From positions 1 to 43,367 of the IMG/VR virus record IMGVR_UViG_3300021475_000033: DNA of 43,367 bases. One strand, 5' to 3'. Every line of letters starts with the position of its first letter. Within the stretch, counting starts at the first letter, position 1. Below the pieces are notes generated by a model, which saw nothing but the letters and a program-made list of their open reading frames with translations, was not told the origin of the DNA and ran no database searches. The translations under genes and the position numbers were made by a program. The DNA comes from a virus. Positions 1 to 43,367 of this stretch are shown one piece after another.

Positions 1-40
1 CACCGAGACGACTACATCTTAACATCGAAGGGAAACGACA

Positions 41-178
41 ATGTGGCTACCCAAATGGTTCGTGTTGCTGGTGACACTTCTCGCCACCCTCAACGCCGTC
101 ACTCACTACCCGGACTTCAAGGAGGGACTGTCCCTCATAACTCAAGACGTGAAAGGATTGGTAAATGCCCGTCAGTAA
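41..178 (+). CDS. Small single-TM protein (45 aa)
   Basis: ATG at 41 follows an AAGGGA ribosome site about 7 nt upstream. The product begins MWLPKWFVLLVTLLATLNAV, a basic/aromatic start followed by a hydrophobic helix, then a short polar tail ending NARQ. It overlaps the next gene by 14 nt, which suggests translational coupling. One membrane span, inner-membrane location and a C-terminal polar tail are inferred from composition. No family is recognised. It is a plausible phage microprotein, but its small size leaves some doubt. Confidence 0.55.
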   Translation: MWLPKWFVLLVTLLATLNAVTHYPDFKEGLSLITQDVKGLVNARQ

Positions 179-350
179 GAAAGAAGCAAAGTATATCGTC
201 GCCCGCGTCAGCGGCATCAAGGAAGGCGATAACAAGATCGACGCCGCCAACAAGGCGATCGAGACCATGAAGATGGCCGGCTTCCCCGCCTCAGCCATCA
301 GGAAGGCGGAGCGCCTGCGCGACGACGCCATTGCACGGGGGGTGAAGTAA
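165..350 (+). CDS. Hypothetical small basic protein (61 aa)
   Basis: Starts MPVSKKEAKYIVARVSG and is rich in Lys, Ala and Ile, with a predicted all-helical fold and no membrane span. It starts inside the end of the preceding TM gene. The C-terminal half (SAIRKAERLRDDAI) looks like an amphipathic helix. I do not recognise the family, and no function is assigned. Confidence 0.6.
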   Translation: MPVSKKEAKYIVARVSGIKEGDNKIDAANKAIETMKMAGFPASAIRKAERLRDDAIARGVK

Positions 351-362
351 AGACCGCTTGGT

Positions 363-389
363 CTTGCCCATCAAGAAACGGTGGGCAAG
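363..389. other. Intergenic hairpin
   Basis: CTTGCCCA at 363-370 and TGGGCAAG at 382-389 form a perfect 8-bp stem with an 11-nt loop in the gap between the genes ending at 350 and starting at 434. There is no T-run, so a classical terminator is not supported. It could be an mRNA stability element or a protein-binding site. Confidence 0.4.
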
Positions 390-433
390 CACGAGCGATC
401 CAACTGGACGTCTCGAATAGAAGGAAACCTTGT

Positions 434-715
434 ATGTCACCACAACTAATCTTTGTACTCAATGACGCCATAGCTCTGCAGACCCAGCAACCCCCTCAGA
501 CCCGTCAGCTCGAGGAGCTGCACGACCTGATGGCTAAGGCTCGCCTTTCCTACGACAAGGGCACGCCTATCGGGGGCACGCCATACAGCCGAGGTTTCGG
601 CCAGCACCTCAAGTGCTTGTGGCGCGAGGCGAAGACCATGGGCGACAACATCGCCAAGGTCATCGCTGACGCCTATGTCGACCAGACCGGGGAACCGGCT
701 TGGTGGCGCTACTAA
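434..715 (+). CDS. Hypothetical protein (93 aa)
   Basis: ATG at 434 has AAGGAA at 421-426 with 7-nt spacing. That site lies inside a small AAGG/CCTT hairpin, which could tune initiation. The protein is soluble and mostly helical, with a central GTPIGGTPYSRGF segment and a C-terminal WWRY. It contains no Cys or His cluster and no membrane segment. The family is not recognised. Confidence 0.65.
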   Translation: MSPQLIFVLNDAIALQTQQPPQTRQLEELHDLMAKARLSYDKGTPIGGTPYSRGFGQHLKCLWREAKTMGDNIAKVIADAYVDQTGEPAWWRY

Positions 716-722
716 GCGTCTC

Positions 723-899
723 ATGGACGGCGGGTTCTGGATCACTAGGGATGGAACGAGAGTTCCCATCCGGGCGATGAAGCGGAGTCATATCCTCAGC
801 TGCATCGACCTGATCCAGCGCCGCAACTGGAGGCGGGAATACCTCGCCCGCCTCCAGCTTGAATTGAAGATTAGGGATTTCCTAGGAGAACAACATTGA
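723..899 (+). CDS. Small conserved phage protein, W-x-TRDG-x-x-x-PI type (58 aa)
   Basis: The ATG at 723 is preferred over an in-frame upstream ATG at 675 because the earlier start would overlap the previous gene by 41 nt and adds unconserved residues. The product has the pattern FWITRDGTRVPIRAMKRSHI followed by a basic helix. I have seen this pattern in small phage proteins in which a short beta-hairpin precedes a helix with the M-x-x-S/H-L signature. The function is unknown. Confidence 0.6.
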   Translation: MDGGFWITRDGTRVPIRAMKRSHILSCIDLIQRRNWRREYLARLQLELKIRDFLGEQH

Positions 900-1981
900 A
901 AGAGAAACACAATCCTCAGGTGCTCGACCTGCTGACCACACAAGGCAGCCGGGACCTAGACCACGTCATCGCTGTGCGGCCGACGGCCCGGCGGTTCATC
1001 TTTGATCGCGAGGCGTCGACCCACCTAGGCCACTTCATCCGCGAGTGCGGAGCGCTCATCATCAACAACCGCCAGTTCGCCATCCCGCCGTTTCCCGTCA
1101 CTTACATCCAGGCCGAAACGGATGAACTGCTCAAGGCCATCGGCAGGGGATCGTCAGCGGACACGATGGGTAGAGAGGGTCGAGACACGCGCGTCGGCTA
1201 CTTGATCGACGGTCGACGCGTCTGGTCGATGGCGACGGATGACCGAAGGGCAAGTCTGAGCCTCTTCCGCTACGAGATGGACACGCCAGCCGGGGTCGGA
1301 CCCATCTTCGATGAGCCCGTGCAGCTGGGTGACAAAGACGACGAGTGGGCCCGCGCCGTGCTCCTCCTCGGGACTACAGTCCACGACCTGCCCGATGAAG
1401 ATACCAGACTGGATGTTGTCCGCTCCAACCGCATCCGGCTCGACTCGCGCATCCAAGCTCGGGCGACCCTGCGCAAAGTCCCCGGGGGTGAAGGGGATGT
1501 GTACGTCCGACTGACCGATGAGACACCCATCAGCCGGATGCAGAAGCGCACCAATGTCATGGCCTCAGCCGGCGACCTGCGGAATGTGTGGGCGGCCTTG
1601 CTCCTCATCAACCAGAAGCGGGGCAATGTGTCCTTCCGCGACGTACCCTGGCAAGCCGTGATCCACAAGGGCAAGCGCAAGGTGTTCGGCGCGCACAGTG
1701 TAGTGACCATCCACCTCTCGCCTAAGCAAACTATCGGCGGCGCAATGCGGCCGGGCCTGCACGTCCCTAAAGCCGCTCACGAAGTCAAAGGCCACTTCGC
1801 CCACTTCAACCTGAAGGACGGCTGCGCGCATGAGTGGCCTGCGATGCCCGACATCAGTCAAGACGGAATTGCACGCTGGCACTGCCTCCGTTGTGGCGGC
1901 AGGCGAACGTGGAAGAAAGCTTATGCAACTGGCGACGCCCGCATCGGCTTTGTAACCAAGGAATATGAGGTCAAGCCATGA
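896..1981 (+). CDS. Hypothetical protein with C-terminal Zn-ribbon-like motif (361 aa)
   Basis: Start is TTG at 896, overlapping the preceding TGA; GGAG at 884-887 lies 8 nt upstream and decides it. The body (residues 1-300) is a mixed alpha/beta protein with no motif I recognise. The last 60 residues contain C-x-H-x-W then WHCLRCGG, consistent with a zinc-binding site (Cys/His/Cys/Cys), followed by a conserved-looking IGFVTKEYEV tail. The role is unknown. The next gene overlaps by 4 nt (ATGA). Confidence 0.75.
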   Translation: MKEKHNPQVLDLLTTQGSRDLDHVIAVRPTARRFIFDREASTHLGHFIRECGALIINNRQFAIPPFPVTYIQAETDELLKAIGRGSSADTMGREGRDTRVGYLIDGRRVWSMATDDRRASLSLFRYEMDTPAGVGPIFDEPVQLGDKDDEWARAVLLLGTTVHDLPDEDTRLDVVRSNRIRLDSRIQARATLRKVPGGEGDVYVRLTDETPISRMQKRTNVMASAGDLRNVWAALLLINQKRGNVSFRDVPWQAVIHKGKRKVFGAHSVVTIHLSPKQTIGGAMRPGLHVPKAAHEVKGHFAHFNLKDGCAHEWPAMPDISQDGIARWHCLRCGGRRTWKKAYATGDARIGFVTKEYEVKP

Positions 1982-2277
1982 ACCAACAACAACTCATGAA
2001 CCGCGTCGTCAGCGCGGCCATCTGGCAACTGATGCGTCGGGCGCCGACATGGCTCCTTGTCGTCATTGTCGGCGGCGCGTTCCTCGTCGCATTCGCGCAT
2101 GGGGGAACACTCATCTGCACCGACTGGCAAGGCACTCGGACTTGCCAAGGAGACCACGGCTACATCAGCCGCGAGTCGACCTGGCAGGGCCGGACCACGG
2201 GGTCCGACAACCGAGGCAATGCGTGGTCGGCCTATCGTTGGCAAGATCGGACCATAATCGAGGAGAGACACCGATGA
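1978..2277 (+). CDS. Small membrane-anchored protein (99 aa)
   Basis: Coupled to the previous gene by an ATGA overlap. It has a short cytoplasmic helix, then one TM segment at about residues 24-41 (WLLVVIVGGAFLVAFAHGG), then a hydrophilic tail rich in Gly, Ser, Arg and Trp. Two cysteines lie just after the membrane segment (residues 47 and 56) and could form a disulfide if the tail is periplasmic. The family is not recognised. Confidence 0.65.
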   Translation: MNQQQLMNRVVSAAIWQLMRRAPTWLLVVIVGGAFLVAFAHGGTLICTDWQGTRTCQGDHGYISRESTWQGRTTGSDNRGNAWSAYRWQDRTIIEERHR

Positions 2278-2507
2278 AGCATGTTATGAAACTCTACCCT
2301 TTTGACACCATCATCGCCACAGCGCGTGAGCGCATGATGGCGGGCATGAAGATCCACCTGCAGTTCAACTGCGCCAAGTGTGGCATGAAGCAGACGTTCG
2401 AGCAGGAGGACTACCTGTCCGAGCGCGGGCAATGCGAGGAGTGTGGCCACATCACTAGCCTGAAAGACGACGGCTGCAACCTGATGGTCATAAGCAGCAG
2501 AAAATGA
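2274..2507 (+). CDS. Zinc-ribbon protein (77 aa)
   Basis: ATG at 2274 is preferred to the longer frame from 1965. It has GAGGAG upstream and an ATGA overlap with the previous gene. The protein contains C-A-K-C and C-E-E-C, a classical C-x2-C...C-x2-C zinc ribbon at roughly residues 34-62. Such minimal ribbons usually bind nucleic acid or protein partners. The specific function is unknown. Confidence 0.7.
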   Translation: MKHVMKLYPFDTIIATARERMMAGMKIHLQFNCAKCGMKQTFEQEDYLSERGQCEECGHITSLKDDGCNLMVISSRK

Positions 2508-2815
2508 AAACTCTCCTCGCCCTCCTGCTGATGTCGACCAGCGCTGTAGCCGACGAATACCCGCCGGGTCTGTTTGAGCGCAGCCCGGAGATCAACCCGG
2601 GCGACACGTCAGAGCCGTTAGGACGCCCGTCAGCGCCGTTGACGCCGCCGCTGGAGCAAACACCGCTCGCGAGCGCGCCAACGGCTCCTGCGCCGTCCCT
2701 AGCGCTTCCCAGCGACGACCCGGACGACCCCCAGAGTTGCTTCAACCTCCGCCGTGGGTTATTCCCCACACCCCAAGCAGCGGCGAACGCCCGCTCAAAA
2801 TGTGAAAGGTACTGA
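2504..2815 (+). CDS. Secreted Pro/Ala-rich protein with signal peptide (103 aa)
   Basis: An ATGA overlap links it to the zinc-ribbon gene. The N-terminus MKTLLALLLMSTSAVADEYP is a textbook Sec signal peptide with likely cleavage after AVA or AVAD. The mature part is proline-, alanine- and serine-rich and probably disordered, followed by a short C-terminal region with two Cys (QSCFN and SKCER). It resembles small periplasmic phage proteins. No spanin lipobox is present. Confidence 0.65.
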   Translation: MKTLLALLLMSTSAVADEYPPGLFERSPEINPGDTSEPLGRPSAPLTPPLEQTPLASAPTAPAPSLALPSDDPDDPQSCFNLRRGLFPTPQAAANARSKCERY

Positions 2816-2816
2816 G

Positions 2817-3155
2817 ATGACACCGCATGAACCACCGCCCATCGAACCCTACATGCTGACCATCCACCCGAGTGGAACTTATGCGTATCGAAAGCTGACC
2901 ACAGTGCCGACAGCCGAGGTTTTGCACGAGGGCGGGATCGAGGGTCCGCTCGAGATCGTGCCCCTCTTCAGAAAACTCGGGCTGAGCCCGTGCATCGCTT
3001 TCTGCGATGAAGATGGCAGGCGTAAAGGGTTGCCGCCCAACCGCGCCGCTCAGGCCCTGTGGCGACTGGCAGTCGGCAGGATGATTACTGAAGATCATCT
3101 GGTCGGGCCTATCGTCATTGTGGTTGGCCGAGAGGCTTTCCTCGATCGAATGTAA
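2817..3155 (+). CDS. DUF3846-like protein (112 aa)
   Basis: ATG at 2817 has AAAGG upstream and is chosen over 2754. The central part reads GPLEIVPLF...CIAFCDEDGRRKGLPPNRAA, then a hydrophobic strand GPIVIVVG. This matches the DUF3846 pattern of a sheet with xxxDEdGxxKxLPxN and a terminal GxxVV strand. DUF3846 proteins are small, widespread in phages and plasmids, and of unknown role; a link to DNA or antirestriction functions is only suggested. Confidence 0.7.
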   Translation: MTPHEPPPIEPYMLTIHPSGTYAYRKLTTVPTAEVLHEGGIEGPLEIVPLFRKLGLSPCIAFCDEDGRRKGLPPNRAAQALWRLAVGRMITEDHLVGPIVIVVGREAFLDRM

Positions 3156-3158
3156 CGG

Positions 3159-3187
3159 TTGAGATTTTAGTCACATCTCGCTAGTAT
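3159..3187 (+). promoter_or_regulatory. Sigma70-like promoter TTGAGA-17-TAGTAT
   Basis: TTGAGA at 3159-3164, a 17-nt spacer and TAGTAT at 3182-3187 lie in the 128-nt gap after the DUF3846 gene. The predicted transcription start near 3194 precedes an unusual leader holding a tandem 11-bp repeat (TCCGGTAAAAG at 3218-3228, TCCGGTTAAAG at 3229-3239). It would drive the 3284-5247 gene string. Confidence 0.5.
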
Positions 3188-3283
3188 GGGAATATAGGGC
3201 AAAGGGATATGTTGTGGTCCGGTAAAAGTCCGGTTAAAGCCCCTGCGTTGAGCCGCGCCACGATGTACACAAAGGATTCAATC

Positions 3284-3463
3284 ATGCCACAGTCTATGGA
3301 CGCCGCCGTCGCGATACAACACGCTATCGACTGCCTCAAAGCCCACACTGGCGACAGTGACGCCATCGAGCGTCTCCAAGAGATCCTCGACCAACAGGGC
3401 TGCGGGCACTTCGACGGTGACGGTAGTCTGACCAACCTCATTGATATCATCATTGACGGGTAA
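3284..3463 (+). CDS. Hypothetical acidic small protein (59 aa)
   Basis: The start at 3284 is supported by AAAGGA at 3271-3276 with a 7-nt spacer. The in-frame ATG at 3209 has its Shine-Dalgarno site too close. The product is acidic and helical (MDAAVAIQHAIDCLKAH, then an IDIIIDG tail). The family is not recognised. Confidence 0.6.
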   Translation: MPQSMDAAVAIQHAIDCLKAHTGDSDAIERLQEILDQQGCGHFDGDGSLTNLIDIIIDG

Positions 3464-3466
3464 ACC

Positions 3467-3682
3467 ATGGGACTTCTGCTTATCGTTCTGATCGCCTGCG
3501 GTGGTTTGCCCCTACTCGTCTACGCGGGCTTATGGTTATTGCTCTGGGTTGCGACGGGCTGTCTATTCAGCGTCGCGTGGGCTGTGTTCTTGTTGTATGG
3601 GCCGGGTTGGTTCCTGACCTGCCTGGCGGTACCGGTCATCATTTCAATCGGCGTCTATGAATGGCGTCACGGAGGCGACTGA
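3467..3682 (+). CDS. Multi-span small membrane protein (71 aa)
   Basis: Almost wholly hydrophobic: about residues 2-28, 30-47 and 49-63 could each span the membrane, ending in the charged tail YEWRHGGD. It starts 3 nt after the preceding stop. The holin cassette lies elsewhere (35.2-35.7 kb), so a lysis role is not implied. A host-membrane or superinfection function is possible but unsupported. Confidence 0.6.
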   Translation: MGLLLIVLIACGGLPLLVYAGLWLLLWVATGCLFSVAWAVFLLYGPGWFLTCLAVPVIISIGVYEWRHGGD

Positions 3683-3687
3683 AGCAA

Positions 3688-3888
3688 ATGTCAAAAACAA
3701 TAACAAAGGAGGATCTCAATGGCATGGGATGCGGTACTCCTAATTGTGGTCACGACCATTCTACTTTATATCTTCATGCTAGTTGTCATATAGGCGCGGC
3801 CACCGTGGTCCGCTATGAGAAGGCGATCGAGACGCTGGTCATCGAATGCGCCGAGTGTGAAAAGGAAGTGGTGAGGATCAAGCTATGA
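3688..3888 (+). CDS. Small Cys/His protein, MGCGTPxCGHDH type (66 aa)
   Basis: The ATG at 3688 gives MSKTITKEDLNGMGCGTPNC, a start I recognise from a small phage family. It is chosen over 3661, which lies in the end of the previous gene. The pattern C-x4-C-G-H-D-H, a central C-H, then C-x2-C near the C-terminus predicts one or two zinc sites. The function is unknown. A second, hydrophobic frame with a strong ribosome site is embedded at 3719-3793. Confidence 0.65.
   Translation: MSKTITKEDLNGMGCGTPNCGHDHSTLYLHASCHIGAATVVRYEKAIETLVIECAECEKEVVRIKL
3719..3793 (+). CDS. Embedded 24-aa hydrophobic peptide (overlapping frame)
   Basis: Inside the 3688 gene, in another frame, AGGAGG sits 6 nt before an ATG that opens a frame MAWDAVLLIVVTTILLYIFM followed by LVVI and a stop. 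This is a single membrane helix with the best Shine-Dalgarno sequence in the neighbourhood. It could be a genuine overlapping microprotein, or the AGGAGG could arise by chance from the host frame. Confidence 0.35.
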   Translation: MAWDAVLLIVVTTILLYIFMLVVI

Positions 3889-4274
3889 GAGATGAGCCCA
3901 GGGGCGAGCTCGCCCGTTATGCCTTCGGTTACAGCGACAAGAAGCCGTCGATGTGGTTCTGGGTCATCCATGCCGCCATGCTGGCGTTCGTGGTGTGGGC
4001 CATTTTCATCTCCCCGGCGTACTCGGCGACGTGCCATCACTACTCGACATGGAAGTACCCGTGGCCGCAAAGGTGCTACAGCGCCTATGCGCCGCCGTCG
4101 CTCAAGCGCCGAGCGGCTGAGCAGGACAATGATTGGTACGTCGAGATCGAAAAGCTGCCGCCATCGTGGAAGCTTGACGAAGAGCAGCCACACATCGAGG
4201 TGACGGTTCCGGAGACGGTGCAGGACCCCGACCGAGACAGGGGTCTCCAGGAACTGAAGGGGTTGTTGAAATGA
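3885..4274 (+). CDS. Membrane-anchored protein (129 aa)
   Basis: An ATGA overlap joins it to the previous gene. A 22-residue polar start is followed by one TM helix (about residues 23-43, WFWVIHAAMLAFVVWAIFIS), ending with AYSA, which could be a cleavage or anchor site. The remainder is hydrophilic, with an early C...C pair and an acidic, proline-rich C-terminus. The family is not recognised. Confidence 0.65.
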   Translation: MRDEPRGELARYAFGYSDKKPSMWFWVIHAAMLAFVVWAIFISPAYSATCHHYSTWKYPWPQRCYSAYAPPSLKRRAAEQDNDWYVEIEKLPPSWKLDEEQPHIEVTVPETVQDPDRDRGLQELKGLLK

Positions 4275-4963
4275 ACAAGCCGGTGAAGCCAGAAAGGTAC
4301 CCCGTCATAGAGTCTGTGGGTCCACCGCCCGAGCTGCACGCGCAGCGCATAGCCGGAGAGATGGCCCAGTGGTTGATACGCCAGGGCGAGGCGCGCTGGA
4401 AAAAGATGGCGGATGTCGTCAAGAACGCCAAAGATGGCAACCCGAAATCGCAGTGGCGGTTGGCCAACCGCTTGGCCGTCACCGCCGGCCCGGCGATCTT
4501 CGACCTAGCCGTAGCGCCGGGCAAGCGAGGCAAGTACACCATGCGCTTCAGCTGCTGGACTGGCTGGGTCAACGGCGAGCCCACCAAAGATGGTCAGGTC
4601 CTGCCCGAGCGCCCCTGGCTGGGCATCGGGTGGATGACAGTGAAAAACAAAGGTGGTTATCACGCTGAGTTCGACGACTACATCTGGCTCCTCATCAACC
4701 ACCACGCGATGGCGCGCCTGGCTGAGCGATGTGGCGCTCGGTCACCCATCCAGCTCGCCCAGATGCTCGGCGTGATGTCCAAGGCGTTCATGAGGTACGC
4801 CGTCGACCACACAGAGCCGGGTGAGAAGGCGTCCATCCCGCCCGAGGGGTGGCGAGTGCCCTTCGAGGGCGGCGTCGCCATCATCGCTCTCGACACGGAA
4901 GGCCCGCGACCAAGCGGGCTACCGCTGTGCATCACCGTCCTGCCGCCGGGAGACCAGAAATGA
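4271..4963 (+). CDS. Hypothetical protein (230 aa)
   Basis: Soluble protein coupled by ATGA overlaps on both sides. It has a helical N-terminal half (residues 20-75) and an aromatic-rich middle (FSCWTGWVN, RPWLGIGWMTV, FDDYIWLLINHHAMARLAER). The middle helix LLINHHAMARLAER with two His is the most distinctive feature. I cannot place it in a family. Confidence 0.7.
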   Translation: MNKPVKPERYPVIESVGPPPELHAQRIAGEMAQWLIRQGEARWKKMADVVKNAKDGNPKSQWRLANRLAVTAGPAIFDLAVAPGKRGKYTMRFSCWTGWVNGEPTKDGQVLPERPWLGIGWMTVKNKGGYHAEFDDYIWLLINHHAMARLAERCGARSPIQLAQMLGVMSKAFMRYAVDHTEPGEKASIPPEGWRVPFEGGVAIIALDTEGPRPSGLPLCITVLPPGDQK

Positions 4964-5247
4964 CCATCAGGTTCACGCAATACCTCCGCCCTCATGGTCG
5001 CCCGCGCGAGGAGTTGTTCGAGGCGAGCGACGAGGTCGAGGCCATCGCCGACCGCTTCATCGCTGCCGGCGGATGGTATGAGTGCGAGGTGCTCGGCGAT
5101 GACGTGACCGTCTCCCTGACCGCGTGCATGCGCGTCGACGGCGAGGGTCAGGACGTCGCCATCCAAGTCTGCAAAAATGGCCCGGGGGTACCCGCCGCAG
5201 TCGAGCGGCTGGTCCGGGCCTCGGTAGAAAAACTGAAAAAAACTTGA
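4960..5247 (+). CDS. Hypothetical protein (95 aa)
   Basis: The ATG at 4960 overlaps the preceding stop (ATGA) and is preferred to the 4849 start in the same frame. The protein is alpha/beta: MTIRFTQYLRPHGRP, then FEASDEVEAIADRFIAAGG, then strands and a basic C-terminal helix ending KKT. It ends in an A-rich stretch just upstream of the next promoter. The family is unknown. Confidence 0.65.
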   Translation: MTIRFTQYLRPHGRPREELFEASDEVEAIADRFIAAGGWYECEVLGDDVTVSLTACMRVDGEGQDVAIQVCKNGPGVPAAVERLVRASVEKLKKT

Positions 5248-5256
5248 AAGACATCA

Positions 5257-5285
5257 TTGACGTTTGCAAGAGATCTCCTTAAGCA
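5257..5285 (+). promoter_or_regulatory. Promoter TTGACG-17-TAAGCA
   Basis: TTGACG at 5257-5262 and TAAGCA at 5280-5285 are separated by exactly 17 nt, giving a start near 5292. This placement rules out the upstream TTG (5264) and ATG (5288) starts of the next gene and supports the GTG at 5321. The leader GACACCAACTGATGGAGA resembles the leaders at 9.42 and 18.28 kb. Confidence 0.55.
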
Positions 5286-5320
5286 AGATGTTGTTGACAC
5301 CAACTGATGGAGATACCACG

Positions 5321-6004
5321 GTGAACGACCTCAGCAGCATCAAAGACAAAATCCGGAAGATGATGGCCCTCGGGGCCGCTGGCTCCGGCGCTAGCGAAGA
5401 AGAAGCCGCCACTGCAATGCGCATGGCGATGGGCCTAATGGCCCGCCACGGCATCGACCAAGCCACACTGGGTGGCCCCAAGCCGACGGCCCGCATGGCC
5501 GCCCGCGTCGACCGCAAGATCCAGCCCTTCGAGGTGATGACCGCTCAAGCGGCCGGAACCCTCTACGGCTGCCGCATCCTTTTCTGGAAAGGCGGCAAAA
5601 TGGGCTTCGCCTTCATCGGTCGCCCCGACAACACGGACGCCGCCGAGATGACCATGATGTGGCTGACCCAGCAGGTCGAGGAACTCTACAAGGGCCACCT
5701 GCCCAAGGGTTTGTCGCAACGCGAGCGGCAGGAGTTTCGCAAAACCTTCAAGGTCGCCTGCGCCCACCGCGTTTACCAGCGAGCCCTCGACTTCGTCCGC
5801 AACCCCGTCCAGATCGCGTCGGACATCAAGTCCACCGCCCTGGTCGTCGGCGACTACTTCAAGCAGCTCGAGGGCGAGAACAAGGCGGTCATCGCCACGA
5901 TGGACGTCAAGAAGTCCCGCGCCCGGGGCACCCAGGCCGGCTCCGGCACCTACGCCGGCTACCGCGCTGGCGACTCGGTCAAACTTCATCGACAGGTGGG
6001 GTGA
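5321..6004 (+). CDS. DUF2786-domain protein (227 aa)
   Basis: The GTG at 5321 has GGAG at 5309-5312 with 8-nt spacing and lies just past the inferred transcription start. The N-terminus has the DUF2786 helical motif: IKDKIRKMMALG, then SEEEAATAMRMAMGLMARHG. The middle holds FEVMTAQAAGTLYGCRILFW and FIGRPDN, and the C-terminus is Gly/Ala-rich with basic residues. DUF2786 proteins are common in phages and actinobacteria; their role is unknown, though a nucleic-acid link is often assumed. The stop overlaps the next ATG (TGATG). Confidence 0.75.
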   Translation: MNDLSSIKDKIRKMMALGAAGSGASEEEAATAMRMAMGLMARHGIDQATLGGPKPTARMAARVDRKIQPFEVMTAQAAGTLYGCRILFWKGGKMGFAFIGRPDNTDAAEMTMMWLTQQVEELYKGHLPKGLSQRERQEFRKTFKVACAHRVYQRALDFVRNPVQIASDIKSTALVVGDYFKQLEGENKAVIATMDVKKSRARGTQAGSGTYAGYRAGDSVKLHRQVG

Positions 6005-6882
6005 TGGCGATGGCCGCTCACAAACCCCCCACCGACTCGAGTTGGTTCGCCGAGCGCGTGGCTCGAGGTCAAAAGGAGATATTCCAGGAGGTCATTACGA
6101 TCACTCCGGATATCGCCCGTAGATTGCTGGAGACGAACGAGAACAACCGCCCAATCCTCCGGCGCACGCTGAGGGCGATGGTTCACGACATCCTTAACGG
6201 AAGATGGGAACTCAACGGCGAGTCCATCATCATCTCCAAGGAAGGTCTGCTCAACGACGGGCAGCACCGCCTTGAAGCAGTGGTCGAGGCCGACACCCCG
6301 ATCCAATCCCTCGTCGTGTTCGGAGTGACCAGGGAGTCTCGCAAGACAGTGGACACCGGAAGATCGCGCAAGATCTCCGACTTCCTGATCATGGACGGCG
6401 TATCCTCTGCAAGCTACGCCGGCACTGTCGCTAAGCTCCACTATCTCTACCGAACCAAGAAAAGCCCGAGCGTTGGAGCCACCACAGCCGACATTCAAGC
6501 TGAGTATTGGGCTCACTCCAAGCATATCGACGATGCAATCACGAGGTGGACCCATGGATGGGCCACCGAAGTCCACGCGAAGTCGGCGGTGGCGGCAGCT
6601 CATGTGATCATCCGTCAAGTGGCCGATTTTGGTCTGGTGGAGCAATTCTTCGACTCTTTGAAAGATGGCGCGAGACTTGAGCGAGATGACCCCATTCTGT
6701 GGTGCCGGGAAAAACTGAATAACATCGCCCGCACTCGGGACAAGGTCATGCTGAGGGCGGAATACAAACTGGAAGTCATCTTGCGCTACTGGAACGCTTG
6801 GGCCAACGAGAAGAAAACCAAAAAGCATCTTCCCATCCTCGGCGAGTTTCCACGCGTTGACCCGGGGAGTCGGCCCACATGA
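6004..6882 (+). CDS. DGQHR-motif (ParB/DndB-like) protein (292 aa)
   Basis: ATG at 6004 (TGATG junction) is chosen over an open frame reaching back to 5659 that shadows the DUF2786 gene. Residues 30-120 contain the fold typical of ParB-like/DGQHR proteins: a strand, LNGRWELNG, then LLNDGQHRLEAVV (DGQHRL at 85-90), a strand LVVFGV, and DTGRSRK around 117-123. The C-terminal 150 residues are helical. DGQHR proteins include DndB-type regulators and phage proteins of unknown role, so nucleic-acid binding or NTP use is inferred only. It is conserved in many phages of GC-rich hosts. Confidence 0.7.
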   Translation: MAMAAHKPPTDSSWFAERVARGQKEIFQEVITITPDIARRLLETNENNRPILRRTLRAMVHDILNGRWELNGESIIISKEGLLNDGQHRLEAVVEADTPIQSLVVFGVTRESRKTVDTGRSRKISDFLIMDGVSSASYAGTVAKLHYLYRTKKSPSVGATTADIQAEYWAHSKHIDDAITRWTHGWATEVHAKSAVAAAHVIIRQVADFGLVEQFFDSLKDGARLERDDPILWCREKLNNIARTRDKVMLRAEYKLEVILRYWNAWANEKKTKKHLPILGEFPRVDPGSRPT

Positions 6883-7073
6883 CCTGCCGAGTTGGCATCC
6901 GGCGGCAGGCGAGGAAACTCGCCCTGCTGCCCAACCCGGAGGAGCGCCTCGCGGCGCTCGACCGGATCGCCGTCACTCTCGAGCGCGCCGCCCGGCGTCA
7001 GCGGGAGTTGACCGAGCGGCGCATTGCTCAGGCGCGCTACGAGGGCTACCAGGACGGCTTGTGGGAGGCGTGA
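6879..7073 (+). CDS. Small basic coiled-coil protein (64 aa)
   Basis: ATGA-coupled to the previous gene. It is a highly charged, almost entirely helical sequence rich in Arg, Ala, Leu and Glu (NPEERLAALDRIAVTLERAA) ending YQDGLWEA. Dimerisation through a short coiled coil is likely. No family is recognised. Confidence 0.6.
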   Translation: MTCRVGIRRQARKLALLPNPEERLAALDRIAVTLERAARRQRELTERRIAQARYEGYQDGLWEA

Positions 7074-7074
7074 G

Positions 7075-7275
7075 ATGAGACTCGACGAATTCCTCGCCCG
7101 CTGCCTGGCAGCGCGCAAGGTGAAGCGGGTCAATGACCCACACGGGATACTCCTGCCCGAGGCTCGCTGGCGTCCACACCTGGAGGAGGCCCAGTTCATC
7201 CTGGGCGCCATCCAGGCGTATGACCTCAGAGAGATTGTCATCAAGTACCACGAAACCGAGGAGGATGGCCAGTGA
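7075..7275 (+). CDS. Hypothetical small protein (66 aa)
   Basis: ATG at 7075, immediately after the previous stop, is preferred over 7024. The sequence MRLDEFLARCLAARKVKRV continues with GILLPEARWRP and a helix ending in HETEED. It is predicted soluble and mixed alpha/beta. The function is unknown. Confidence 0.6.
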   Translation: MRLDEFLARCLAARKVKRVNDPHGILLPEARWRPHLEEAQFILGAIQAYDLREIVIKYHETEEDGQ

Positions 7276-7658
7276 AGAAGCTCACCCTCGAGCAGATGGT
7301 CAAGTTCGTGCGCGACGTGGCCGACGTCGCCCTAGCGGAGAAGCGCCCCTTCGACGCCGGGATAATGGTCCAGGCCGACGACCGACGCCTCTGCGTCCTG
7401 ATGACCCCAACCATCAAGGGCGACGAGGAGCAGGACCTCGCCCGGGCCATGACCGAGTTCATTGAAGAGCACGAGGCCGACGCCTACGTGTACATGTCGG
7501 CGCTGACCCGGCGCACCCGGGACATCTTCATCTACGCCGCCGCCCGCGATGGCAAGCGGATCGCCAAGCGCTGGGCAGTCAATAAGGGCCGGATCACTGA
7601 ACACCCACACGAGGAGACCCACTGTTTCATGGAATTGTTTCCGAGAACCTTGCACTGA
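7272..7658 (+). CDS. Hypothetical protein (128 aa)
   Basis: GTG start at 7272 overlaps the preceding TGA (GTGA). The alpha/beta protein has an N-terminal helix, a strand FDAGIMVQADDRRLCVLMTP, an acidic helix DEEQDLARAMTEFIEEH, and a basic RDGKRIAKRW segment. It is the last gene before a promoter/hairpin gap. The family is not recognised. Confidence 0.65.
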   Translation: MKKLTLEQMVKFVRDVADVALAEKRPFDAGIMVQADDRRLCVLMTPTIKGDEEQDLARAMTEFIEEHEADAYVYMSALTRRTRDIFIYAAARDGKRIAKRWAVNKGRITEHPHEETHCFMELFPRTLH

Positions 7659-7748
7659 GTTTGCCCTGCCGTCCCGGGGTGATACCTCCTCCGGCGTCCC
7701 GCTCAAGGCATCTCCATTCTCCGAGCGGGGAACGAAAGGACGGGGCAG

Positions 7749-7778
7749 GGCCGAGGGGAGAGAAATCTTTCCTCGGCC
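7749..7778. other. Hairpin GGCCGAGG/CCTCGGCC
   Basis: A perfect 8-bp stem (7749-7756 with 7771-7778) encloses a 14-nt loop that itself can pair AGA with TCT. It lies in the 187-nt gap before the helicase gene and is followed by GATTTAATCATTG, which is T-rich but without a clean T-run. It may be a weak terminator for the upstream string, placed just before the next promoter. Confidence 0.45.
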
Positions 7779-7790
7779 TCGATTTAATCA

Positions 7791-7819
7791 TTGCCATTCA
7801 TCTTGAGGTGTGGGATAAA
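7791..7819 (+). promoter_or_regulatory. Candidate promoter TTGCCA-17-GATAAA
   Basis: TTGCCA at 7791-7796 and GATAAA at 7814-7819 with 17-nt spacing sit just after the hairpin and 27 nt before the helicase ATG, whose ribosome site AAAAGGAGA is strong. The -10 match is imperfect. Confidence 0.4.
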
Positions 7820-7845
7820 GACGTCGGAGAAAAGGAGATCCTCTG

Positions 7846-9354
7846 ATGACCTACACACTGCCCACCACCTGGTCCAAGCAACAAGCCGCTTTCATCGACT
7901 GGGCCCACAACGGCCGCGGTTCCTGCGTTCTGATCGCAGTCGCCGGCTCCGGCAAAACCACCACCTTCCTCGGCGCTGTCGCTGGCATGCGCGGCAAGAC
8001 CGCCATCATGGCCTACAACAGGAAAATCGGCGACGAACTCTCCCGCAAGCTGGTCGACCTCGGGATCGACTGGAAGCAAGCCAACGCCGGGACCGTCCAC
8101 TCCTTTGGCCTCAAGGCCATCCGGAAGTTCTCCCCCAACGTCAAGATCGACGACAAAAACGTCAAAGTCCGAGACATCTTCGCCAAGCTGGCGGGCGAGG
8201 GCCACCCCTTCACCTCCGTCGTCGTCAAGCTGGTTAGCTTGGCCAAGCAACGCGCCGTCGGCGCAGTGTGTGGGTTGCACGACTACGCCGCCTGGCTCGA
8301 CATCATCAACCACTTCGACCTGATCGACGAGGAGCTCGACGCCGAGGGCGACGCGGTCGACGAGATCATCTCCCTCGCCCAGCGGACCCTCAAGGCCAGC
8401 AACGCCATGACCGACTTCATTGATTTCGACGACATGGTCTACCTGCCCCTGGTTCTCCCGATGCGCCACTTCCGCTACGACAACATCATCGTTGACGAGG
8501 CCCAGGACACCAACCCCGCCCGCCGCGAGCTGGTCAAGCGGCTCCTCCTGCCGGGTGGCCGTCTGATGGCCGTCGGTGATCCGAGGCAAGCCATCTACGG
8601 CTTCACCGGAGCCGACAACGACTCGCTCGAGCTCATCCGCCAGGACTTCAAGGCCATCGAGATGCCCCTGACGGTCACCTACCGCTGCCCGCGCGCCATC
8701 GTCGAGTTTGCCCATCAGTGGGTGAGCCACATCGAGGCCCACGAGGACGCCATTGAGGGGACGGTGTCACAGATGGCGTGGGACGCCCTGCTGACGGCGA
8801 AGCCGACCTCCACTGACGCAATCCTATGTCGCAACACCAAGCCGCTCGTACAAGCCGCTTTCGCCCTCATACGCGCCCGCATCCCCTGCAAGATCGAGGG
8901 CCGGGATATCGCCAAGTCGATCCTCCGCCTCGCCCAGAAGTGGAAGTCGGCCAAGACCATCGACGCCTACGAGAAAAGGTTGGACAAGTTCTTCGCTGAC
9001 CAGTCCAAGAAGGTCGAGGGCACCAAGCTCCAGATGCTCGAGGACATGGTCGCCACGATGCACGTCATCATCGACCAGGTCCGGTCGACCGGCGGGACCC
9101 ACATGACCCAAGTCTGCGACGCAGTGGATCAACTCTTCGCCGACGACGTCTCCGGGGTTGTCACGCTCTCGACCATCCACAAGGCGAAAGGGAGAGAGTG
9201 GACCAATGTGTATTGGCTCAACCGCTCCAGCACCTGCCCGAGCCGCTACGCTAAGCAGGCGTGGGAGGTAGCTCAAGAGGTTAACCTTTGCTACGTTGCA
9301 GCCACCCGCGCCATGGAAAACCTCATCGACCTCACCATGGTGGTGGCCGGGTAA
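7846..9354 (+). CDS. UvrD/Rep-like superfamily 1 DNA helicase (502 aa)
   Basis: Motif I (Walker A) AVAGSGKTTT at 31-40, motif Ia region IMAYNRKIG, motif II DEAQD at 217-221, motif III GDPRQAIYGFTGAD at 244-257, motif IV TYRCP near 275, motif V TIHKAKGREW near 446-455 and motif VI CYVAATRAM near the C-terminus are all intact. This predicts an active 3'-5' SF1A helicase acting on phage DNA. At about 500 aa it is shorter than host UvrD (about 720 aa), as usual for phage members. It has its own promoter-hairpin region upstream and is separated from the replication block, so a repair or early role is possible. Confidence 0.93.
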   Translation: MTYTLPTTWSKQQAAFIDWAHNGRGSCVLIAVAGSGKTTTFLGAVAGMRGKTAIMAYNRKIGDELSRKLVDLGIDWKQANAGTVHSFGLKAIRKFSPNVKIDDKNVKVRDIFAKLAGEGHPFTSVVVKLVSLAKQRAVGAVCGLHDYAAWLDIINHFDLIDEELDAEGDAVDEIISLAQRTLKASNAMTDFIDFDDMVYLPLVLPMRHFRYDNIIVDEAQDTNPARRELVKRLLLPGGRLMAVGDPRQAIYGFTGADNDSLELIRQDFKAIEMPLTVTYRCPRAIVEFAHQWVSHIEAHEDAIEGTVSQMAWDALLTAKPTSTDAILCRNTKPLVQAAFALIRARIPCKIEGRDIAKSILRLAQKWKSAKTIDAYEKRLDKFFADQSKKVEGTKLQMLEDMVATMHVIIDQVRSTGGTHMTQVCDAVDQLFADDVSGVVTLSTIHKAKGREWTNVYWLNRSSTCPSRYAKQAWEVAQEVNLCYVAATRAMENLIDLTMVVAG

Positions 9355-9376
9355 AAAGGGCAAAGATTTCTTGGCT

Positions 9377-9422
9377 GGTCGGGTGATTTTTCATTGAGAA
9401 ATCCCCGACCATATCTTAAGCT
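9377..9422 (+). promoter_or_regulatory. Promoter TTGAGA-17-TAAGCT overlapped by a hairpin
   Basis: TTGAGA at 9394-9399 and TAAGCT at 9417-9422 have 17-nt spacing. The same bases take part in a hairpin: GGTCGGG (9377-9383) pairs with CCCGACC (9404-9410) and GATTT (9385-9389) with AAATC (9399-9403), with one bulged T. The -35 box lies in the loop. The leader GACACCAACGGAGAAC leads to ATG 9449. This could be a terminator-promoter hybrid or a repressible site. Confidence 0.5.
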
Positions 9423-9448
9423 GGAGATGACACCAACGGAGAACTTCA

Positions 9449-9880
9449 ATGACTGCCACTGCCCCCACCTTCTACGCCTTCGAACTGGCAAACATGACTG
9501 CCGTCGGCCCCTTCGCCACGCGCGATGACGCCGCCGCCTGGATGGCGCGAGTCGTCCCCGCCGAGGACCAGGACGGCACGCCGGAGAATGCGCAGGGCGA
9601 CATCCCCGGCGACGGCTACCGCGTCGGCGATCTGGCCGAGGTCAACGACATGCTCGGCACGCCGGAGTTCGAAACCCCCGACGCCGCCGCTGATCGCTAC
9701 CGCGAATGCTACGCCGAGTTTTACCCGGCTCACCAGGCCAAGCTCGACGCCGCCTACAAGGCCCTCGATGACTTCTACCTGACCATCGACGACGAGAACG
9801 AGGACACACCCGAGGGCCTGGCCGAGCAAGAACGCCTCTTCGACCTCATCCACTCCCTCAACGGAGACGCCCGCCGATGA
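9449..9880 (+). CDS. Hypothetical acidic protein (143 aa)
   Basis: GGAG upstream and a dedicated promoter support the start. The protein opens with a strand (TFYAFELANMTAVGPFATRDDAAAW broken by turns), is strongly acidic, and has a helical C-terminus. The N-terminal portion resembles small domains in which a strand pair is followed by an ATRDDAAAW helix, but I cannot assign a family. Confidence 0.65.
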   Translation: MTATAPTFYAFELANMTAVGPFATRDDAAAWMARVVPAEDQDGTPENAQGDIPGDGYRVGDLAEVNDMLGTPEFETPDAAADRYRECYAEFYPAHQAKLDAAYKALDDFYLTIDDENEDTPEGLAEQERLFDLIHSLNGDARR

Positions 9881-10116
9881 CTCTCGACCTCACGCCTGAC
9901 GAACTCTCCGTCCTGCACGGATTGCTCGAGGGCCACGCCGAGGTGCTCGGCGACGCCGGGAACCACGTCGAGGAAGAACGCCTGCTGGCGATGGTCAACG
10001 ACTCGCCGATCATCTCGAAAGAAGACGCCGAATGGCTGGTCGAGGTCCTCCAGGACCAGGACGACGACGTGGACGCCATGAGCTTGCGCGACAAGCTGGC
10101 GACGTTGCTCCGGTGA
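9877..10116 (+). CDS. Hypothetical acidic helical protein (79 aa)
   Basis: Coupled by ATGA. It is all-helical and acidic (MTLDLTPDELSVLHGLLEG and WLVEVLQDQDDDVDAMSLRD). No motif is recognised, and the role is unknown. Confidence 0.65.
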   Translation: MTLDLTPDELSVLHGLLEGHAEVLGDAGNHVEEERLLAMVNDSPIISKEDAEWLVEVLQDQDDDVDAMSLRDKLATLLR

Positions 10117-10694
10117 CCGACGTCCTGGTCCCCGACCCCAGAGTGTGGAAGGAGTTCGGCGTCACCCCGATGACCGGGTGGCGCTGGACGAACGACCCGG
10201 AGCTCGGCTTCCCGCCGAGGATCAAGATCAACAACCGCAACTACCGCAGCCGCGCTGCGCTTGATGCGTTCAAAGCAACGCTGAGGAGCTCATATGAAAT
10301 TCGGCAAGAAGCCCACACTGGTCGACAAGCTCGAAGCGATGGCCGACCCCAAGAGAAACAACAATCCCCACGAGCGCGCCGTCGCAGCGAAGAAACTGGC
10401 GGCGCTCCGGGCATCCTCTCAGAAGCCGTCAGGAGCGTCCACGCCGGGAAGTCGGCTGACGGCGGCGTCATACGCCAGGGCGCACGGGATCGACCCCAGA
10501 CGGCTCCGCAAGGCGTTGAGGGCGATGGGCAAAAGTGCGCCATACTCAATCTCGGACCTAGAGAGCGTCAAATAATCGAAGATCTCAAAGCAGAGCTCGA
10601 AGATGTACGCAAATCGCGCGACAACTGGATGAGATATGCCAAGAAGCTGTCCGCCAGGCTCTCGCCCGAGGAGGAGGAAGATGAGGAGAGCTAG
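10113..10694 (+). CDS. AlpA-like HTH protein with long open C-terminal frame (193 aa)
   Basis: GTG at 10113 overlaps the preceding TGA. Residues 1-60 are a clear AlpA/MerR-type winged HTH: VWKEFGVTPMTGWRWTNDPE, then FPPRIKINNRNYRS and LDAFK. The frame then stays open across a different, convincing gene (10294-10575). It ends in a coiled-coil-like acidic tail that looks genuinely protein-like (IIEDLKAELEDVRKSRDNWM onward). There is no usable start codon for that tail alone. Either this is one protein with an overprinted gene inside, or the true HTH gene is short and the tail belongs to something else. Calls beyond residue 60 are uncertain. Confidence 0.5.
   Translation: MTDVLVPDPRVWKEFGVTPMTGWRWTNDPELGFPPRIKINNRNYRSRAALDAFKATLRSSYEIRQEAHTGRQARSDGRPQEKQQSPRARRRSEETGGAPGILSEAVRSVHAGKSADGGVIRQGARDRPQTAPQGVEGDGQKCAILNLGPRERQIIEDLKAELEDVRKSRDNWMRYAKKLSARLSPEEEEDEES
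10294..10575 (+). CDS. Small HTH DNA-binding protein (93 aa)
   Basis: ATG at 10294 has GAGGAG upstream. The N-terminal segment KLEAMADPKRNNNPHERAVA resembles the DUF2786-type helix. The C-terminal segment AASYARAHGIDPRRLRKALR followed by AMGKSAPYSISDLES is an HTH like that of Lsr2-type or phage regulators. The same C-terminal layout occurs in the genes at 18313 and 31848. It lies wholly within the 10113 open frame. Confidence 0.6.
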   Translation: MKFGKKPTLVDKLEAMADPKRNNNPHERAVAAKKLAALRASSQKPSGASTPGSRLTAASYARAHGIDPRRLRKALRAMGKSAPYSISDLESVK

Positions 10695-10707
10695 TGGCGG
10701 TGGTGGC

Positions 10708-10794
10708 TTAAATCCACCCGAGGGCGCGCAGCGCGAGGCCGACGAGGGCCACGACGAGCAGCGCGACCCAGAACGCGATGGCTGGCCAGTCCAC
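10708..10794 (-). CDS. 28-aa single-TM peptide
   Basis: GTG starts directly after the stop of the upstream gene (TAAGTG). The product MDWPAIAFWVALLVVALVGL plus ALRALGWI is one membrane helix. It is the last gene of the leftward block and ends only 13 nt from the end of the rightward block. No separate ribosome site is seen, so expression would depend on coupling. Confidence 0.5.
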   Translation of the reverse strand: MDWPAIAFWVALLVVALVGLALRALGWI

Positions 10795-11004
10795 TTAGTG
10801 ACGGCGCTCGTCGTCGGCGTCATCGGCGTCGCCGTCGACCACCTCGAGCATCTCGAGCAGCATCTCACGGCTCATCACCGCCGTCGCCAGCACATTGTCC
10901 TCGGCGTCGACCAGCATCACGTGCAGATGCTGGCAGCCGTCGCACTTGTAGTAGCGAGTCGAGTCCGCTGAGGGAGCGTTGTTTGGATCGTTGTCAATAG
11001 TCAT
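10795..11004 (-). CDS. Hypothetical small Cys-containing protein (69 aa)
   Basis: The ATG at 11004 is used because it falls 11 nt inside the end of the upstream gene. The sequence contains YYKCDGCQHLHVMLVDAED, a C-x2-C-x-H-x-H start followed by strands, and ends in an acidic D/E/R run. A single zinc site is plausible. The function is unknown. Confidence 0.6.
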   Translation of the reverse strand: MTIDNDPNNAPSADSTRYYKCDGCQHLHVMLVDAEDNVLATAVMSREMLLEMLEVVDGDADDADDERRH

Positions 11005-11134
11005 CCCACACATCCCACGTGTCGTCCTCCGGATACGCCTTCTCGGGCCAGAATATGTAAATCGCCGCCGCAGCGATCAGGGCGACGACCAGGGCGACGA
11101 GGCCGAGCCCGGTGATCTCCAATGCCCACACCAT
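10994..11134 (-). CDS. 46-aa membrane protein
   Basis: ATG at 11134 directly follows the preceding stop. The first 28 residues form a TM helix (MVWALEITGLGLVALVVALI then AAAAIYIFW), followed by an acidic tail PEKAYPEDDTWDVWDDY. Coupled start and typical phage microprotein organisation. No family is recognised. Confidence 0.55.
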   Translation of the reverse strand: MVWALEITGLGLVALVVALIAAAAIYIFWPEKAYPEDDTWDVWDDY

Positions 11135-11323
11135 TCACTTCTCCAACCACGCCTCTGGCGGAATGGGTGTGTCGAGAGGGATTTCCTCGCCCTCGGCTCC
11201 CTTGGGCCACGCGCGCTCGAGGACGGCGCACAGCCGATCGCGCTCCGCTAAGTCGTCCACCAGCAGCGCGTTGAAGGCAGCCTTCAGCACGTCGCCCACG
11301 GTGATGGTGGTGGCTTCTGTCAC
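11135..11323 (-). CDS. Hypothetical small protein (62 aa)
   Basis: The GTG at 11323 overlaps the oxygenase stop (GTGA). It is preferred to the GTG at 11332 because this overlap pattern recurs throughout the block. The protein is helical, with TITVGDVLKAAFNALLVDDL, and has a proline-rich end. The function is unknown. Confidence 0.6.
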   Translation of the reverse strand: MTEATTITVGDVLKAAFNALLVDDLAERDRLCAVLERAWPKGAEGEEIPLDTPIPPEAWLEK

Positions 11324-11871
11324 ATGAACCACGTGATCATCGAGTAGCGGGTGCCCCTGGTGACTGGCAAGATCTCATGCGGGTACATGAAGTTCGGCGG
11401 GAACATGAGAGCGCAGCCGGCCTCGAGCCGGAATGTGAGGTCGCCCCAGAACTTGAACTCACCGCCCGTGTAGTCGCCGTTGAGGCCGATGGACATCGAC
11501 AACACCCGCGGCACCATGTCGTCGCGGTGGAGGCCGATGTGTTGCCCGGTCTCATAGCGGAGGATGTCGAAGCCGGAGTCGGTGCGCGTCACTAGGTGCC
11601 ACTTGGTCTTGTAGATATTCAGCGCGCGTACGGAGGCGTCGAGCAAGATCTCGTCGGCTCTCTTGGCCATCGGCAGCTTAGCGGGCTCGCATGGGTAGTT
11701 GCCGCCGACAGCCGCGCTCAAAGGGTACGTCGTGCAGGTGCGCTCGGGATAGTCCGGCGATGAGGGCGGGATGCGCCAACCCACACCCTCGGTGACGGCG
11801 ACGATTTCGTTGAGTTGGAGCGGATCCAGGAGCGGCTCGGTAACGATGATGTAGTCCCTGAGATCAAGCAT
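11320..11871 (-). CDS. 2OG-Fe(II) oxygenase, prolyl-4-hydroxylase-like (183 aa)
   Basis: Contains the facial-triad signature: H115-R-D117 in HIGLHRDDMV, distal H165 in YPHEILPV and the 2-oxoglutarate-binding R175 in RGTRYSM. These sit on a double-stranded beta-helix pattern (LSMSIGLNGDYTGGEFKFWG). This predicts an Fe(II)- and 2-oxoglutarate-dependent hydroxylase. Such phage enzymes are common in T4-like and cyano/alphaproteobacterial phages. Substrates are mostly unknown; protein side chains or nucleic acid are possible. It is a single domain of P4Hc size. It sits among small accessory genes, not beside the replication or nucleotide genes. Confidence 0.88.
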   Translation of the reverse strand: MLDLRDYIIVTEPLLDPLQLNEIVAVTEGVGWRIPPSSPDYPERTCTTYPLSAAVGGNYPCEPAKLPMAKRADEILLDASVRALNIYKTKWHLVTRTDSGFDILRYETGQHIGLHRDDMVPRVLSMSIGLNGDYTGGEFKFWGDLTFRLEAGCALMFPPNFMYPHEILPVTRGTRYSMITWFM

Positions 11872-11872
11872 T

Positions 11873-12112
11873 TCAATTGCTCCAAAAATACCGTGGGGCC
11901 AGCATACGCAGTTCTTCCTCTTTGGTCACCTTCAGTGTCAGGAGATGGGTGCACATGAAGCGCGGGCCGTCGCAGGCGTCGCACCATCCACACTGGAAGT
12001 GTCCGGGGAGTCCCGCGTGTGGGCACTCGCATCGCTCGAGGTCATCATTGATGGGTTCGCGGCCGAGGGCAGCGATAAACTTCTCTCGCATGGTGGGCTT
12101 CTCAATGGACAT
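11873..12112 (-). CDS. Cys-rich small protein (79 aa)
   Basis: The ATG at 12112 has AGAGAGG upstream, so it is chosen over 12181. The product MSIEKPTMREKFIAALGREP continues with C-x-C, HAGLPGH, C-x2-C-x2-C and a final C, enough ligands for one or two zinc ions. Similar small proteins with the HAGLPGHxxCGWC pattern occur in phages. The function is unknown. Confidence 0.6.
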   Translation of the reverse strand: MSIEKPTMREKFIAALGREPINDDLERCECPHAGLPGHFQCGWCDACDGPRFMCTHLLTLKVTKEEELRMLAPRYFWSN

Positions 12113-12198
12113 GCGTATGACCTCTCTTCGAAACAGCACCCGCAGCACTTGCGCGATGCCCGGCAGCAGATGAAGCGGCAAGCAGCGAACTCATTCAT
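11938..12198 (-). CDS. Candidate Cys-rich overlapping gene (86 aa)
   Basis: ATG at 12198 overlaps the upstream stop (ATGA). The first 30 residues have seven Cys (ACRFICCRASRKCCGCC) and a strongly G/C third-codon bias, as real genes here do. From residue 30 it overlaps the 11873-12112 gene in another frame, so its true extent is doubtful. The alternative frame from 12194 (30 aa) has poorer codon bias. Confidence 0.3.
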   Translation of the reverse strand: MNEFAACRFICCRASRKCCGCCFEERSYACPLRSPPCERSLSLPSAANPSMMTSSDASAHTRDSPDTSSVDGATPATARASCAPIS

Positions 12199-12539
12199 GA
12201 TCTCACCAGGATCGGCGTCGGCTTGAATACTATCGACACCACCATGTCATGTCCAACCTCGGCCTCGGCCCAGGTGCTCCAGCGCCATTGCTGCTGACCC
12301 TCGAATTCGATGAAGGACATGGTCTCGTAGAGCATGGGTGGCCCGAGCCCAAAGTGGTGGTCGAGTCCGAGGAAGACGGTGGAGACCCACACGTCGCCCT
12401 GCTCAGTCAGTTTGACCTGGCGGCGATCGTGATCAGTGAACATCCACATCGACCACTTCTGGAAGTCCGTCTCGAGCACTGGGTTATGTTCGGCGTCGAG
12501 GATGTAGGTGTGGCAGTGTGGGAAGTGAGGGTGAGTCAC
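12195..12539 (-). CDS. Conserved phage hypothetical protein (114 aa)
   Basis: The GTG at 12539 overlaps the preceding TGA and is preferred to the GTG at 12548. The beta-rich sequence includes WVSTVFLGLDHHFGLGPPML followed by ETMSF. This is a pattern I recognise from small phage proteins with a 'W-x-STVFLGLDH' core. The C-terminus reads EVGHDMVVSIV. The function is unknown. Confidence 0.65.
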   Translation of the reverse strand: MTHPHFPHCHTYILDAEHNPVLETDFQKWSMWMFTDHDRRQVKLTEQGDVWVSTVFLGLDHHFGLGPPMLYETMSFIEFEGQQQWRWSTWAEAEVGHDMVVSIVFKPTPILVRS

Positions 12540-12721
12540 AGTTTGCACACCCCGGGCCGCGCCCAGTAGGGCGACATGAAGGTGATCGCCGCCATGTGGC
12601 TCTGGTTGGGAAAGTCTCGAGCCGAGAGTTCATGCCACTTGGGCTCAGGCCTGATCTTGACCAGCAGGACAACCAGTCGGTCGGGCCACCAGCGCCAGAC
12701 GAAGTTGTTCCACTTCTTCAT
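12536..12721 (-). CDS. Small basic Trp-rich protein (61 aa)
   Basis: ATG at 12721 is coupled to the upstream stop (ATGA) and preferred to 12838. It begins MKKWNNFVWRWWPDRLVVLL and ends with a basic tail. The hydrophobic part could be a short membrane-associated helix or a strand. No family is recognised. Confidence 0.55.
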   Translation of the reverse strand: MKKWNNFVWRWWPDRLVVLLVKIRPEPKWHELSARDFPNQSHMAAITFMSPYWARPGVCKL

Positions 12722-12981
12722 CGCTTGTTCCAATGCGCCGCCAGGTCGGCGAGCTGCATCTCGGTCGGTCGTCTCATCAGCACCGGCTTGCCCTGCTTCT
12801 CCGACAGAGCGATCTGAACGGCGGTGCACTCCAAGCACCAGATGTCATCAGTGATGGGCGGCGATGAGAGCGCCACCCACACTGATGATGAGCAGAGGGA
12901 GCACGCCCCATGCTTGCTCGGCACCGGAGCCGGCTTGCCAGCAACCTTGCGTAGGCAGACCAACGGGTTCACATCACGCAC
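12718..12981 (-). CDS. Zinc-binding small protein (87 aa)
   Basis: Has C-x2-C (ACSLCSS) and a second C-x2-C (WCLECTA) spaced by about 20 residues, the layout of a treble-clef or ribbon zinc site, followed by a helix and an HWNKR end. It overlaps the upstream gene by 8 nt. Probably nucleic-acid or protein binding; the target is unknown. Confidence 0.6.
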   Translation of the reverse strand: MRDVNPLVCLRKVAGKPAPVPSKHGACSLCSSSVWVALSSPPITDDIWCLECTAVQIALSEKQGKPVLMRRPTEMQLADLAAHWNKR

Positions 12982-13492
12982 TCTTCTTCGCCGACGCCTC
13001 GCGGACGTTCTCGCGGGCGATGGGCATCACGGGGTCCGTCAATCGCCAAGCGCCAATGCCCGTCTGCCTGACCACACCATGCTCCTTGAGCTGCTGGAGT
13101 CTCGAGCTGATGGAGTTCTCCGAGAAGCCGGCTGCCTTGAGGAGCGGCTGCAGGTCGACCGCCCTGTGCACTGCGCCGTCGCTGAGCGCGGTGATAATGA
13201 TGCCGTTGATCCCACGCTTGAGATCGACGCCGCGTCGCCTCTGCTGCTTGGCTGGCTGCTTGGGCTTTAGTTGCTTCGGCATCAAGCTATCTTGACCCAG
13301 ATGCTTGATCTGAGCCTTGAGGTTGTGCGTTGGTAGATGCTCGGTGTCCTTGAAGCCGCCCAGCGGGTGGCCGTGGCCGCGGTCGGGCTCAAACACTTCT
13401 TCGACGTGGAGGTCGTCGATGGGCAGCACCTTGGACATCATAGAGAACAATGTCTCTGCGGAGATGGTGAAACCGAGCCTGAATTTAACCAT
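12974..13492 (-). CDS. Winged-helix-like regulator (172 aa)
   Basis: The C-terminal 90 residues read KRGINGIIITALSDGAVHRA, then LLKAAGFSENSISSRLQQLK and GVVRQTGIGAWRL, a winged helix with a beta-hairpin wing. A paralogue with the same layout lies at 17338-17673. The N-terminal 90 residues are unrelated and basic near the linker (KPKQPAKQQRRR). It directly follows the XRE regulator, overlapping it by 8 nt, so both are probably co-expressed. A transcription or replication regulator is inferred. Confidence 0.65.
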   Translation of the reverse strand: MVKFRLGFTISAETLFSMMSKVLPIDDLHVEEVFEPDRGHGHPLGGFKDTEHLPTHNLKAQIKHLGQDSLMPKQLKPKQPAKQQRRRGVDLKRGINGIIITALSDGAVHRAVDLQPLLKAAGFSENSISSRLQQLKEHGVVRQTGIGAWRLTDPVMPIARENVREASAKKSA

Positions 13493-13841
13493 GTTTCTTC
13501 CCCTTCACATACTTGGCCATCTGGACGACGTGGCGAGTCGAGGTAGCGGCTCGCTGCTGCTTGATGGGCAGGGGCATGGGTGGCATAAATTTGACGATCG
13601 CCGCGCCCGTGGGCACTGGGGCCAGCTTATAGCCCAGCGCGCGGAGGACGGCGTTGATGGTGGCTGCTTGTGGTTTCTTCGTCTTACCTCCGAACCAGGC
13701 ATAGAGCGTCGTCACGGTGACGCCGCTTTCATCTTCAATCCACTTGTAGCTCGCCCCGCTGGCGCCGACGATGGTCCGGATCTCATCGATGATGGGATCC
13801 TTGTCGACGAAGGAATAAGATTTATAGGTAAACCCCGGCAA
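13485..13841 (-). CDS. XRE-family HTH regulator (118 aa)
   Basis: TTG start at 13841 with AGGAGG five nt upstream. Residues 20-75 form a five-helix XRE domain: IIDEIRTIVGASGASYKWIE, then ESGVTVTTLYAWFGGKTKKP and INAVLRALGY. The C-terminal tail is basic (MAKYVKGKKHG). It lies directly downstream of a promoter flanked by inverted 25-bp operators (13878-13963). An autoregulatory repressor of the leftward block is the natural reading. Without an integrase in view I do not call it a prophage repressor. Confidence 0.75.
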   Translation of the reverse strand: MPGFTYKSYSFVDKDPIIDEIRTIVGASGASYKWIEDESGVTVTTLYAWFGGKTKKPQAATINAVLRALGYKLAPVPTGAAIVKFMPPMPLPIKQQRAATSTRHVVQMAKYVKGKKHG

Positions 13842-13877
13842 TGACTCCTCCTGTTGCTGTGAGCGTCGTCAGCCGCT

Positions 13878-13963
13878 CATAGACGGCGTACGACGGCGAT
13901 TACACCTTAAACTGAGGGGATACGCCAGGCAACCGTATAATCGCCGCGTGCGAGCGTCTAATG
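13878..13963. repeat. Inverted-operator element 1 (about 86 bp)
   Basis: Two 25-26-bp sites in opposite orientation: site A on + at 13878-13902 (CATAGACGGCG...CGGCGATTA) and site B on - at 13963-13938 (TTAGACGCTCG...CGGCGATTA). Their centres are about 61 bp apart. They flank the leftward promoter. Related elements occur at 32192-32275 and, more diverged, at 32479-32565. Confidence 0.6.
13904..13932 (-). promoter_or_regulatory. Leftward promoter TTGCCT-17-TAAGGT
   Basis: On the minus strand, TTGCCT (13932-13927) and TAAGGT (13909-13904) are 17 nt apart. It has the same TAAG-type -10 as the promoters at 5280, 9417 and 18266. It lies between two inverted operator sites and 63 nt before the TTG of the XRE gene. 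Confidence 0.55.
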
Positions 13964-13977
13964 GCGTCGGCGCAACT

Positions 13978-14250
13978 TCATTCTTTGACGGGTATCTCAC
14001 GGGTCTTGCGCTCCATGTCAGCCAGGTCGAGCGCGGGCCGGTGCGAACCCCTGGCGATGGCCGTCGGCCGCACCGCTTGGGCCAGCTCGATGATGGTATC
14101 CCAGTGCTGGCCGTCGCCCGACACGGTGCGGGCGATGCAGGTGGCCATCTGGTCGAGCGCTTCCTTGGATGCGCCGCTGAGTTCATCCCAACCCGAGCCA
14201 GAGCGGATCTGATACTTGAGGGCTTGAGCGATGTCGGCAAACTGTGTCAA
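13978..14250 (-). CDS. Conserved small phage protein (90 aa)
   Basis: TTG at 14250 overlaps the upstream TGA (TTGA) and has AAGGA eight nt before it. The longer frame from 14373 shadows the zinc-finger gene. The sequence TQFADIAQALKYQIRSGSGW then SKEALDQMATCIARTVSGDG resembles small phage proteins with an 'ALxxIAxKIARIVSGDPxHxDxW' core. The function is unknown. It ends right beside operator B of the XRE promoter region. Confidence 0.6.
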   Translation of the reverse strand: MTQFADIAQALKYQIRSGSGWDELSGASKEALDQMATCIARTVSGDGQHWDTIIELAQAVRPTAIARGSHRPALDLADMERKTREIPVKE

Positions 14251-14465
14251 TGATCCAATCCTTCGTATTTCCACGGGTTGTCCTTCATGTCTTTGTTGAT
14301 GGCTTCGTAGCAGATGTCGCAGATTAAGCTTGTGTCCTTGTCGATGGGCTGGCCCGGGAAGTCCCGGTTCCACTCTTCCGCTGCCTCTTCGTCGGACCAG
14401 CCCTTCTCATACACCTTGTGGCATCCGGCGCAGCGGTATTCATTCTTCTTCAAGCGTCGTTTCAA
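14247..14465 (-). CDS. Zinc-finger phage protein (72 aa)
   Basis: Contains YRCAGCHKVYEKGWSDEEA and ICDICYEAINKD, a C-x2-C...C-x2-C zinc site with an acidic helix between. This small family, with the W/F-SDEEAxxE signature, is widespread in phages of actinobacteria and proteobacteria and has no known role. It is ATGA-coupled upstream. Confidence 0.7.
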   Translation of the reverse strand: MKRRLKKNEYRCAGCHKVYEKGWSDEEAAEEWNRDFPGQPIDKDTSLICDICYEAINKDMKDNPWKYEGLDH

Positions 14466-14734
14466 TTGAGCCTCTTCTTGCGATATCCGCTGCTCAACGC
14501 TTGGACAAGGTCATGCCCAGCCAGCGCGCCGCGCTCGGCGTCGGTGAGCTGGCGGAACTGCAGCTGGGCGTCGAAGGCTTGGATATGCCCACACTTAACG
14601 CAAATGGCGATGCTGCCGGGGTTCGGTTGGGATGCGTTGCCGACGCCGGTGGCCGCGTCGAACACTGCGCCGCACTCGAGGCATGTCGCCGGCTGCTGCC
14701 GCGTCGTCGGCCCGATGATGACTTGCTTCTTCAT
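14462..14734 (-). CDS. Zinc-ribbon protein (90 aa)
   Basis: The ATG at 14734 overlaps the preceding stop. The motifs TCLECGAVF and ICVKCGHIQAF form a two-knuckle zinc ribbon, followed by LTDAERGALAGHDLVQAL, a helix seen in related phage ribbons. It probably binds nucleic acid or a protein partner. Confidence 0.65.
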   Translation of the reverse strand: MKKQVIIGPTTRQQPATCLECGAVFDAATGVGNASQPNPGSIAICVKCGHIQAFDAQLQFRQLTDAERGALAGHDLVQALSSGYRKKRLN

Positions 14735-14979
14735 CGCCAGCACTCATCGTTGAAGAAAGCCACAGCCTCGGCGACGTTGTTGCAGTACTTGCACATGGGC
14801 ACCTTGATACACAGGCACAGGAAGTCGGGAACAGTGACCTCATTGAAGAACATCATGGCATCTTCGATCGACCACGCGATGCCCACGGGAATGCGGAACT
14901 CGCTCGGCGGCGCTGAAGTCATGGTGATGACCGGGTCGGGCCTCAGGCTCGAGCGGATGGCCGCGTGCATCTCTTTCAT
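14731..14979 (-). CDS. Hypothetical protein (82 aa)
   Basis: ATG at 14979, coupled (ATGA), is chosen over 15096. The sequence has a central hydrophobic helix (WSIEDAMMFFNEVTV), a Cys-rich segment FLCLCIKVPMCKYCNN and a final DECWR. A zinc or disulfide site is possible. The family is unknown. Confidence 0.6.
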   Translation of the reverse strand: MKEMHAAIRSSLRPDPVITMTSAPPSEFRIPVGIAWSIEDAMMFFNEVTVPDFLCLCIKVPMCKYCNNVAEAVAFFNDECWR

Positions 14980-15167
14980 TTGAACTCCCGGCCGCACTCG
15001 CAGAAGATGCGGTGAGTCTTGAGGCCGAAATGGCTGTAGACCCGCCAGATGCGGTGACCTTTGCGGAAGGGAAAGGTGTGCTTGAACGCGCGCCACCGCG
15101 CCCGGAGCATCAGTCGATAGGGCGCATTGCGCGTGTTGATAGGGATGAAGTTAAGGGGTGAGTTCAT
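14976..15167 (-). CDS. Small basic protein (63 aa)
   Basis: The ATG at 15167 overlaps the upstream stop. It is highly basic and aromatic (YRLMLRARWRAFKHTFPFRK) and ends with a C-E-C-G-REFK motif. RNA or DNA binding is plausible from charge alone. No family is recognised. Confidence 0.55.
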   Translation of the reverse strand: MNSPLNFIPINTRNAPYRLMLRARWRAFKHTFPFRKGHRIWRVYSHFGLKTHRIFCECGREFK

Positions 15168-15391
15168 CGGAACAGGTCTCCCTGCGCTTGTTCGACAATC
15201 CACTTCTGCACTGCCTTGGCTGCGGCGATGTATTCTGTGGATGGCGTCTTAGACTTTTCCTGGCCCGGGACATAGGTTTGCCAGATGCGTTTGCGCAGAT
15301 GTGCGGGCAAGCGATACCAGTGCTCCTTGCATCCCCACAAGCGCGGTGGCACGACGCGCTCGCAGCCGGGCCAGTGGCAATGATGCGTCAT
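15164..15391 (-). CDS. Conserved Cys/His phage protein (75 aa)
   Basis: The ATG at 15391 overlaps the next upstream stop. The sequence HHCHWPGCERVVPPRLWGCK followed by HWYRLPAHLRKRIWQTY and YIAAAKAVQKW matches a very widespread small phage protein of unknown function. It has a C-x-x-x-x-C...C-x2-H zinc knuckle and an RLPxxLRxRIW helix. The family match is from memory of the pattern. Confidence 0.75.
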   Translation of the reverse strand: MTHHCHWPGCERVVPPRLWGCKEHWYRLPAHLRKRIWQTYVPGQEKSKTPSTEYIAAAKAVQKWIVEQAQGDLFR

Positions 15392-15618
15392 TCTCTGTGA
15401 CCCTTGATCGCCATCGCCTGCTTGACGAGCAGAGAGGCGAAGGCCAGCGCCTCTTCCGGCGGCAGACCGAGCCACTCGAGCGGCTTGCCGAAGTCGACCC
15501 TGACCACACCATTGTAGACGGAGATAGCGAGCATCAGTCCGCCCTCATCGTCGGCGTCCAGCTTGCCCTTGGGGAAGTCTCCAGTCGGGCCGATGGGTGG
15601 TTTGTTGTCATTGCTCAT
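15388..15618 (-). CDS. Hypothetical small protein (76 aa)
   Basis: ATG start, overlapping the preceding gene by 11 nt. The sequence GGLMLAISVYNGVVRVDFGK then PLEWLGLPPEEALAFASLLV is a compact alpha/beta unit I have seen in phage genomes beside the 15164-type protein. The function is unknown. Confidence 0.65.
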   Translation of the reverse strand: MSNDNKPPIGPTGDFPKGKLDADDEGGLMLAISVYNGVVRVDFGKPLEWLGLPPEEALAFASLLVKQAMAIKGHRE

Positions 15619-15793
15619 CGATCACCTCGAGTTCAATCAGCCAGCGGCGCACGCGGGCGCGCTCGTCAAGGTCTGGGATGTTGGCCACCCACTGACAGGG
15701 CCAGCAGCGCTCGCGCACGTGCCCGAGGGCGTCGTAGACAGCGGCCTGGCAATCCCGGCAGATGAATGTGGGTGTGGGCTCAGGGGTAAGCAA
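15608..15793 (-). CDS. Zinc-binding small protein (61 aa)
   Basis: TTG start at 15793 with GGAAGG upstream on the minus strand. It contains FICRDCQAAVYDAL and RCWPCQWVANI (C-x2-C twice) and a C-terminal helix RVRRWLIELEVIDEQ. The start codon abuts a GC-rich hairpin (15794-15834) that holds the ribosome site in its loop. Confidence 0.6.
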   Translation of the reverse strand: MLTPEPTPTFICRDCQAAVYDALGHVRERCWPCQWVANIPDLDERARVRRWLIELEVIDEQ

Positions 15794-15834
15794 GGGGCGG
15801 GCCTTCCAAAGGGGGGCTCGAGTTGACCCGCCCC
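15794..15834. other. GC hairpin at a TTG start
   Basis: GGGGCGGG at 15794-15801 and CCCGCCCC at 15827-15834 form a perfect 8-bp stem in the 119-nt gap. On the minus strand the GGAAGG ribosome site is in the loop, and the TTG start of the 15608 gene is the next codon after the stem. It may modulate translation or separate it from the upstream tail-collar gene. Confidence 0.45.
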
Positions 15835-15912
15835 CGCCTCTCCGCTTCGTCTCGAGGGGGGGTTTCCTCGGACGCCGTCGACGGGAGTCGAGCGGAACGC
15901 GGAAAGCTCATG

Positions 15913-16272
15913 TTATCCAAATGCTCCTGTGAACACGATCATTCCGATCGGCCCGTTCTCGGGCTTGACATTGACCGCATGACCGAGCATGCGCTCGCCC
16001 AGGAAGGGCATCGGCTCCATGTTGGGCAGACGGAAGGTGTCCACACCATCACCGCCCCAGGTTGTGCCCATGAGAGCGAAGAGCTCGGGGAAGTCTTCCT
16101 TGCGCGCCAGCGCGCCGTTGCACTTCAGCAAGCCGTCATGGTAGAGCAGCAAGCCGTCGCTGGCGATGAGCGGAGGCCACGGCCGACGCGGCATGATCAT
16201 CAGCGACTGGATCTTGACGATCGCCGGTGCAGCGACCAGTCCGACTAAGAGATTGCGGCGCGATAGTTTCAT
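15913..16272 (-). CDS. Tat-signal protein with phage tail-collar domain (119 aa)
   Basis: The ATG at 16272 is coupled by ATGA. The N-terminus MKLSRRNLLVGLVAAPAIVK fits a twin-arginine signal (S-R-R-x-L-L, hydrophobic core). The remainder has the tail-collar (PF07484-like) core: LLLYHDGLLKCNGALARKED followed by FPELFALMGTTWGGDGVDTF and RLPNM. So a short exported collar domain is encoded among accessory genes, about 20 kb from the tail genes. Export of a receptor-like collar module to block superinfection is a speculation; a small virion protein is the alternative. Confidence 0.75.
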   Translation of the reverse strand: MKLSRRNLLVGLVAAPAIVKIQSLMIMPRRPWPPLIASDGLLLYHDGLLKCNGALARKEDFPELFALMGTTWGGDGVDTFRLPNMEPMPFLGERMLGHAVNVKPENGPIGMIVFTGAFG

Positions 16273-16469
16273 CCATAAAGCTCCACCCATGACCGGGCCA
16301 AGTCGATAACCACATCGTGATAGCTGTCATCACCCAGTTTATCATGAGCAGATATCTCAGTCAAAATTCGCCGCGCTGTCTGCAAGGCCAGTCTTTCTCT
16401 GAGGTTCCAGCCGAGGGCGACTACCGTTCGGTCCTGGTCGTCTTGATACTCTCCGCCGGGCCCTTCCAT
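16269..16469 (-). CDS. Hypothetical small protein (66 aa)
   Basis: Helical, charged protein with WNLRERLALQTARRILTEI and SYHDVVIDLARSWVELYG. ATGA-coupled to the Tat-collar gene and separated by no gap from the upstream gene. No family is recognised. Confidence 0.6.
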   Translation of the reverse strand: MEGPGGEYQDDQDRTVVALGWNLRERLALQTARRILTEISAHDKLGDDSYHDVVIDLARSWVELYG

Positions 16470-16724
16470 TCATCTCTCCTCCAGGTCGCTGTCGCTGAAG
16501 ATGTGGAGCATGCCGGCGAAGTCCGGGTGATCGGCCTCGACCACGTAGCGCACCTCGCCCTTGAGGGTATAAAAAATACTGACGATGACGCCAGGATATT
16601 TATACCCCTTGATCTTGCGCACTCGCTGGAGCATTGTGTGATGAGCGATGGTCGAGCGCGGAGCTTCACTTCTCAATCCGCCCTTCTTGTACTGGGGCGG
16701 AATCATTCTCACGGGTTTGTTCAT
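16470..16724 (-). CDS. Conserved small phage protein, GYxxPGVIVSIF type (84 aa)
   Basis: The ATG at 16724 is supported by AGAGGTGG upstream, although this overlaps the alpha-CTD-like gene by 59 nt. An internal ATG at 16634 lacks a ribosome site. The core KIKGYKYPGVIVSIFYTLKG followed by EVRYVVEADHPDFAGMLHIF is a beta-barrel-like small protein common in phages of GC-rich bacteria, of unknown role. Confidence 0.65.
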   Translation of the reverse strand: MNKPVRMIPPQYKKGGLRSEAPRSTIAHHTMLQRVRKIKGYKYPGVIVSIFYTLKGEVRYVVEADHPDFAGMLHIFSDSDLEER

Positions 16725-17052
16725 CACACCACCTCTTAATGCTGACTCTCACGTCATGCAGCGACTTGACCCCGAACTCCGGCAGGCGCATCAATTCCTC
16801 GTCAGTCATTTCCATCGCTTGGCGAATAGTCAGGATGTCAAAAGCCTTCAGGACCCTGAGCGCGCGCGAGCTGAGCCAGAGATCGTCGATCGGGCTATCG
16901 CGAGCGTCGTCGGGCGGCGGCGGCAGGAGCAACTTGTTCGCCAACCCGCGCAACCAATCTCGAGCATAACTCATCCGCCCGCCATGCGCCGGCCCAGGCT
17001 CCAGACTGTCGGCGATGGAGCGCAGAACAGCGGCGATCTCCTCGTTGGTCAT
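16666..17052 (-). CDS. Protein with RNA polymerase alpha-CTD-like domain (128 aa)
   Basis: The C-terminal half reads SPIDDLWLSSRALRVLKAFD, then ILTIRQAMEMTDEELMRLPE and FGVKSLHDVRVSIKRW. This matches the helix-hairpin-helix alpha-CTD of bacterial RpoA (P-x-D-D-L-x-L...R...LK...E/D-E-L-x-x-x-P-x-x-G-x-KSL). Compared by eye with E. coli RpoA, the DNA-contact residues R265, G296, K298 and S299 have identical counterparts; N268 is Arg here. The N-terminal 60 residues are an unrelated helical segment. It could bind UP-element-like DNA or compete for alpha-CTD partners such as activators. It shares its end with the next gene (59-nt overlap). Confidence 0.75.
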   Translation of the reverse strand: MTNEEIAAVLRSIADSLEPGPAHGGRMSYARDWLRGLANKLLLPPPPDDARDSPIDDLWLSSRALRVLKAFDILTIRQAMEMTDEELMRLPEFGVKSLHDVRVSIKRWCDEQTRENDSAPVQEGRIEK

Positions 17053-17285
17053 TTCTCCTTGCCCGGCTCGGGCACCTCCGCTGCCTCGGCCTCAGCCATC
17101 GTCGTGAAGGGCTGATCCCACCATGCGGTGATGCCCCAGTCGCCCTGCGGCCACGCGCCATGCGACCACTCTTCAATACCATCCCACTCAGCCGGCGGAT
17201 GATCGGGCCCTTCGTCGGCGGTGCGCCACACCACATACCATCCGTCTATCGTCGGATCTTCATCATCGATGTACTTCCACACCAT
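17049..17285 (-). CDS. Small acidic Trp-rich protein (78 aa)
   Basis: ATG at 17285 has GAGGAG seven nt upstream and is chosen over the Arg-rich extension to 17369. The sequence MVWKYIDDEDPTIDGWYVVW then WSHGAWPQGDWGITAWW is Trp- and Asp-rich. It is likely a small beta-protein. The function is unknown. Confidence 0.6.
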   Translation of the reverse strand: MVWKYIDDEDPTIDGWYVVWRTADEGPDHPPAEWDGIEEWSHGAWPQGDWGITAWWDQPFTTMAEAEAAEVPEPGKEK

Positions 17286-17300
17286 CCAGCATCTCCTCGG

Positions 17301-17329
17301 TCGCCCGGCGGCGTTAAACCACCGGGCGA
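17301..17329. other. Hairpin TCGCCCGG/CCGGGCGA
   Basis: A perfect 8-bp stem with a 13-nt loop (17301-17308 with 17322-17329) lies in the short gap between the genes ending at 17338 and starting at 17285 on the minus strand. No T-run follows, so it may attenuate or protect transcripts. Confidence 0.4.
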
Positions 17330-17337
17330 GTTTATTG

Positions 17338-17673
17338 CTATTTCGTCTTCTTCTTCTGGTACGATCCATCGCTGTTGTGCAAGATCTTATTGCGCCGGGC
17401 GAGGTTGCGCAGCGTCACCCGGGTCGAGGTCTCGGCGTAGCCGCCCGCCTTGAGGTTCTTGGTGACCTCTTTTGGCCAGTGCGGCTTTCCATCAGCCAGC
17501 GTGTCCATGATGATGCCATTGATCCCCGACTCGAGATCCATCTGGCGGCGGTTGGAGTATTCAGAGAACTCCGCCACCGCTTCGTCGGATGTAATCCGCT
17601 CAGTGACTACTGGCGAGGGGTTCGACCCATCTTCATCGGCCGTGAATGAATACTTTACTCTTACTGCAGGCAT
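17338..17673 (-). CDS. Winged-helix-like protein, paralogue of the 12974 gene (111 aa)
   Basis: GGAGGAA precedes the ATG. The region LESGINGIIMDTLADGKPHW then KNLKAGGYAETSTRVTLRNL and ILHNSDGSYQKK aligns along its length with the winged helix of the 12974-13492 protein (GINGII, D/A-GA/K, LKA-G-G/A). It is the first gene after a strong leftward promoter. A DNA-binding regulator is inferred. Confidence 0.65.
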   Translation of the reverse strand: MPAVRVKYSFTADEDGSNPSPVVTERITSDEAVAEFSEYSNRRQMDLESGINGIIMDTLADGKPHWPKEVTKNLKAGGYAETSTRVTLRNLARRNKILHNSDGSYQKKKTK

Positions 17674-17706
17674 GTTGCTTCCTCCAATGGTTTTACAACA
17701 TACATA

Positions 17707-17735
17707 TATTTATATACTTCGGCCGTATCTGTCAA
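17707..17735 (-). promoter_or_regulatory. Strong leftward promoter with consensus TTGACA
   Basis: On the minus strand TTGACA (17735-17730) is followed after 17 nt by TAAATA (17712-17707), inside an AT-rich run TATATAAATATATG that offers alternative -10 hexamers at 15 and 19 nt. It drives the 17338 gene and those beyond it. Confidence 0.6.
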
Positions 17736-17742
17736 ATCCGTT

Positions 17743-18003
17743 TTAGTCATTGCCCGACCACACCTCCTTGGGCACGTGCGCCGCTCGGTCGAGAACTTCC
17801 ATCACATCCTGACGGCGCACCGGTATCTCCGAGATCCTCTTGACATGGCTTGCGGAGGGCAGGGCGTCTCTGCAGATGGCGATCGCCTCGTCGCGGGTGT
17901 ACTCGCCAGCGCCGAGCAATCCGCTCGCGTAGCCCCGTCTGTCGGGCGCCCACCAGCCGTTGTGCTCATTGCTCCAGATGAAGTAGACGTCGTTGAGGGT
18001 CAA
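17743..18003 (-). CDS. Conserved small phage protein, WSNEHNGWW type (86 aa)
   Basis: TTG at 18003 overlaps the preceding TGA (TTGA) with AAGGAG upstream. The frame to 18072 would shadow the upstream gene. The core NDVYFIWSNEHNGWWAPDRR then GAGEYTRDEAIAICRDA is a compact motif family found in many phages and in some bacterial genomes (Y-x-x-WSNEHxxWWxP...A-G-x-Y-x-x-x-EA). The role is unknown. Confidence 0.65.
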   Translation of the reverse strand: MTLNDVYFIWSNEHNGWWAPDRRGYASGLLGAGEYTRDEAIAICRDALPSASHVKRISEIPVRRQDVMEVLDRAAHVPKEVWSGND

Positions 18004-18215
18004 ATGCCATTCTCCTTGGCGATGAGGTCGATCAGTTCGGCCAGCTTGAGCAATCCTCGAGGCAAGTTCCACTCCTTGCGCTCGACCATGCTGGCCAGGA
18101 AGCCTTGCATGTCGTACGAGATCTGCTCCTTGGCCTCCGTGATCGACATGGCGTTGAACCGGGCCTGCGCAGCGACGCAGCCGGCGTTGACGGTTTTCTG
18201 CTCGAGCTTTGCCAT
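18000..18215 (-). CDS. Hypothetical helical protein (71 aa)
   Basis: ATG with AGGGGG upstream. It is all-helical: AQARFNAMSITEAKEQISYD then LPRGLLKLAELIDLIAKENG. It is the first gene of the leftward string and is divergent from the 18313 gene. The role is unknown. Confidence 0.6.
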   Translation of the reverse strand: MAKLEQKTVNAGCVAAQARFNAMSITEAKEQISYDMQGFLASMVERKEWNLPRGLLKLAELIDLIAKENGI

Positions 18216-18243
18216 ATGGGTATTACCCCCTATGCGTTAACGG

Positions 18244-18271
18244 TTGCTTTTCCCCCGCTTCAGTCTAAGAT
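18244..18271 (+). promoter_or_regulatory. Promoter TTGCTT-16-TAAGAT
   Basis: TTGCTT at 18244-18249 and TAAGAT at 18266-18271 are 16 nt apart in the 97-nt divergent region. The leader carries AGCACCAAAACTGGAGAAC before ATG 18313. This resembles the leaders of the 5321 and 9449 genes. Confidence 0.45.
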
Positions 18272-18312
18272 CGACGTGCGACATCTGTCAGCACCAAAAC
18301 TGGAGAACCGCA

Positions 18313-18945
18313 ATGACTGATACGAGAAGATCCACACCGCCCTCACCGCCCTCGCGGCCGGCAGCGACTTGCGTCTACATAACCAGGGGACGCGATAAGC
18401 AACTCATCACCACATGGGGATCCCTGCGCGAGGCGCGATCGCAGATCGCTCTCGCTCTGGGGGGCGAACCTTTCAAATGGCTCGACCATGTGACTATCCT
18501 CTCACGCCTCGGCGTCAAGGTCGAGTGCACCCATCTCGAAGACATCATGGAGCTCGACGACGAACAACTTCTCCAGCCGCAGGAGGAGCGCACGGTCGAG
18601 CGATTCTTGAGCGACGCGCCCTCGACGCCTGCGCCGCAGACCCGCCGCGAGAAGCGCAAGGCGCGGGTCGCTGCGATGAAAGTCTCAGCTACCAGCGCGG
18701 CAGCGCCAACGGCCACACCGGGTAAATCCTCGTCCTCGCAGCCGACTTGGGAGTCACCGCCACGCCAGTCCTCAGCGCCCGTCCAGATGCCCGTGGACGC
18801 CGTCGCCGAGCAGCTAGGCGTATCCGGCCGGCAAATCCGCCGAGCCATGCGTGCGCTCCGCTGGGCGAAGCCTGTGGGTCGTTGGGTCATCAACGAGGAA
18901 GACATCCCAGCACTGCGGAAGGCGATCAAGGGAGCGGCCAAGTGA
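18313..18945 (+). CDS. HTH DNA-binding protein, possible origin-associated factor (210 aa)
   Basis: ATG at 18313 has GGAG upstream. Residues 15-90 form an alpha/beta domain (CVYITRGRDKQLITTWGSLR, then LDHVTILSRLGVKVECTHLE). A basic and Ser/Pro/Ala-rich linker follows. The C-terminal 50 residues are an HTH: VDAVAEQLGVSGRQIRRAMR then ALRWAKPVGRWVINEEDIPA. It is the only sizeable gene transcribed toward the iteron array at 19.2 kb. A role as iteron-binding initiator or regulator is possible by position only. Confidence 0.65.
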   Translation: MTDTRRSTPPSPPSRPAATCVYITRGRDKQLITTWGSLREARSQIALALGGEPFKWLDHVTILSRLGVKVECTHLEDIMELDDEQLLQPQEERTVERFLSDAPSTPAPQTRREKRKARVAAMKVSATSAAAPTATPGKSSSSQPTWESPPRQSSAPVQMPVDAVAEQLGVSGRQIRRAMRALRWAKPVGRWVINEEDIPALRKAIKGAAK

Positions 18946-19130
18946 AGAAGCCGAAAACCTCCTCCGAACGCCGCAGCGCCCTGAGGCGCAAAGCAGACAT
19001 GTATTACTATCCCGGTGTCGACCCCGAACTGTCGGAAGCGCAGATGATCATGGAAGCCATCCTCGAACTGTGCCGCACCATCGAAGAGTCGACCGCAAAG
19101 ATAGTCAATAGTCGCCGAGCACGAGGATGA
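18942..19130 (+). CDS. Small partner of the HTH protein (62 aa)
   Basis: GTG at 18942 overlaps the HTH gene's stop (GTGA). The sequence is basic at first (KPKTSSERRSALRRKADMYY), then an acidic helix, ending in NSRRARG. It ends 11 nt before the inverted-repeat region. The function is unknown. Confidence 0.6.
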   Translation: MKKPKTSSERRSALRRKADMYYYPGVDPELSEAQMIMEAILELCRTIEESTAKIVNSRRARG

Positions 19131-19141
19131 TGTTTGGGAAT

Positions 19142-19443
19142 GGCTCAAAGAAGTTCCGGCTCCCTCGCGCGCGTACGCGCGTAATGCCCATTTTTTGAGG
19201 GCGTGTTTACTTCTTTGAGCCTTATCAAGCAGTTACCAGGGCGTCTTTAAAAATTTTTGAGGGCATCTTTAAAATTCTCAGGGCATCTTTAAAATTAAGT
19301 GAGGATTTAAAGATGCCCTGAAGCATCCAAAGACGCCCTTTAAAGATGCCCTGGTAACCCATTGAAAACACTCAAAGAATCCAAAGGCGCCCTGCTGTGA
19401 CGGACCCCGTGCGCGCGCACGCGCACGCGCGCATACGCGCGTA
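19142..19443. repeat. Iteron and inverted-repeat array, candidate replication origin
   Basis: The 320-nt non-coding gap contains the unit AGGGCRTCTTTAAA in direct orientation at 19238-19251, 19260-19273 and 19280-19293, with a diverged copy at 19197-19210. Inverted copies (TTTAAAGATGCCCT) lie at 19306-19319 and 19339-19352, with diverged ones at 19327-19339 and 19381-19393. Spacing is about 20-22 bp, two helical turns. Outside these, a perfect 13-bp inverted repeat (GGCTCAAAGAAGT, 19142-19154; ACTTCTTTGAGCC, 19209-19221) and two copies of the palindrome TACGCGCGTA (19174-19183, 19434-19443) frame the array. It is AT-rich in a GC-rich genome and adjoins the primase-helicase gene. Confidence 0.7.
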
Positions 19444-19450
19444 GGGCATT

Positions 19451-21460
19451 TCACCGGTTCCACGTTCCCGGCAAGCATAGCCACCACTCGCCGTCCGATC
19501 CTCCGACCTTATGCGTCTCCACTTTCAACTCCTGTCGCGCCTTGCGCAATTGCTTATCGGTGAACCCCCGCTTCTCCACGGTGTCCTTGATCTCTTTCGC
19601 CAGCACAGGCCCGGCAGCCAATAACTCGCCCAACAGTGTCTGCAGCACCCGTTGCTCCGCATACCGCTCGCCATCCTTGCTTCGCCCGCTCGCTGCGCTG
19701 ATCGCTTGATCCGCAGTGATGTCGACCGGCTCCTTGAAGAACACGGCGAACGGAGACTCGATGACGTCAGGTGACTTCTGGACAACTTTGCTCTGGATCT
19801 CATAAGCGTAAGTGGGTTTCGACCTCGACGGATTGTGCTTGGCGTGAGCGAACAGAATACGCCCGGTCGGTTCCTTGTCCTCGTCCATCTCGGGGATGCA
19901 CAAGTGGCCGATGCGCCCGGCAGCGATGAAAGCCTGCGACCCGATGAAGTGGTCAATGGCTTTTTGCGATGGCGCTTTCGGCGGATGGGTGATGGCGCTA
20001 AAAGCCACTCTCATCTCTTCAGCGAGGTCCTTCAGCGGGCCCAGTTGCCCGCGCACTTCTGTGGATTTATGCGAGTCAATCTTGCCCATATACGCCGTGA
20101 TGGGGTCGAGCGTGACCAGTGCTACATCTTTTACTTCCTCGATGCATTGCTTGAGCACGTCCAAGTCCTCGCCCAGCAAGAACTGGCGGTGGGTTTTCTT
20201 GTCGGTCCGAATTCTCTTCAGGATGTGGACTCGCTTCAGATCCGCTCCTGCGGCCATCAGGCGTGGGATAACTTCGTCGTCGAGCGCATCCTCGGCCGTG
20301 AGCATAATGACGTTGGCCGGTGGCCCACTGCTCGAGCCATCGGGCCACGGCTTGGTTGTCGTCACACAAGCCACATAGCCGATCTGCACTTGGCTCTTGC
20401 CCAGGCCCGGTATGCCTGTGAGCAACTCGAGCGCGCCCCGCAACAAGTGGCCAAACCACAACCAGTCTTTCTTCCGTGGTGGTATGTCGATCGCGCGGAC
20501 TAAATCATAACCCTCGGCTTTTCCGACCCGCTTGGTCTCGCGGCTCTGCTGACTATCGTCTTCTTCCTCATCGTACACCTTAGCGATTTCACGAGCCAGC
20601 TGCTCCTCGCCATTGCGCCGCCGCTCATCAGTCCTGAACTTACACCAGCCGGACCGCCACACCAGGGCGAAGCATTCCCCCTCAGTCATCCCGAGGTCGC
20701 GCAGCAGGCACTCCATCCGGTGCAACACGCCGCTGCGATCTTCTTCATTGTCCTTGGGTATCTCCCCGGTCTCGAGCACATGGACTCGGAGCCAGGGCCG
20801 ATCCCCGCCCATCACTCCATTCCTGCCCGGTAACCGCTTCATAAACTTCTTCAGCGCTTCGTCATAATCGACTTCTGTGTCGACCGTTCGCTTGTTCTCA
20901 GCGCTTGCTTCATTTTGCTTGATGCGCGTCACCAGCCAGTCGGGCATGGGCATGGGTTCTCGAGCGCCCACCCAGATGTAATTGCTTGCTGGCGTCGATG
21001 GCAAGATTACATAGACTGAGTCGCTGCGTACTTCGACATTGCTGGCCAGATGGAAGTAGCCGACGTGCTCGAGCGACCCTTTCTTAAACCACAGGTGGTG
21101 GCCGTCGTGCATCGTCATTGAATTCATCGTGCGTATGGAGCGCGAGCCATTCAGTTCGCCCCACTGCTCCTCCCCGCGCCCACCGTCCTTAACATCAACA
21201 TCGATGACGACGTGGCCGCTCGCGCCCGGACAGTGACCAATCAACGCGTCTGGCCATTTCGTCCACCAATACTTAATCTTCTTTACGTCAGTCGTCGCAA
21301 CCTCAGTCCACAAGATACCGGGACACGGCTTCTTCTCAATCCGACCCGACTTGGGGTTGGTGTGGAGATAGCAGGGAAAGATCTTCCATCCCACACTGGC
21401 ATACTGTAGAGCGGCATCAAGCGGGGTTGCCCATTTGTGCCACATGTAGGCCACGGACAT
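19451..21460 (-). CDS. Primase-helicase: prim-pol domain plus RepA-like AAA helicase (669 aa)
   Basis: The N-terminal domain (about residues 10-185) has the bifunctional primase/polymerase pattern: LDAALQYASVGWKIFPCYL, the catalytic acidic pair D87/D89 in VVIDVDV, GHHLWFK at 120-126 and a VEVRSDSVYVILPST strand. The C-terminal domain (about 330-600) is an AAA_25/RepA-type hexameric helicase: Walker A GIPGLGKS (349-356), LTAEDALDDEV, Walker B-like VALVTLDPITAYMG (446-459) and a sensor AFSAITHPP. It should prime and unwind DNA at the phage origin. It is transcribed away from the strong 21.75-kb promoters and ends at the iteron array. Confidence 0.9.
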   Translation of the reverse strand: MSVAYMWHKWATPLDAALQYASVGWKIFPCYLHTNPKSGRIEKKPCPGILWTEVATTDVKKIKYWWTKWPDALIGHCPGASGHVVIDVDVKDGGRGEEQWGELNGSRSIRTMNSMTMHDGHHLWFKKGSLEHVGYFHLASNVEVRSDSVYVILPSTPASNYIWVGAREPMPMPDWLVTRIKQNEASAENKRTVDTEVDYDEALKKFMKRLPGRNGVMGGDRPWLRVHVLETGEIPKDNEEDRSGVLHRMECLLRDLGMTEGECFALVWRSGWCKFRTDERRRNGEEQLAREIAKVYDEEEDDSQQSRETKRVGKAEGYDLVRAIDIPPRKKDWLWFGHLLRGALELLTGIPGLGKSQVQIGYVACVTTTKPWPDGSSSGPPANVIMLTAEDALDDEVIPRLMAAGADLKRVHILKRIRTDKKTHRQFLLGEDLDVLKQCIEEVKDVALVTLDPITAYMGKIDSHKSTEVRGQLGPLKDLAEEMRVAFSAITHPPKAPSQKAIDHFIGSQAFIAAGRIGHLCIPEMDEDKEPTGRILFAHAKHNPSRSKPTYAYEIQSKVVQKSPDVIESPFAVFFKEPVDITADQAISAASGRSKDGERYAEQRVLQTLLGELLAAGPVLAKEIKDTVEKRGFTDKQLRKARQELKVETHKVGGSDGEWWLCLPGTWNR

Positions 21461-21799
21461 CTAGGTCTCCGGTAGTTGTTTCCTGGGTCTACCCATCACG
21501 CTTACTTTCAGCTCAGCCCAATATCTGCGGTGAACGACGATGGTCGGTTGTTTACCCGAGCCGACTTCTTCGAAGGGTATCTTGCGCACCCATAAGCGCT
21601 GGTTCAATGTTTGACGCTGCACGCCATATTCTTGCGCGAGCTCAACGAGTGTCTTATAATTTCGAAGTTTCCGCCGCAGCACTCTACCCCTTCGTTTAAC
21701 TTTTGGCACGATATTTATTTCTCCCATGAACACTTTATTTTTCTCTGCCACTTGACAGAGCGGCGTCACAGGAATATATTCGGCTGAAGATAGTGCCAT
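21461..21799 (-). CDS. HTH DNA-binding protein (112 aa; start uncertain)
   Basis: The core NYKTLVELAQEYGVQRQTLN then QRLWVRKIPFEEVGSGKQPT is a helix-turn-helix with a following strand pair, preceded by a very basic stretch (KVKRRGRVLRRKLR). The stop is immediately followed by the primase ATG. Starts at 21805 (TTG), 21799 (ATG) and 21727 (ATG) are all possible. The last (88 aa) fits best if a minus-strand TTGACA at 21805-21800 is the promoter. It is likely a regulator of the divergent promoter region or of primase expression. Confidence 0.6.
   Translation of the reverse strand: MALSSAEYIPVTPLCQVAEKNKVFMGEINIVPKVKRRGRVLRRKLRNYKTLVELAQEYGVQRQTLNQRLWVRKIPFEEVGSGKQPTIVVHRRYWAELKVSVMGRPRKQLPET
21752..21780 (+). 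promoter_or_regulatory. Near-consensus promoter TTGACA-17-TATATT
   Basis: TTGACA at 21752-21757 and TATATT at 21775-21780 with 17-nt spacing make the closest sigma70 match in the window. The start near 21787 leads into the nucleotide-metabolism and replication block. A minus-strand TTGACA (21805-21800) faces it and would share the AT-rich -10 region. Confidence 0.7.
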
Positions 21800-21841
21800 T
21801 GTCAATATATTTATATCTAGACCATGGCGCTAACCCCTGGC

Positions 21842-21854
21842 AACCATTATGGTT
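21842..21854. promoter_or_regulatory. Palindrome AACCAT-T-ATGGTT
   Basis: A perfect 13-bp palindrome lies in the leader between the promoter and the ATG at 21862. It may be an operator for the divergent HTH protein, or a small leader hairpin close to the start codon. Confidence 0.4.
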
Positions 21855-21861
21855 TGGGCTG

Positions 21862-22686
21862 ATGGCAATCATAATTGAGGGTATGGATGCTACCGGAAAG
21901 TCGACCCTAGCCAAAGCGGTCGCGTCACACTTTAACCTGAAGATAAAAGAGTCCGAAGGCCCACCCGTATCCCGCGACGAATTGCATCATCGGGTCACCC
22001 GTTACAACAACATGGTCGACACGCTCTTTGTCCGTCACCCGTGTGTGAGCCACAACATCTATAATATATGCCACACGGTGCCATTCACTTTGGATGTTGG
22101 CGATTTCTACCACCATGGCCATACATTCATCTATTGTGCGCCGACGAACCTCCATCATATAGCCAAGCCCGGTGAAGATGAGACATTCATAGCTGAAGTC
22201 GGTCTCGCCAGCGACCAGATCAGACGAATGTACAATATGTGGGCCATCCAGCATGCCCATATCATTTACCACCTGGGCGACGACCCGCAGCGCATCATCG
22301 ACATGCTCCAGCCGTCACGACCAGATTTGGTCAGAGACATCAGGGATTTCCACACTCGCTTCGACATCGCGTACGACGGCCCGCCGCGGCACCTCCCCTT
22401 GGATCTCTACGACTTCCGGGAGAAGTTCTTGACAGAAGAGGCGTTCGAATACACCACCGCGCCCACACTGGCTAAACGCTTCGACGCCCTGGTCGACTCC
22501 GTGTACGTCGCCATCGGTTCTGCCCATCTGCACGGTTTCGATTTCTATGAGGGCTGGCGTCGCGTCCACAGCGCAAACATGCTCAAGGTCCGAGCCGCTT
22601 TCGCCAGCGACTCCCTGCGCAATTCTACCCATGATGTGGTCAAGCCGCCCGGCTGGTCGCCACCCGATCTGGAGGATCTCTGTTAA
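21862..22686 (+). CDS. Nucleotide kinase fused to MazG-like pyrophosphohydrolase (274 aa)
   Basis: ATG at 21862 (MAIIIEGMDATGKSTLAKAV) is preferred to a GTG at 21793 that sits at the inferred transcription start. Residues 1-150 form a P-loop kinase of the thymidylate/deoxynucleoside monophosphate kinase type (Walker A in EGMDATGKST; HIIYHLGDDPQRII). Residues 155-262 carry an all-alpha NTP-PPase (MazG/PRA-PH) pattern: DIRDFHTRFDIAYDGPP, FREKFLTEEAFEY (ExxE), DALVDSVYVAIGSAHLHGFD and VHSANMLKVRA. One domain phosphorylates dNMPs and the other would hydrolyse (d)NTPs to monophosphates, so the fusion could exchange one nucleotide for another in the pool. Confidence 0.8.
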   Translation: MAIIIEGMDATGKSTLAKAVASHFNLKIKESEGPPVSRDELHHRVTRYNNMVDTLFVRHPCVSHNIYNICHTVPFTLDVGDFYHHGHTFIYCAPTNLHHIAKPGEDETFIAEVGLASDQIRRMYNMWAIQHAHIIYHLGDDPQRIIDMLQPSRPDLVRDIRDFHTRFDIAYDGPPRHLPLDLYDFREKFLTEEAFEYTTAPTLAKRFDALVDSVYVAIGSAHLHGFDFYEGWRRVHSANMLKVRAAFASDSLRNSTHDVVKPPGWSPPDLEDLC

Positions 22687-22688
22687 CC

Positions 22689-23519
22689 GTGAAAAATGAA
22701 TGGCTGCACCACTCCGTTCGTCTCAGCTGCATCGAAGCAGACTTCTACGCGGGCGAGCGTAAGATCCTGCGCCAGCGCAAGATTACTTTCACCGACACCA
22801 CCTCAGACATCACTCTGACCGATGGCGGGTACCTCAACGGCACCAAGATGTCGTTGCTGAAGAAGAATTACTGGAACGTCGAGTCACACGCTGCAGCTCT
22901 CAGCTTATGGTCACATCGCCGGGAGATGGCCAAGTACGGCTCGGTGTCCTTCATCCTCGACGAAGACCCAGCCACGGACACGCCAGAGTTCATCGATTTC
23001 TCGGTGTCATTCAACACCTTCAACCATGTCATCAAGGGCTCGCGCGTGCTCAATGGGCAGATCCCAGAAGATCGCGGCATCGGCTCGGTGTTCGGCCCGT
23101 GCATTCAGTCGGTCGTTCTCACTTGGCTGTCGCCCGACACCACCGCAGTCGATGTGTTCTGGCGCACCACAGAGTGGTTCCGCAAGTTCCCGGCCGATCT
23201 CATTCTGATCCTCGATCACCTGCTGCCGCCATTCCAGTTGCAGAAGTTTGACATCACTTGTCACTTCGCTAATATCACCGTGCATCCGATGACGTTCATC
23301 TCTCTCATCCCGAGCCTACCCGATCCAGTCGCCTCACTCAATCTCATCAAAGTCAAGGACCCGTACTTCCATGGCAGAGTTGTCAAGCGCCTGGCCCGCA
23401 CACTGTCCGATACCCCCTCACGCTTTGGCCCGGAGAAACGCATCCGCCGCAGCACTGGACGCCGCATGCCCGACACCGCATGGCTCAAGAAATACATCGC
23501 CGAGAACAGGAAAACATGA
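22689..23519 (+). CDS. Thymidylate-synthase-superfamily-like protein, copy 1 (276 aa)
   Basis: GTG start three nt after the preceding stop. The second half has a layout I align by eye with thymidylate synthase: a P-C pair (GPCIQSVVL, C138) where the nucleophile lies, then 21 residues later R159 in VFWRTTEWFRKFPADLILIL. Asp170 stands where TS has the Asn that selects dUMP, and FANITVHP may be the nucleotide-binding end. The next gene is a clearer TS homologue with the same spacing. The N-terminal 120 residues are unassigned. It may be a dUMP/dCMP-modifying enzyme or a non-catalytic partner. Confidence 0.5.
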   Translation: MKNEWLHHSVRLSCIEADFYAGERKILRQRKITFTDTTSDITLTDGGYLNGTKMSLLKKNYWNVESHAAALSLWSHRREMAKYGSVSFILDEDPATDTPEFIDFSVSFNTFNHVIKGSRVLNGQIPEDRGIGSVFGPCIQSVVLTWLSPDTTAVDVFWRTTEWFRKFPADLILILDHLLPPFQLQKFDITCHFANITVHPMTFISLIPSLPDPVASLNLIKVKDPYFHGRVVKRLARTLSDTPSRFGPEKRIRRSTGRRMPDTAWLKKYIAENRKT

Positions 23520-24268
23520 AAGCATATTGGAATTTTACGCAAGCGATTAAATCAATCACTGAGGGCTTCGACACCTCACCCAAGATCAAGACCGAGACGT
23601 GGCAAGGGCTATCCACCGCCAACCGCCCTGAGCTGGCCACTCTCGAGCAACTCTTCGTGTCATTCTCAGTCCCGATCCCGCCCACCCTCGAGCGGCTCCG
23701 CCACGATATCCACCCAGACTTGCCCTGGGCCGACGATCACTTCGCCGAGCGCGTCAGCGGCATACCGCACAATCCGCCGCCCTCGGAAGCCTGGTGGCCG
23801 CACGCCGCCAGCAACCACCCGTTCAAGAATGAGAACGGCTTGTTCTCCCACACCTATCCGGAGCGCATGTGGCCGCGCGAAGCCGGCGCCCGCCCCTTCG
23901 GCATCCGCTTCCGCTACGGCGACCTCGATGACTTGGTGCGCCTGCTCCAGCAACAGCCGCTCACGCGCCAGGCTTACCTGCCCATATTCTTTCCCGAGGA
24001 CACCGGCGCGCACCATGGCCAGCGCATCCCGTGCACTCTGGGCTACCACTTCATCCGGCGCAACGACAAGCTCCATGTCGTCTATTACATCCGCTCGTGC
24101 GACTTCTATCGCCACTTCCGCAACGACATGTATTTGACATGCCGCCTTCTGCTCTGGGTGCTCGAACAGACCCAAGCGGAGAATTGCACTCCCGGGAACT
24201 TCGTCATGCACATTACCTCACTGCATCTCTTCGTCAACGACGCGAGGGAGGCGCTCAAGATAAAGTGA
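23516..24268 (+). CDS. Thymidylate synthase / pyrimidine hydroxymethylase-like protein, copy 2 (250 aa)
   Basis: ATG at 23516 overlaps the upstream stop. TS features in order: R-Q-A-Y-L-P-I-F near 151-158, the catalytic motif RIPCTLGYHF (C173), R193-S-C-D196 in YYIRSCDFYRHFRNDMYL, and GNFVMHITSLHLFVND near 227-242 as the nucleotide-binding GDxHxY equivalent. The residue aligned with the dUMP-selecting Asn is Asp204, as in T4 dCMP hydroxymethylase. This suggests dCMP use, but the alignment is by eye. Methylation or hydroxymethylation of a pyrimidine monophosphate with a folate cofactor is predicted. Confidence 0.75.
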   Translation: MKAYWNFTQAIKSITEGFDTSPKIKTETWQGLSTANRPELATLEQLFVSFSVPIPPTLERLRHDIHPDLPWADDHFAERVSGIPHNPPPSEAWWPHAASNHPFKNENGLFSHTYPERMWPREAGARPFGIRFRYGDLDDLVRLLQQQPLTRQAYLPIFFPEDTGAHHGQRIPCTLGYHFIRRNDKLHVVYYIRSCDFYRHFRNDMYLTCRLLLWVLEQTQAENCTPGNFVMHITSLHLFVNDAREALKIK

Positions 24269-24669
24269 AGGTCCCGCTGGGCGCTCAATCCGTCCCCGTA
24301 CTCGATCCCGATTGGGATGACATGAACCCCTTGCCCATGCTTACGCCGGGCGAGCGCGCCGGGTACGGCCGTCGCTGGTATGGCGGGTTGGGCGTTCCCG
24401 ACGGATGGGATGCTTGCGGCCGCCTCAAGGAGGGCCACACCTGGAGCACCTGGTACACCCGTCTGTCGCCATGTCGATACAAGAAATTCAAAGCCCAGGC
24501 GATACGCACTCAGCCGCCCGCGGAATGGATAAATTACACCTACAAGCGCCCACCGCCCACGCCCGCGCCACCGGCCGATTGGCGGCATACGGAGACTGAG
24601 CTGACGTGGCCCAGCGTCGACACCGAGGTGCAATATTACACCGATGACTGGCAGAGGATAGAGAAATGA
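24265..24669 (+). CDS. Hypothetical protein (134 aa)
   Basis: GTG at 24265 overlaps the TS stop (GTGA); the frame from 24031 shadows the TS gene. The protein is Pro-, Trp- and Tyr-rich, with PMLTPGERAGYGRRWYGGLG, YKRPPPTPAPPADW and a DDWQRIEK end. No domain is recognised. Its place between nucleotide genes suggests, but does not show, a linked role. Confidence 0.6.
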   Translation: MKVPLGAQSVPVLDPDWDDMNPLPMLTPGERAGYGRRWYGGLGVPDGWDACGRLKEGHTWSTWYTRLSPCRYKKFKAQAIRTQPPAEWINYTYKRPPPTPAPPADWRHTETELTWPSVDTEVQYYTDDWQRIEK

Positions 24670-24824
24670 GCATGGAGGAAATCTGCCGCCACGAGCGCTG
24701 CAACATGGCGATCCGCCACACCCTTGGTTACGGCCAGCACGACGATCACGTGTGGCGGTGGCTCAACTATCACCTGCGCCTCTGGGGCGAGGCGCACCCA
24801 TTCCGCTTCGAGGTCAACCAATGA
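24666..24824 (+). CDS. Small protein (52 aa)
   Basis: ATG at 24666 (ATGA overlap) opens MSMEEICRHERCNMAIRHTL followed by GYGQHDDHVWRWLNYHLRLW and a short tail. The end overlaps the deaminase ATG. The C-x4-C and several His could bind metal. It is coupled on both sides. The family is unknown. Confidence 0.55.
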   Translation: MSMEEICRHERCNMAIRHTLGYGQHDDHVWRWLNYHLRLWGEAHPFRFEVNQ

Positions 24825-25297
24825 ACCGCATCTCCAGACTCCAGATGTTCATGGAGATGGCCCACGTCGTCGCCAAGCGCAGCACCTGCATGCGCCTCAG
24901 TGTGGGTTGCATCCTGGTGACCGACAAGAACATCCTCTCAATCGGATATAATGGCCCGCCAGCTGGCGAAGAGCATTGCACTGGGCGTCACTGCTCACCG
25001 CCGGGCAGCGGCTGCGTGCGCGCCGTCCACGCCGAAATAAACGCCTTCGAGAAAATCCGCCTGCGCATGTTGGATAACCCGCTCGCGCCACCGCCCATGG
25101 ATGTCTACGTGACTGACAGCCCATGCCCCCTCTGCTTCGATCTGATAACCCAGCCGCAGTGGAATGTGGCCAACATCTACTTCACCACGCTCTACCGCAT
25201 CAACAAGCACCTCGAGCACCCCGCCATCAACATCTACCAAGTCACGCCGTCAGGCTACGTCGTCGATTGCCAATCCGGGGAGCTCGTGAATGGCTGA
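24821..25297 (+). CDS. dCMP deaminase (158 aa)
   Basis: ATG at 24821 is coupled by overlap. The zinc-dependent cytidine/dCMP deaminase signature is complete: H70-A-E72 in VRAVHAEINAF and P101-C102-PL-C105 in DSPCPLCFDLI. An extra Cys/His group (HCTGRHCSPPGSGC) recalls the second zinc site of T4-type dCMP deaminases. It converts dCMP (or a modified dCMP) to dUMP, feeding TS. Together with the adjacent TS-like and kinase-MazG genes it forms a nucleotide pathway. Confidence 0.9.
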   Translation: MNRISRLQMFMEMAHVVAKRSTCMRLSVGCILVTDKNILSIGYNGPPAGEEHCTGRHCSPPGSGCVRAVHAEINAFEKIRLRMLDNPLAPPPMDVYVTDSPCPLCFDLITQPQWNVANIYFTTLYRINKHLEHPAINIYQVTPSGYVVDCQSGELVNG

Positions 25298-27809
25298 ACT
25301 CAGGGACCCAGACTGCACGCGCTGCGCGCTCCACAAGACGGCTCAGTTCGTGTGCCTGATCGACAAAGGCATCAAGCGCTCCGACATCATGATACTCGGC
25401 GAAGCGCCGGGCAAGCGCGAGGATGACACGGGCCGGCCGTTCGTCGGGCGCAGCGGGCAATACCTCCGGCGCGTCTTAGAAGAACACAAGGTCGAGGGGT
25501 TCATCGGCAACGCGGTCAACTGCCGGCCGCCCGACAACAGAGCGCCCACGACGCCTGAGATCGCCGCATGCCGCTATTGGCTCGACAAGCAGTTATCTGT
25601 CGTCAAGCCAAAGTTCGTCCTCCTGCTGGGCAATGTGGCCCTTGAGGCAGCCCTTAAGACCAAGGGCATCGTCAAGCTCCGCGGCAAGCCGATCGTCAAG
25701 GATGACATCACTTACTTCCCGACATTCCACCCAAGTTATGTGTTGAGAAATGAGTGGGAGCAATCTACATTCGATAGCGATGTCGCTGCTTTCGCCCGCC
25801 TGATTAAGTCTGTGCCCACCCCCTCCATAACCAATCCGGTTCTGGTCGACTCCGAACCCGCATTCCGGCGCATGCTCACCCGGCTGCGCGGCACTATCTC
25901 ATTCGACATCGAGACAACCGGCTTGTACCCGTGGAAGGGCGAGATCGTCGTCCTCGGCTTTGGCACCCGCCGCGAGCAATTCATCGTGCCGATGCCCATC
26001 CCAGATGACTGGATGGAAGACCTCGACGACGTCATCCAAGACTGTGACCTGGTCACTCAGTTCGGCAAGTTCGACAGCCTGTGGCTGCGGGTCAAGCACA
26101 ACATCAGGTGGAAGTCGTCATTCGATATCGGCCTGTGTCACTACCTGATCGACGAGAACGCCCCGCACGACCTCGAGTATATCGCACATCGCTTTCTCGG
26201 CGCAGAGCCTTGGGATGTGCCATTGCGCGTCAAGCAGGGCAAAGAAGGCATCCCAGCCCTCATCGAATACTTCGCAAAAGACCTGCATTACACGCGCGCT
26301 CTCAAGCCAGTTCTCACTGAAAAGCTCGAGCCATGCCTCGCGAGGATCTTCCACCATATCATGATGCCCTGTGTGGATTTATTCACTGAGGTCGAGTTCG
26401 ACGGATGCTTCATCAACACCAGCAAGTTCGACGAGGCCGAGGAATACCTGAGGGGCGAGGTCGCCGCCGCGCTCAAGACGCTCAAGAAATGGCAGCCGCC
26501 CGACACATTCAAGGGCAAGCGAGTCATCAAGCGAATACCCTTCAACTGGGGGTCCACCAAGCAAGTGGGCCATCTGTTGTTCACCACTCTCAAGATACCC
26601 GTCGTCGAGCGGACCAAGAAAGGCGCAGCGAGCGTCAACGAGTCGGTGCTCAAGCGCATCGACCACCCGCTCGTCGCATCACTGCTCAAACTGCGTGGCG
26701 CGCAGCAGCAGCTGTCCTTCTTCATCGACGGGTGGAAACCCTTCCTGGTCGACGGTGTCTGGCTACACCCGTCATTCAAGCTGCACGGCACGGTCACCGG
26801 CCGGCTGAGCGCCGAGCACCCCAATTTGCAGCAGGTGCCGCGTGACCCGCGCATTCGCCAACTGATCGACGCGCCCGAGGGCTGGGAACTGATCGAGGCC
26901 GATCTCAGCCAGATAGAGTTGCGTATCGCCTGCGAACTCGCGCGTGAGCGGCAGATGATGTACGCCTTTCACCACGACATCGACATCCACTGGCTGACCT
27001 TGCTCAATGAACTGTCGCGCACCATGGCGTTCCCCGAGCTCATCACCGGCACCGCCCACGCCCTCACCGGTCTCAAGCTCAACTATTACGACTCGGTCAA
27101 GGCGCTTCTCAAAGCCGGACCCGACGCGGCCATCGAAGTCAACTTTGTGTGGAAGGAGCGGCGCAAGAAAGCCAAGGCGATCAACTTCGGTTATCTCTAT
27201 GGCATGTGGTGGAAGAAATTCCGCATTTACGCTCGGGACAACTACGATGTCACTCTGACCGAGAAGGAAGCCCAGGACAGTCGCAAAGCCTTCTTCTCAT
27301 CTTACCCCGACATCGAGCCATGGCACCGGCGGCAGCAGAACTTCGCGAGGCGCAACGGCTATGTCATGTCGCTGAGCGGGCGCAAGCGCCATTTACCCGA
27401 CGCTCTCGATCCCTACGACACACCCGCCCGCGCTGAAGCCCTGCGCCAAGCCATCAACTCGCCCGTGCAATCCTTCGCCAATGAACTGAACCTGATGGCA
27501 GCCCTGCAGCTCCGATCTGAGTACCCGCGCTCAATCGTCCGCATCTGCGGCACCGTGCACGACTCCATCCTCGCTCGGGTCAAAAAAGAGCACGTCGTCG
27601 AAGTCGGAAAACGGTTGCTGGAAATCATGCGCCATCCTAAACTATTAGACACACTGGGCATCAAACTGAGCGTGCCCGTCGAAGCTGAATTGAAGGTAGG
27701 CCCATGGTCATTGGGCGTTAGTCTGGAGAAGTACATCAAGAGGCAAAATGAAGATCAACCAGTCCCGCGTAAAACTGTGGCGTCGATGCCGCGCCGCGTA
27801 CGGGTTTAA
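25290..27809 (+). CDS. Uracil-DNA glycosylase / DNA polymerase A fusion (839 aa)
   Basis: Residues 1-190 are a family-4-type UDG: C9-x2-C12, GEAPGKREDDTGRPFVGRSG (from about 36), NCRPPDNRAPTTPEIAAC (two more Cys for a 4Fe-4S cluster) and FHPSYVLR near 145. The 3'-5' exonuclease has FDIETTGL (about 205), TQFGKFDSLWL and DLHYTRAL. The polymerase has motif A ADLSQIELR (about 535), motif B KAKAINFGYLYGM (about 630) and motif C GTVHDSILARV (about 756). It is a replicative polymerase with an attached glycosylase, all catalytic motifs apparently intact. It overlaps the deaminase gene by 8 nt and the nuclease gene by 62 nt. Confidence 0.93.
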   Translation: MAELRDPDCTRCALHKTAQFVCLIDKGIKRSDIMILGEAPGKREDDTGRPFVGRSGQYLRRVLEEHKVEGFIGNAVNCRPPDNRAPTTPEIAACRYWLDKQLSVVKPKFVLLLGNVALEAALKTKGIVKLRGKPIVKDDITYFPTFHPSYVLRNEWEQSTFDSDVAAFARLIKSVPTPSITNPVLVDSEPAFRRMLTRLRGTISFDIETTGLYPWKGEIVVLGFGTRREQFIVPMPIPDDWMEDLDDVIQDCDLVTQFGKFDSLWLRVKHNIRWKSSFDIGLCHYLIDENAPHDLEYIAHRFLGAEPWDVPLRVKQGKEGIPALIEYFAKDLHYTRALKPVLTEKLEPCLARIFHHIMMPCVDLFTEVEFDGCFINTSKFDEAEEYLRGEVAAALKTLKKWQPPDTFKGKRVIKRIPFNWGSTKQVGHLLFTTLKIPVVERTKKGAASVNESVLKRIDHPLVASLLKLRGAQQQLSFFIDGWKPFLVDGVWLHPSFKLHGTVTGRLSAEHPNLQQVPRDPRIRQLIDAPEGWELIEADLSQIELRIACELARERQMMYAFHHDIDIHWLTLLNELSRTMAFPELITGTAHALTGLKLNYYDSVKALLKAGPDAAIEVNFVWKERRKKAKAINFGYLYGMWWKKFRIYARDNYDVTLTEKEAQDSRKAFFSSYPDIEPWHRRQQNFARRNGYVMSLSGRKRHLPDALDPYDTPARAEALRQAINSPVQSFANELNLMAALQLRSEYPRSIVRICGTVHDSILARVKKEHVVEVGKRLLEIMRHPKLLDTLGIKLSVPVEAELKVGPWSLGVSLEKYIKRQNEDQPVPRKTVASMPRRVRV

Positions 27810-28716
27810 GTACGACGACAACCTCATCCCCCGCGTAAAGAAACGCTCGCTGCATTTCGGCTCCATCGTCCACACCATGCTCGAGGCCCACGCGAACGGC
27901 GACGACCCGTTTGAAAAGCTTGATGCAGTCGAAGTGCCCAAGATGTTCTCAGTCGAGTATGAACTCTATGGAGACATCATCACTGACATCCGCCATATCA
28001 TGACCGATTACTTCCGCTACTGGCGCGGGCGCGACCTCAAATACATCCGCAAGAATGGGCAAAACGCCGAGCACAAGTTCGAGATACCCATTCCGAGCGA
28101 GGGCATCACTTTCATTGGCAAGATCGACGCGCTGGCGCGATGGAAGAGCAAGCTCAAACTCGTGGTCGAGCACAAGACCTTCAAGCGGCAACCCTCTGAG
28201 GATATCCGCTGGCGCAACGTGCAGTCAGCCGTTTATCAGAAGGCGTGCGAGTTCCTGGGCTGGGGAATGCCCGACGGCATCGTGTGGGACTACATCGGCA
28301 ACAAGCCGCCCCGCGAGCCCGAAATCCTCAAGAGCGGGCTGATGTCCAGACGGGCAATCACCACCACGCCATCGGCCGTAAAAGACTTCTTGGTCAAGAA
28401 CAATTTATCGACAACGCACTACAAAGACTTTATAAATGAGGTTGAAGAGAGGCAGTCAGAATATTTCATTCGGGAGGCGACCCCAGTCAATGCCTCAGTG
28501 GTTGATAAAGTGTGGAGCGACTTTCTGGCCACTGCCCGTCAGATCGTTCAACACCACGGTAAGGACCGCACCAAGTCGATTGATTGGACTTGCGGCATGT
28601 GCGACTACGAGTCCATATGCCGCGCCGAGCTGCTCGACCTCGATGTTGAGTTCGTCAGGAAAAGGGAGTATAAAATCGACAATGTTGAAGAGGATCCCAT
28701 TGAAGAAGCGGGTTGA
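27748..28716 (+). CDS. Cas4/RecB-like PD-(D/E)XK nuclease (322 aa)
   Basis: The ATG at 27748 has AAGAGG upstream and overlaps the polymerase end by 62 nt. The nuclease core has D127 in GKIDALARW and E141-H-K143 in VVEHKTFKRQ, followed by the QSAVYQKAC helix. Four Cys (C14 at the N-terminus and C282, C285, C291 near the C-terminus) match the iron-sulfur cluster of Cas4/AddB-type nucleases. It would resect DNA ends for the recombinase encoded next. Confidence 0.85.
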   Translation: MKINQSRVKLWRRCRAAYGFKYDDNLIPRVKKRSLHFGSIVHTMLEAHANGDDPFEKLDAVEVPKMFSVEYELYGDIITDIRHIMTDYFRYWRGRDLKYIRKNGQNAEHKFEIPIPSEGITFIGKIDALARWKSKLKLVVEHKTFKRQPSEDIRWRNVQSAVYQKACEFLGWGMPDGIVWDYIGNKPPREPEILKSGLMSRRAITTTPSAVKDFLVKNNLSTTHYKDFINEVEERQSEYFIREATPVNASVVDKVWSDFLATARQIVQHHGKDRTKSIDWTCGMCDYESICRAELLDLDVEFVRKREYKIDNVEEDPIEEAG

Positions 28717-29506
28717 GGAGCCACCCCCGCCAACCTTCACTATCCAGCCAGTGGCTTCCATCGACCAAGCGCGGTCGTTTTTGTTCTATGGCCGCGCCGG
28801 CACGGGGAAGACAACCTTGTCGAGCACGTTCCCGGGTCCACGCCTGCTGATCGACGTCAACGACCGGGGCACAGACTCCATCAGCGACACGGACACCGAT
28901 GTCATCTCAGTCACTGAGTGGCTGCAATTTGATGATATCTATTGGGACATCAAGGACAATCCCGAGCGCTACAAGAAATACAAGTGCATCATCATCGACA
29001 CCGTGTCCCAAGCTCAGGGCCTGGCGATCGAGTACATCCTCAAGAAAAAGAAGAAGTCGACCAAGCGAGCGGGTGACTGGGGCGTCATGTCGCGCCAGGA
29101 GTGGGGCGAGGTCACCCAAGCGATGAAAACCTGGATCGTCGAGTTCCGCGACTTGCCCTTCATCGTGGTGTTCCTCGCGCAGGACCGCGTGTCACGCGAG
29201 GGCGATGAGGATGACGACGCACTCGAGGACGTGATGCCGGAGATTGGGCCATCGCTCACACCGAGCGTGGCTAAGAACCTGTGCGCCGCCGTGTACGTCA
29301 TTGGAAACACCTACATCCGGCGCAAAGTTGAAACGAAGGAGGTCAATGGAAAGAAGGTAGAGAAGGAGACCATGCAATATTGCCTGCGCATTGGGCCGCA
29401 CCCAATCTGTTTGACCAAAGTGCGCAAGCCCAAGTCAGTGACAGTTCCGGCGGTCGTTGTCGACCCCGTGTACGAGGACATTTTGTCCATTATCAAGGGA
29501 GAATAA
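28682..29506 (+). CDS. Sak4-like RecA-fold ATPase / annealing recombinase (274 aa)
   Basis: The ATG at 28682 gives MLKRIPLKKRVEEPPPPTFT. The frame upstream is a shadow of the nuclease. Walker A GRAGTGKT at 37-44, Walker B CIIIDTVSQ from 102, and a KKKKKSTKRAGDWGVMSRQE stretch are characteristic of the AAA_24/Sak4 family of phage single-strand annealing ATPases. It sits between the nuclease and the SSB-like gene, a normal recombination cassette, and overlaps the nuclease by 35 nt. Confidence 0.85.
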   Translation: MLKRIPLKKRVEEPPPPTFTIQPVASIDQARSFLFYGRAGTGKTTLSSTFPGPRLLIDVNDRGTDSISDTDTDVISVTEWLQFDDIYWDIKDNPERYKKYKCIIIDTVSQAQGLAIEYILKKKKKSTKRAGDWGVMSRQEWGEVTQAMKTWIVEFRDLPFIVVFLAQDRVSREGDEDDDALEDVMPEIGPSLTPSVAKNLCAAVYVIGNTYIRRKVETKEVNGKKVEKETMQYCLRIGPHPICLTKVRKPKSVTVPAVVVDPVYEDILSIIKGE

Positions 29507-29512
29507 CCACAC

Positions 29513-30154
29513 ATGGTTCGTAGATCAAGGAAGTCAGATACCGTTATCACCGTCGACTTCAAGGGAGTCGAAGGCAAGCGGCAAGTCATCCCGGAGGGCG
29601 ACTACACCTTCCGGGTCGACGAGGTCACCAAGGACATGGGTGACAAGGGCGAATATCTCGCCTGGGTGTTCCAGGTCGAGGAGGGCGACAAGAAGGGAGC
29701 CAAGGTGTGGTATAACACCTCGCTCACGCCGCAGTCCCTCTGGAACCTGCGCAACCTCCTCGAGACCCTCGGCGTCGAAATCCCAGACGGTCCCCTCGAC
29801 ATCGATCTGACTGAGCTCGTCGACCTGAGCGTCGGCGGCACTGTCGTTCACGAGGAGTGGCAGGGCAAGGACCGCGCCCGCATCGCCGACTTCTTCCCGC
29901 TCGAGGATGACGGGGAGCCAGAAGGAACCAAGGCCGCGTCCACCAAGGACAAGGCCGAGACCAAGTCTGGCAAGAAGGGCAACTCGCTCGAGAAGTTGAA
30001 GGAGGAGGACGTCGGCGAGATGGACGAGGACGAACTCGCCGATGTTGTCAAGAAGTACAAGTTGGATATCGACCTCGACGAGCACAAGACGCTGCGCCGC
30101 AAGGCCAACATCGTCATCGACAAGCTCGAGGCCGGGAGCCACTTGGAGAAGTGA
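29513..30154 (+). CDS. DUF669 / SSB-like protein with C-terminal helical domain (213 aa)
   Basis: Residues 10-130 match the DUF669 pattern: VIPEGDYTFRVDEVTKDMGD, YLAWVFQVEEGDKKGAKVWY, NTSLTPQSLWNLRNLLETLG. DUF669 proteins act as phage ssDNA-binding proteins alongside Sak4-type recombinases. A Lys/Glu-rich linker leads to a C-terminal HeH/SAP-like helical unit (EDELADVVKKYKLDIDLDEH). It probably coats ssDNA and aids annealing. Confidence 0.8.
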   Translation: MVRRSRKSDTVITVDFKGVEGKRQVIPEGDYTFRVDEVTKDMGDKGEYLAWVFQVEEGDKKGAKVWYNTSLTPQSLWNLRNLLETLGVEIPDGPLDIDLTELVDLSVGGTVVHEEWQGKDRARIADFFPLEDDGEPEGTKAASTKDKAETKSGKKGNSLEKLKEEDVGEMDEDELADVVKKYKLDIDLDEHKTLRRKANIVIDKLEAGSHLEK

Positions 30155-30441
30155 GCAAACCCGAAACCCGGCGGCAGCGTCGCATCCAGAAGCAACTGCG
30201 TGCGCGCTACCCCGGGATATGGCTCTTCAAGTCGCATGGCTCGGAGTATCAACCGGCGGGGCTACCCGACTTGATCGGGTGCCTCAACGGCCGCTTCTTT
30301 GGGCTCGAGGTCAAGGAGCCAGACGAAGAGCCCTCCGCCATCCAGGATGAGGAGATGGCCGATATCCGCGCTGCTGGCGGCATCGCCGGTCGCATCGAAA
30401 CGATCGAAGAAGCCATCGCCTTGCTCGAGGCGCCCCGGTGA
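30151..30441 (+). CDS. VRR-NUC endonuclease (96 aa)
   Basis: GTG start overlaps the preceding TGA (GTGA). It has the minimal VRR-NUC fold: RRQRRIQKQLRARYPGIWLF, then SHGSEYQPAGLPDLIGCLNG (catalytic Asp) and FFGLEVKEPDEEPSAIQDEE (E-x-K). These small nucleases can cleave Holliday junctions or branched DNA. It completes the recombination cassette and precedes the SNF2-like helicase. Confidence 0.85.
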   Translation: MSKPETRRQRRIQKQLRARYPGIWLFKSHGSEYQPAGLPDLIGCLNGRFFGLEVKEPDEEPSAIQDEEMADIRAAGGIAGRIETIEEAIALLEAPR

Positions 30442-31790
30442 CGATCAAGCTCGACCCCAAACAACGCGAAGCCCTCGACTGGCTGTGGCCACTCGAGGGC
30501 GCTGGGTTATTCGGCGAGCAGGGCACCGGTAAAACGTGGATTGCCCTGGCGCTGATTGAGCGCATGCTGCTGGTCGACTTGGAGCGCCCCGCCACGCCCT
30601 TCAGCGGCCTGGCCGTCGTGCCGCTGACGAACCTGGAGTCCACATGGCTGGCGTTGCTGAAGCGGCTGATACCGCTCCTGACGGTCGTCCACACCCTGGA
30701 GGAGTTGAAGAAGGCTCCACACCCTCGCTTGCTCCTGGTTCACTATGAGGGTCTCCGTCCCGTTATCAAGCGAGTCAAACGGCTCACTTGGTCTCTTGTT
30801 ATTTTCGACGAGTCGCACCGGCTCAACAAGCGCTCGTCAATTCAATCGCGCATGGCCCGCTTCCTGCGCAACCAGCCCAAGCGCCTGGCCCTGAGCGGCA
30901 CGCCGATTGAGCAGGCTCCGCAGGACGTGTGGGCTCAGATGAGGTTTATCGACCACACGGTGTTCGGCGAGAGTTGGTCAGACTTCGACGGCGAATACCT
31001 GAAGCGCGACGGCTACATGGGCCACAAGCGGAAATTCCGTCGCGAGAAAATGAAGAAATTCCTGGCAGCCATCCAGCACTGCTGCCTGCGCATCGACCTG
31101 GCCGATGTTGCCGATGTCAAGAGCCAGCTCCATGTCGAGCGGTTCAACCTGTTCGGCGAGCAGGACCGCGTCTACCGGGAACTCGACCATGACATGGTCA
31201 CTCGCTTCAATGGCGAGCGGGCCAAAACGCCCCTGCGCATCACCACACTGATCCGCCTGCAGCAAGTCACGGGCGGTCACTTGACCCTCGACAGCGGAGA
31301 GAGTGTGGTCGTCGGCCAAGCCAAGATGCGCAAATTGCGCCGCCTGGTCGAAACCAGGATCGAGCCGCCGTTCGTCGTGTTCTGCCGCTTCAAGCCGGAG
31401 ATCATCGCCGTCTATGACCAGCTCCTGAAATATTACCCGAGGGGCGACATCCTGTGGGGCAAGACTGGCTCGGGCAAGGATAAAGCCCAAGTGCGCGGTG
31501 AGCTCAATCGCCAGTTCCAGGGCGGTGAGCTGGATTTCCTGGTGTGTCAATCTCGGACGGGCGGCGTCGGCGTCGACCTGTTCCGCGCCCGCCACGCCAT
31601 CCTATATTCCATGGGCTTCAGCTATATCGACTACACCCAAGCTCGGGCCCGACTGATCCGGCGCGGGCAGCTCGAGGAAGTAGAACTCTTCTTTCTGGCT
31701 GCTAGTGGTACTATAGACGACGATATCCTACTAGCTATTGAGAAAAAGACTACAGTATCCCATATAGTACTCAGCCGATTAAAAGGTTGA
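30438..31790 (+). CDS. SNF2-like superfamily 2 helicase (450 aa)
   Basis: GTG overlaps the upstream TGA. Motif I GEQGTGKT (26-33), motif II DESH (124-127) in LVIFDESHRLNKRSS, motif III SGTPIEQAPQ (153-162), motif V-like CQSRTGGVGVDLFRARHAI and motif VI ARARLIRRGQ are present, as in phage SNF2/DEAD-like helicases found beside VRR-NUC genes. It is likely a branch-migration or remodelling ATPase. Its last 30 codons are noticeably AT-richer than the rest, and the stop lies inside the next promoter's -35 box. Confidence 0.88.
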   Translation: MTIKLDPKQREALDWLWPLEGAGLFGEQGTGKTWIALALIERMLLVDLERPATPFSGLAVVPLTNLESTWLALLKRLIPLLTVVHTLEELKKAPHPRLLLVHYEGLRPVIKRVKRLTWSLVIFDESHRLNKRSSIQSRMARFLRNQPKRLALSGTPIEQAPQDVWAQMRFIDHTVFGESWSDFDGEYLKRDGYMGHKRKFRREKMKKFLAAIQHCCLRIDLADVADVKSQLHVERFNLFGEQDRVYRELDHDMVTRFNGERAKTPLRITTLIRLQQVTGGHLTLDSGESVVVGQAKMRKLRRLVETRIEPPFVVFCRFKPEIIAVYDQLLKYYPRGDILWGKTGSGKDKAQVRGELNRQFQGGELDFLVCQSRTGGVGVDLFRARHAILYSMGFSYIDYTQARARLIRRGQLEEVELFFLAASGTIDDDILLAIEKKTTVSHIVLSRLKG

Positions 31791-31817
31791 CAAACCATGG
31801 GATTTGTCTTTTAAGTT
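31787..31817 (+). promoter_or_regulatory. Promoter with consensus TTGACA and TAAGTT
   Basis: TTGACA at 31787-31792 includes the helicase stop codon. Possible -10 boxes are TTTAAG (17-nt spacing), TTAAGT (18) or TAAGTT (19, ending 31817). It lies 31 nt before the ATG of the small HTH gene, which has AAAGGAGG, so high expression is expected. Confidence 0.5.
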
Positions 31818-31847
31818 GTGAGAATGGAGAACTCAAAGGAGGCCAAC

Positions 31848-32114
31848 ATGGCAAAGAGTAAAGAAGAGAAGGAAACCGTCGAACACAAGTATGTGGTCGA
31901 AGACCTGGCCGACAAGATCGGCCTGACCCCGGCTTCGACCCGCGTATTTCTACGCAGCATCGAGGCTCCTCGCGAGGGTCGCAGCTACGGCTGGGATACC
32001 GCTGCCGAGCTCGACTCGCTCGTGAAGCAGTACAACAGCCGGAAGAAGGATGCCGACGAACCGGCACCCAAGGCGAAGGTCCCGAACAAGTCCAAGCGGA
32101 AAGAAGCCGCCTAA
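31848..32114 (+). CDS. Small HTH-like protein, likely highly expressed (88 aa)
   Basis: The ATG at 31848 has AAAGGAGG five nt upstream; the 31818 start is unlikely. The sequence YVVEDLADKIGLTPASTRVF followed by LRSIEAPREGRSYGWDTAAE is an HTH with a conserved GRSYGWDT turn, and the Lys/Ala/Pro-rich tail is basic. It may be a DNA-binding or nucleoid-like phage protein. It has its own promoter and is followed by a strong terminator. Confidence 0.7.
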   Translation: MAKSKEEKETVEHKYVVEDLADKIGLTPASTRVFLRSIEAPREGRSYGWDTAAELDSLVKQYNSRKKDADEPAPKAKVPNKSKRKEAA

Positions 32115-32135
32115 GATTTGGTCGAGGGAGGGAGA

Positions 32136-32171
32136 ACGGCGGGTCCGCTGCAACCGGGCCCGTCGTTTTTT
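32136..32171 (+). terminator. Rho-independent terminator
   Basis: A 12-bp stem (32136-32147 with 32155-32166, two G-U wobbles) with a 7-nt loop is followed by TTTTTT at 32166-32171. It ends the rightward replication block 22 nt after the HTH gene. Confidence 0.85.
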
Positions 32172-32191
32172 GTTGGCAGTCACACAAGCCG

Positions 32192-32275
32192 TTTAGACGC
32201 TCGTACGCGGCGTCGGCGCTCCACACGGTGGCAACGCTCAGCCGACGCCATAAACGCCGCCATGCGCCGTCTATG
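32192..32275. repeat. Inverted-operator element 2 (84 bp)
   Basis: Site C on + (32192-32216, TTTAGACGCTCG...GCGGCG) and site D on - (32275-32251, CATAGACGGCG...GGCGGCGTTTA) are inverted with centres about 59 bp apart. Ends match the reverse complement of element 1 closely (TTAGACGCTCG-Y-ACGCGGCG at one end, CGCCGTCTATG at the other). The interior contains no promoter I can identify, unlike element 1. Confidence 0.6.
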
Positions 32276-32280
32276 TGCTC

Positions 32281-32433
32281 CTAATAGCCGCTGAACAGTC
32301 CGACGACGGCCGACCAGAGCCACCATACGCCATAAATGATGACCGCGGCCACCAGCAGAGCGGCCATGATCATGGTGGTGGCCTCGCGCCACGGGTGGAG
32401 CGGCCGGTAGGGCGGCAACTCAGGCTCGTCCAC
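32281..32433 (-). CDS. Small single-TM protein (50 aa)
   Basis: GTG at 32433 with GGAGCG eight nt upstream is chosen over the long frame to 32613. MDEPELPPYRPLHPWREATT is followed by a TM helix MIMAALLVAAVIIYGVWWLW and a short tail SAVVGLFSGY. It is isolated between two inverted-operator elements, which makes regulated expression likely. The function is unknown. Confidence 0.55.
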   Translation of the reverse strand: MDEPELPPYRPLHPWREATTMIMAALLVAAVIIYGVWWLWSAVVGLFSGY

Positions 32434-32478
32434 GCTATTCGCTCCAAAAATGGCCGGCTGACGGCGTCGCTGAGCGCT

Positions 32479-32565
32479 CACAGACGCTCGCAGGGCGCTG
32501 TCGGCGCTCGTCGCTGGGGGATAACGCCGGTGACGCGTCCAACGCCGCCCACGAGCGTTTATTTT
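32479..32565. repeat. Inverted-operator element 3, diverged (about 87 bp)
   Basis: ACAGACGCTCGCAGGGCGC at 32480-32498 and, on the minus strand, AATAAACGCTCGTGGGCGGC at about 32565-32541 are inverted with centres about 59 bp apart. Interior TCGGCGCTC is shared with element 2. It lies just upstream of the 50-aa membrane gene on the minus strand. Confidence 0.5.
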
Positions 32566-32581
32566 AATCCGGAGATGAGGT

Positions 32582-32645
32582 GGGAGGGGCAACCTGGTGG
32601 CGGGCCGGGTCACCCCTCCCTTAGCTCGCCCGCTGCCGGCCCGCC
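32582..32645. ncRNA. Interlocked hairpins (pseudoknot-like) in intergenic DNA
   Basis: GGGAGGGG (32582-32589) pairs with CCCCTCCC (32613-32620), and GGCGGGCCGG (32599-32608) pairs perfectly with CCGGCCCGCC (32636-32645). The two stems interleave, so they form a pseudoknot or exclude each other. The 323-nt gap 32434-32756 holds no gene, only this, element 3, a palindrome and a further hairpin. Confidence 0.4.
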
Positions 32646-32664
32646 GTCAGGGGTTCGCTAATTT

Positions 32665-32689
32665 CTTGATTTAAACGGTTTAAATCAAG
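32665..32689. promoter_or_regulatory. Perfect 25-bp palindrome
   Basis: CTTGATTTAAAC, one central G, GTTTAAATCAAG: 12-bp arms without mismatch in AT-rich sequence within GC-rich surroundings. A strong candidate operator for a dimeric regulator, or a terminator-type hairpin at the end of the structural operon. Confidence 0.55.
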
Positions 32690-32690
32690 C

Positions 32691-32752
32691 GGGGTGCGGG
32701 CGACTACGCGGTTCAACATCTTTAACGATGTCCATTCGTCGCGTCGCACCCC
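32691..32752 (-). terminator. Structured hairpin after the leftward structural genes
   Basis: Directly after the stop at 32757 on the minus strand, GGGGTGCG and GCGAC segments pair with GTCGC and CGCACCCC across 32691-32752. An inner ACATC/GATGT hairpin is also present. No clear T-run follows, but the next bases are the AT-rich 25-bp palindrome. Likely transcript end or structured RNA. Confidence 0.45.
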
Positions 32753-32756
32753 TGTC

Positions 32757-32906
32757 TTAGTGCGCTGGCCTGAGGCCCCATGACGCACTGAGCATTCTTG
32801 CTTCCAATAACGCCATCCGGAGGAAGTGACCTGACTCCCCCAACTCATACTCAGTCGACATCTGTTCCAGTTGGGCGATGAACCCTTCCAGGAATAGGAT
32901 GTCCAC
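32757..32906 (-). CDS. Small helical protein (49 aa)
   Basis: The GTG at 32906 overlaps the preceding TAG by one base. The frame to 33044 shadows the upstream gene. The sequence MDILFLEGFIAQLEQMSTEY followed by ELGESGHFLRMALLEARMLS is two amphipathic helices. The function is unknown. Confidence 0.55.
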   Translation of the reverse strand: MDILFLEGFIAQLEQMSTEYELGESGHFLRMALLEARMLSASWGLRPAH

Positions 32907-33586
32907 TACTTCGGTTGCGGTCGCGGCGGCAGCGGCGGTTTGTTCTCCGGAATGTCGATCACCGCGTAGCGGTAGCCGACGCCGGAGATCAACACCAGCG
33001 CGATCGCTTTGCCGGCCGGGATGCTCGGCGGCAAGGGTGGCCACACCGTGCCCGGAGGCGGATCGGTTGGAGGCGGCTCGACGCCCTCGACCGGAGGTAG
33101 GGTGTTGTCGGGATGTGTGGGATCGACCGGGAAAACTGGCAACTGGCCGGAAGCCGGGGGAAGCCCTTGATCGGGACGACCGCTTTCAATGCCCCAACCC
33201 GGGTCAACCGGCAAGCCACCGCCCGGAGGACGTGGCCACACATGCGGAGGGCGACCACCTCCAGGGAGACCCTGGTCGGGACGACCGCCACCCCAGCCAC
33301 CGCCGGGAAGCCCTTGATCCGGGTGACCACCACCGCCCGGCCAACCATAGCCGGGGTCGACAGGACCGCCCCACGAGCCGGGCGGGCGATTGCCGGGGTG
33401 CGGAGGACGACCGGGGCGCTCACCGCCCCAATAACCCGGAGGTACACTGGGAAGCCCGTGATCCGGGTGACCGGGATGGTAGATCGGGGGCGAGACAGCA
33501 GGGCCGTCGCCACCACCGCCGGGCAAGCCCTGATCGGGGAAACGATCCCCGTAGTAGGCCTCGCCAACAATAACCACTTTTACCAT
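32906..33586 (-). CDS. Gly/Pro-rich repeat protein, (H/R)PDQGLP repeats (226 aa)
   Basis: The ATG at 33586 has GGAGA upstream. After MVKVVIVGEAYYGDRF come six degenerate repeats of the type [FHR]PD-x-x-LP-x-G (FPDQGLP, HPDHGLP, HPDQGLP, RPDQGLP, RPDQGLP, HPDNTLP) in a Gly/Pro/Trp-rich context. A C-terminal folded segment follows (GKAIALVLISGVGYRYAVID). Similar HPDQGLP-repeat proteins occur in phages of alphaproteobacteria. It is probably a virion or decoration protein with an extended stalk. Confidence 0.65.
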   Translation of the reverse strand: MVKVVIVGEAYYGDRFPDQGLPGGGGDGPAVSPPIYHPGHPDHGLPSVPPGYWGGERPGRPPHPGNRPPGSWGGPVDPGYGWPGGGGHPDQGLPGGGWGGGRPDQGLPGGGRPPHVWPRPPGGGLPVDPGWGIESGRPDQGLPPASGQLPVFPVDPTHPDNTLPPVEGVEPPPTDPPPGTVWPPLPPSIPAGKAIALVLISGVGYRYAVIDIPENKPPLPPRPQPK

Positions 33587-33627
33587 TGGTAGTCTCCTCT
33601 CCATATTGGGTCAGAAATCTGACCGGG

Positions 33628-33837
33628 TTAAATCTTGAACGCCAGCCACCACCAGCCCCAAATGATTAGTGCGCCGCCTGGGGTAGACAAAACCAACCAG
33701 CCCCAGAAGTTATGGGTAAGCTTCCACAAGAACAGACTGAACGCGAGAGCGACCAGTCCGTTGAAGATTAGACCAACCGCTTTACCGAACGACGGCGGAC
33801 CGCCGGGTAATTTCCATCTTATCGACAGACCGAATAA
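33628..33837 (-). pseudogene. Membrane-protein frame without a standard start codon
   Basis: The open frame encodes KLPGGPPSFGKAVGLIFNGL then VALAFSLFLWKLTHNFWGWL and STPGGALIIWGWWLAFKI, two or three clear TM segments, but has no in-frame ATG, GTG or TTG. An ATG at 33817-33815 lies one base out of frame (ATGGAAATTACCC), so one extra G would explain it. A CTG at 33828 is the only near-cognate start. Possible causes are a frameshift mutation, a sequence error or a non-canonical start. Confidence 0.45.
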
Positions 33838-33852
33838 CTACCGCGTAAGAGT

Positions 33853-33879
33853 ACGGGGCGCGCTTGGCGCGCACCCCGT
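33853..33879. terminator. Strong GC hairpin after the PEP-CTERM gene
   Basis: ACGGGG (33853-33858) pairs with CCCCGT (33874-33879), and the inner CGCGC/GCGCG pair extends the stem with a 2-nt bulge and a 3-nt loop. TTTT follows on the + strand. It begins 8 nt beyond the stop of the leftward PEP-CTERM gene, so it probably works as a (bidirectional) terminator. Confidence 0.55.
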
Positions 33880-33886
33880 GTTTTAC

Positions 33887-34621
33887 TCAGTACATCGCGA
33901 GGCGGTCGCGCACCCGGCGCTTGACGCCCATAAACGCCATCAGACCGAAGCCGAGGATCAACATCGCCCAGGTCCGGGGCTCAGGGATCGCCGCCGTCTC
34001 CATGCTTTCGTTGAAGCCGGTGATGCTCGCTCCGCCGCGTAGCGCCAGCGTGGCCGCTTCCGTCATGCTGAACGGACCCCCTGCCGTGAAGGGCGAGAGG
34101 TTCGAGCCAGCGAACGAGAACGGGTTGCTAGTCGGCGAGCCGCTGTCCTGAAACAACGTCGCGCCCGGCGTATTGAGTCCGATGCCGGCCGGCTGAGCAT
34201 TCGCCGGGTCAGCGAAGAACCCAAGAGTCGAGGGCCCGCTGCCGAGCGCGTCGTTGAAGGTCAAGCTGGCGCTCTCGCGAATGCCATTGACTGGACCGAC
34301 GAAGTTGGTGTCGCCAACCACGATCCTGAGCGCGCCCTCGGTTGGGCTGCTGTTGGAGATCAGCGAGGTGGAGAACTGAAGATTGTCCTCGCCCGCGCCG
34401 CTGACGCTGGCTGCCACAGTGCCAATGATGTGGAACCCGCCGACTGTCGTGTTGAGAATGATGATGTTGTTGGCGGGCCCGGCGAGGTCGCATGCCTGGC
34501 CGTCGGCGCAAGTGACTACAGTCGAGCCGTCACTGAAGGCGATCTGAAGAGTGGCATGGGCGGGCGCAGCGCCGAGCGCCGCCATGAGCGCAGCTGTCAA
34601 GAGGAGTTTGTGATGCAGCAT
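33887..34621 (-). CDS. Secreted PEP-CTERM sorting-domain protein, likely moron (244 aa)
   Basis: The N-terminus MLHHKLLLTAALMAALGAAP followed by AHA is a Sec signal peptide. The C-terminal 33 residues begin IPEPRTWAMLILGFGLMAF and continue into MGVKRRVRDR. This is a complete PEP-CTERM signal (PEP motif 213-215, TM helix, basic end), normally processed by host exosortase. The body is beta-rich, Gly/Ser/Thr/Asn-rich and probably extracellular. Its own promoter-like region and a terminator hairpin flank it. It was probably acquired from a host and may alter the cell surface or polysaccharide. One Cys pair (C38, C44) follows the signal. Confidence 0.8.
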   Translation of the reverse strand: MLHHKLLLTAALMAALGAAPAHATLQIAFSDGSTVVTCADGQACDLAGPANNIIILNTTVGGFHIIGTVAASVSGAGEDNLQFSTSLISNSSPTEGALRIVVGDTNFVGPVNGIRESASLTFNDALGSGPSTLGFFADPANAQPAGIGLNTPGATLFQDSGSPTSNPFSFAGSNLSPFTAGGPFSMTEAATLALRGGASITGFNESMETAAIPEPRTWAMLILGFGLMAFMGVKRRVRDRLAMY

Positions 34622-34644
34622 TTTTTGGTTCCCCGTTGAGAGGT

Positions 34645-34675
34645 CGTAAATTTTACGTCCTTGGTCTGGTATAAT
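34645..34675. promoter_or_regulatory. Palindrome and promoter-like region upstream of the PEP-CTERM gene
   Basis: CGTAAA-T-TTTACG (34645-34657) is a perfect 13-bp palindrome 24 nt upstream of the ATG. Beyond it, TATAAT with a preceding TG-G (TGGTATAAT, TATAAT at 34670-34675) is a perfect extended -10 on the plus strand. Minus-strand reading offers TATTAT with a distant TTGTTT. The intended direction is not certain. Confidence 0.4.
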
Positions 34676-34710
34676 ACACGGACGCGACGAAAATAAAACA
34701 ACTTTTTCTC

Positions 34711-35160
34711 TTAAGCAAACCCGTGCCGGGTACCCTTGGTGTCGATGGTCAGTGCCATGTGGCGCGGATCAGCCTGGGTCAAGCCGAGATGCACCCACGT
34801 GTCGTACTCATGGATGAGCTGGTCAATGCCCAGTTCCTTCATGTGTGGATGTAATTTGTGGCAAATCGCTTTCGGCGTCCCAAAACCAGGGCAACTGAAA
34901 TCGACTGCCAGCCCGTAGACATGGGCGCTGTTCTTGCTGCCGCCAACAGCCGTGTTAACTTGAGGGCTGCGATAGCCCGAGCTGACCAAGATCGGCTTGT
35001 CGCCGAGAAGGGTTCTCACCTTTTCCATCACTTCAGCAGTGCGCTGGAGGTTCGCCCGCTCTGGACTGCCCATCGCTGGCACATTGTGGATGCCCTTGCG
35101 CGCCGCGGTCTGGCTGTCAGTGAATTCTTCGAGAGTGAAATTGGGTGTGAGATTGGTCAT
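34711..35160 (-). CDS. Endolysin: M15-type peptidase (149 aa)
   Basis: The ATG at 35160 overlaps the upstream stop. It shows the peptidase M15A / D-Ala-D-Ala carboxypeptidase-like zinc site: SGYRSPQVN (61-69), H80 and D87 in SAHVYGLAVDF, and H124 in WVHLGL. It cleaves peptide cross-links in peptidoglycan. No signal peptide is visible, so it depends on the holin-like proteins encoded immediately upstream. Confidence 0.88.
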   Translation of the reverse strand: MTNLTPNFTLEEFTDSQTAARKGIHNVPAMGSPERANLQRTAEVMEKVRTLLGDKPILVSSGYRSPQVNTAVGGSKNSAHVYGLAVDFSCPGFGTPKAICHKLHPHMKELGIDQLIHEYDTWVHLGLTQADPRHMALTIDTKGTRHGFA

Positions 35161-35387
35161 GAATGCGGTCCTTGACGACAATCGCGGATGTCAGTGACGA
35201 GCTTCGCGATCAGTTCCATCTGTTGCTTGTTGCGCTCGCTGGCGTTGGACGCAACTTCTCCGAGCACGAACCCAGCGAAGCCGAGAAAGCCGATGTTGAC
35301 AACGAGCAGCGCAATGGCGAGCGGCTGAGCCGACATCGCGCCAACGGCGGCGGTACCGACTTTGCCCGCCTCCTCAGTTAGACCCAT
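35157..35387 (-). CDS. Single-TM lysis-cassette protein (76 aa)
   Basis: The ATG at 35387 lies 14 nt inside the end of the upstream gene. One TM helix (AQPLAIALLVVNIGFLGFAG) is followed by a charged coiled-coil-like tail (NASERNKQQMELIAKLVTDI). Position between holin-like and endolysin genes suggests an accessory holin, pinholin or i-spanin-like role. Confidence 0.6.
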   Translation of the reverse strand: MGLTEEAGKVGTAAVGAMSAQPLAIALLVVNIGFLGFAGFVLGEVASNASERNKQQMELIAKLVTDIRDCRQGPHS

Positions 35388-35709
35388 TGTCCTTCCCCCG
35401 ACTAAGCCAATAAGCAATCACACCGCCGAACGCTGCCACCAGCCCACCGATCACCGCGCTCGTCACCTCATCGGTGGGCACGGTGAAGAAGACGCTGAAC
35501 GCCACTAAGCCGAGAAACGCGACTACCACCAACAGGCTGATAGTCAATGTGCCGCCGGTCGGATCGTACTTGCCGGCGACGAACAGCAAGATGGTTACGA
35601 ACGTAACTCCGAAAACGATCGTCATCATCCCTGGATAGTCGAGTACCTTGGGGATCGGGGGCGGATTGCCCCCAGCCGACGACGGGCCGACTGGATCCGC
35701 GGTAGCCAT
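35374..35709 (-). CDS. Holin-like protein with three TM segments (111 aa)
   Basis: The ATG at 35709 has GGAGTGGGG upstream. A Pro-rich start is followed by three membrane helices (around MTIVFGVTFVTILLFVAG, LTISLLVVVAFLGLVAFSVF and SAVIGGLVAAFGGVIAYWL) and a short charged tail. Three TM segments upstream of an endolysin are the class I holin layout. This is inferred by context, not by family recognition. Confidence 0.65.
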   Translation of the reverse strand: MATADPVGPSSAGGNPPPIPKVLDYPGMMTIVFGVTFVTILLFVAGKYDPTGGTLTISLLVVVAFLGLVAFSVFFTVPTDEVTSAVIGGLVAAFGGVIAYWLSRGKDNGSN

Positions 35710-35724
35710 ACACCCCACTCCGTA

Positions 35725-35898
35725 TCATTTTCGGACCCTCTTGATAAGATGGCCGCCTAAGCCGTGATCGCGTAAAATTCGGCTGACAGTACCCTGAGTT
35801 ATTTTCAGCTCGATGGCAATAGCCTCCTGTGTCTTACCTTTCATCCTTAGAGCCTTAGCCCTCTCGACTAATTGCTCAGTGACCTTGACTGGAGTCAT
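35725..35898 (-). CDS. Small HTH protein (57 aa)
   Basis: The ATG at 35898 lies 23 nt inside the end of the upstream gene. It has no ribosome site of its own. The protein MTPVKVTEQLVERAKALRMK then GKTQEAIAIELKITQGTVSR is a plain HTH of the resolvase/homeodomain-like type. It may regulate late genes or act in packaging. Confidence 0.6.
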   Translation of the reverse strand: MTPVKVTEQLVERAKALRMKGKTQEAIAIELKITQGTVSRILRDHGLGGHLIKRVRK

Positions 35899-36214
35899 GG
35901 TGGTGGTGTGGCGGGGGGATGTATGGGTGCGACGCAATCATGGCATCGACCTGCTTTTGGACCTCTTTAAGCCGCTCGCCCATCATCGTTTCGAACTGCT
36001 TTCCAAACTCGGCGATCTTGGCGTTGAGGATATCACCGACTCTCTTCTCGAGATCGTTGACGCGCCGCGACAGTTCCGCGGCTAAGCGAAGAGCGTCATC
36101 AGCTTTCTTCGCCATCAGCATAAACTGGATATCAGTTTCCGTCGGATGCCCGCTGTGTTGAGGTGGGTCCGGGATACTGACCGGAATGGGACGACCGTTT
36201 CCATCGAGTGCCAT
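35876..36214 (-). CDS. Hypothetical coiled-coil protein (112 aa)
   Basis: Between a Pro-rich start and a His-rich end (PPPHHHH) is a long helix: ADDALRLAAELSRRVNDLEK then ILNAKIAEFGKQFETMMGER. This is typical of a trimeric or dimeric coiled-coil adaptor or chaperone of tail fibres. It lies directly after the collar gene. The function is not known. Confidence 0.6.
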   Translation of the reverse strand: MALDGNGRPIPVSIPDPPQHSGHPTETDIQFMLMAKKADDALRLAAELSRRVNDLEKRVGDILNAKIAEFGKQFETMMGERLKEVQKQVDAMIASHPYIPPPHHHHDSSQGH

Positions 36215-36215
36215 G

Positions 36216-37082
36216 TCAGTAATACCTTATGCAGTAGTAGAGCGCCATGAAGGGGGGCATGTTGTTGTGCGTTGCGCCGCTGCCGGCGTTCTGGATGCCG
36301 ATGCCGACAGCTGCGCCGTAGACACCCATGCCGGTGCCCACGCCGCCTGTGTAAACACCGGTGCCGGCCGCTTGGATGGTCCGCCCAGTCCCTGCCGCGT
36401 CCGTGCTGCTCGCCGTGATCTGCGGGTTCTGCGCTGCGAGTGAGAAATAGCCGGATGTCTGTCGCATCGTCCCGCCATGCGCGTGGCCGGGGTCCGGAAA
36501 GCCGTGGCCGTGACCCGGATCGCCGATAGCATGGCTATGACCTGGGTCGGCAAGACTGTGCGCGTGCGTCGGGTCGGACACGCCGTGAGCGTGCACCGGC
36601 ATCTCGCCCGCGACGAGAGTGTGGTTGATCTCGCCACCGGCCGCGCGTAGTCCCCAAGAATTACCTGCGCAGACGACAGTGCGGTCGAGGAGATTGGGGA
36701 CCGCGAAAGTCGTGGTGCCGTTGCCGCCAAACGCAGCGCCGATGACTGCCGCCAGCTGAGGCGCATCAGTGATGTTGTAGACGCCGCCATTGCACAGCAG
36801 GTAATTGGCCGGAAGAGTCGCCGTCGGCCAAATGATGATGCCGCCGATTGGAGTGGCCACTGAAGCAGATGACGCGCCCCTACTATCGACATACCCTTTG
36901 TTGGCCGCATCAGTCGCTGCAACCGGAGTGAGCGAGGTGATCTGCCCCGACATCGTTCCGCCTGCGAGCGGAAGGAAGGGGCCAGCGCCGACCGCAACCC
37001 ACTTGACGCCGTCCCACTGCCAGGTGGTGCCGCCAGTGGTGAATGTCTGACCATTCGACGGGTTGGCCGGAAAGTCAATCAT
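36216..37082 (-). CDS. Tail collar protein with His-rich repeats (288 aa)
   Basis: Begins [20 protein letters not shown] followed by WQWDGVKW, the N-terminal module shared with the next two tail proteins. It then has the PF07484-like collar core (PIGGIIIWPTATLPANYLLC, LAAVIGAAFGGNGTTTFAVP). A distal region repeats DPGHxHx (DPTHAHSLADPGHSHAIGDP onward), as in metal-binding tail collar tips. The end FMALYYCIRYY is the typical collar C-terminus. It is likely a tail-tip or side-fibre component that binds the receptor. Confidence 0.85.
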   Translation of the reverse strand: MIDFPANPSNGQTFTTGGTTWQWDGVKWVAVGAGPFLPLAGGTMSGQITSLTPVAATDAANKGYVDSRGASSASVATPIGGIIIWPTATLPANYLLCNGGVYNITDAPQLAAVIGAAFGGNGTTTFAVPNLLDRTVVCAGNSWGLRAAGGEINHTLVAGEMPVHAHGVSDPTHAHSLADPGHSHAIGDPGHGHGFPDPGHAHGGTMRQTSGYFSLAAQNPQITASSTDAAGTGRTIQAAGTGVYTGGVGTGMGVYGAAVGIGIQNAGSGATHNNMPPFMALYYCIRYY

Positions 37083-37267
37083 GCGGGCAGCGTTGTTCCC
37101 GGCGGCGTAGCGGGCGTCGGCTGATTGCCCTCAGCGAGCCACTTCAGGTACGCCTGGTAGTCCATGTTGGCTGGATCGAACGGGATGAACGCGCCGTCCT
37201 CGTCTCGCTGGATCATCTCATCGTGGACTTGGCCTCTCATGTGATCCCAGACTTGCGTGTAGACCAT
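37079..37267 (-). CDS. Hypothetical small tail-associated protein (62 aa)
   Basis: ATGA-coupled to the collar gene. The sequence MVYTQVWDHMRGQVHDEMIQ then PANMDYQAYLKWLAEGNQPT is partly helical with a Pro/Thr-rich end. The AYLKWLAEGN segment resembles short C-terminal units of phage tail proteins. It may be a small tail-fibre assembly or capping protein. Confidence 0.6.
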   Translation of the reverse strand: MVYTQVWDHMRGQVHDEMIQRDEDGAFIPFDPANMDYQAYLKWLAEGNQPTPATPPGTTLPA

Positions 37268-37270
37268 GTT

Positions 37271-38587
37271 TCAAATCTCCGCAGTACATTGAGCGAAGAA
37301 ATAACAAAATCCATTCCCCGCTGCTGTAATGACCAAAGAAACACCCATCATGGTTGTATTCGTCGTCCACGTCGCAAGAGCACTCGCGTTACTATAATTT
37401 TGTTGAGAGTATGTAACAGTCGGAGCCGCCCTCATTGCTGTGTGAAACGTCCAACTCCCATAGGTCGCAACACCCGCAGTGCCATAGGTATACCACATCA
37501 GGTTTTGGAAGACCTGATAATACCTTTCACAAGCCGTGAGCGCCTCGGCTAATGTCTGGCGGTTGAATGGCGTCGCAACTGAGCCGATCTCAAACTTAAC
37601 GCCAGTTATGGAGAAGGTCGCGCCGTTGACGGCATTGATGCTGACCGCACCCGCGACACTCAGATAATTGCTCCCCTGCCAGGTGTTCGCAGTCCCCCCG
37701 GGAGCGCTAGGGGTTGCGCCGGCACCCAGCGAAAAACCGACGTTCATACTGGAGGCGTTGCCTTGAAACACCCAAGTCCCGGTGGTGTCGCCGGGAATAG
37801 TAATGGAGATCTTAGTCCAAACGTTGGCAACTGGGATTGTGTAGGTGAACGGGAAGGAGCGGTTGAGCGCGGCGTTACGAAGTGATCCGCCGAATGTCCC
37901 AGTTAGGGTGCACGAGACCCAGAACGACAGTGTGGCCGGCTGCGCGTTGGGCGTCCCCCATGCAAGCCCTGCCGTAAAATCAGCCTCGATGTTTTGCATG
38001 AGGTACTGATACTCACCAGCTGCGAACGCATAGGCTGATGTCGTGGTATACTGAAACATGTAGCCGAACCCAATCGCTTGGGCTCCAGCGCCGCCGGTTG
38101 CGCGCTGCCACTGTCCCTTGCCAACCGGGTTAGCAGCGAGTTGCCAGCGATCAATGCAATAGCCGCTCGCCGTCACCATAGCGCCAGCATTGCGCTGGTC
38201 GATGCGGAAATCCCCATTGATGATTAAGTTGTCATTGACCACCTGAGGCGCAACCGGGCCTTGAGGGCCAGTCGCTCCGTCAGCGCCGGCAGCGCCGGTT
38301 GGACCCTGCGGTCCCACCGGACCCGCCACACCCTGGGGACCGACCGAGCCGCTGTTGATAGCGACGACCCACTGCTTCGTGTTCCCGTCGTCGTAATAGA
38401 AGAAAAGTTGACCGCCATTGGCGTCCCACCACAGCGATCCGGGAACTGGGTTCGCGGGTGGAGTCGGACCAAAGCTGATCGCCGCTCCGGTGTTTGAGAC
38501 CGTCCACGTGGTCCCGTTCCACGTCCAAGTGACGCCGCCAGCGGTGAACTGCTGACCGTTCGTGGGGTTGGCGGGAAAGTCGATCAT
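37271..38587 (-). CDS. Tail fibre protein with collagen-like stalk (438 aa)
   Basis: N-terminal module [20 protein letters not shown] with WTWNGTTW, then the LWWDANGGQLFFYYDDGNTK element. A short Gly-x-Y run ([20 protein letters not shown]) is followed by a distal beta domain that starts NLIINGDFRIDQRNAG and ends with KFEIGSVATPFNRQTLAEAL. The distal part resembles carbohydrate-binding tail tip domains. It is one of three tandem relatives that share these blocks. Confidence 0.85.
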   Translation of the reverse strand: MIDFPANPTNGQQFTAGGVTWTWNGTTWTVSNTGAAISFGPTPPANPVPGSLWWDANGGQLFFYYDDGNTKQWVVAINSGSVGPQGVAGPVGPQGPTGAAGADGATGPQGPVAPQVVNDNLIINGDFRIDQRNAGAMVTASGYCIDRWQLAANPVGKGQWQRATGGAGAQAIGFGYMFQYTTTSAYAFAAGEYQYLMQNIEADFTAGLAWGTPNAQPATLSFWVSCTLTGTFGGSLRNAALNRSFPFTYTIPVANVWTKISITIPGDTTGTWVFQGNASSMNVGFSLGAGATPSAPGGTANTWQGSNYLSVAGAVSINAVNGATFSITGVKFEIGSVATPFNRQTLAEALTACERYYQVFQNLMWYTYGTAGVATYGSWTFHTAMRAAPTVTYSQQNYSNASALATWTTNTTMMGVSLVITAAGNGFCYFFAQCTAEI

Positions 38588-40041
38588 TACAATTCTGCGC
38601 TAGCAGTCCATTGACCGCGTGTATTGTGCGAAGTGAGTGATGCAGGCTCGACCCCGTAAGGTGAAAAACCGGTCGAACCGGTGATGAATATATTGCCAGT
38701 AATATCGGTCGCCGATGGCGATGAGTAGAGCTTGCCCGCCGCTCCGGTGTTGGTGGAATAAATCGTTACTGTCGGAACCGCCCGCTTGGTTGTTTTGAAT
38801 GACACGTAGGTCGCCATTTGATAATTTGCCGCAGCCACCAGCGTAGCGATGTAGATCAAGAATTGACCAGGCAAATTGACTCCGGTTGTTCCAGTCAATG
38901 TCCCCAGATCATAAGATCGTTCGAAGTATCGCTGACAGTCGGCTAGGCTCTTGGCGAGTGACTGGCGATTGTAGGGTGTGGCAATCGTCCCGACTTCTAA
39001 CTTGACTCCAGTGACGGAGAGATATGCGCCATTGGTTCCGACGAGACTAACGCATCCAGTTGCGCCGACGTAATTCGTGGCCGCCCACACTCCGGGTGGT
39101 CCGAGATAGGTCGAACCCGTTCCGAGATCGAACTGAACATACACGCCACCGCCATTGCCGCTCAGCGTCCATCCGGCCGCTGTGTCGACCGGGATGGGAA
39201 TAGTGACATAGGTCCAAGTGTTTGCGGCGAGCGTGAAGGTGAAAGGAAAAGTTCTGTAGGGAGCAGCGGACGTGTAATTCTTGACACATCCCCCGAACGT
39301 CCCCGCGATGCTGGAAGCCGCATAGAATGAGAACGTGGCTGGCTGAGCGCCCGGTGTTCCCCAAGCGAGATCGCTGGCCATGTCGGCTTCGATGGGTTGA
39401 TAGACAGTAAAGATGTCAGCCGCCACCGACGCATAGGCGGATAACGAAGTGAATTGCAAGCAATAGGGAAACCCGAGCGCGGCGGGTCCGGCCACTTGCT
39501 GAAATCTCAGTTTGCTGGCGACGCTCTGTGAGAAGTTCCATCGGTCGACCGAGAAGCCCGTCACCGTACTAGCCCCGCCAGCGTTGCGCTGGTCGATCCT
39601 CATGTCTCCATTGATGATCAGGTTATCGCCGAGCACCTGAGGCGCGGTGATCCCAGGAGCGGAGAGATTGCCCGTCAGAGTTCCGCCCGCAAGAGGTAGG
39701 TAGATGCCAGCGCCGCTGTCGGGTCCTTGCGGCCCTTGCACCCCGGGCACTCCGGGTATGCCCTGAGGCCCCTGAGCGCCCGTTATACCCTGCGGCCCGG
39801 CCACTCCCGTGTTGACCGCAATCACCCACTGCGACGTGTTGGGGTCGACGTACCAGATGTAAAGCTGGCCGACAAGAGTGTTCCACCACAGCGTCCCCGG
39901 CGTTGGGTTGAGCGGGGGCGTGTCGCCGAAATTGACCGGCGAGGTGCCGCCCATCGTCCACTTGACGCCATCCCAGAGCCACGTGATGCCCTGATTGACG
40001 AATGTCTGCCCAGGTGTGGGGTTTGCTGGGAAGTCAATCAT
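38587..40041 (-). CDS. Tail fibre protein, paralogue (484 aa)
   Basis: ATG at 40041 (TGATG junction) is preferred to 40080. It has the same [20 protein letters not shown] start, LWWNTLVGQLYIWYVDPNTS element, a collagen-like segment ([20 protein letters not shown]), and a distal domain starting NLIINGDMRIDQRNAGGAST and containing the PYNRQSLAKSLADCQRYFE coil. Roughly parallel in layout to the 37271 protein but diverged, as expected of receptor-specific tips. Confidence 0.85.
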   Translation of the reverse strand: MIDFPANPTPGQTFVNQGITWLWDGVKWTMGGTSPVNFGDTPPLNPTPGTLWWNTLVGQLYIWYVDPNTSQWVIAVNTGVAGPQGITGAQGPQGIPGVPGVQGPQGPDSGAGIYLPLAGGTLTGNLSAPGITAPQVLGDNLIINGDMRIDQRNAGGASTVTGFSVDRWNFSQSVASKLRFQQVAGPAALGFPYCLQFTSLSAYASVAADIFTVYQPIEADMASDLAWGTPGAQPATFSFYAASSIAGTFGGCVKNYTSAAPYRTFPFTFTLAANTWTYVTIPIPVDTAAGWTLSGNGGGVYVQFDLGTGSTYLGPPGVWAATNYVGATGCVSLVGTNGAYLSVTGVKLEVGTIATPYNRQSLAKSLADCQRYFERSYDLGTLTGTTGVNLPGQFLIYIATLVAAANYQMATYVSFKTTKRAVPTVTIYSTNTGAAGKLYSSPSATDITGNIFITGSTGFSPYGVEPASLTSHNTRGQWTASAEL

Positions 40042-42665
40042 CAGGGTTCTGCATTGGCGACGACTTGGGAAGAATACCAACCGGGTGTGGCGGTTGCGCT
40101 GGCAGCACGGACTTCTTGAACGCCCTCAACGTCGGTTGCATTGACTGTGCCGACCGCGGCTGGAAAACCACTACCTCCGGGCCCGTAGAGAGTGATCGTC
40201 GGCACAACTCTCATCCGAGTCGGAAACTTGCATGACGCCCAGTAATTGGCACCGCTCGTGATATTACCACCGAAAAAGATACCACTGGGATAGGTGCCTC
40301 CAGACCTGTAGTAATAGCGGCGGCAACGAAGCAACGCCGTCGCCTGATCCTCCCATTGGAAGGGCGAGGCGATCCGGCCTGCTTCAATCTGGATGTTGGC
40401 GAGATAGAACGAGCCGCTGCCCGCTGTTATACCCACCGCGCCAGTCGCACCGACGAAATTACCGGTCACCCATGCGCCCGGAGGACCGCGATAAGTCGCT
40501 CCGCAGCCGAAATCGAAGAACAGCGACATCCCGGCCCCATTGATCGAACTCGGAGCCCACGGCGTACCGGTGTCGCCCGGGATGGTGACGGACACATAAG
40601 TCCAGACATTGGCGACTAGCGAGAAGGTGAATGGGAAACTTCGGTAGGTGGGGCCGGTTACACTGTCTCCATTGCGTATCGACCCGCCATATGTTCCACT
40701 GACGGTGCATGCGGCCCAGAACGACAGAGTGATGGGTTGCGCGGTGGACTGACCAAACTGCAGGTCGAGAATATCCATCCACTCGATGTTTTGTCGAAGA
40801 TAGCAGGTGTCGGCAGCCGCTGGAGTGTAGGCGGTGACGCTGGTAATCTGAGCACAGCGGGCGAACGGGTTGCCTGCGCCGCCCGCATTGATAGTCGCGA
40901 AATTGAAGTTGGCGGTCCTAGCGCCTTGAACCTGCCATCCATCGCAGATGTAGAAGGCGGCGGCAGGCGCATTGACTGCGGCATAGGCGTTCACCTGGTC
41001 GATCAGAAAATGACCATTCCTGATCCGATTGCGTCCCTGAGGCCTGTTCGCATTGACCCACGCTGTCGTCGGCACCGCAGGGCTGTTGTCGGCTGCTGCT
41101 GGAGCCACACCGAGGAGCGGCCCAGTGAGGGTGCCGCCAGCGATGGGCAACGCCGCCGTCCAGGCCGTACTCTTGCGGCCATAGAGCGCCCCGTCAGTCG
41201 GGGCCTCGGCGATTGCACCGGGAATGCCCTGTGGCCCCTGAGGTCCGGTGTTCCCTTGAGGCCCTTGGACGCCCTGAACACCTTGCGGCCCTTGGATGCC
41301 TTGAGGGCCCGGGCCGCCGGTGGCGTTCGTCGCAATGACCCACTGCTGGGTGTTGCCGTCGTCGTACCAGACATAGAGTTGCCCGCCGACAGTATCCCAC
41401 CAGAGATTGCCCACTTCTGGGCTGGGCGGCGCAGCATTGGAGACGGTGACGCTCGCGCCACCCACTTGCCATGAGTTGTCGGAGCCGCGCCTCACATACT
41501 TCTTGCCGTCAGCCGGCGCTTCTTCGATTAGTCCCTGCGGACCCGTCGGGCCTTGAATTCCTTGCGGCCCGGAGTCGCCCTGGGGACCAACGGGGCCCTG
41601 GGGTCCGACTGGGCCTTGCGGCCCTTGCACTTGCCCGGCGTCGACCCATTGCTCCCCATCCCAGACATAACCTTCGCCAGTGTCCGCGGTGACGTACATA
41701 TCGCCGGGGTTATTGCCGGTGAGCGGAAGATCGCCAGCAGTCGGCACCTCGCCCTTGAATTCGATGCCTGGACCAACTGGCCCTTGAGGACCTATCGGTC
41801 CCACCGGACCCACTGGCCCGATGTCACCTTGGACGCCTTGGACGCCTTGCGGGCCTTGGGGCCCATCCACACCTTGAGGGCCGGTCGCTCCCGTCTCGCC
41901 AACCTCACCGGCTAGATTGATATTCCAGCTCGAGTACGTCCCGCTGCCGCTGATCGTGTCGACATTGATGATCAGGCCACCAGCCACATACGAAGTGACC
42001 TCGCCCTCCATCCACTCATTGACCGCCGCGCTGGCGCGGGCGCGACACCCGGCGCTATAGGCGAAGCCGGTGCCGATGTGGAATGTCACCGGCCCAGTGG
42101 CGATCGTGTAGGAGTTAGGGAAGCCGACGACTTGATACCCAGCTCCAGTCGCCCCAGCAGGGCCGGTGCTCCCCGGAGCGCCCTGCGGCCCCTGTGGGCC
42201 GGTTAGGCCCGTCGAGCCCTGTTGGCCCGGCGGTCCCTGTGGACCCGTGCTGCCGGGCGTCCCAGGCGTTCCTTGAGGCCCTTGCGGACCCATCGGCCCT
42301 GTGCCGCCGCCCGGCGCGTAAACTGTCGAGTCCTGGAAGCTCCGCTCGAACCACACAGACACGCCGTCCCAGTGATAGGCGGCGATGCTCTGATTGCTGG
42401 TGGTGTGATTGACGCTACCCAGGAGCCTCATGGTGGCGCTGTTGACCAGCGTTATTGAGCCGCCCACGGGCTGGAGCCACACCCTCTTGGTGACGGGCAC
42501 GCCAATCGGCCCGACACCGAATGAGTTGATGGTGCCGTTGCCGCTGATGATGACGTCGTTGGTGTCGACCGAATTATCGGGCGGCGCAAGCGGTGTGGTC
42601 GACGCGACTGGGAGCGTGACCGGCTGCGCGTCACCAACGGCGCATTGATACGGGATGATGCTCAT
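40041..42665 (-). CDS. Large collagen-like tail fibre protein (874 aa)
   Basis: Four Gly-x-Y blocks at about residues 122-175, 254-300, 346-379 and 450-484 (for example [20 protein letters not shown]) alternate with small folded modules. One of these is the [20 protein letters not shown] element seen in the other fibres. The distal domain begins [20 protein letters not shown], matching the start of the distal domains next door, and ends with a variable Ser/Ala-rich tip. It is likely the long side-fibre or spike that extends the receptor-binding tip. It overlaps its neighbour by one base. Confidence 0.88.
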
Positions 42666-42953
42666 CTAGGCCGCTGTCGTGTACTTCGTCCACTGCGACG
42701 CGCTCCACGGGCCCGGGCTCACGGCGACCAGAGATTGATAGAGTGTTCCTTGATAGACGACAGTCACTCGCGCTGGGTAAGAGGCGGTAGTCGAGAAGAT
42801 CGTGATGCCGAGTAGATCCTGAGGCGCGCCACTCATCATGACGCCGAACTGCATGTCAGCGAGATTGACATACGGCTCGCCATCCATCTTAGCCGATGGC
42901 GGGCGCACACCGCTGATGATGCTACGCAGGAGGCGGATCGGATTGATAGCCAT
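42666..42953 (-). CDS. Small tail-associated protein with YPARVTVVYQGTLYQS motif (95 aa)
   Basis: Starts MAINPIRLLRSIISGVRPPS, then a beta segment. The C-terminus YPARVTVVYQGTLYQSLVAV followed by SPGPWSASQWTKY resembles the short carbohydrate-binding or adaptor module seen at the base of phage tail fibres. It overlaps the collar gene by one base and precedes the large fibre gene. It probably connects the fibre to the tail. Confidence 0.65.
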   Translation of the reverse strand: MAINPIRLLRSIISGVRPPSAKMDGEPYVNLADMQFGVMMSGAPQDLLGITIFSTTASYPARVTVVYQGTLYQSLVAVSPGPWSASQWTKYTTAA

Positions 42954-43367
42954 TAGTAATACCGAATGATGAAGTTGAAGCCCATGTAGGGCGGATAGAT
43001 GCCAAACGCCGCCGCACTGCCTTGGCCCCAGCTGGGGTCAGTGCCCCAAGGGCCGTTGCTGGCGATGGAGCAGCCGGTTGCCGCGGCGTTGATGTTGGCG
43101 TACCCGGCAGCGACGGAGCACCCGGTGCCGTTGACGCTCGTCGTCGCGCCCACCAGGCCTTGATAGTAGGTCGCTTGAGCATAGACCGGAGTCGAGGCGC
43201 TGCCCCACGTGTTGTAGCTGTGAGCATGGCCGGGATCATTGAAGCCGTGACCATGCGCTGACTGGCCATGATTGTGACCTGGGTCGTTGAAACCGTGAGT
43301 GTGCGCCGGCACCAAGTGCTGATGCGGCGGTAGATGGGCCACCGCCAGCGACACGGAGCCAGCGCCG
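42953..43367 (-). CDS. Tail collar protein, partial at right edge (at least 137 aa)
   Basis: The frame runs off the right end of the window: the minus strand begins with GAGSVSLAVAHLPPHQHLVP, typical of the middle of a collar protein. The His-rich repeat (HTHGFNDPGHNHGQSAHGHG) resembles that of the 36216 protein. The C-terminus YPPYMGFNFIIRYY is the standard collar end. The internal ATG at 43354 is not the real start. It is a tail-fibre or collar component. Confidence 0.75.
   Translation of the reverse strand, partial: GAGSVSLAVAHLPPHQHLVPAHTHGFNDPGHNHGQSAHGHGFNDPGHAHSYNTWGSASTPVYAQATYYQGLVGATTSVNGTGCSVAAGYANINAAATGCSIASNGPWGTDPSWGQGSAAAFGIYPPYMGFNFIIRYY

Follow-up and report, generated by a model that had tools for sequence, protein, structure and literature searches.

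Which pyrimidine, if any, does a phage alter when a block of nucleotide-metabolism genes, two of them for proteins with the fold of thymidylate synthase (TS), reads straight into its DNA polymerase gene? The window, a 43,367-nucleotide stretch of viral DNA (IMG/VR record IMGVR_UViG_3300021475_000033), carries six contiguous coupled genes of this kind (g1–g6), all on the plus strand at 21862–25297, which is to the base the span that an earlier note on the sequence had delimited. That note proposed a pyrimidine-modification pathway by analogy with T4 and SPO1; the T4-type set of activities is borne out, but the SPO1 analogy is wrong for the substrate, as the Asp at TS position 177 indicates cytosine and not uracil/thymine. 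We consider it reasonably probable that the cassette exchanges genomic cytosine for a C5-modified form produced before polymerization, as a mononucleotide; g3 would attach a carbon bearing a hydroxyl to dCMP, and g2 would perform a second dCMP-directed step.

Gene content and recurrence of the cassette

The first gene, g1 (21862..22686, 274 aa), joins a dNMP kinase of thymidylate type and an all-alpha NTP pyrophosphohydrolase (PRA-PH/MazG-like) in one protein, as had been suspected. Its N-terminal P-loop kinase half matches the thymidylate kinase family phrog_761 (9e-6); the C-terminal half matches PF01503 (PRA-PH, 5e-7) and phrog_671 (nucleotide pyrophosphohydrolase, 2e-16) and carries EExxE plus an ExxD-type metal motif, with the catalytic residues E192, E193, E196, D208 and D212 invariant among 45 homologues. 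The P-loop of the kinase is intact, and V57 replaces the DR-motif Asp carried by 88% of relatives. Kinase and pyrophosphohydrolase are separate genes in most relatives and are fused also in loci L006, L007, L018, L120, L145 and L151. The cassette is widespread and conserved, so its compactness is nothing out of the ordinary, and the fusion is a minor variant seen only occasionally.

At the other end, g6 (24821..25297, 158 aa, ATGA overlap) is the expected dCMP deaminase (PF00383, 7e-17; phrog_174, 3e-32), followed by the replicative polymerase (25290..27809, plus strand), a fusion of a family-4 uracil-DNA glycosylase domain, a 3′–5′ exonuclease and PolA (PF03167, 3e-29; TIGR00758, above cut-off; PF00476, 7e-68). 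The remaining small genes, g4 (24265..24669, 134 aa, GTGA overlap) and g5 (24666..24824, 52 aa, ATGA overlap), are translationally coupled ORFans, and g4 has no match in Pfam, PHROGs or NCBIfam and no homologue within the related loci.

A DNA-level search of phage genomes gave no match. The combination of g2, g3, deaminase and PolA recurs in dozens of phages, usually with the kinase, and its cultured carriers include Pseudomonas, Serratia, Gordonia and Brevundimonas phages. Both g2 and g3 are encoded by Pseudomonas PMBT14, Serratia Serbin, Gordonia PotPie and Brevundimonas Strzyga, all of them in culture. Of the g2-bearing loci, 50 extend 3.5 kb or more upstream of g3; every one of these carries the deaminase and 48 have PolA close by, which places the arrangement far beyond chance; PolA comes after the cassette in nearly all relatives.

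g3, a cytosine-type thymidylate synthase homologue

Both proteins that had been assigned to the TS superfamily do belong there, g3 by PF00303 and phrog_160, and g2, which had been called by eye, by its AlphaFold model and residue correspondence. The g3 protein (23516..24268, 250 aa, ATGA overlap) matches PF00303 (thymidylate synthase) at 2e-6, above the Pfam cut-off, and phrog_160 at 3e-30. A fold search placed it at 5e-12 to 1e-9 against TS, the CMP hydroxymethylase MilA and T4 dCMP hydroxymethylase (dCH), with an RB69-type hydroxylase also among the top matches. The TS fold is accompanied by the catalytic Cys and the RSxD phosphate motif: C173, R193, S194, D204, H237, R170 and H200 are invariant in all 123 homologues, and D196 is kept in 122.

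In E. coli TS, N177 is the uracil-selecting Asn, and an Asp at this position is the cytosine-selecting residue of T4 gp42. The equivalent residue is Asp in 123/123 g3 homologues, and position 147 is Thr (108) or Ser (15), as in T4 and RB69 gp42. The Asn177/His147 pair of canonical dTMP synthases and the Asn177/Asn147 pair of the dUMP hydroxymethylases (SPO1/ViI/M6) are both absent from g3, and the Asp at 177/179 of T4-type dCMP hydroxymethylases is present. Judged by its residues, g3 is not a dTMP synthase, which agrees with the occurrence of ThyX in 11 of 42 related records and of a canonical TS in one, and cytosine is well supported as its predicted substrate class. Cytosine modification is further suggested by the fold matches to MilA, T4 dCMP hydroxymethylase and the RB69-type hydroxylase, and by the MetaGPA selection, in which TS position 177 separates modified-cytosine from unmodified contigs and the Pfams that co-occur in modified contigs (PF00303, PF01503, PF00383, PF14437; PMC8670742) are those of g3, g1 and g6.

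The nature of the product is less firmly predicted. An Asp or Glu three residues before the Cys is a hydroxymethylase signature (Asp145 in T4; PMC6400193), and g3 has Arg170 there in 123/123 homologues. Of the TS-family hydroxymethylase that the earlier note proposed, the dCMP-specific residues therefore stand and this signature does not; g3 is likely a hydroxymethylase, and its product can be given only as a prediction because the acid is an invariant Arg. The equivalent of TS Gly173 is likewise an invariant His (H200). The folate-site Asp (TS D169) is retained where RB69-type flavin enzymes carry Asn, a point in favor of the reading proposed here. In a tree that included one canonical TS row, g3 formed its own clade (96/97; 100/99 together with its sister), separate from T4 hydroxymethylase, the RB69 5-hydroxylase, the dUMP hydroxymethylases and the Pamexvirus enzymes. 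It thus groups with neither T4 nor RB69 gp42 nor, in this tree, with ordinary dTMP synthases, the placement that had been named beforehand as telling against the proposal. The Arg, the His and a position outside any characterized clade count against the proposed reading, as does the sequence search of the PDB with the g3 profile, in which the dCMP hydroxylase entries 9iqu/9iqc, described as flavin-dependent, score best (E 2.5e-9, versus 3.8e-5 for T4 dCMP hydroxymethylase).

g2, a second protein with a predicted TS fold

The product of g2 (22689..23519, 276 aa, GTG start) has no PF00303, PHROG-TS, Pfam or NCBIfam match; PF14457 (Prok-E2_A; E 0.0085) fell below the Pfam cut-off and was rejected, the model being TS-fold. 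Sequence comparison gave no significant family match to the TS superfamily: profile–profile comparison reached E 6e-4 with a probability of 30% only, and the smaller profiles A5 and A6, which are too shallow, gave no support against each other or against g3. Searched against PDB sequences, the g2 profile hit centrins and various other proteins, none of them above the level of chance. A viral contig scan with g2 alone found no relatives, as the sequence is too divergent, but the subset profile A5 worked.

Structure prediction, suggested earlier as a check, gave a TS fold. For the AlphaFold model (pLDDT 88, pTM 0.85), all 18 PDB matches below 1e-3 are TS, MilA or dCMP hydroxylase, at moderate TM-scores (0.34–0.58); the best is 9iqu, a dCMP hydroxylase, and the others listed are TS, MilA or DHFR-TS. 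A BFVD search returned the PMBT14 homologue first and then TS/dCMP-hydroxymethylase, and a separate model of the PMBT14 homologue agrees. Sequence varies strongly over most of g2; among 52 sequences just four residues never change, namely Y61, C138, R159 and D170 (R-to-D spacing 11 in 52/52), which correspond to Tyr94, Cys146, Arg166 and, changed to Asp, Asn177 of TS. The equivalent of the folate Asp169 varies (E, Y, H), unlike in a folate-dependent TS.

The families hit by the g2 homologues of PMBT14, Serbin and Gordonia phages are phrog_13667 / phrog_34294, two PHROGs of unknown function that are not recognized there as TS-fold, and the GenBank records examined do not call the g2 homologue TS-like except for one Manatee Spring record (‘pyrimidine hmase synthase’). 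No account of a second TS-fold protein that combines the catalytic Cys with the Asp for cytosine selection and accompanies a dCMP-type TS homologue turned up in the literature searched. With its modeled TS fold, core active-site residues and no database name, g2 is the real novelty of the cassette, and the g2 family gains a predicted fold and likely catalytic residues.

Proposed pathway, alternatives and known systems

A pathway is proposed where the pyrophosphohydrolase half of g1 would break dCTP, and possibly dUTP, down to dCMP, part of which the g6 deaminase would divert via dUMP to dTMP. On dCMP, Cys173 of g3 would add to C6, Asp204 would protonate N3 and select cytosine, and methylene-THF would supply the one-carbon unit put onto C5, most probably giving 5-hydroxymethyl-dCMP. 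The kinase half of g1 and host NDP kinase would then yield the modified triphosphate for incorporation by the adjacent PolA. With its Tyr/Cys/Arg/Asp core and without the folate-binding Asp, g2 would take a second step on dCMP or the g3 product, or serve as partner subunit. A hydroxyl-bearing product is suggested by the hydroxyl-decorating genes beside g3 in large phages: in L276 a carbamoyltransferase, of a kind that acts on 5hm-dC in phage (PMC8670742), lies two genes upstream of g3, which is followed after 4 bp by the gene of a GT34/FkbM protein, and in L263 and L316 sugar epimerase, aminotransferase and FkbM genes are neighbors. No carbamoyltransferase was found in 47 related records or among the window ORFs scanned, and the search for tailoring enzymes, which turned up none in the window and none conserved across cassette phages, tells against the proposal; a family-1 glycosyltransferase occurs in 2 of 48 related records. 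DHFR occurs in only one of 48, a weak argument against folate-oxidizing methylation. None of the papers searched, those on cultured carriers included, reports the DNA composition of a carrier.

It is unlikely that g3 is instead a flavin-dependent dCMP 5-hydroxylase like RB69 gp42, forming 5-hydroxy-dCMP with g2 as partner or next step. The PDB matches 9iqu/9iqc, whose entries name a phage dCMP hydroxylase / flavin-dependent monooxygenase, the PCT and D-x-Y common to both active sites and the documented 5-hydroxy-dCMP route of Mosigvirus (PMC13390438) would fit, but the two enzymes form separate, well-supported clades, and at the folate Asp and at −3 g3 carries Asp and Arg, against Asn and Glu in RB69-type enzymes. 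Methylation to 5-methylcytosine, as proposed for XP12-like phages, seems a long shot: Asp177 in TS is known to permit dCMP methylation (PMC8670742), and XP12-related Pamexviruses have a similar TS/pyrophosphohydrolase/deaminase set and are digestion-resistant (PMC9206674), yet PaMx28-type enzymes cluster with canonical TS and apart from g3, DHFR is present in Pamexvirus and nearly absent from g3 carriers, and carbamoyl- and glycosyltransferase neighbors need a hydroxyl. The GenBank annotations (thymidylate kinase, dUTPase, thymidylate synthase, deaminase) and a window in which no tailoring enzyme was found would fit ordinary salvage, with a cassette that only shifts the dCTP/dTTP balance, a degenerate dTMP synthase in g3 and unmodified virion DNA. 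We find this quite improbable given the invariant pyrimidine-selecting Asp, the separate g3 clade, the carriers that also have ThyX or TS, and the enrichment of the same domain set in experimentally modified-cytosine contigs.

The twin-TS reading draws on the TS fold of g2, its four core residues and the fact that it was never found without g3; on the model, g2 is most likely either a second enzyme, with dCMP or the g3 product as substrate, or a subunit that partners g3 in catalysis. A non-catalytic structural or regulatory subunit of a g2–g3 heteromer is possible but doubtful. The adjacent, overlapping genes, the lack of any g2 found without g3, the variability of g2 and its mere four presence changes on a 120-leaf g3 tree favor such a role, but the sole invariant residues occupy the catalytic site, with the nucleophile Cys among them, the genes lie apart in L005, L007 and L025, and the g2–g3 distance correlation is modest (0.28) after correction for polymerase distance, with the mirror-tree signal largely gone. 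Many large phages have g3 without g2, which weakens an obligate subunit. The g2-linked positions in g3 are confounded with phylogeny, hence no interface is claimed. In a speculative and rather improbable extension, g2 would act after g3: its Cys would add onto C6 of 5-hydroxymethyl-dCMP, the exocyclic methylene would be re-formed and a new nucleophile would add, so that dCMP would acquire a new C5 substituent while still a nucleotide and with no need of an additional glycosyl- or carbamoyltransferase. The two TS-fold enzymes would then work as a two-step relay making a DNA base so far undescribed. An active g2 would widen the known chemistry of a well-studied family and be a possible source of a new DNA base. 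The cassette points to a large, mostly unstudied phage group, several of them cultured, very probably with modified cytosine.

The T4 dCMP hydroxymethylase pathway combines gp42 with gp56 dCTPase, gp1 kinase and cd deaminase, and the cassette shares this activity set and a dCMP-type active site with Asp177, the Cys nucleophile and Thr next to it; it differs in the separate clade of g3, in Arg for Asp145 and His for Gly173, in a PRA-PH-type pyrophosphatase fused to the kinase, and in the extra TS-fold protein g2. RB69 (Mosigvirus) gp42 and 9iqu/9iqc share the TS fold, the dCMP-type site, the PCT motif and D-x-Y after the substrate Asp, but the RB69 enzyme is flavin-bound by PDB title, has Val at 173 besides its Asn and Glu, and is a single protein with no g2-like partner. 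The MetaGPA network of TS, PRA-PH, dCMP deaminase and carbamoyltransferase (PMC8670742) resembles g3, g1 and g6 at the Pfam level, and the g3 relative in L276 adds the carbamoyltransferase; g2, having no Pfam model, is absent from that network. The dUMP hydroxymethylases SPO1 gp29, M6 and ViI belong to the TS superfamily and typically have kinase and pyrophosphatase neighbors, but their Asn177, Asn147, Asp at −3 and distinct clade indicate uracil as substrate, not cytosine.

The cassette and its neighbours in the window

The six contiguous, coupled genes that the earlier note had described at 21862-25297 are exactly as claimed; g2 through g6 overlap one another in turn by 4 bases, and g6 runs 8 bases into the polymerase gene. 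Family scans back the proposed dNMP kinase fused to a MazG-like pyrophosphohydrolase (g1, 21862-22686; thymidylate-type kinase and PRA-PH/MazG-like) and the dCMP deaminase (g6, 24821-25297) leading into a DNA polymerase, here a UDG-PolA. The same scans identify g3 (23516-24268) as a thymidylate synthase (TS) homologue and match g2 (22689-23519) and the ORFans g4 (24265-24669) and g5 (24666-24824) to no named family. The linear 43,367-base virus record has no close DNA relative among phage records in a DNA-level search.

In the kinase half of g1, Val (22030-22035) replaces the DR-motif Asp that 88% of relatives have, and kinase activity in this phage may be altered as a result. The polymerase (25290-27809) bears a fused family-4 uracil-DNA glycosylase domain at the PolA N-terminus (TIGR00758, above cut-off) and adjoins the deaminase, an enzyme producing dUMP, which suggests that uracil is monitored at the replication fork. 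In the left arm (1-18240), most scanned ORFs lack an informative family match, exceptions being a DUF2786/DUF7168 protein (5264-6004) and a DNA helicase (7846-9354). Three consecutive minus-strand tail-fibre genes (37271-42665) share a C-terminal family, phrog_4492, and look like a duplicated receptor-binding module.

Substrate and product of g3

The catalytic Cys, Arg-Ser and His of g3 are invariant over 123 sequences, and so is Asp204, which corresponds to Asn177 of E. coli TS. Work on T4 gp42 and engineered TS has established that residue 177 sets the pyrimidine, Asn selecting uracil and Asp cytosine (PMC6400193, PMC8670742). Next to the Cys comes Thr or Ser, a feature shared with T4 and RB69 gp42, whereas this residue is Asn in dUMP hydroxymethylases and His in canonical TS. 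From these residues, g3 is predicted to be a cytosine-type enzyme. It forms one clade in a maximum-likelihood tree (support 96/97), joined at 100/99 to a sister set (loci L150 and L152) and apart from T4-type, RB69-type, PaMx28-type and dUMP hydroxymethylases; the order of these classes is unsure because the inter-class branches are long, and the g3 clade itself appears to be new. The sister genes (L150, 6813-7571; L152, 6831-7535) are likewise paired with g2 and have Arg at -3 relative to Cys, Ser at 147, His at 173 and Tyr at 209.

g3 is also predicted not to be the source of dTMP. ThyX is encoded in 11 of 42 related records and canonical TS in one, so that g3 is additional to dTMP synthesis in these carriers; DHFR is nearly absent. 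The scan of window genes turned up no second dTMP synthase, and this phage would thus rely on that of its host.

The hydroxymethylase signature of Park and colleagues is Asp/Glu three residues ahead of Cys (PMC6400193); all 123 g3 sequences have Arg170 there, which places them outside the T4 type at this position, and all have His200 at the TS Gly173 position. g3 likewise falls outside the RB69-type 5-hydroxylases (PDB 9iqu/9iqc), since it lies in a different clade and retains the folate-site Asp; RB69 gp42 itself agrees with the PDB alignment of 9iqu/9iqc. The gene neighbourhood of g3 in large phages points to a product that bears a hydroxyl, as support rather than proof, because sugar-gene clusters of large phages can have other purposes. 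At L276, g3 is preceded, two genes upstream, by a carbamoyltransferase, and a GT34/FkbM protein is encoded 4 bases downstream of it; FkbM genes also lie near g3 at L263 (with a DegT aminotransferase) and L316 (with a sugar epimerase). A phage carbamoyltransferase of the L276 kind acts on 5hm-dC (PMC8670742). On this context and precedent, we give 5-hydroxymethyl-dCMP about an even chance of being the product, the other half being shared by 5-hydroxy, 5-methyl and other products. The papers searched gave no DNA composition for a carrier phage.

In the large phages L276, L289, L263, L264 and L316, g3 occurs without g2 amid hydroxyl-tailoring genes (carbamoyltransferase, GT34/FkbM fusion, FkbM methyltransferases, sugar epimerase, DegT aminotransferase and nucleotidyltransferase). 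Such loci are candidate routes to new cytosine hypermodifications.

A second TS-fold protein

The earlier claim of a second TS-superfamily protein is borne out for g2 by structure prediction and residue correspondence, on which the assignment rests given moderate TM-scores against TS and weak sequence-only evidence; smaller sequence-profile comparisons were negative. An AlphaFold model built with 45 homologues (pLDDT 88, pTM 0.85) best matches the phage dCMP hydroxylase 9iqu in the PDB (E 7e-5, TM 0.58 on target), and all 18 PDB matches below 0.001 are TS, MilA or dCMP hydroxylase. The top hit in a viral structure library is an unannotated PMBT14 protein encoded at the corresponding gene position (1.7e-13); next come two uncharacterised proteins, and after them TS/dCMP-hydroxymethylases. 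Only Y61, C138, R159 and D170 are invariant over 52 g2 sequences, and we read them as the probable counterparts of TS Tyr94, Cys146, Arg166 and Asn177 (changed to Asp), the Tyr being least certain. The Arg-to-Asp spacing is 11 in g2 (52/52), g3 (56/56) and TS, and the Cys-to-Arg spacing is 19-26 in g2 versus 20. The folate Asp of TS is not conserved in g2. Two insertions in the window copy (22941-22994 and about 23046-23063; residues about 85-102 and 120-125) are missing from nearly all homologues and fall in low-confidence regions of the model.

g2 is accompanied by g3 in 40 of 41 loci, the lone exception being truncated at a contig end, whereas g3 without g2 is frequent, mainly in large phages; the g3 tree shows only four changes in the presence of g2. 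By this pattern g2 depends on g3, not the reverse, and a downstream or partner role for g2 fits.

Distribution and comparison with known systems

The cassette is widespread: g3 homologues occur in 110 deposited phage records and in 64 (one scan) or 416 (profile scan) viral contigs, which are mostly fragments, so that gene absences in them are soft. Pseudomonas PMBT14, Serratia Serbin, Gordonia PotPie and Brevundimonas Strzyga share, with minor insertions, one gene order: a kinase, a pyrophosphohydrolase (or dUTPase), a hypothetical protein, a 'thymidylate synthase', a deaminase and PolA, followed by a Cas4-like nuclease and a Sak4-like ATPase. The hypothetical protein corresponds to g2 and is 11-45% identical to the copy in the window. 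The kinase-pyrophosphohydrolase fusion is a minority form (the window, L006, L007, L018, L120, L145 and L151). Two g3 homologues sit on metagenome-bin contigs labelled Lokiarchaeota and Pacearchaeota (L107, L112), which are probably viral.

At the level of domains rather than subfamilies, the cassette agrees with the MetaGPA experiment, in which PF00303 with Asp177 was over-represented in the DNA that withstood an enzymatic treatment removing unmodified cytosine, and was found together with PF01503, PF00383 and PF14437 (PMC8670742); these are the Pfam models matched by g3, g1 and g6.
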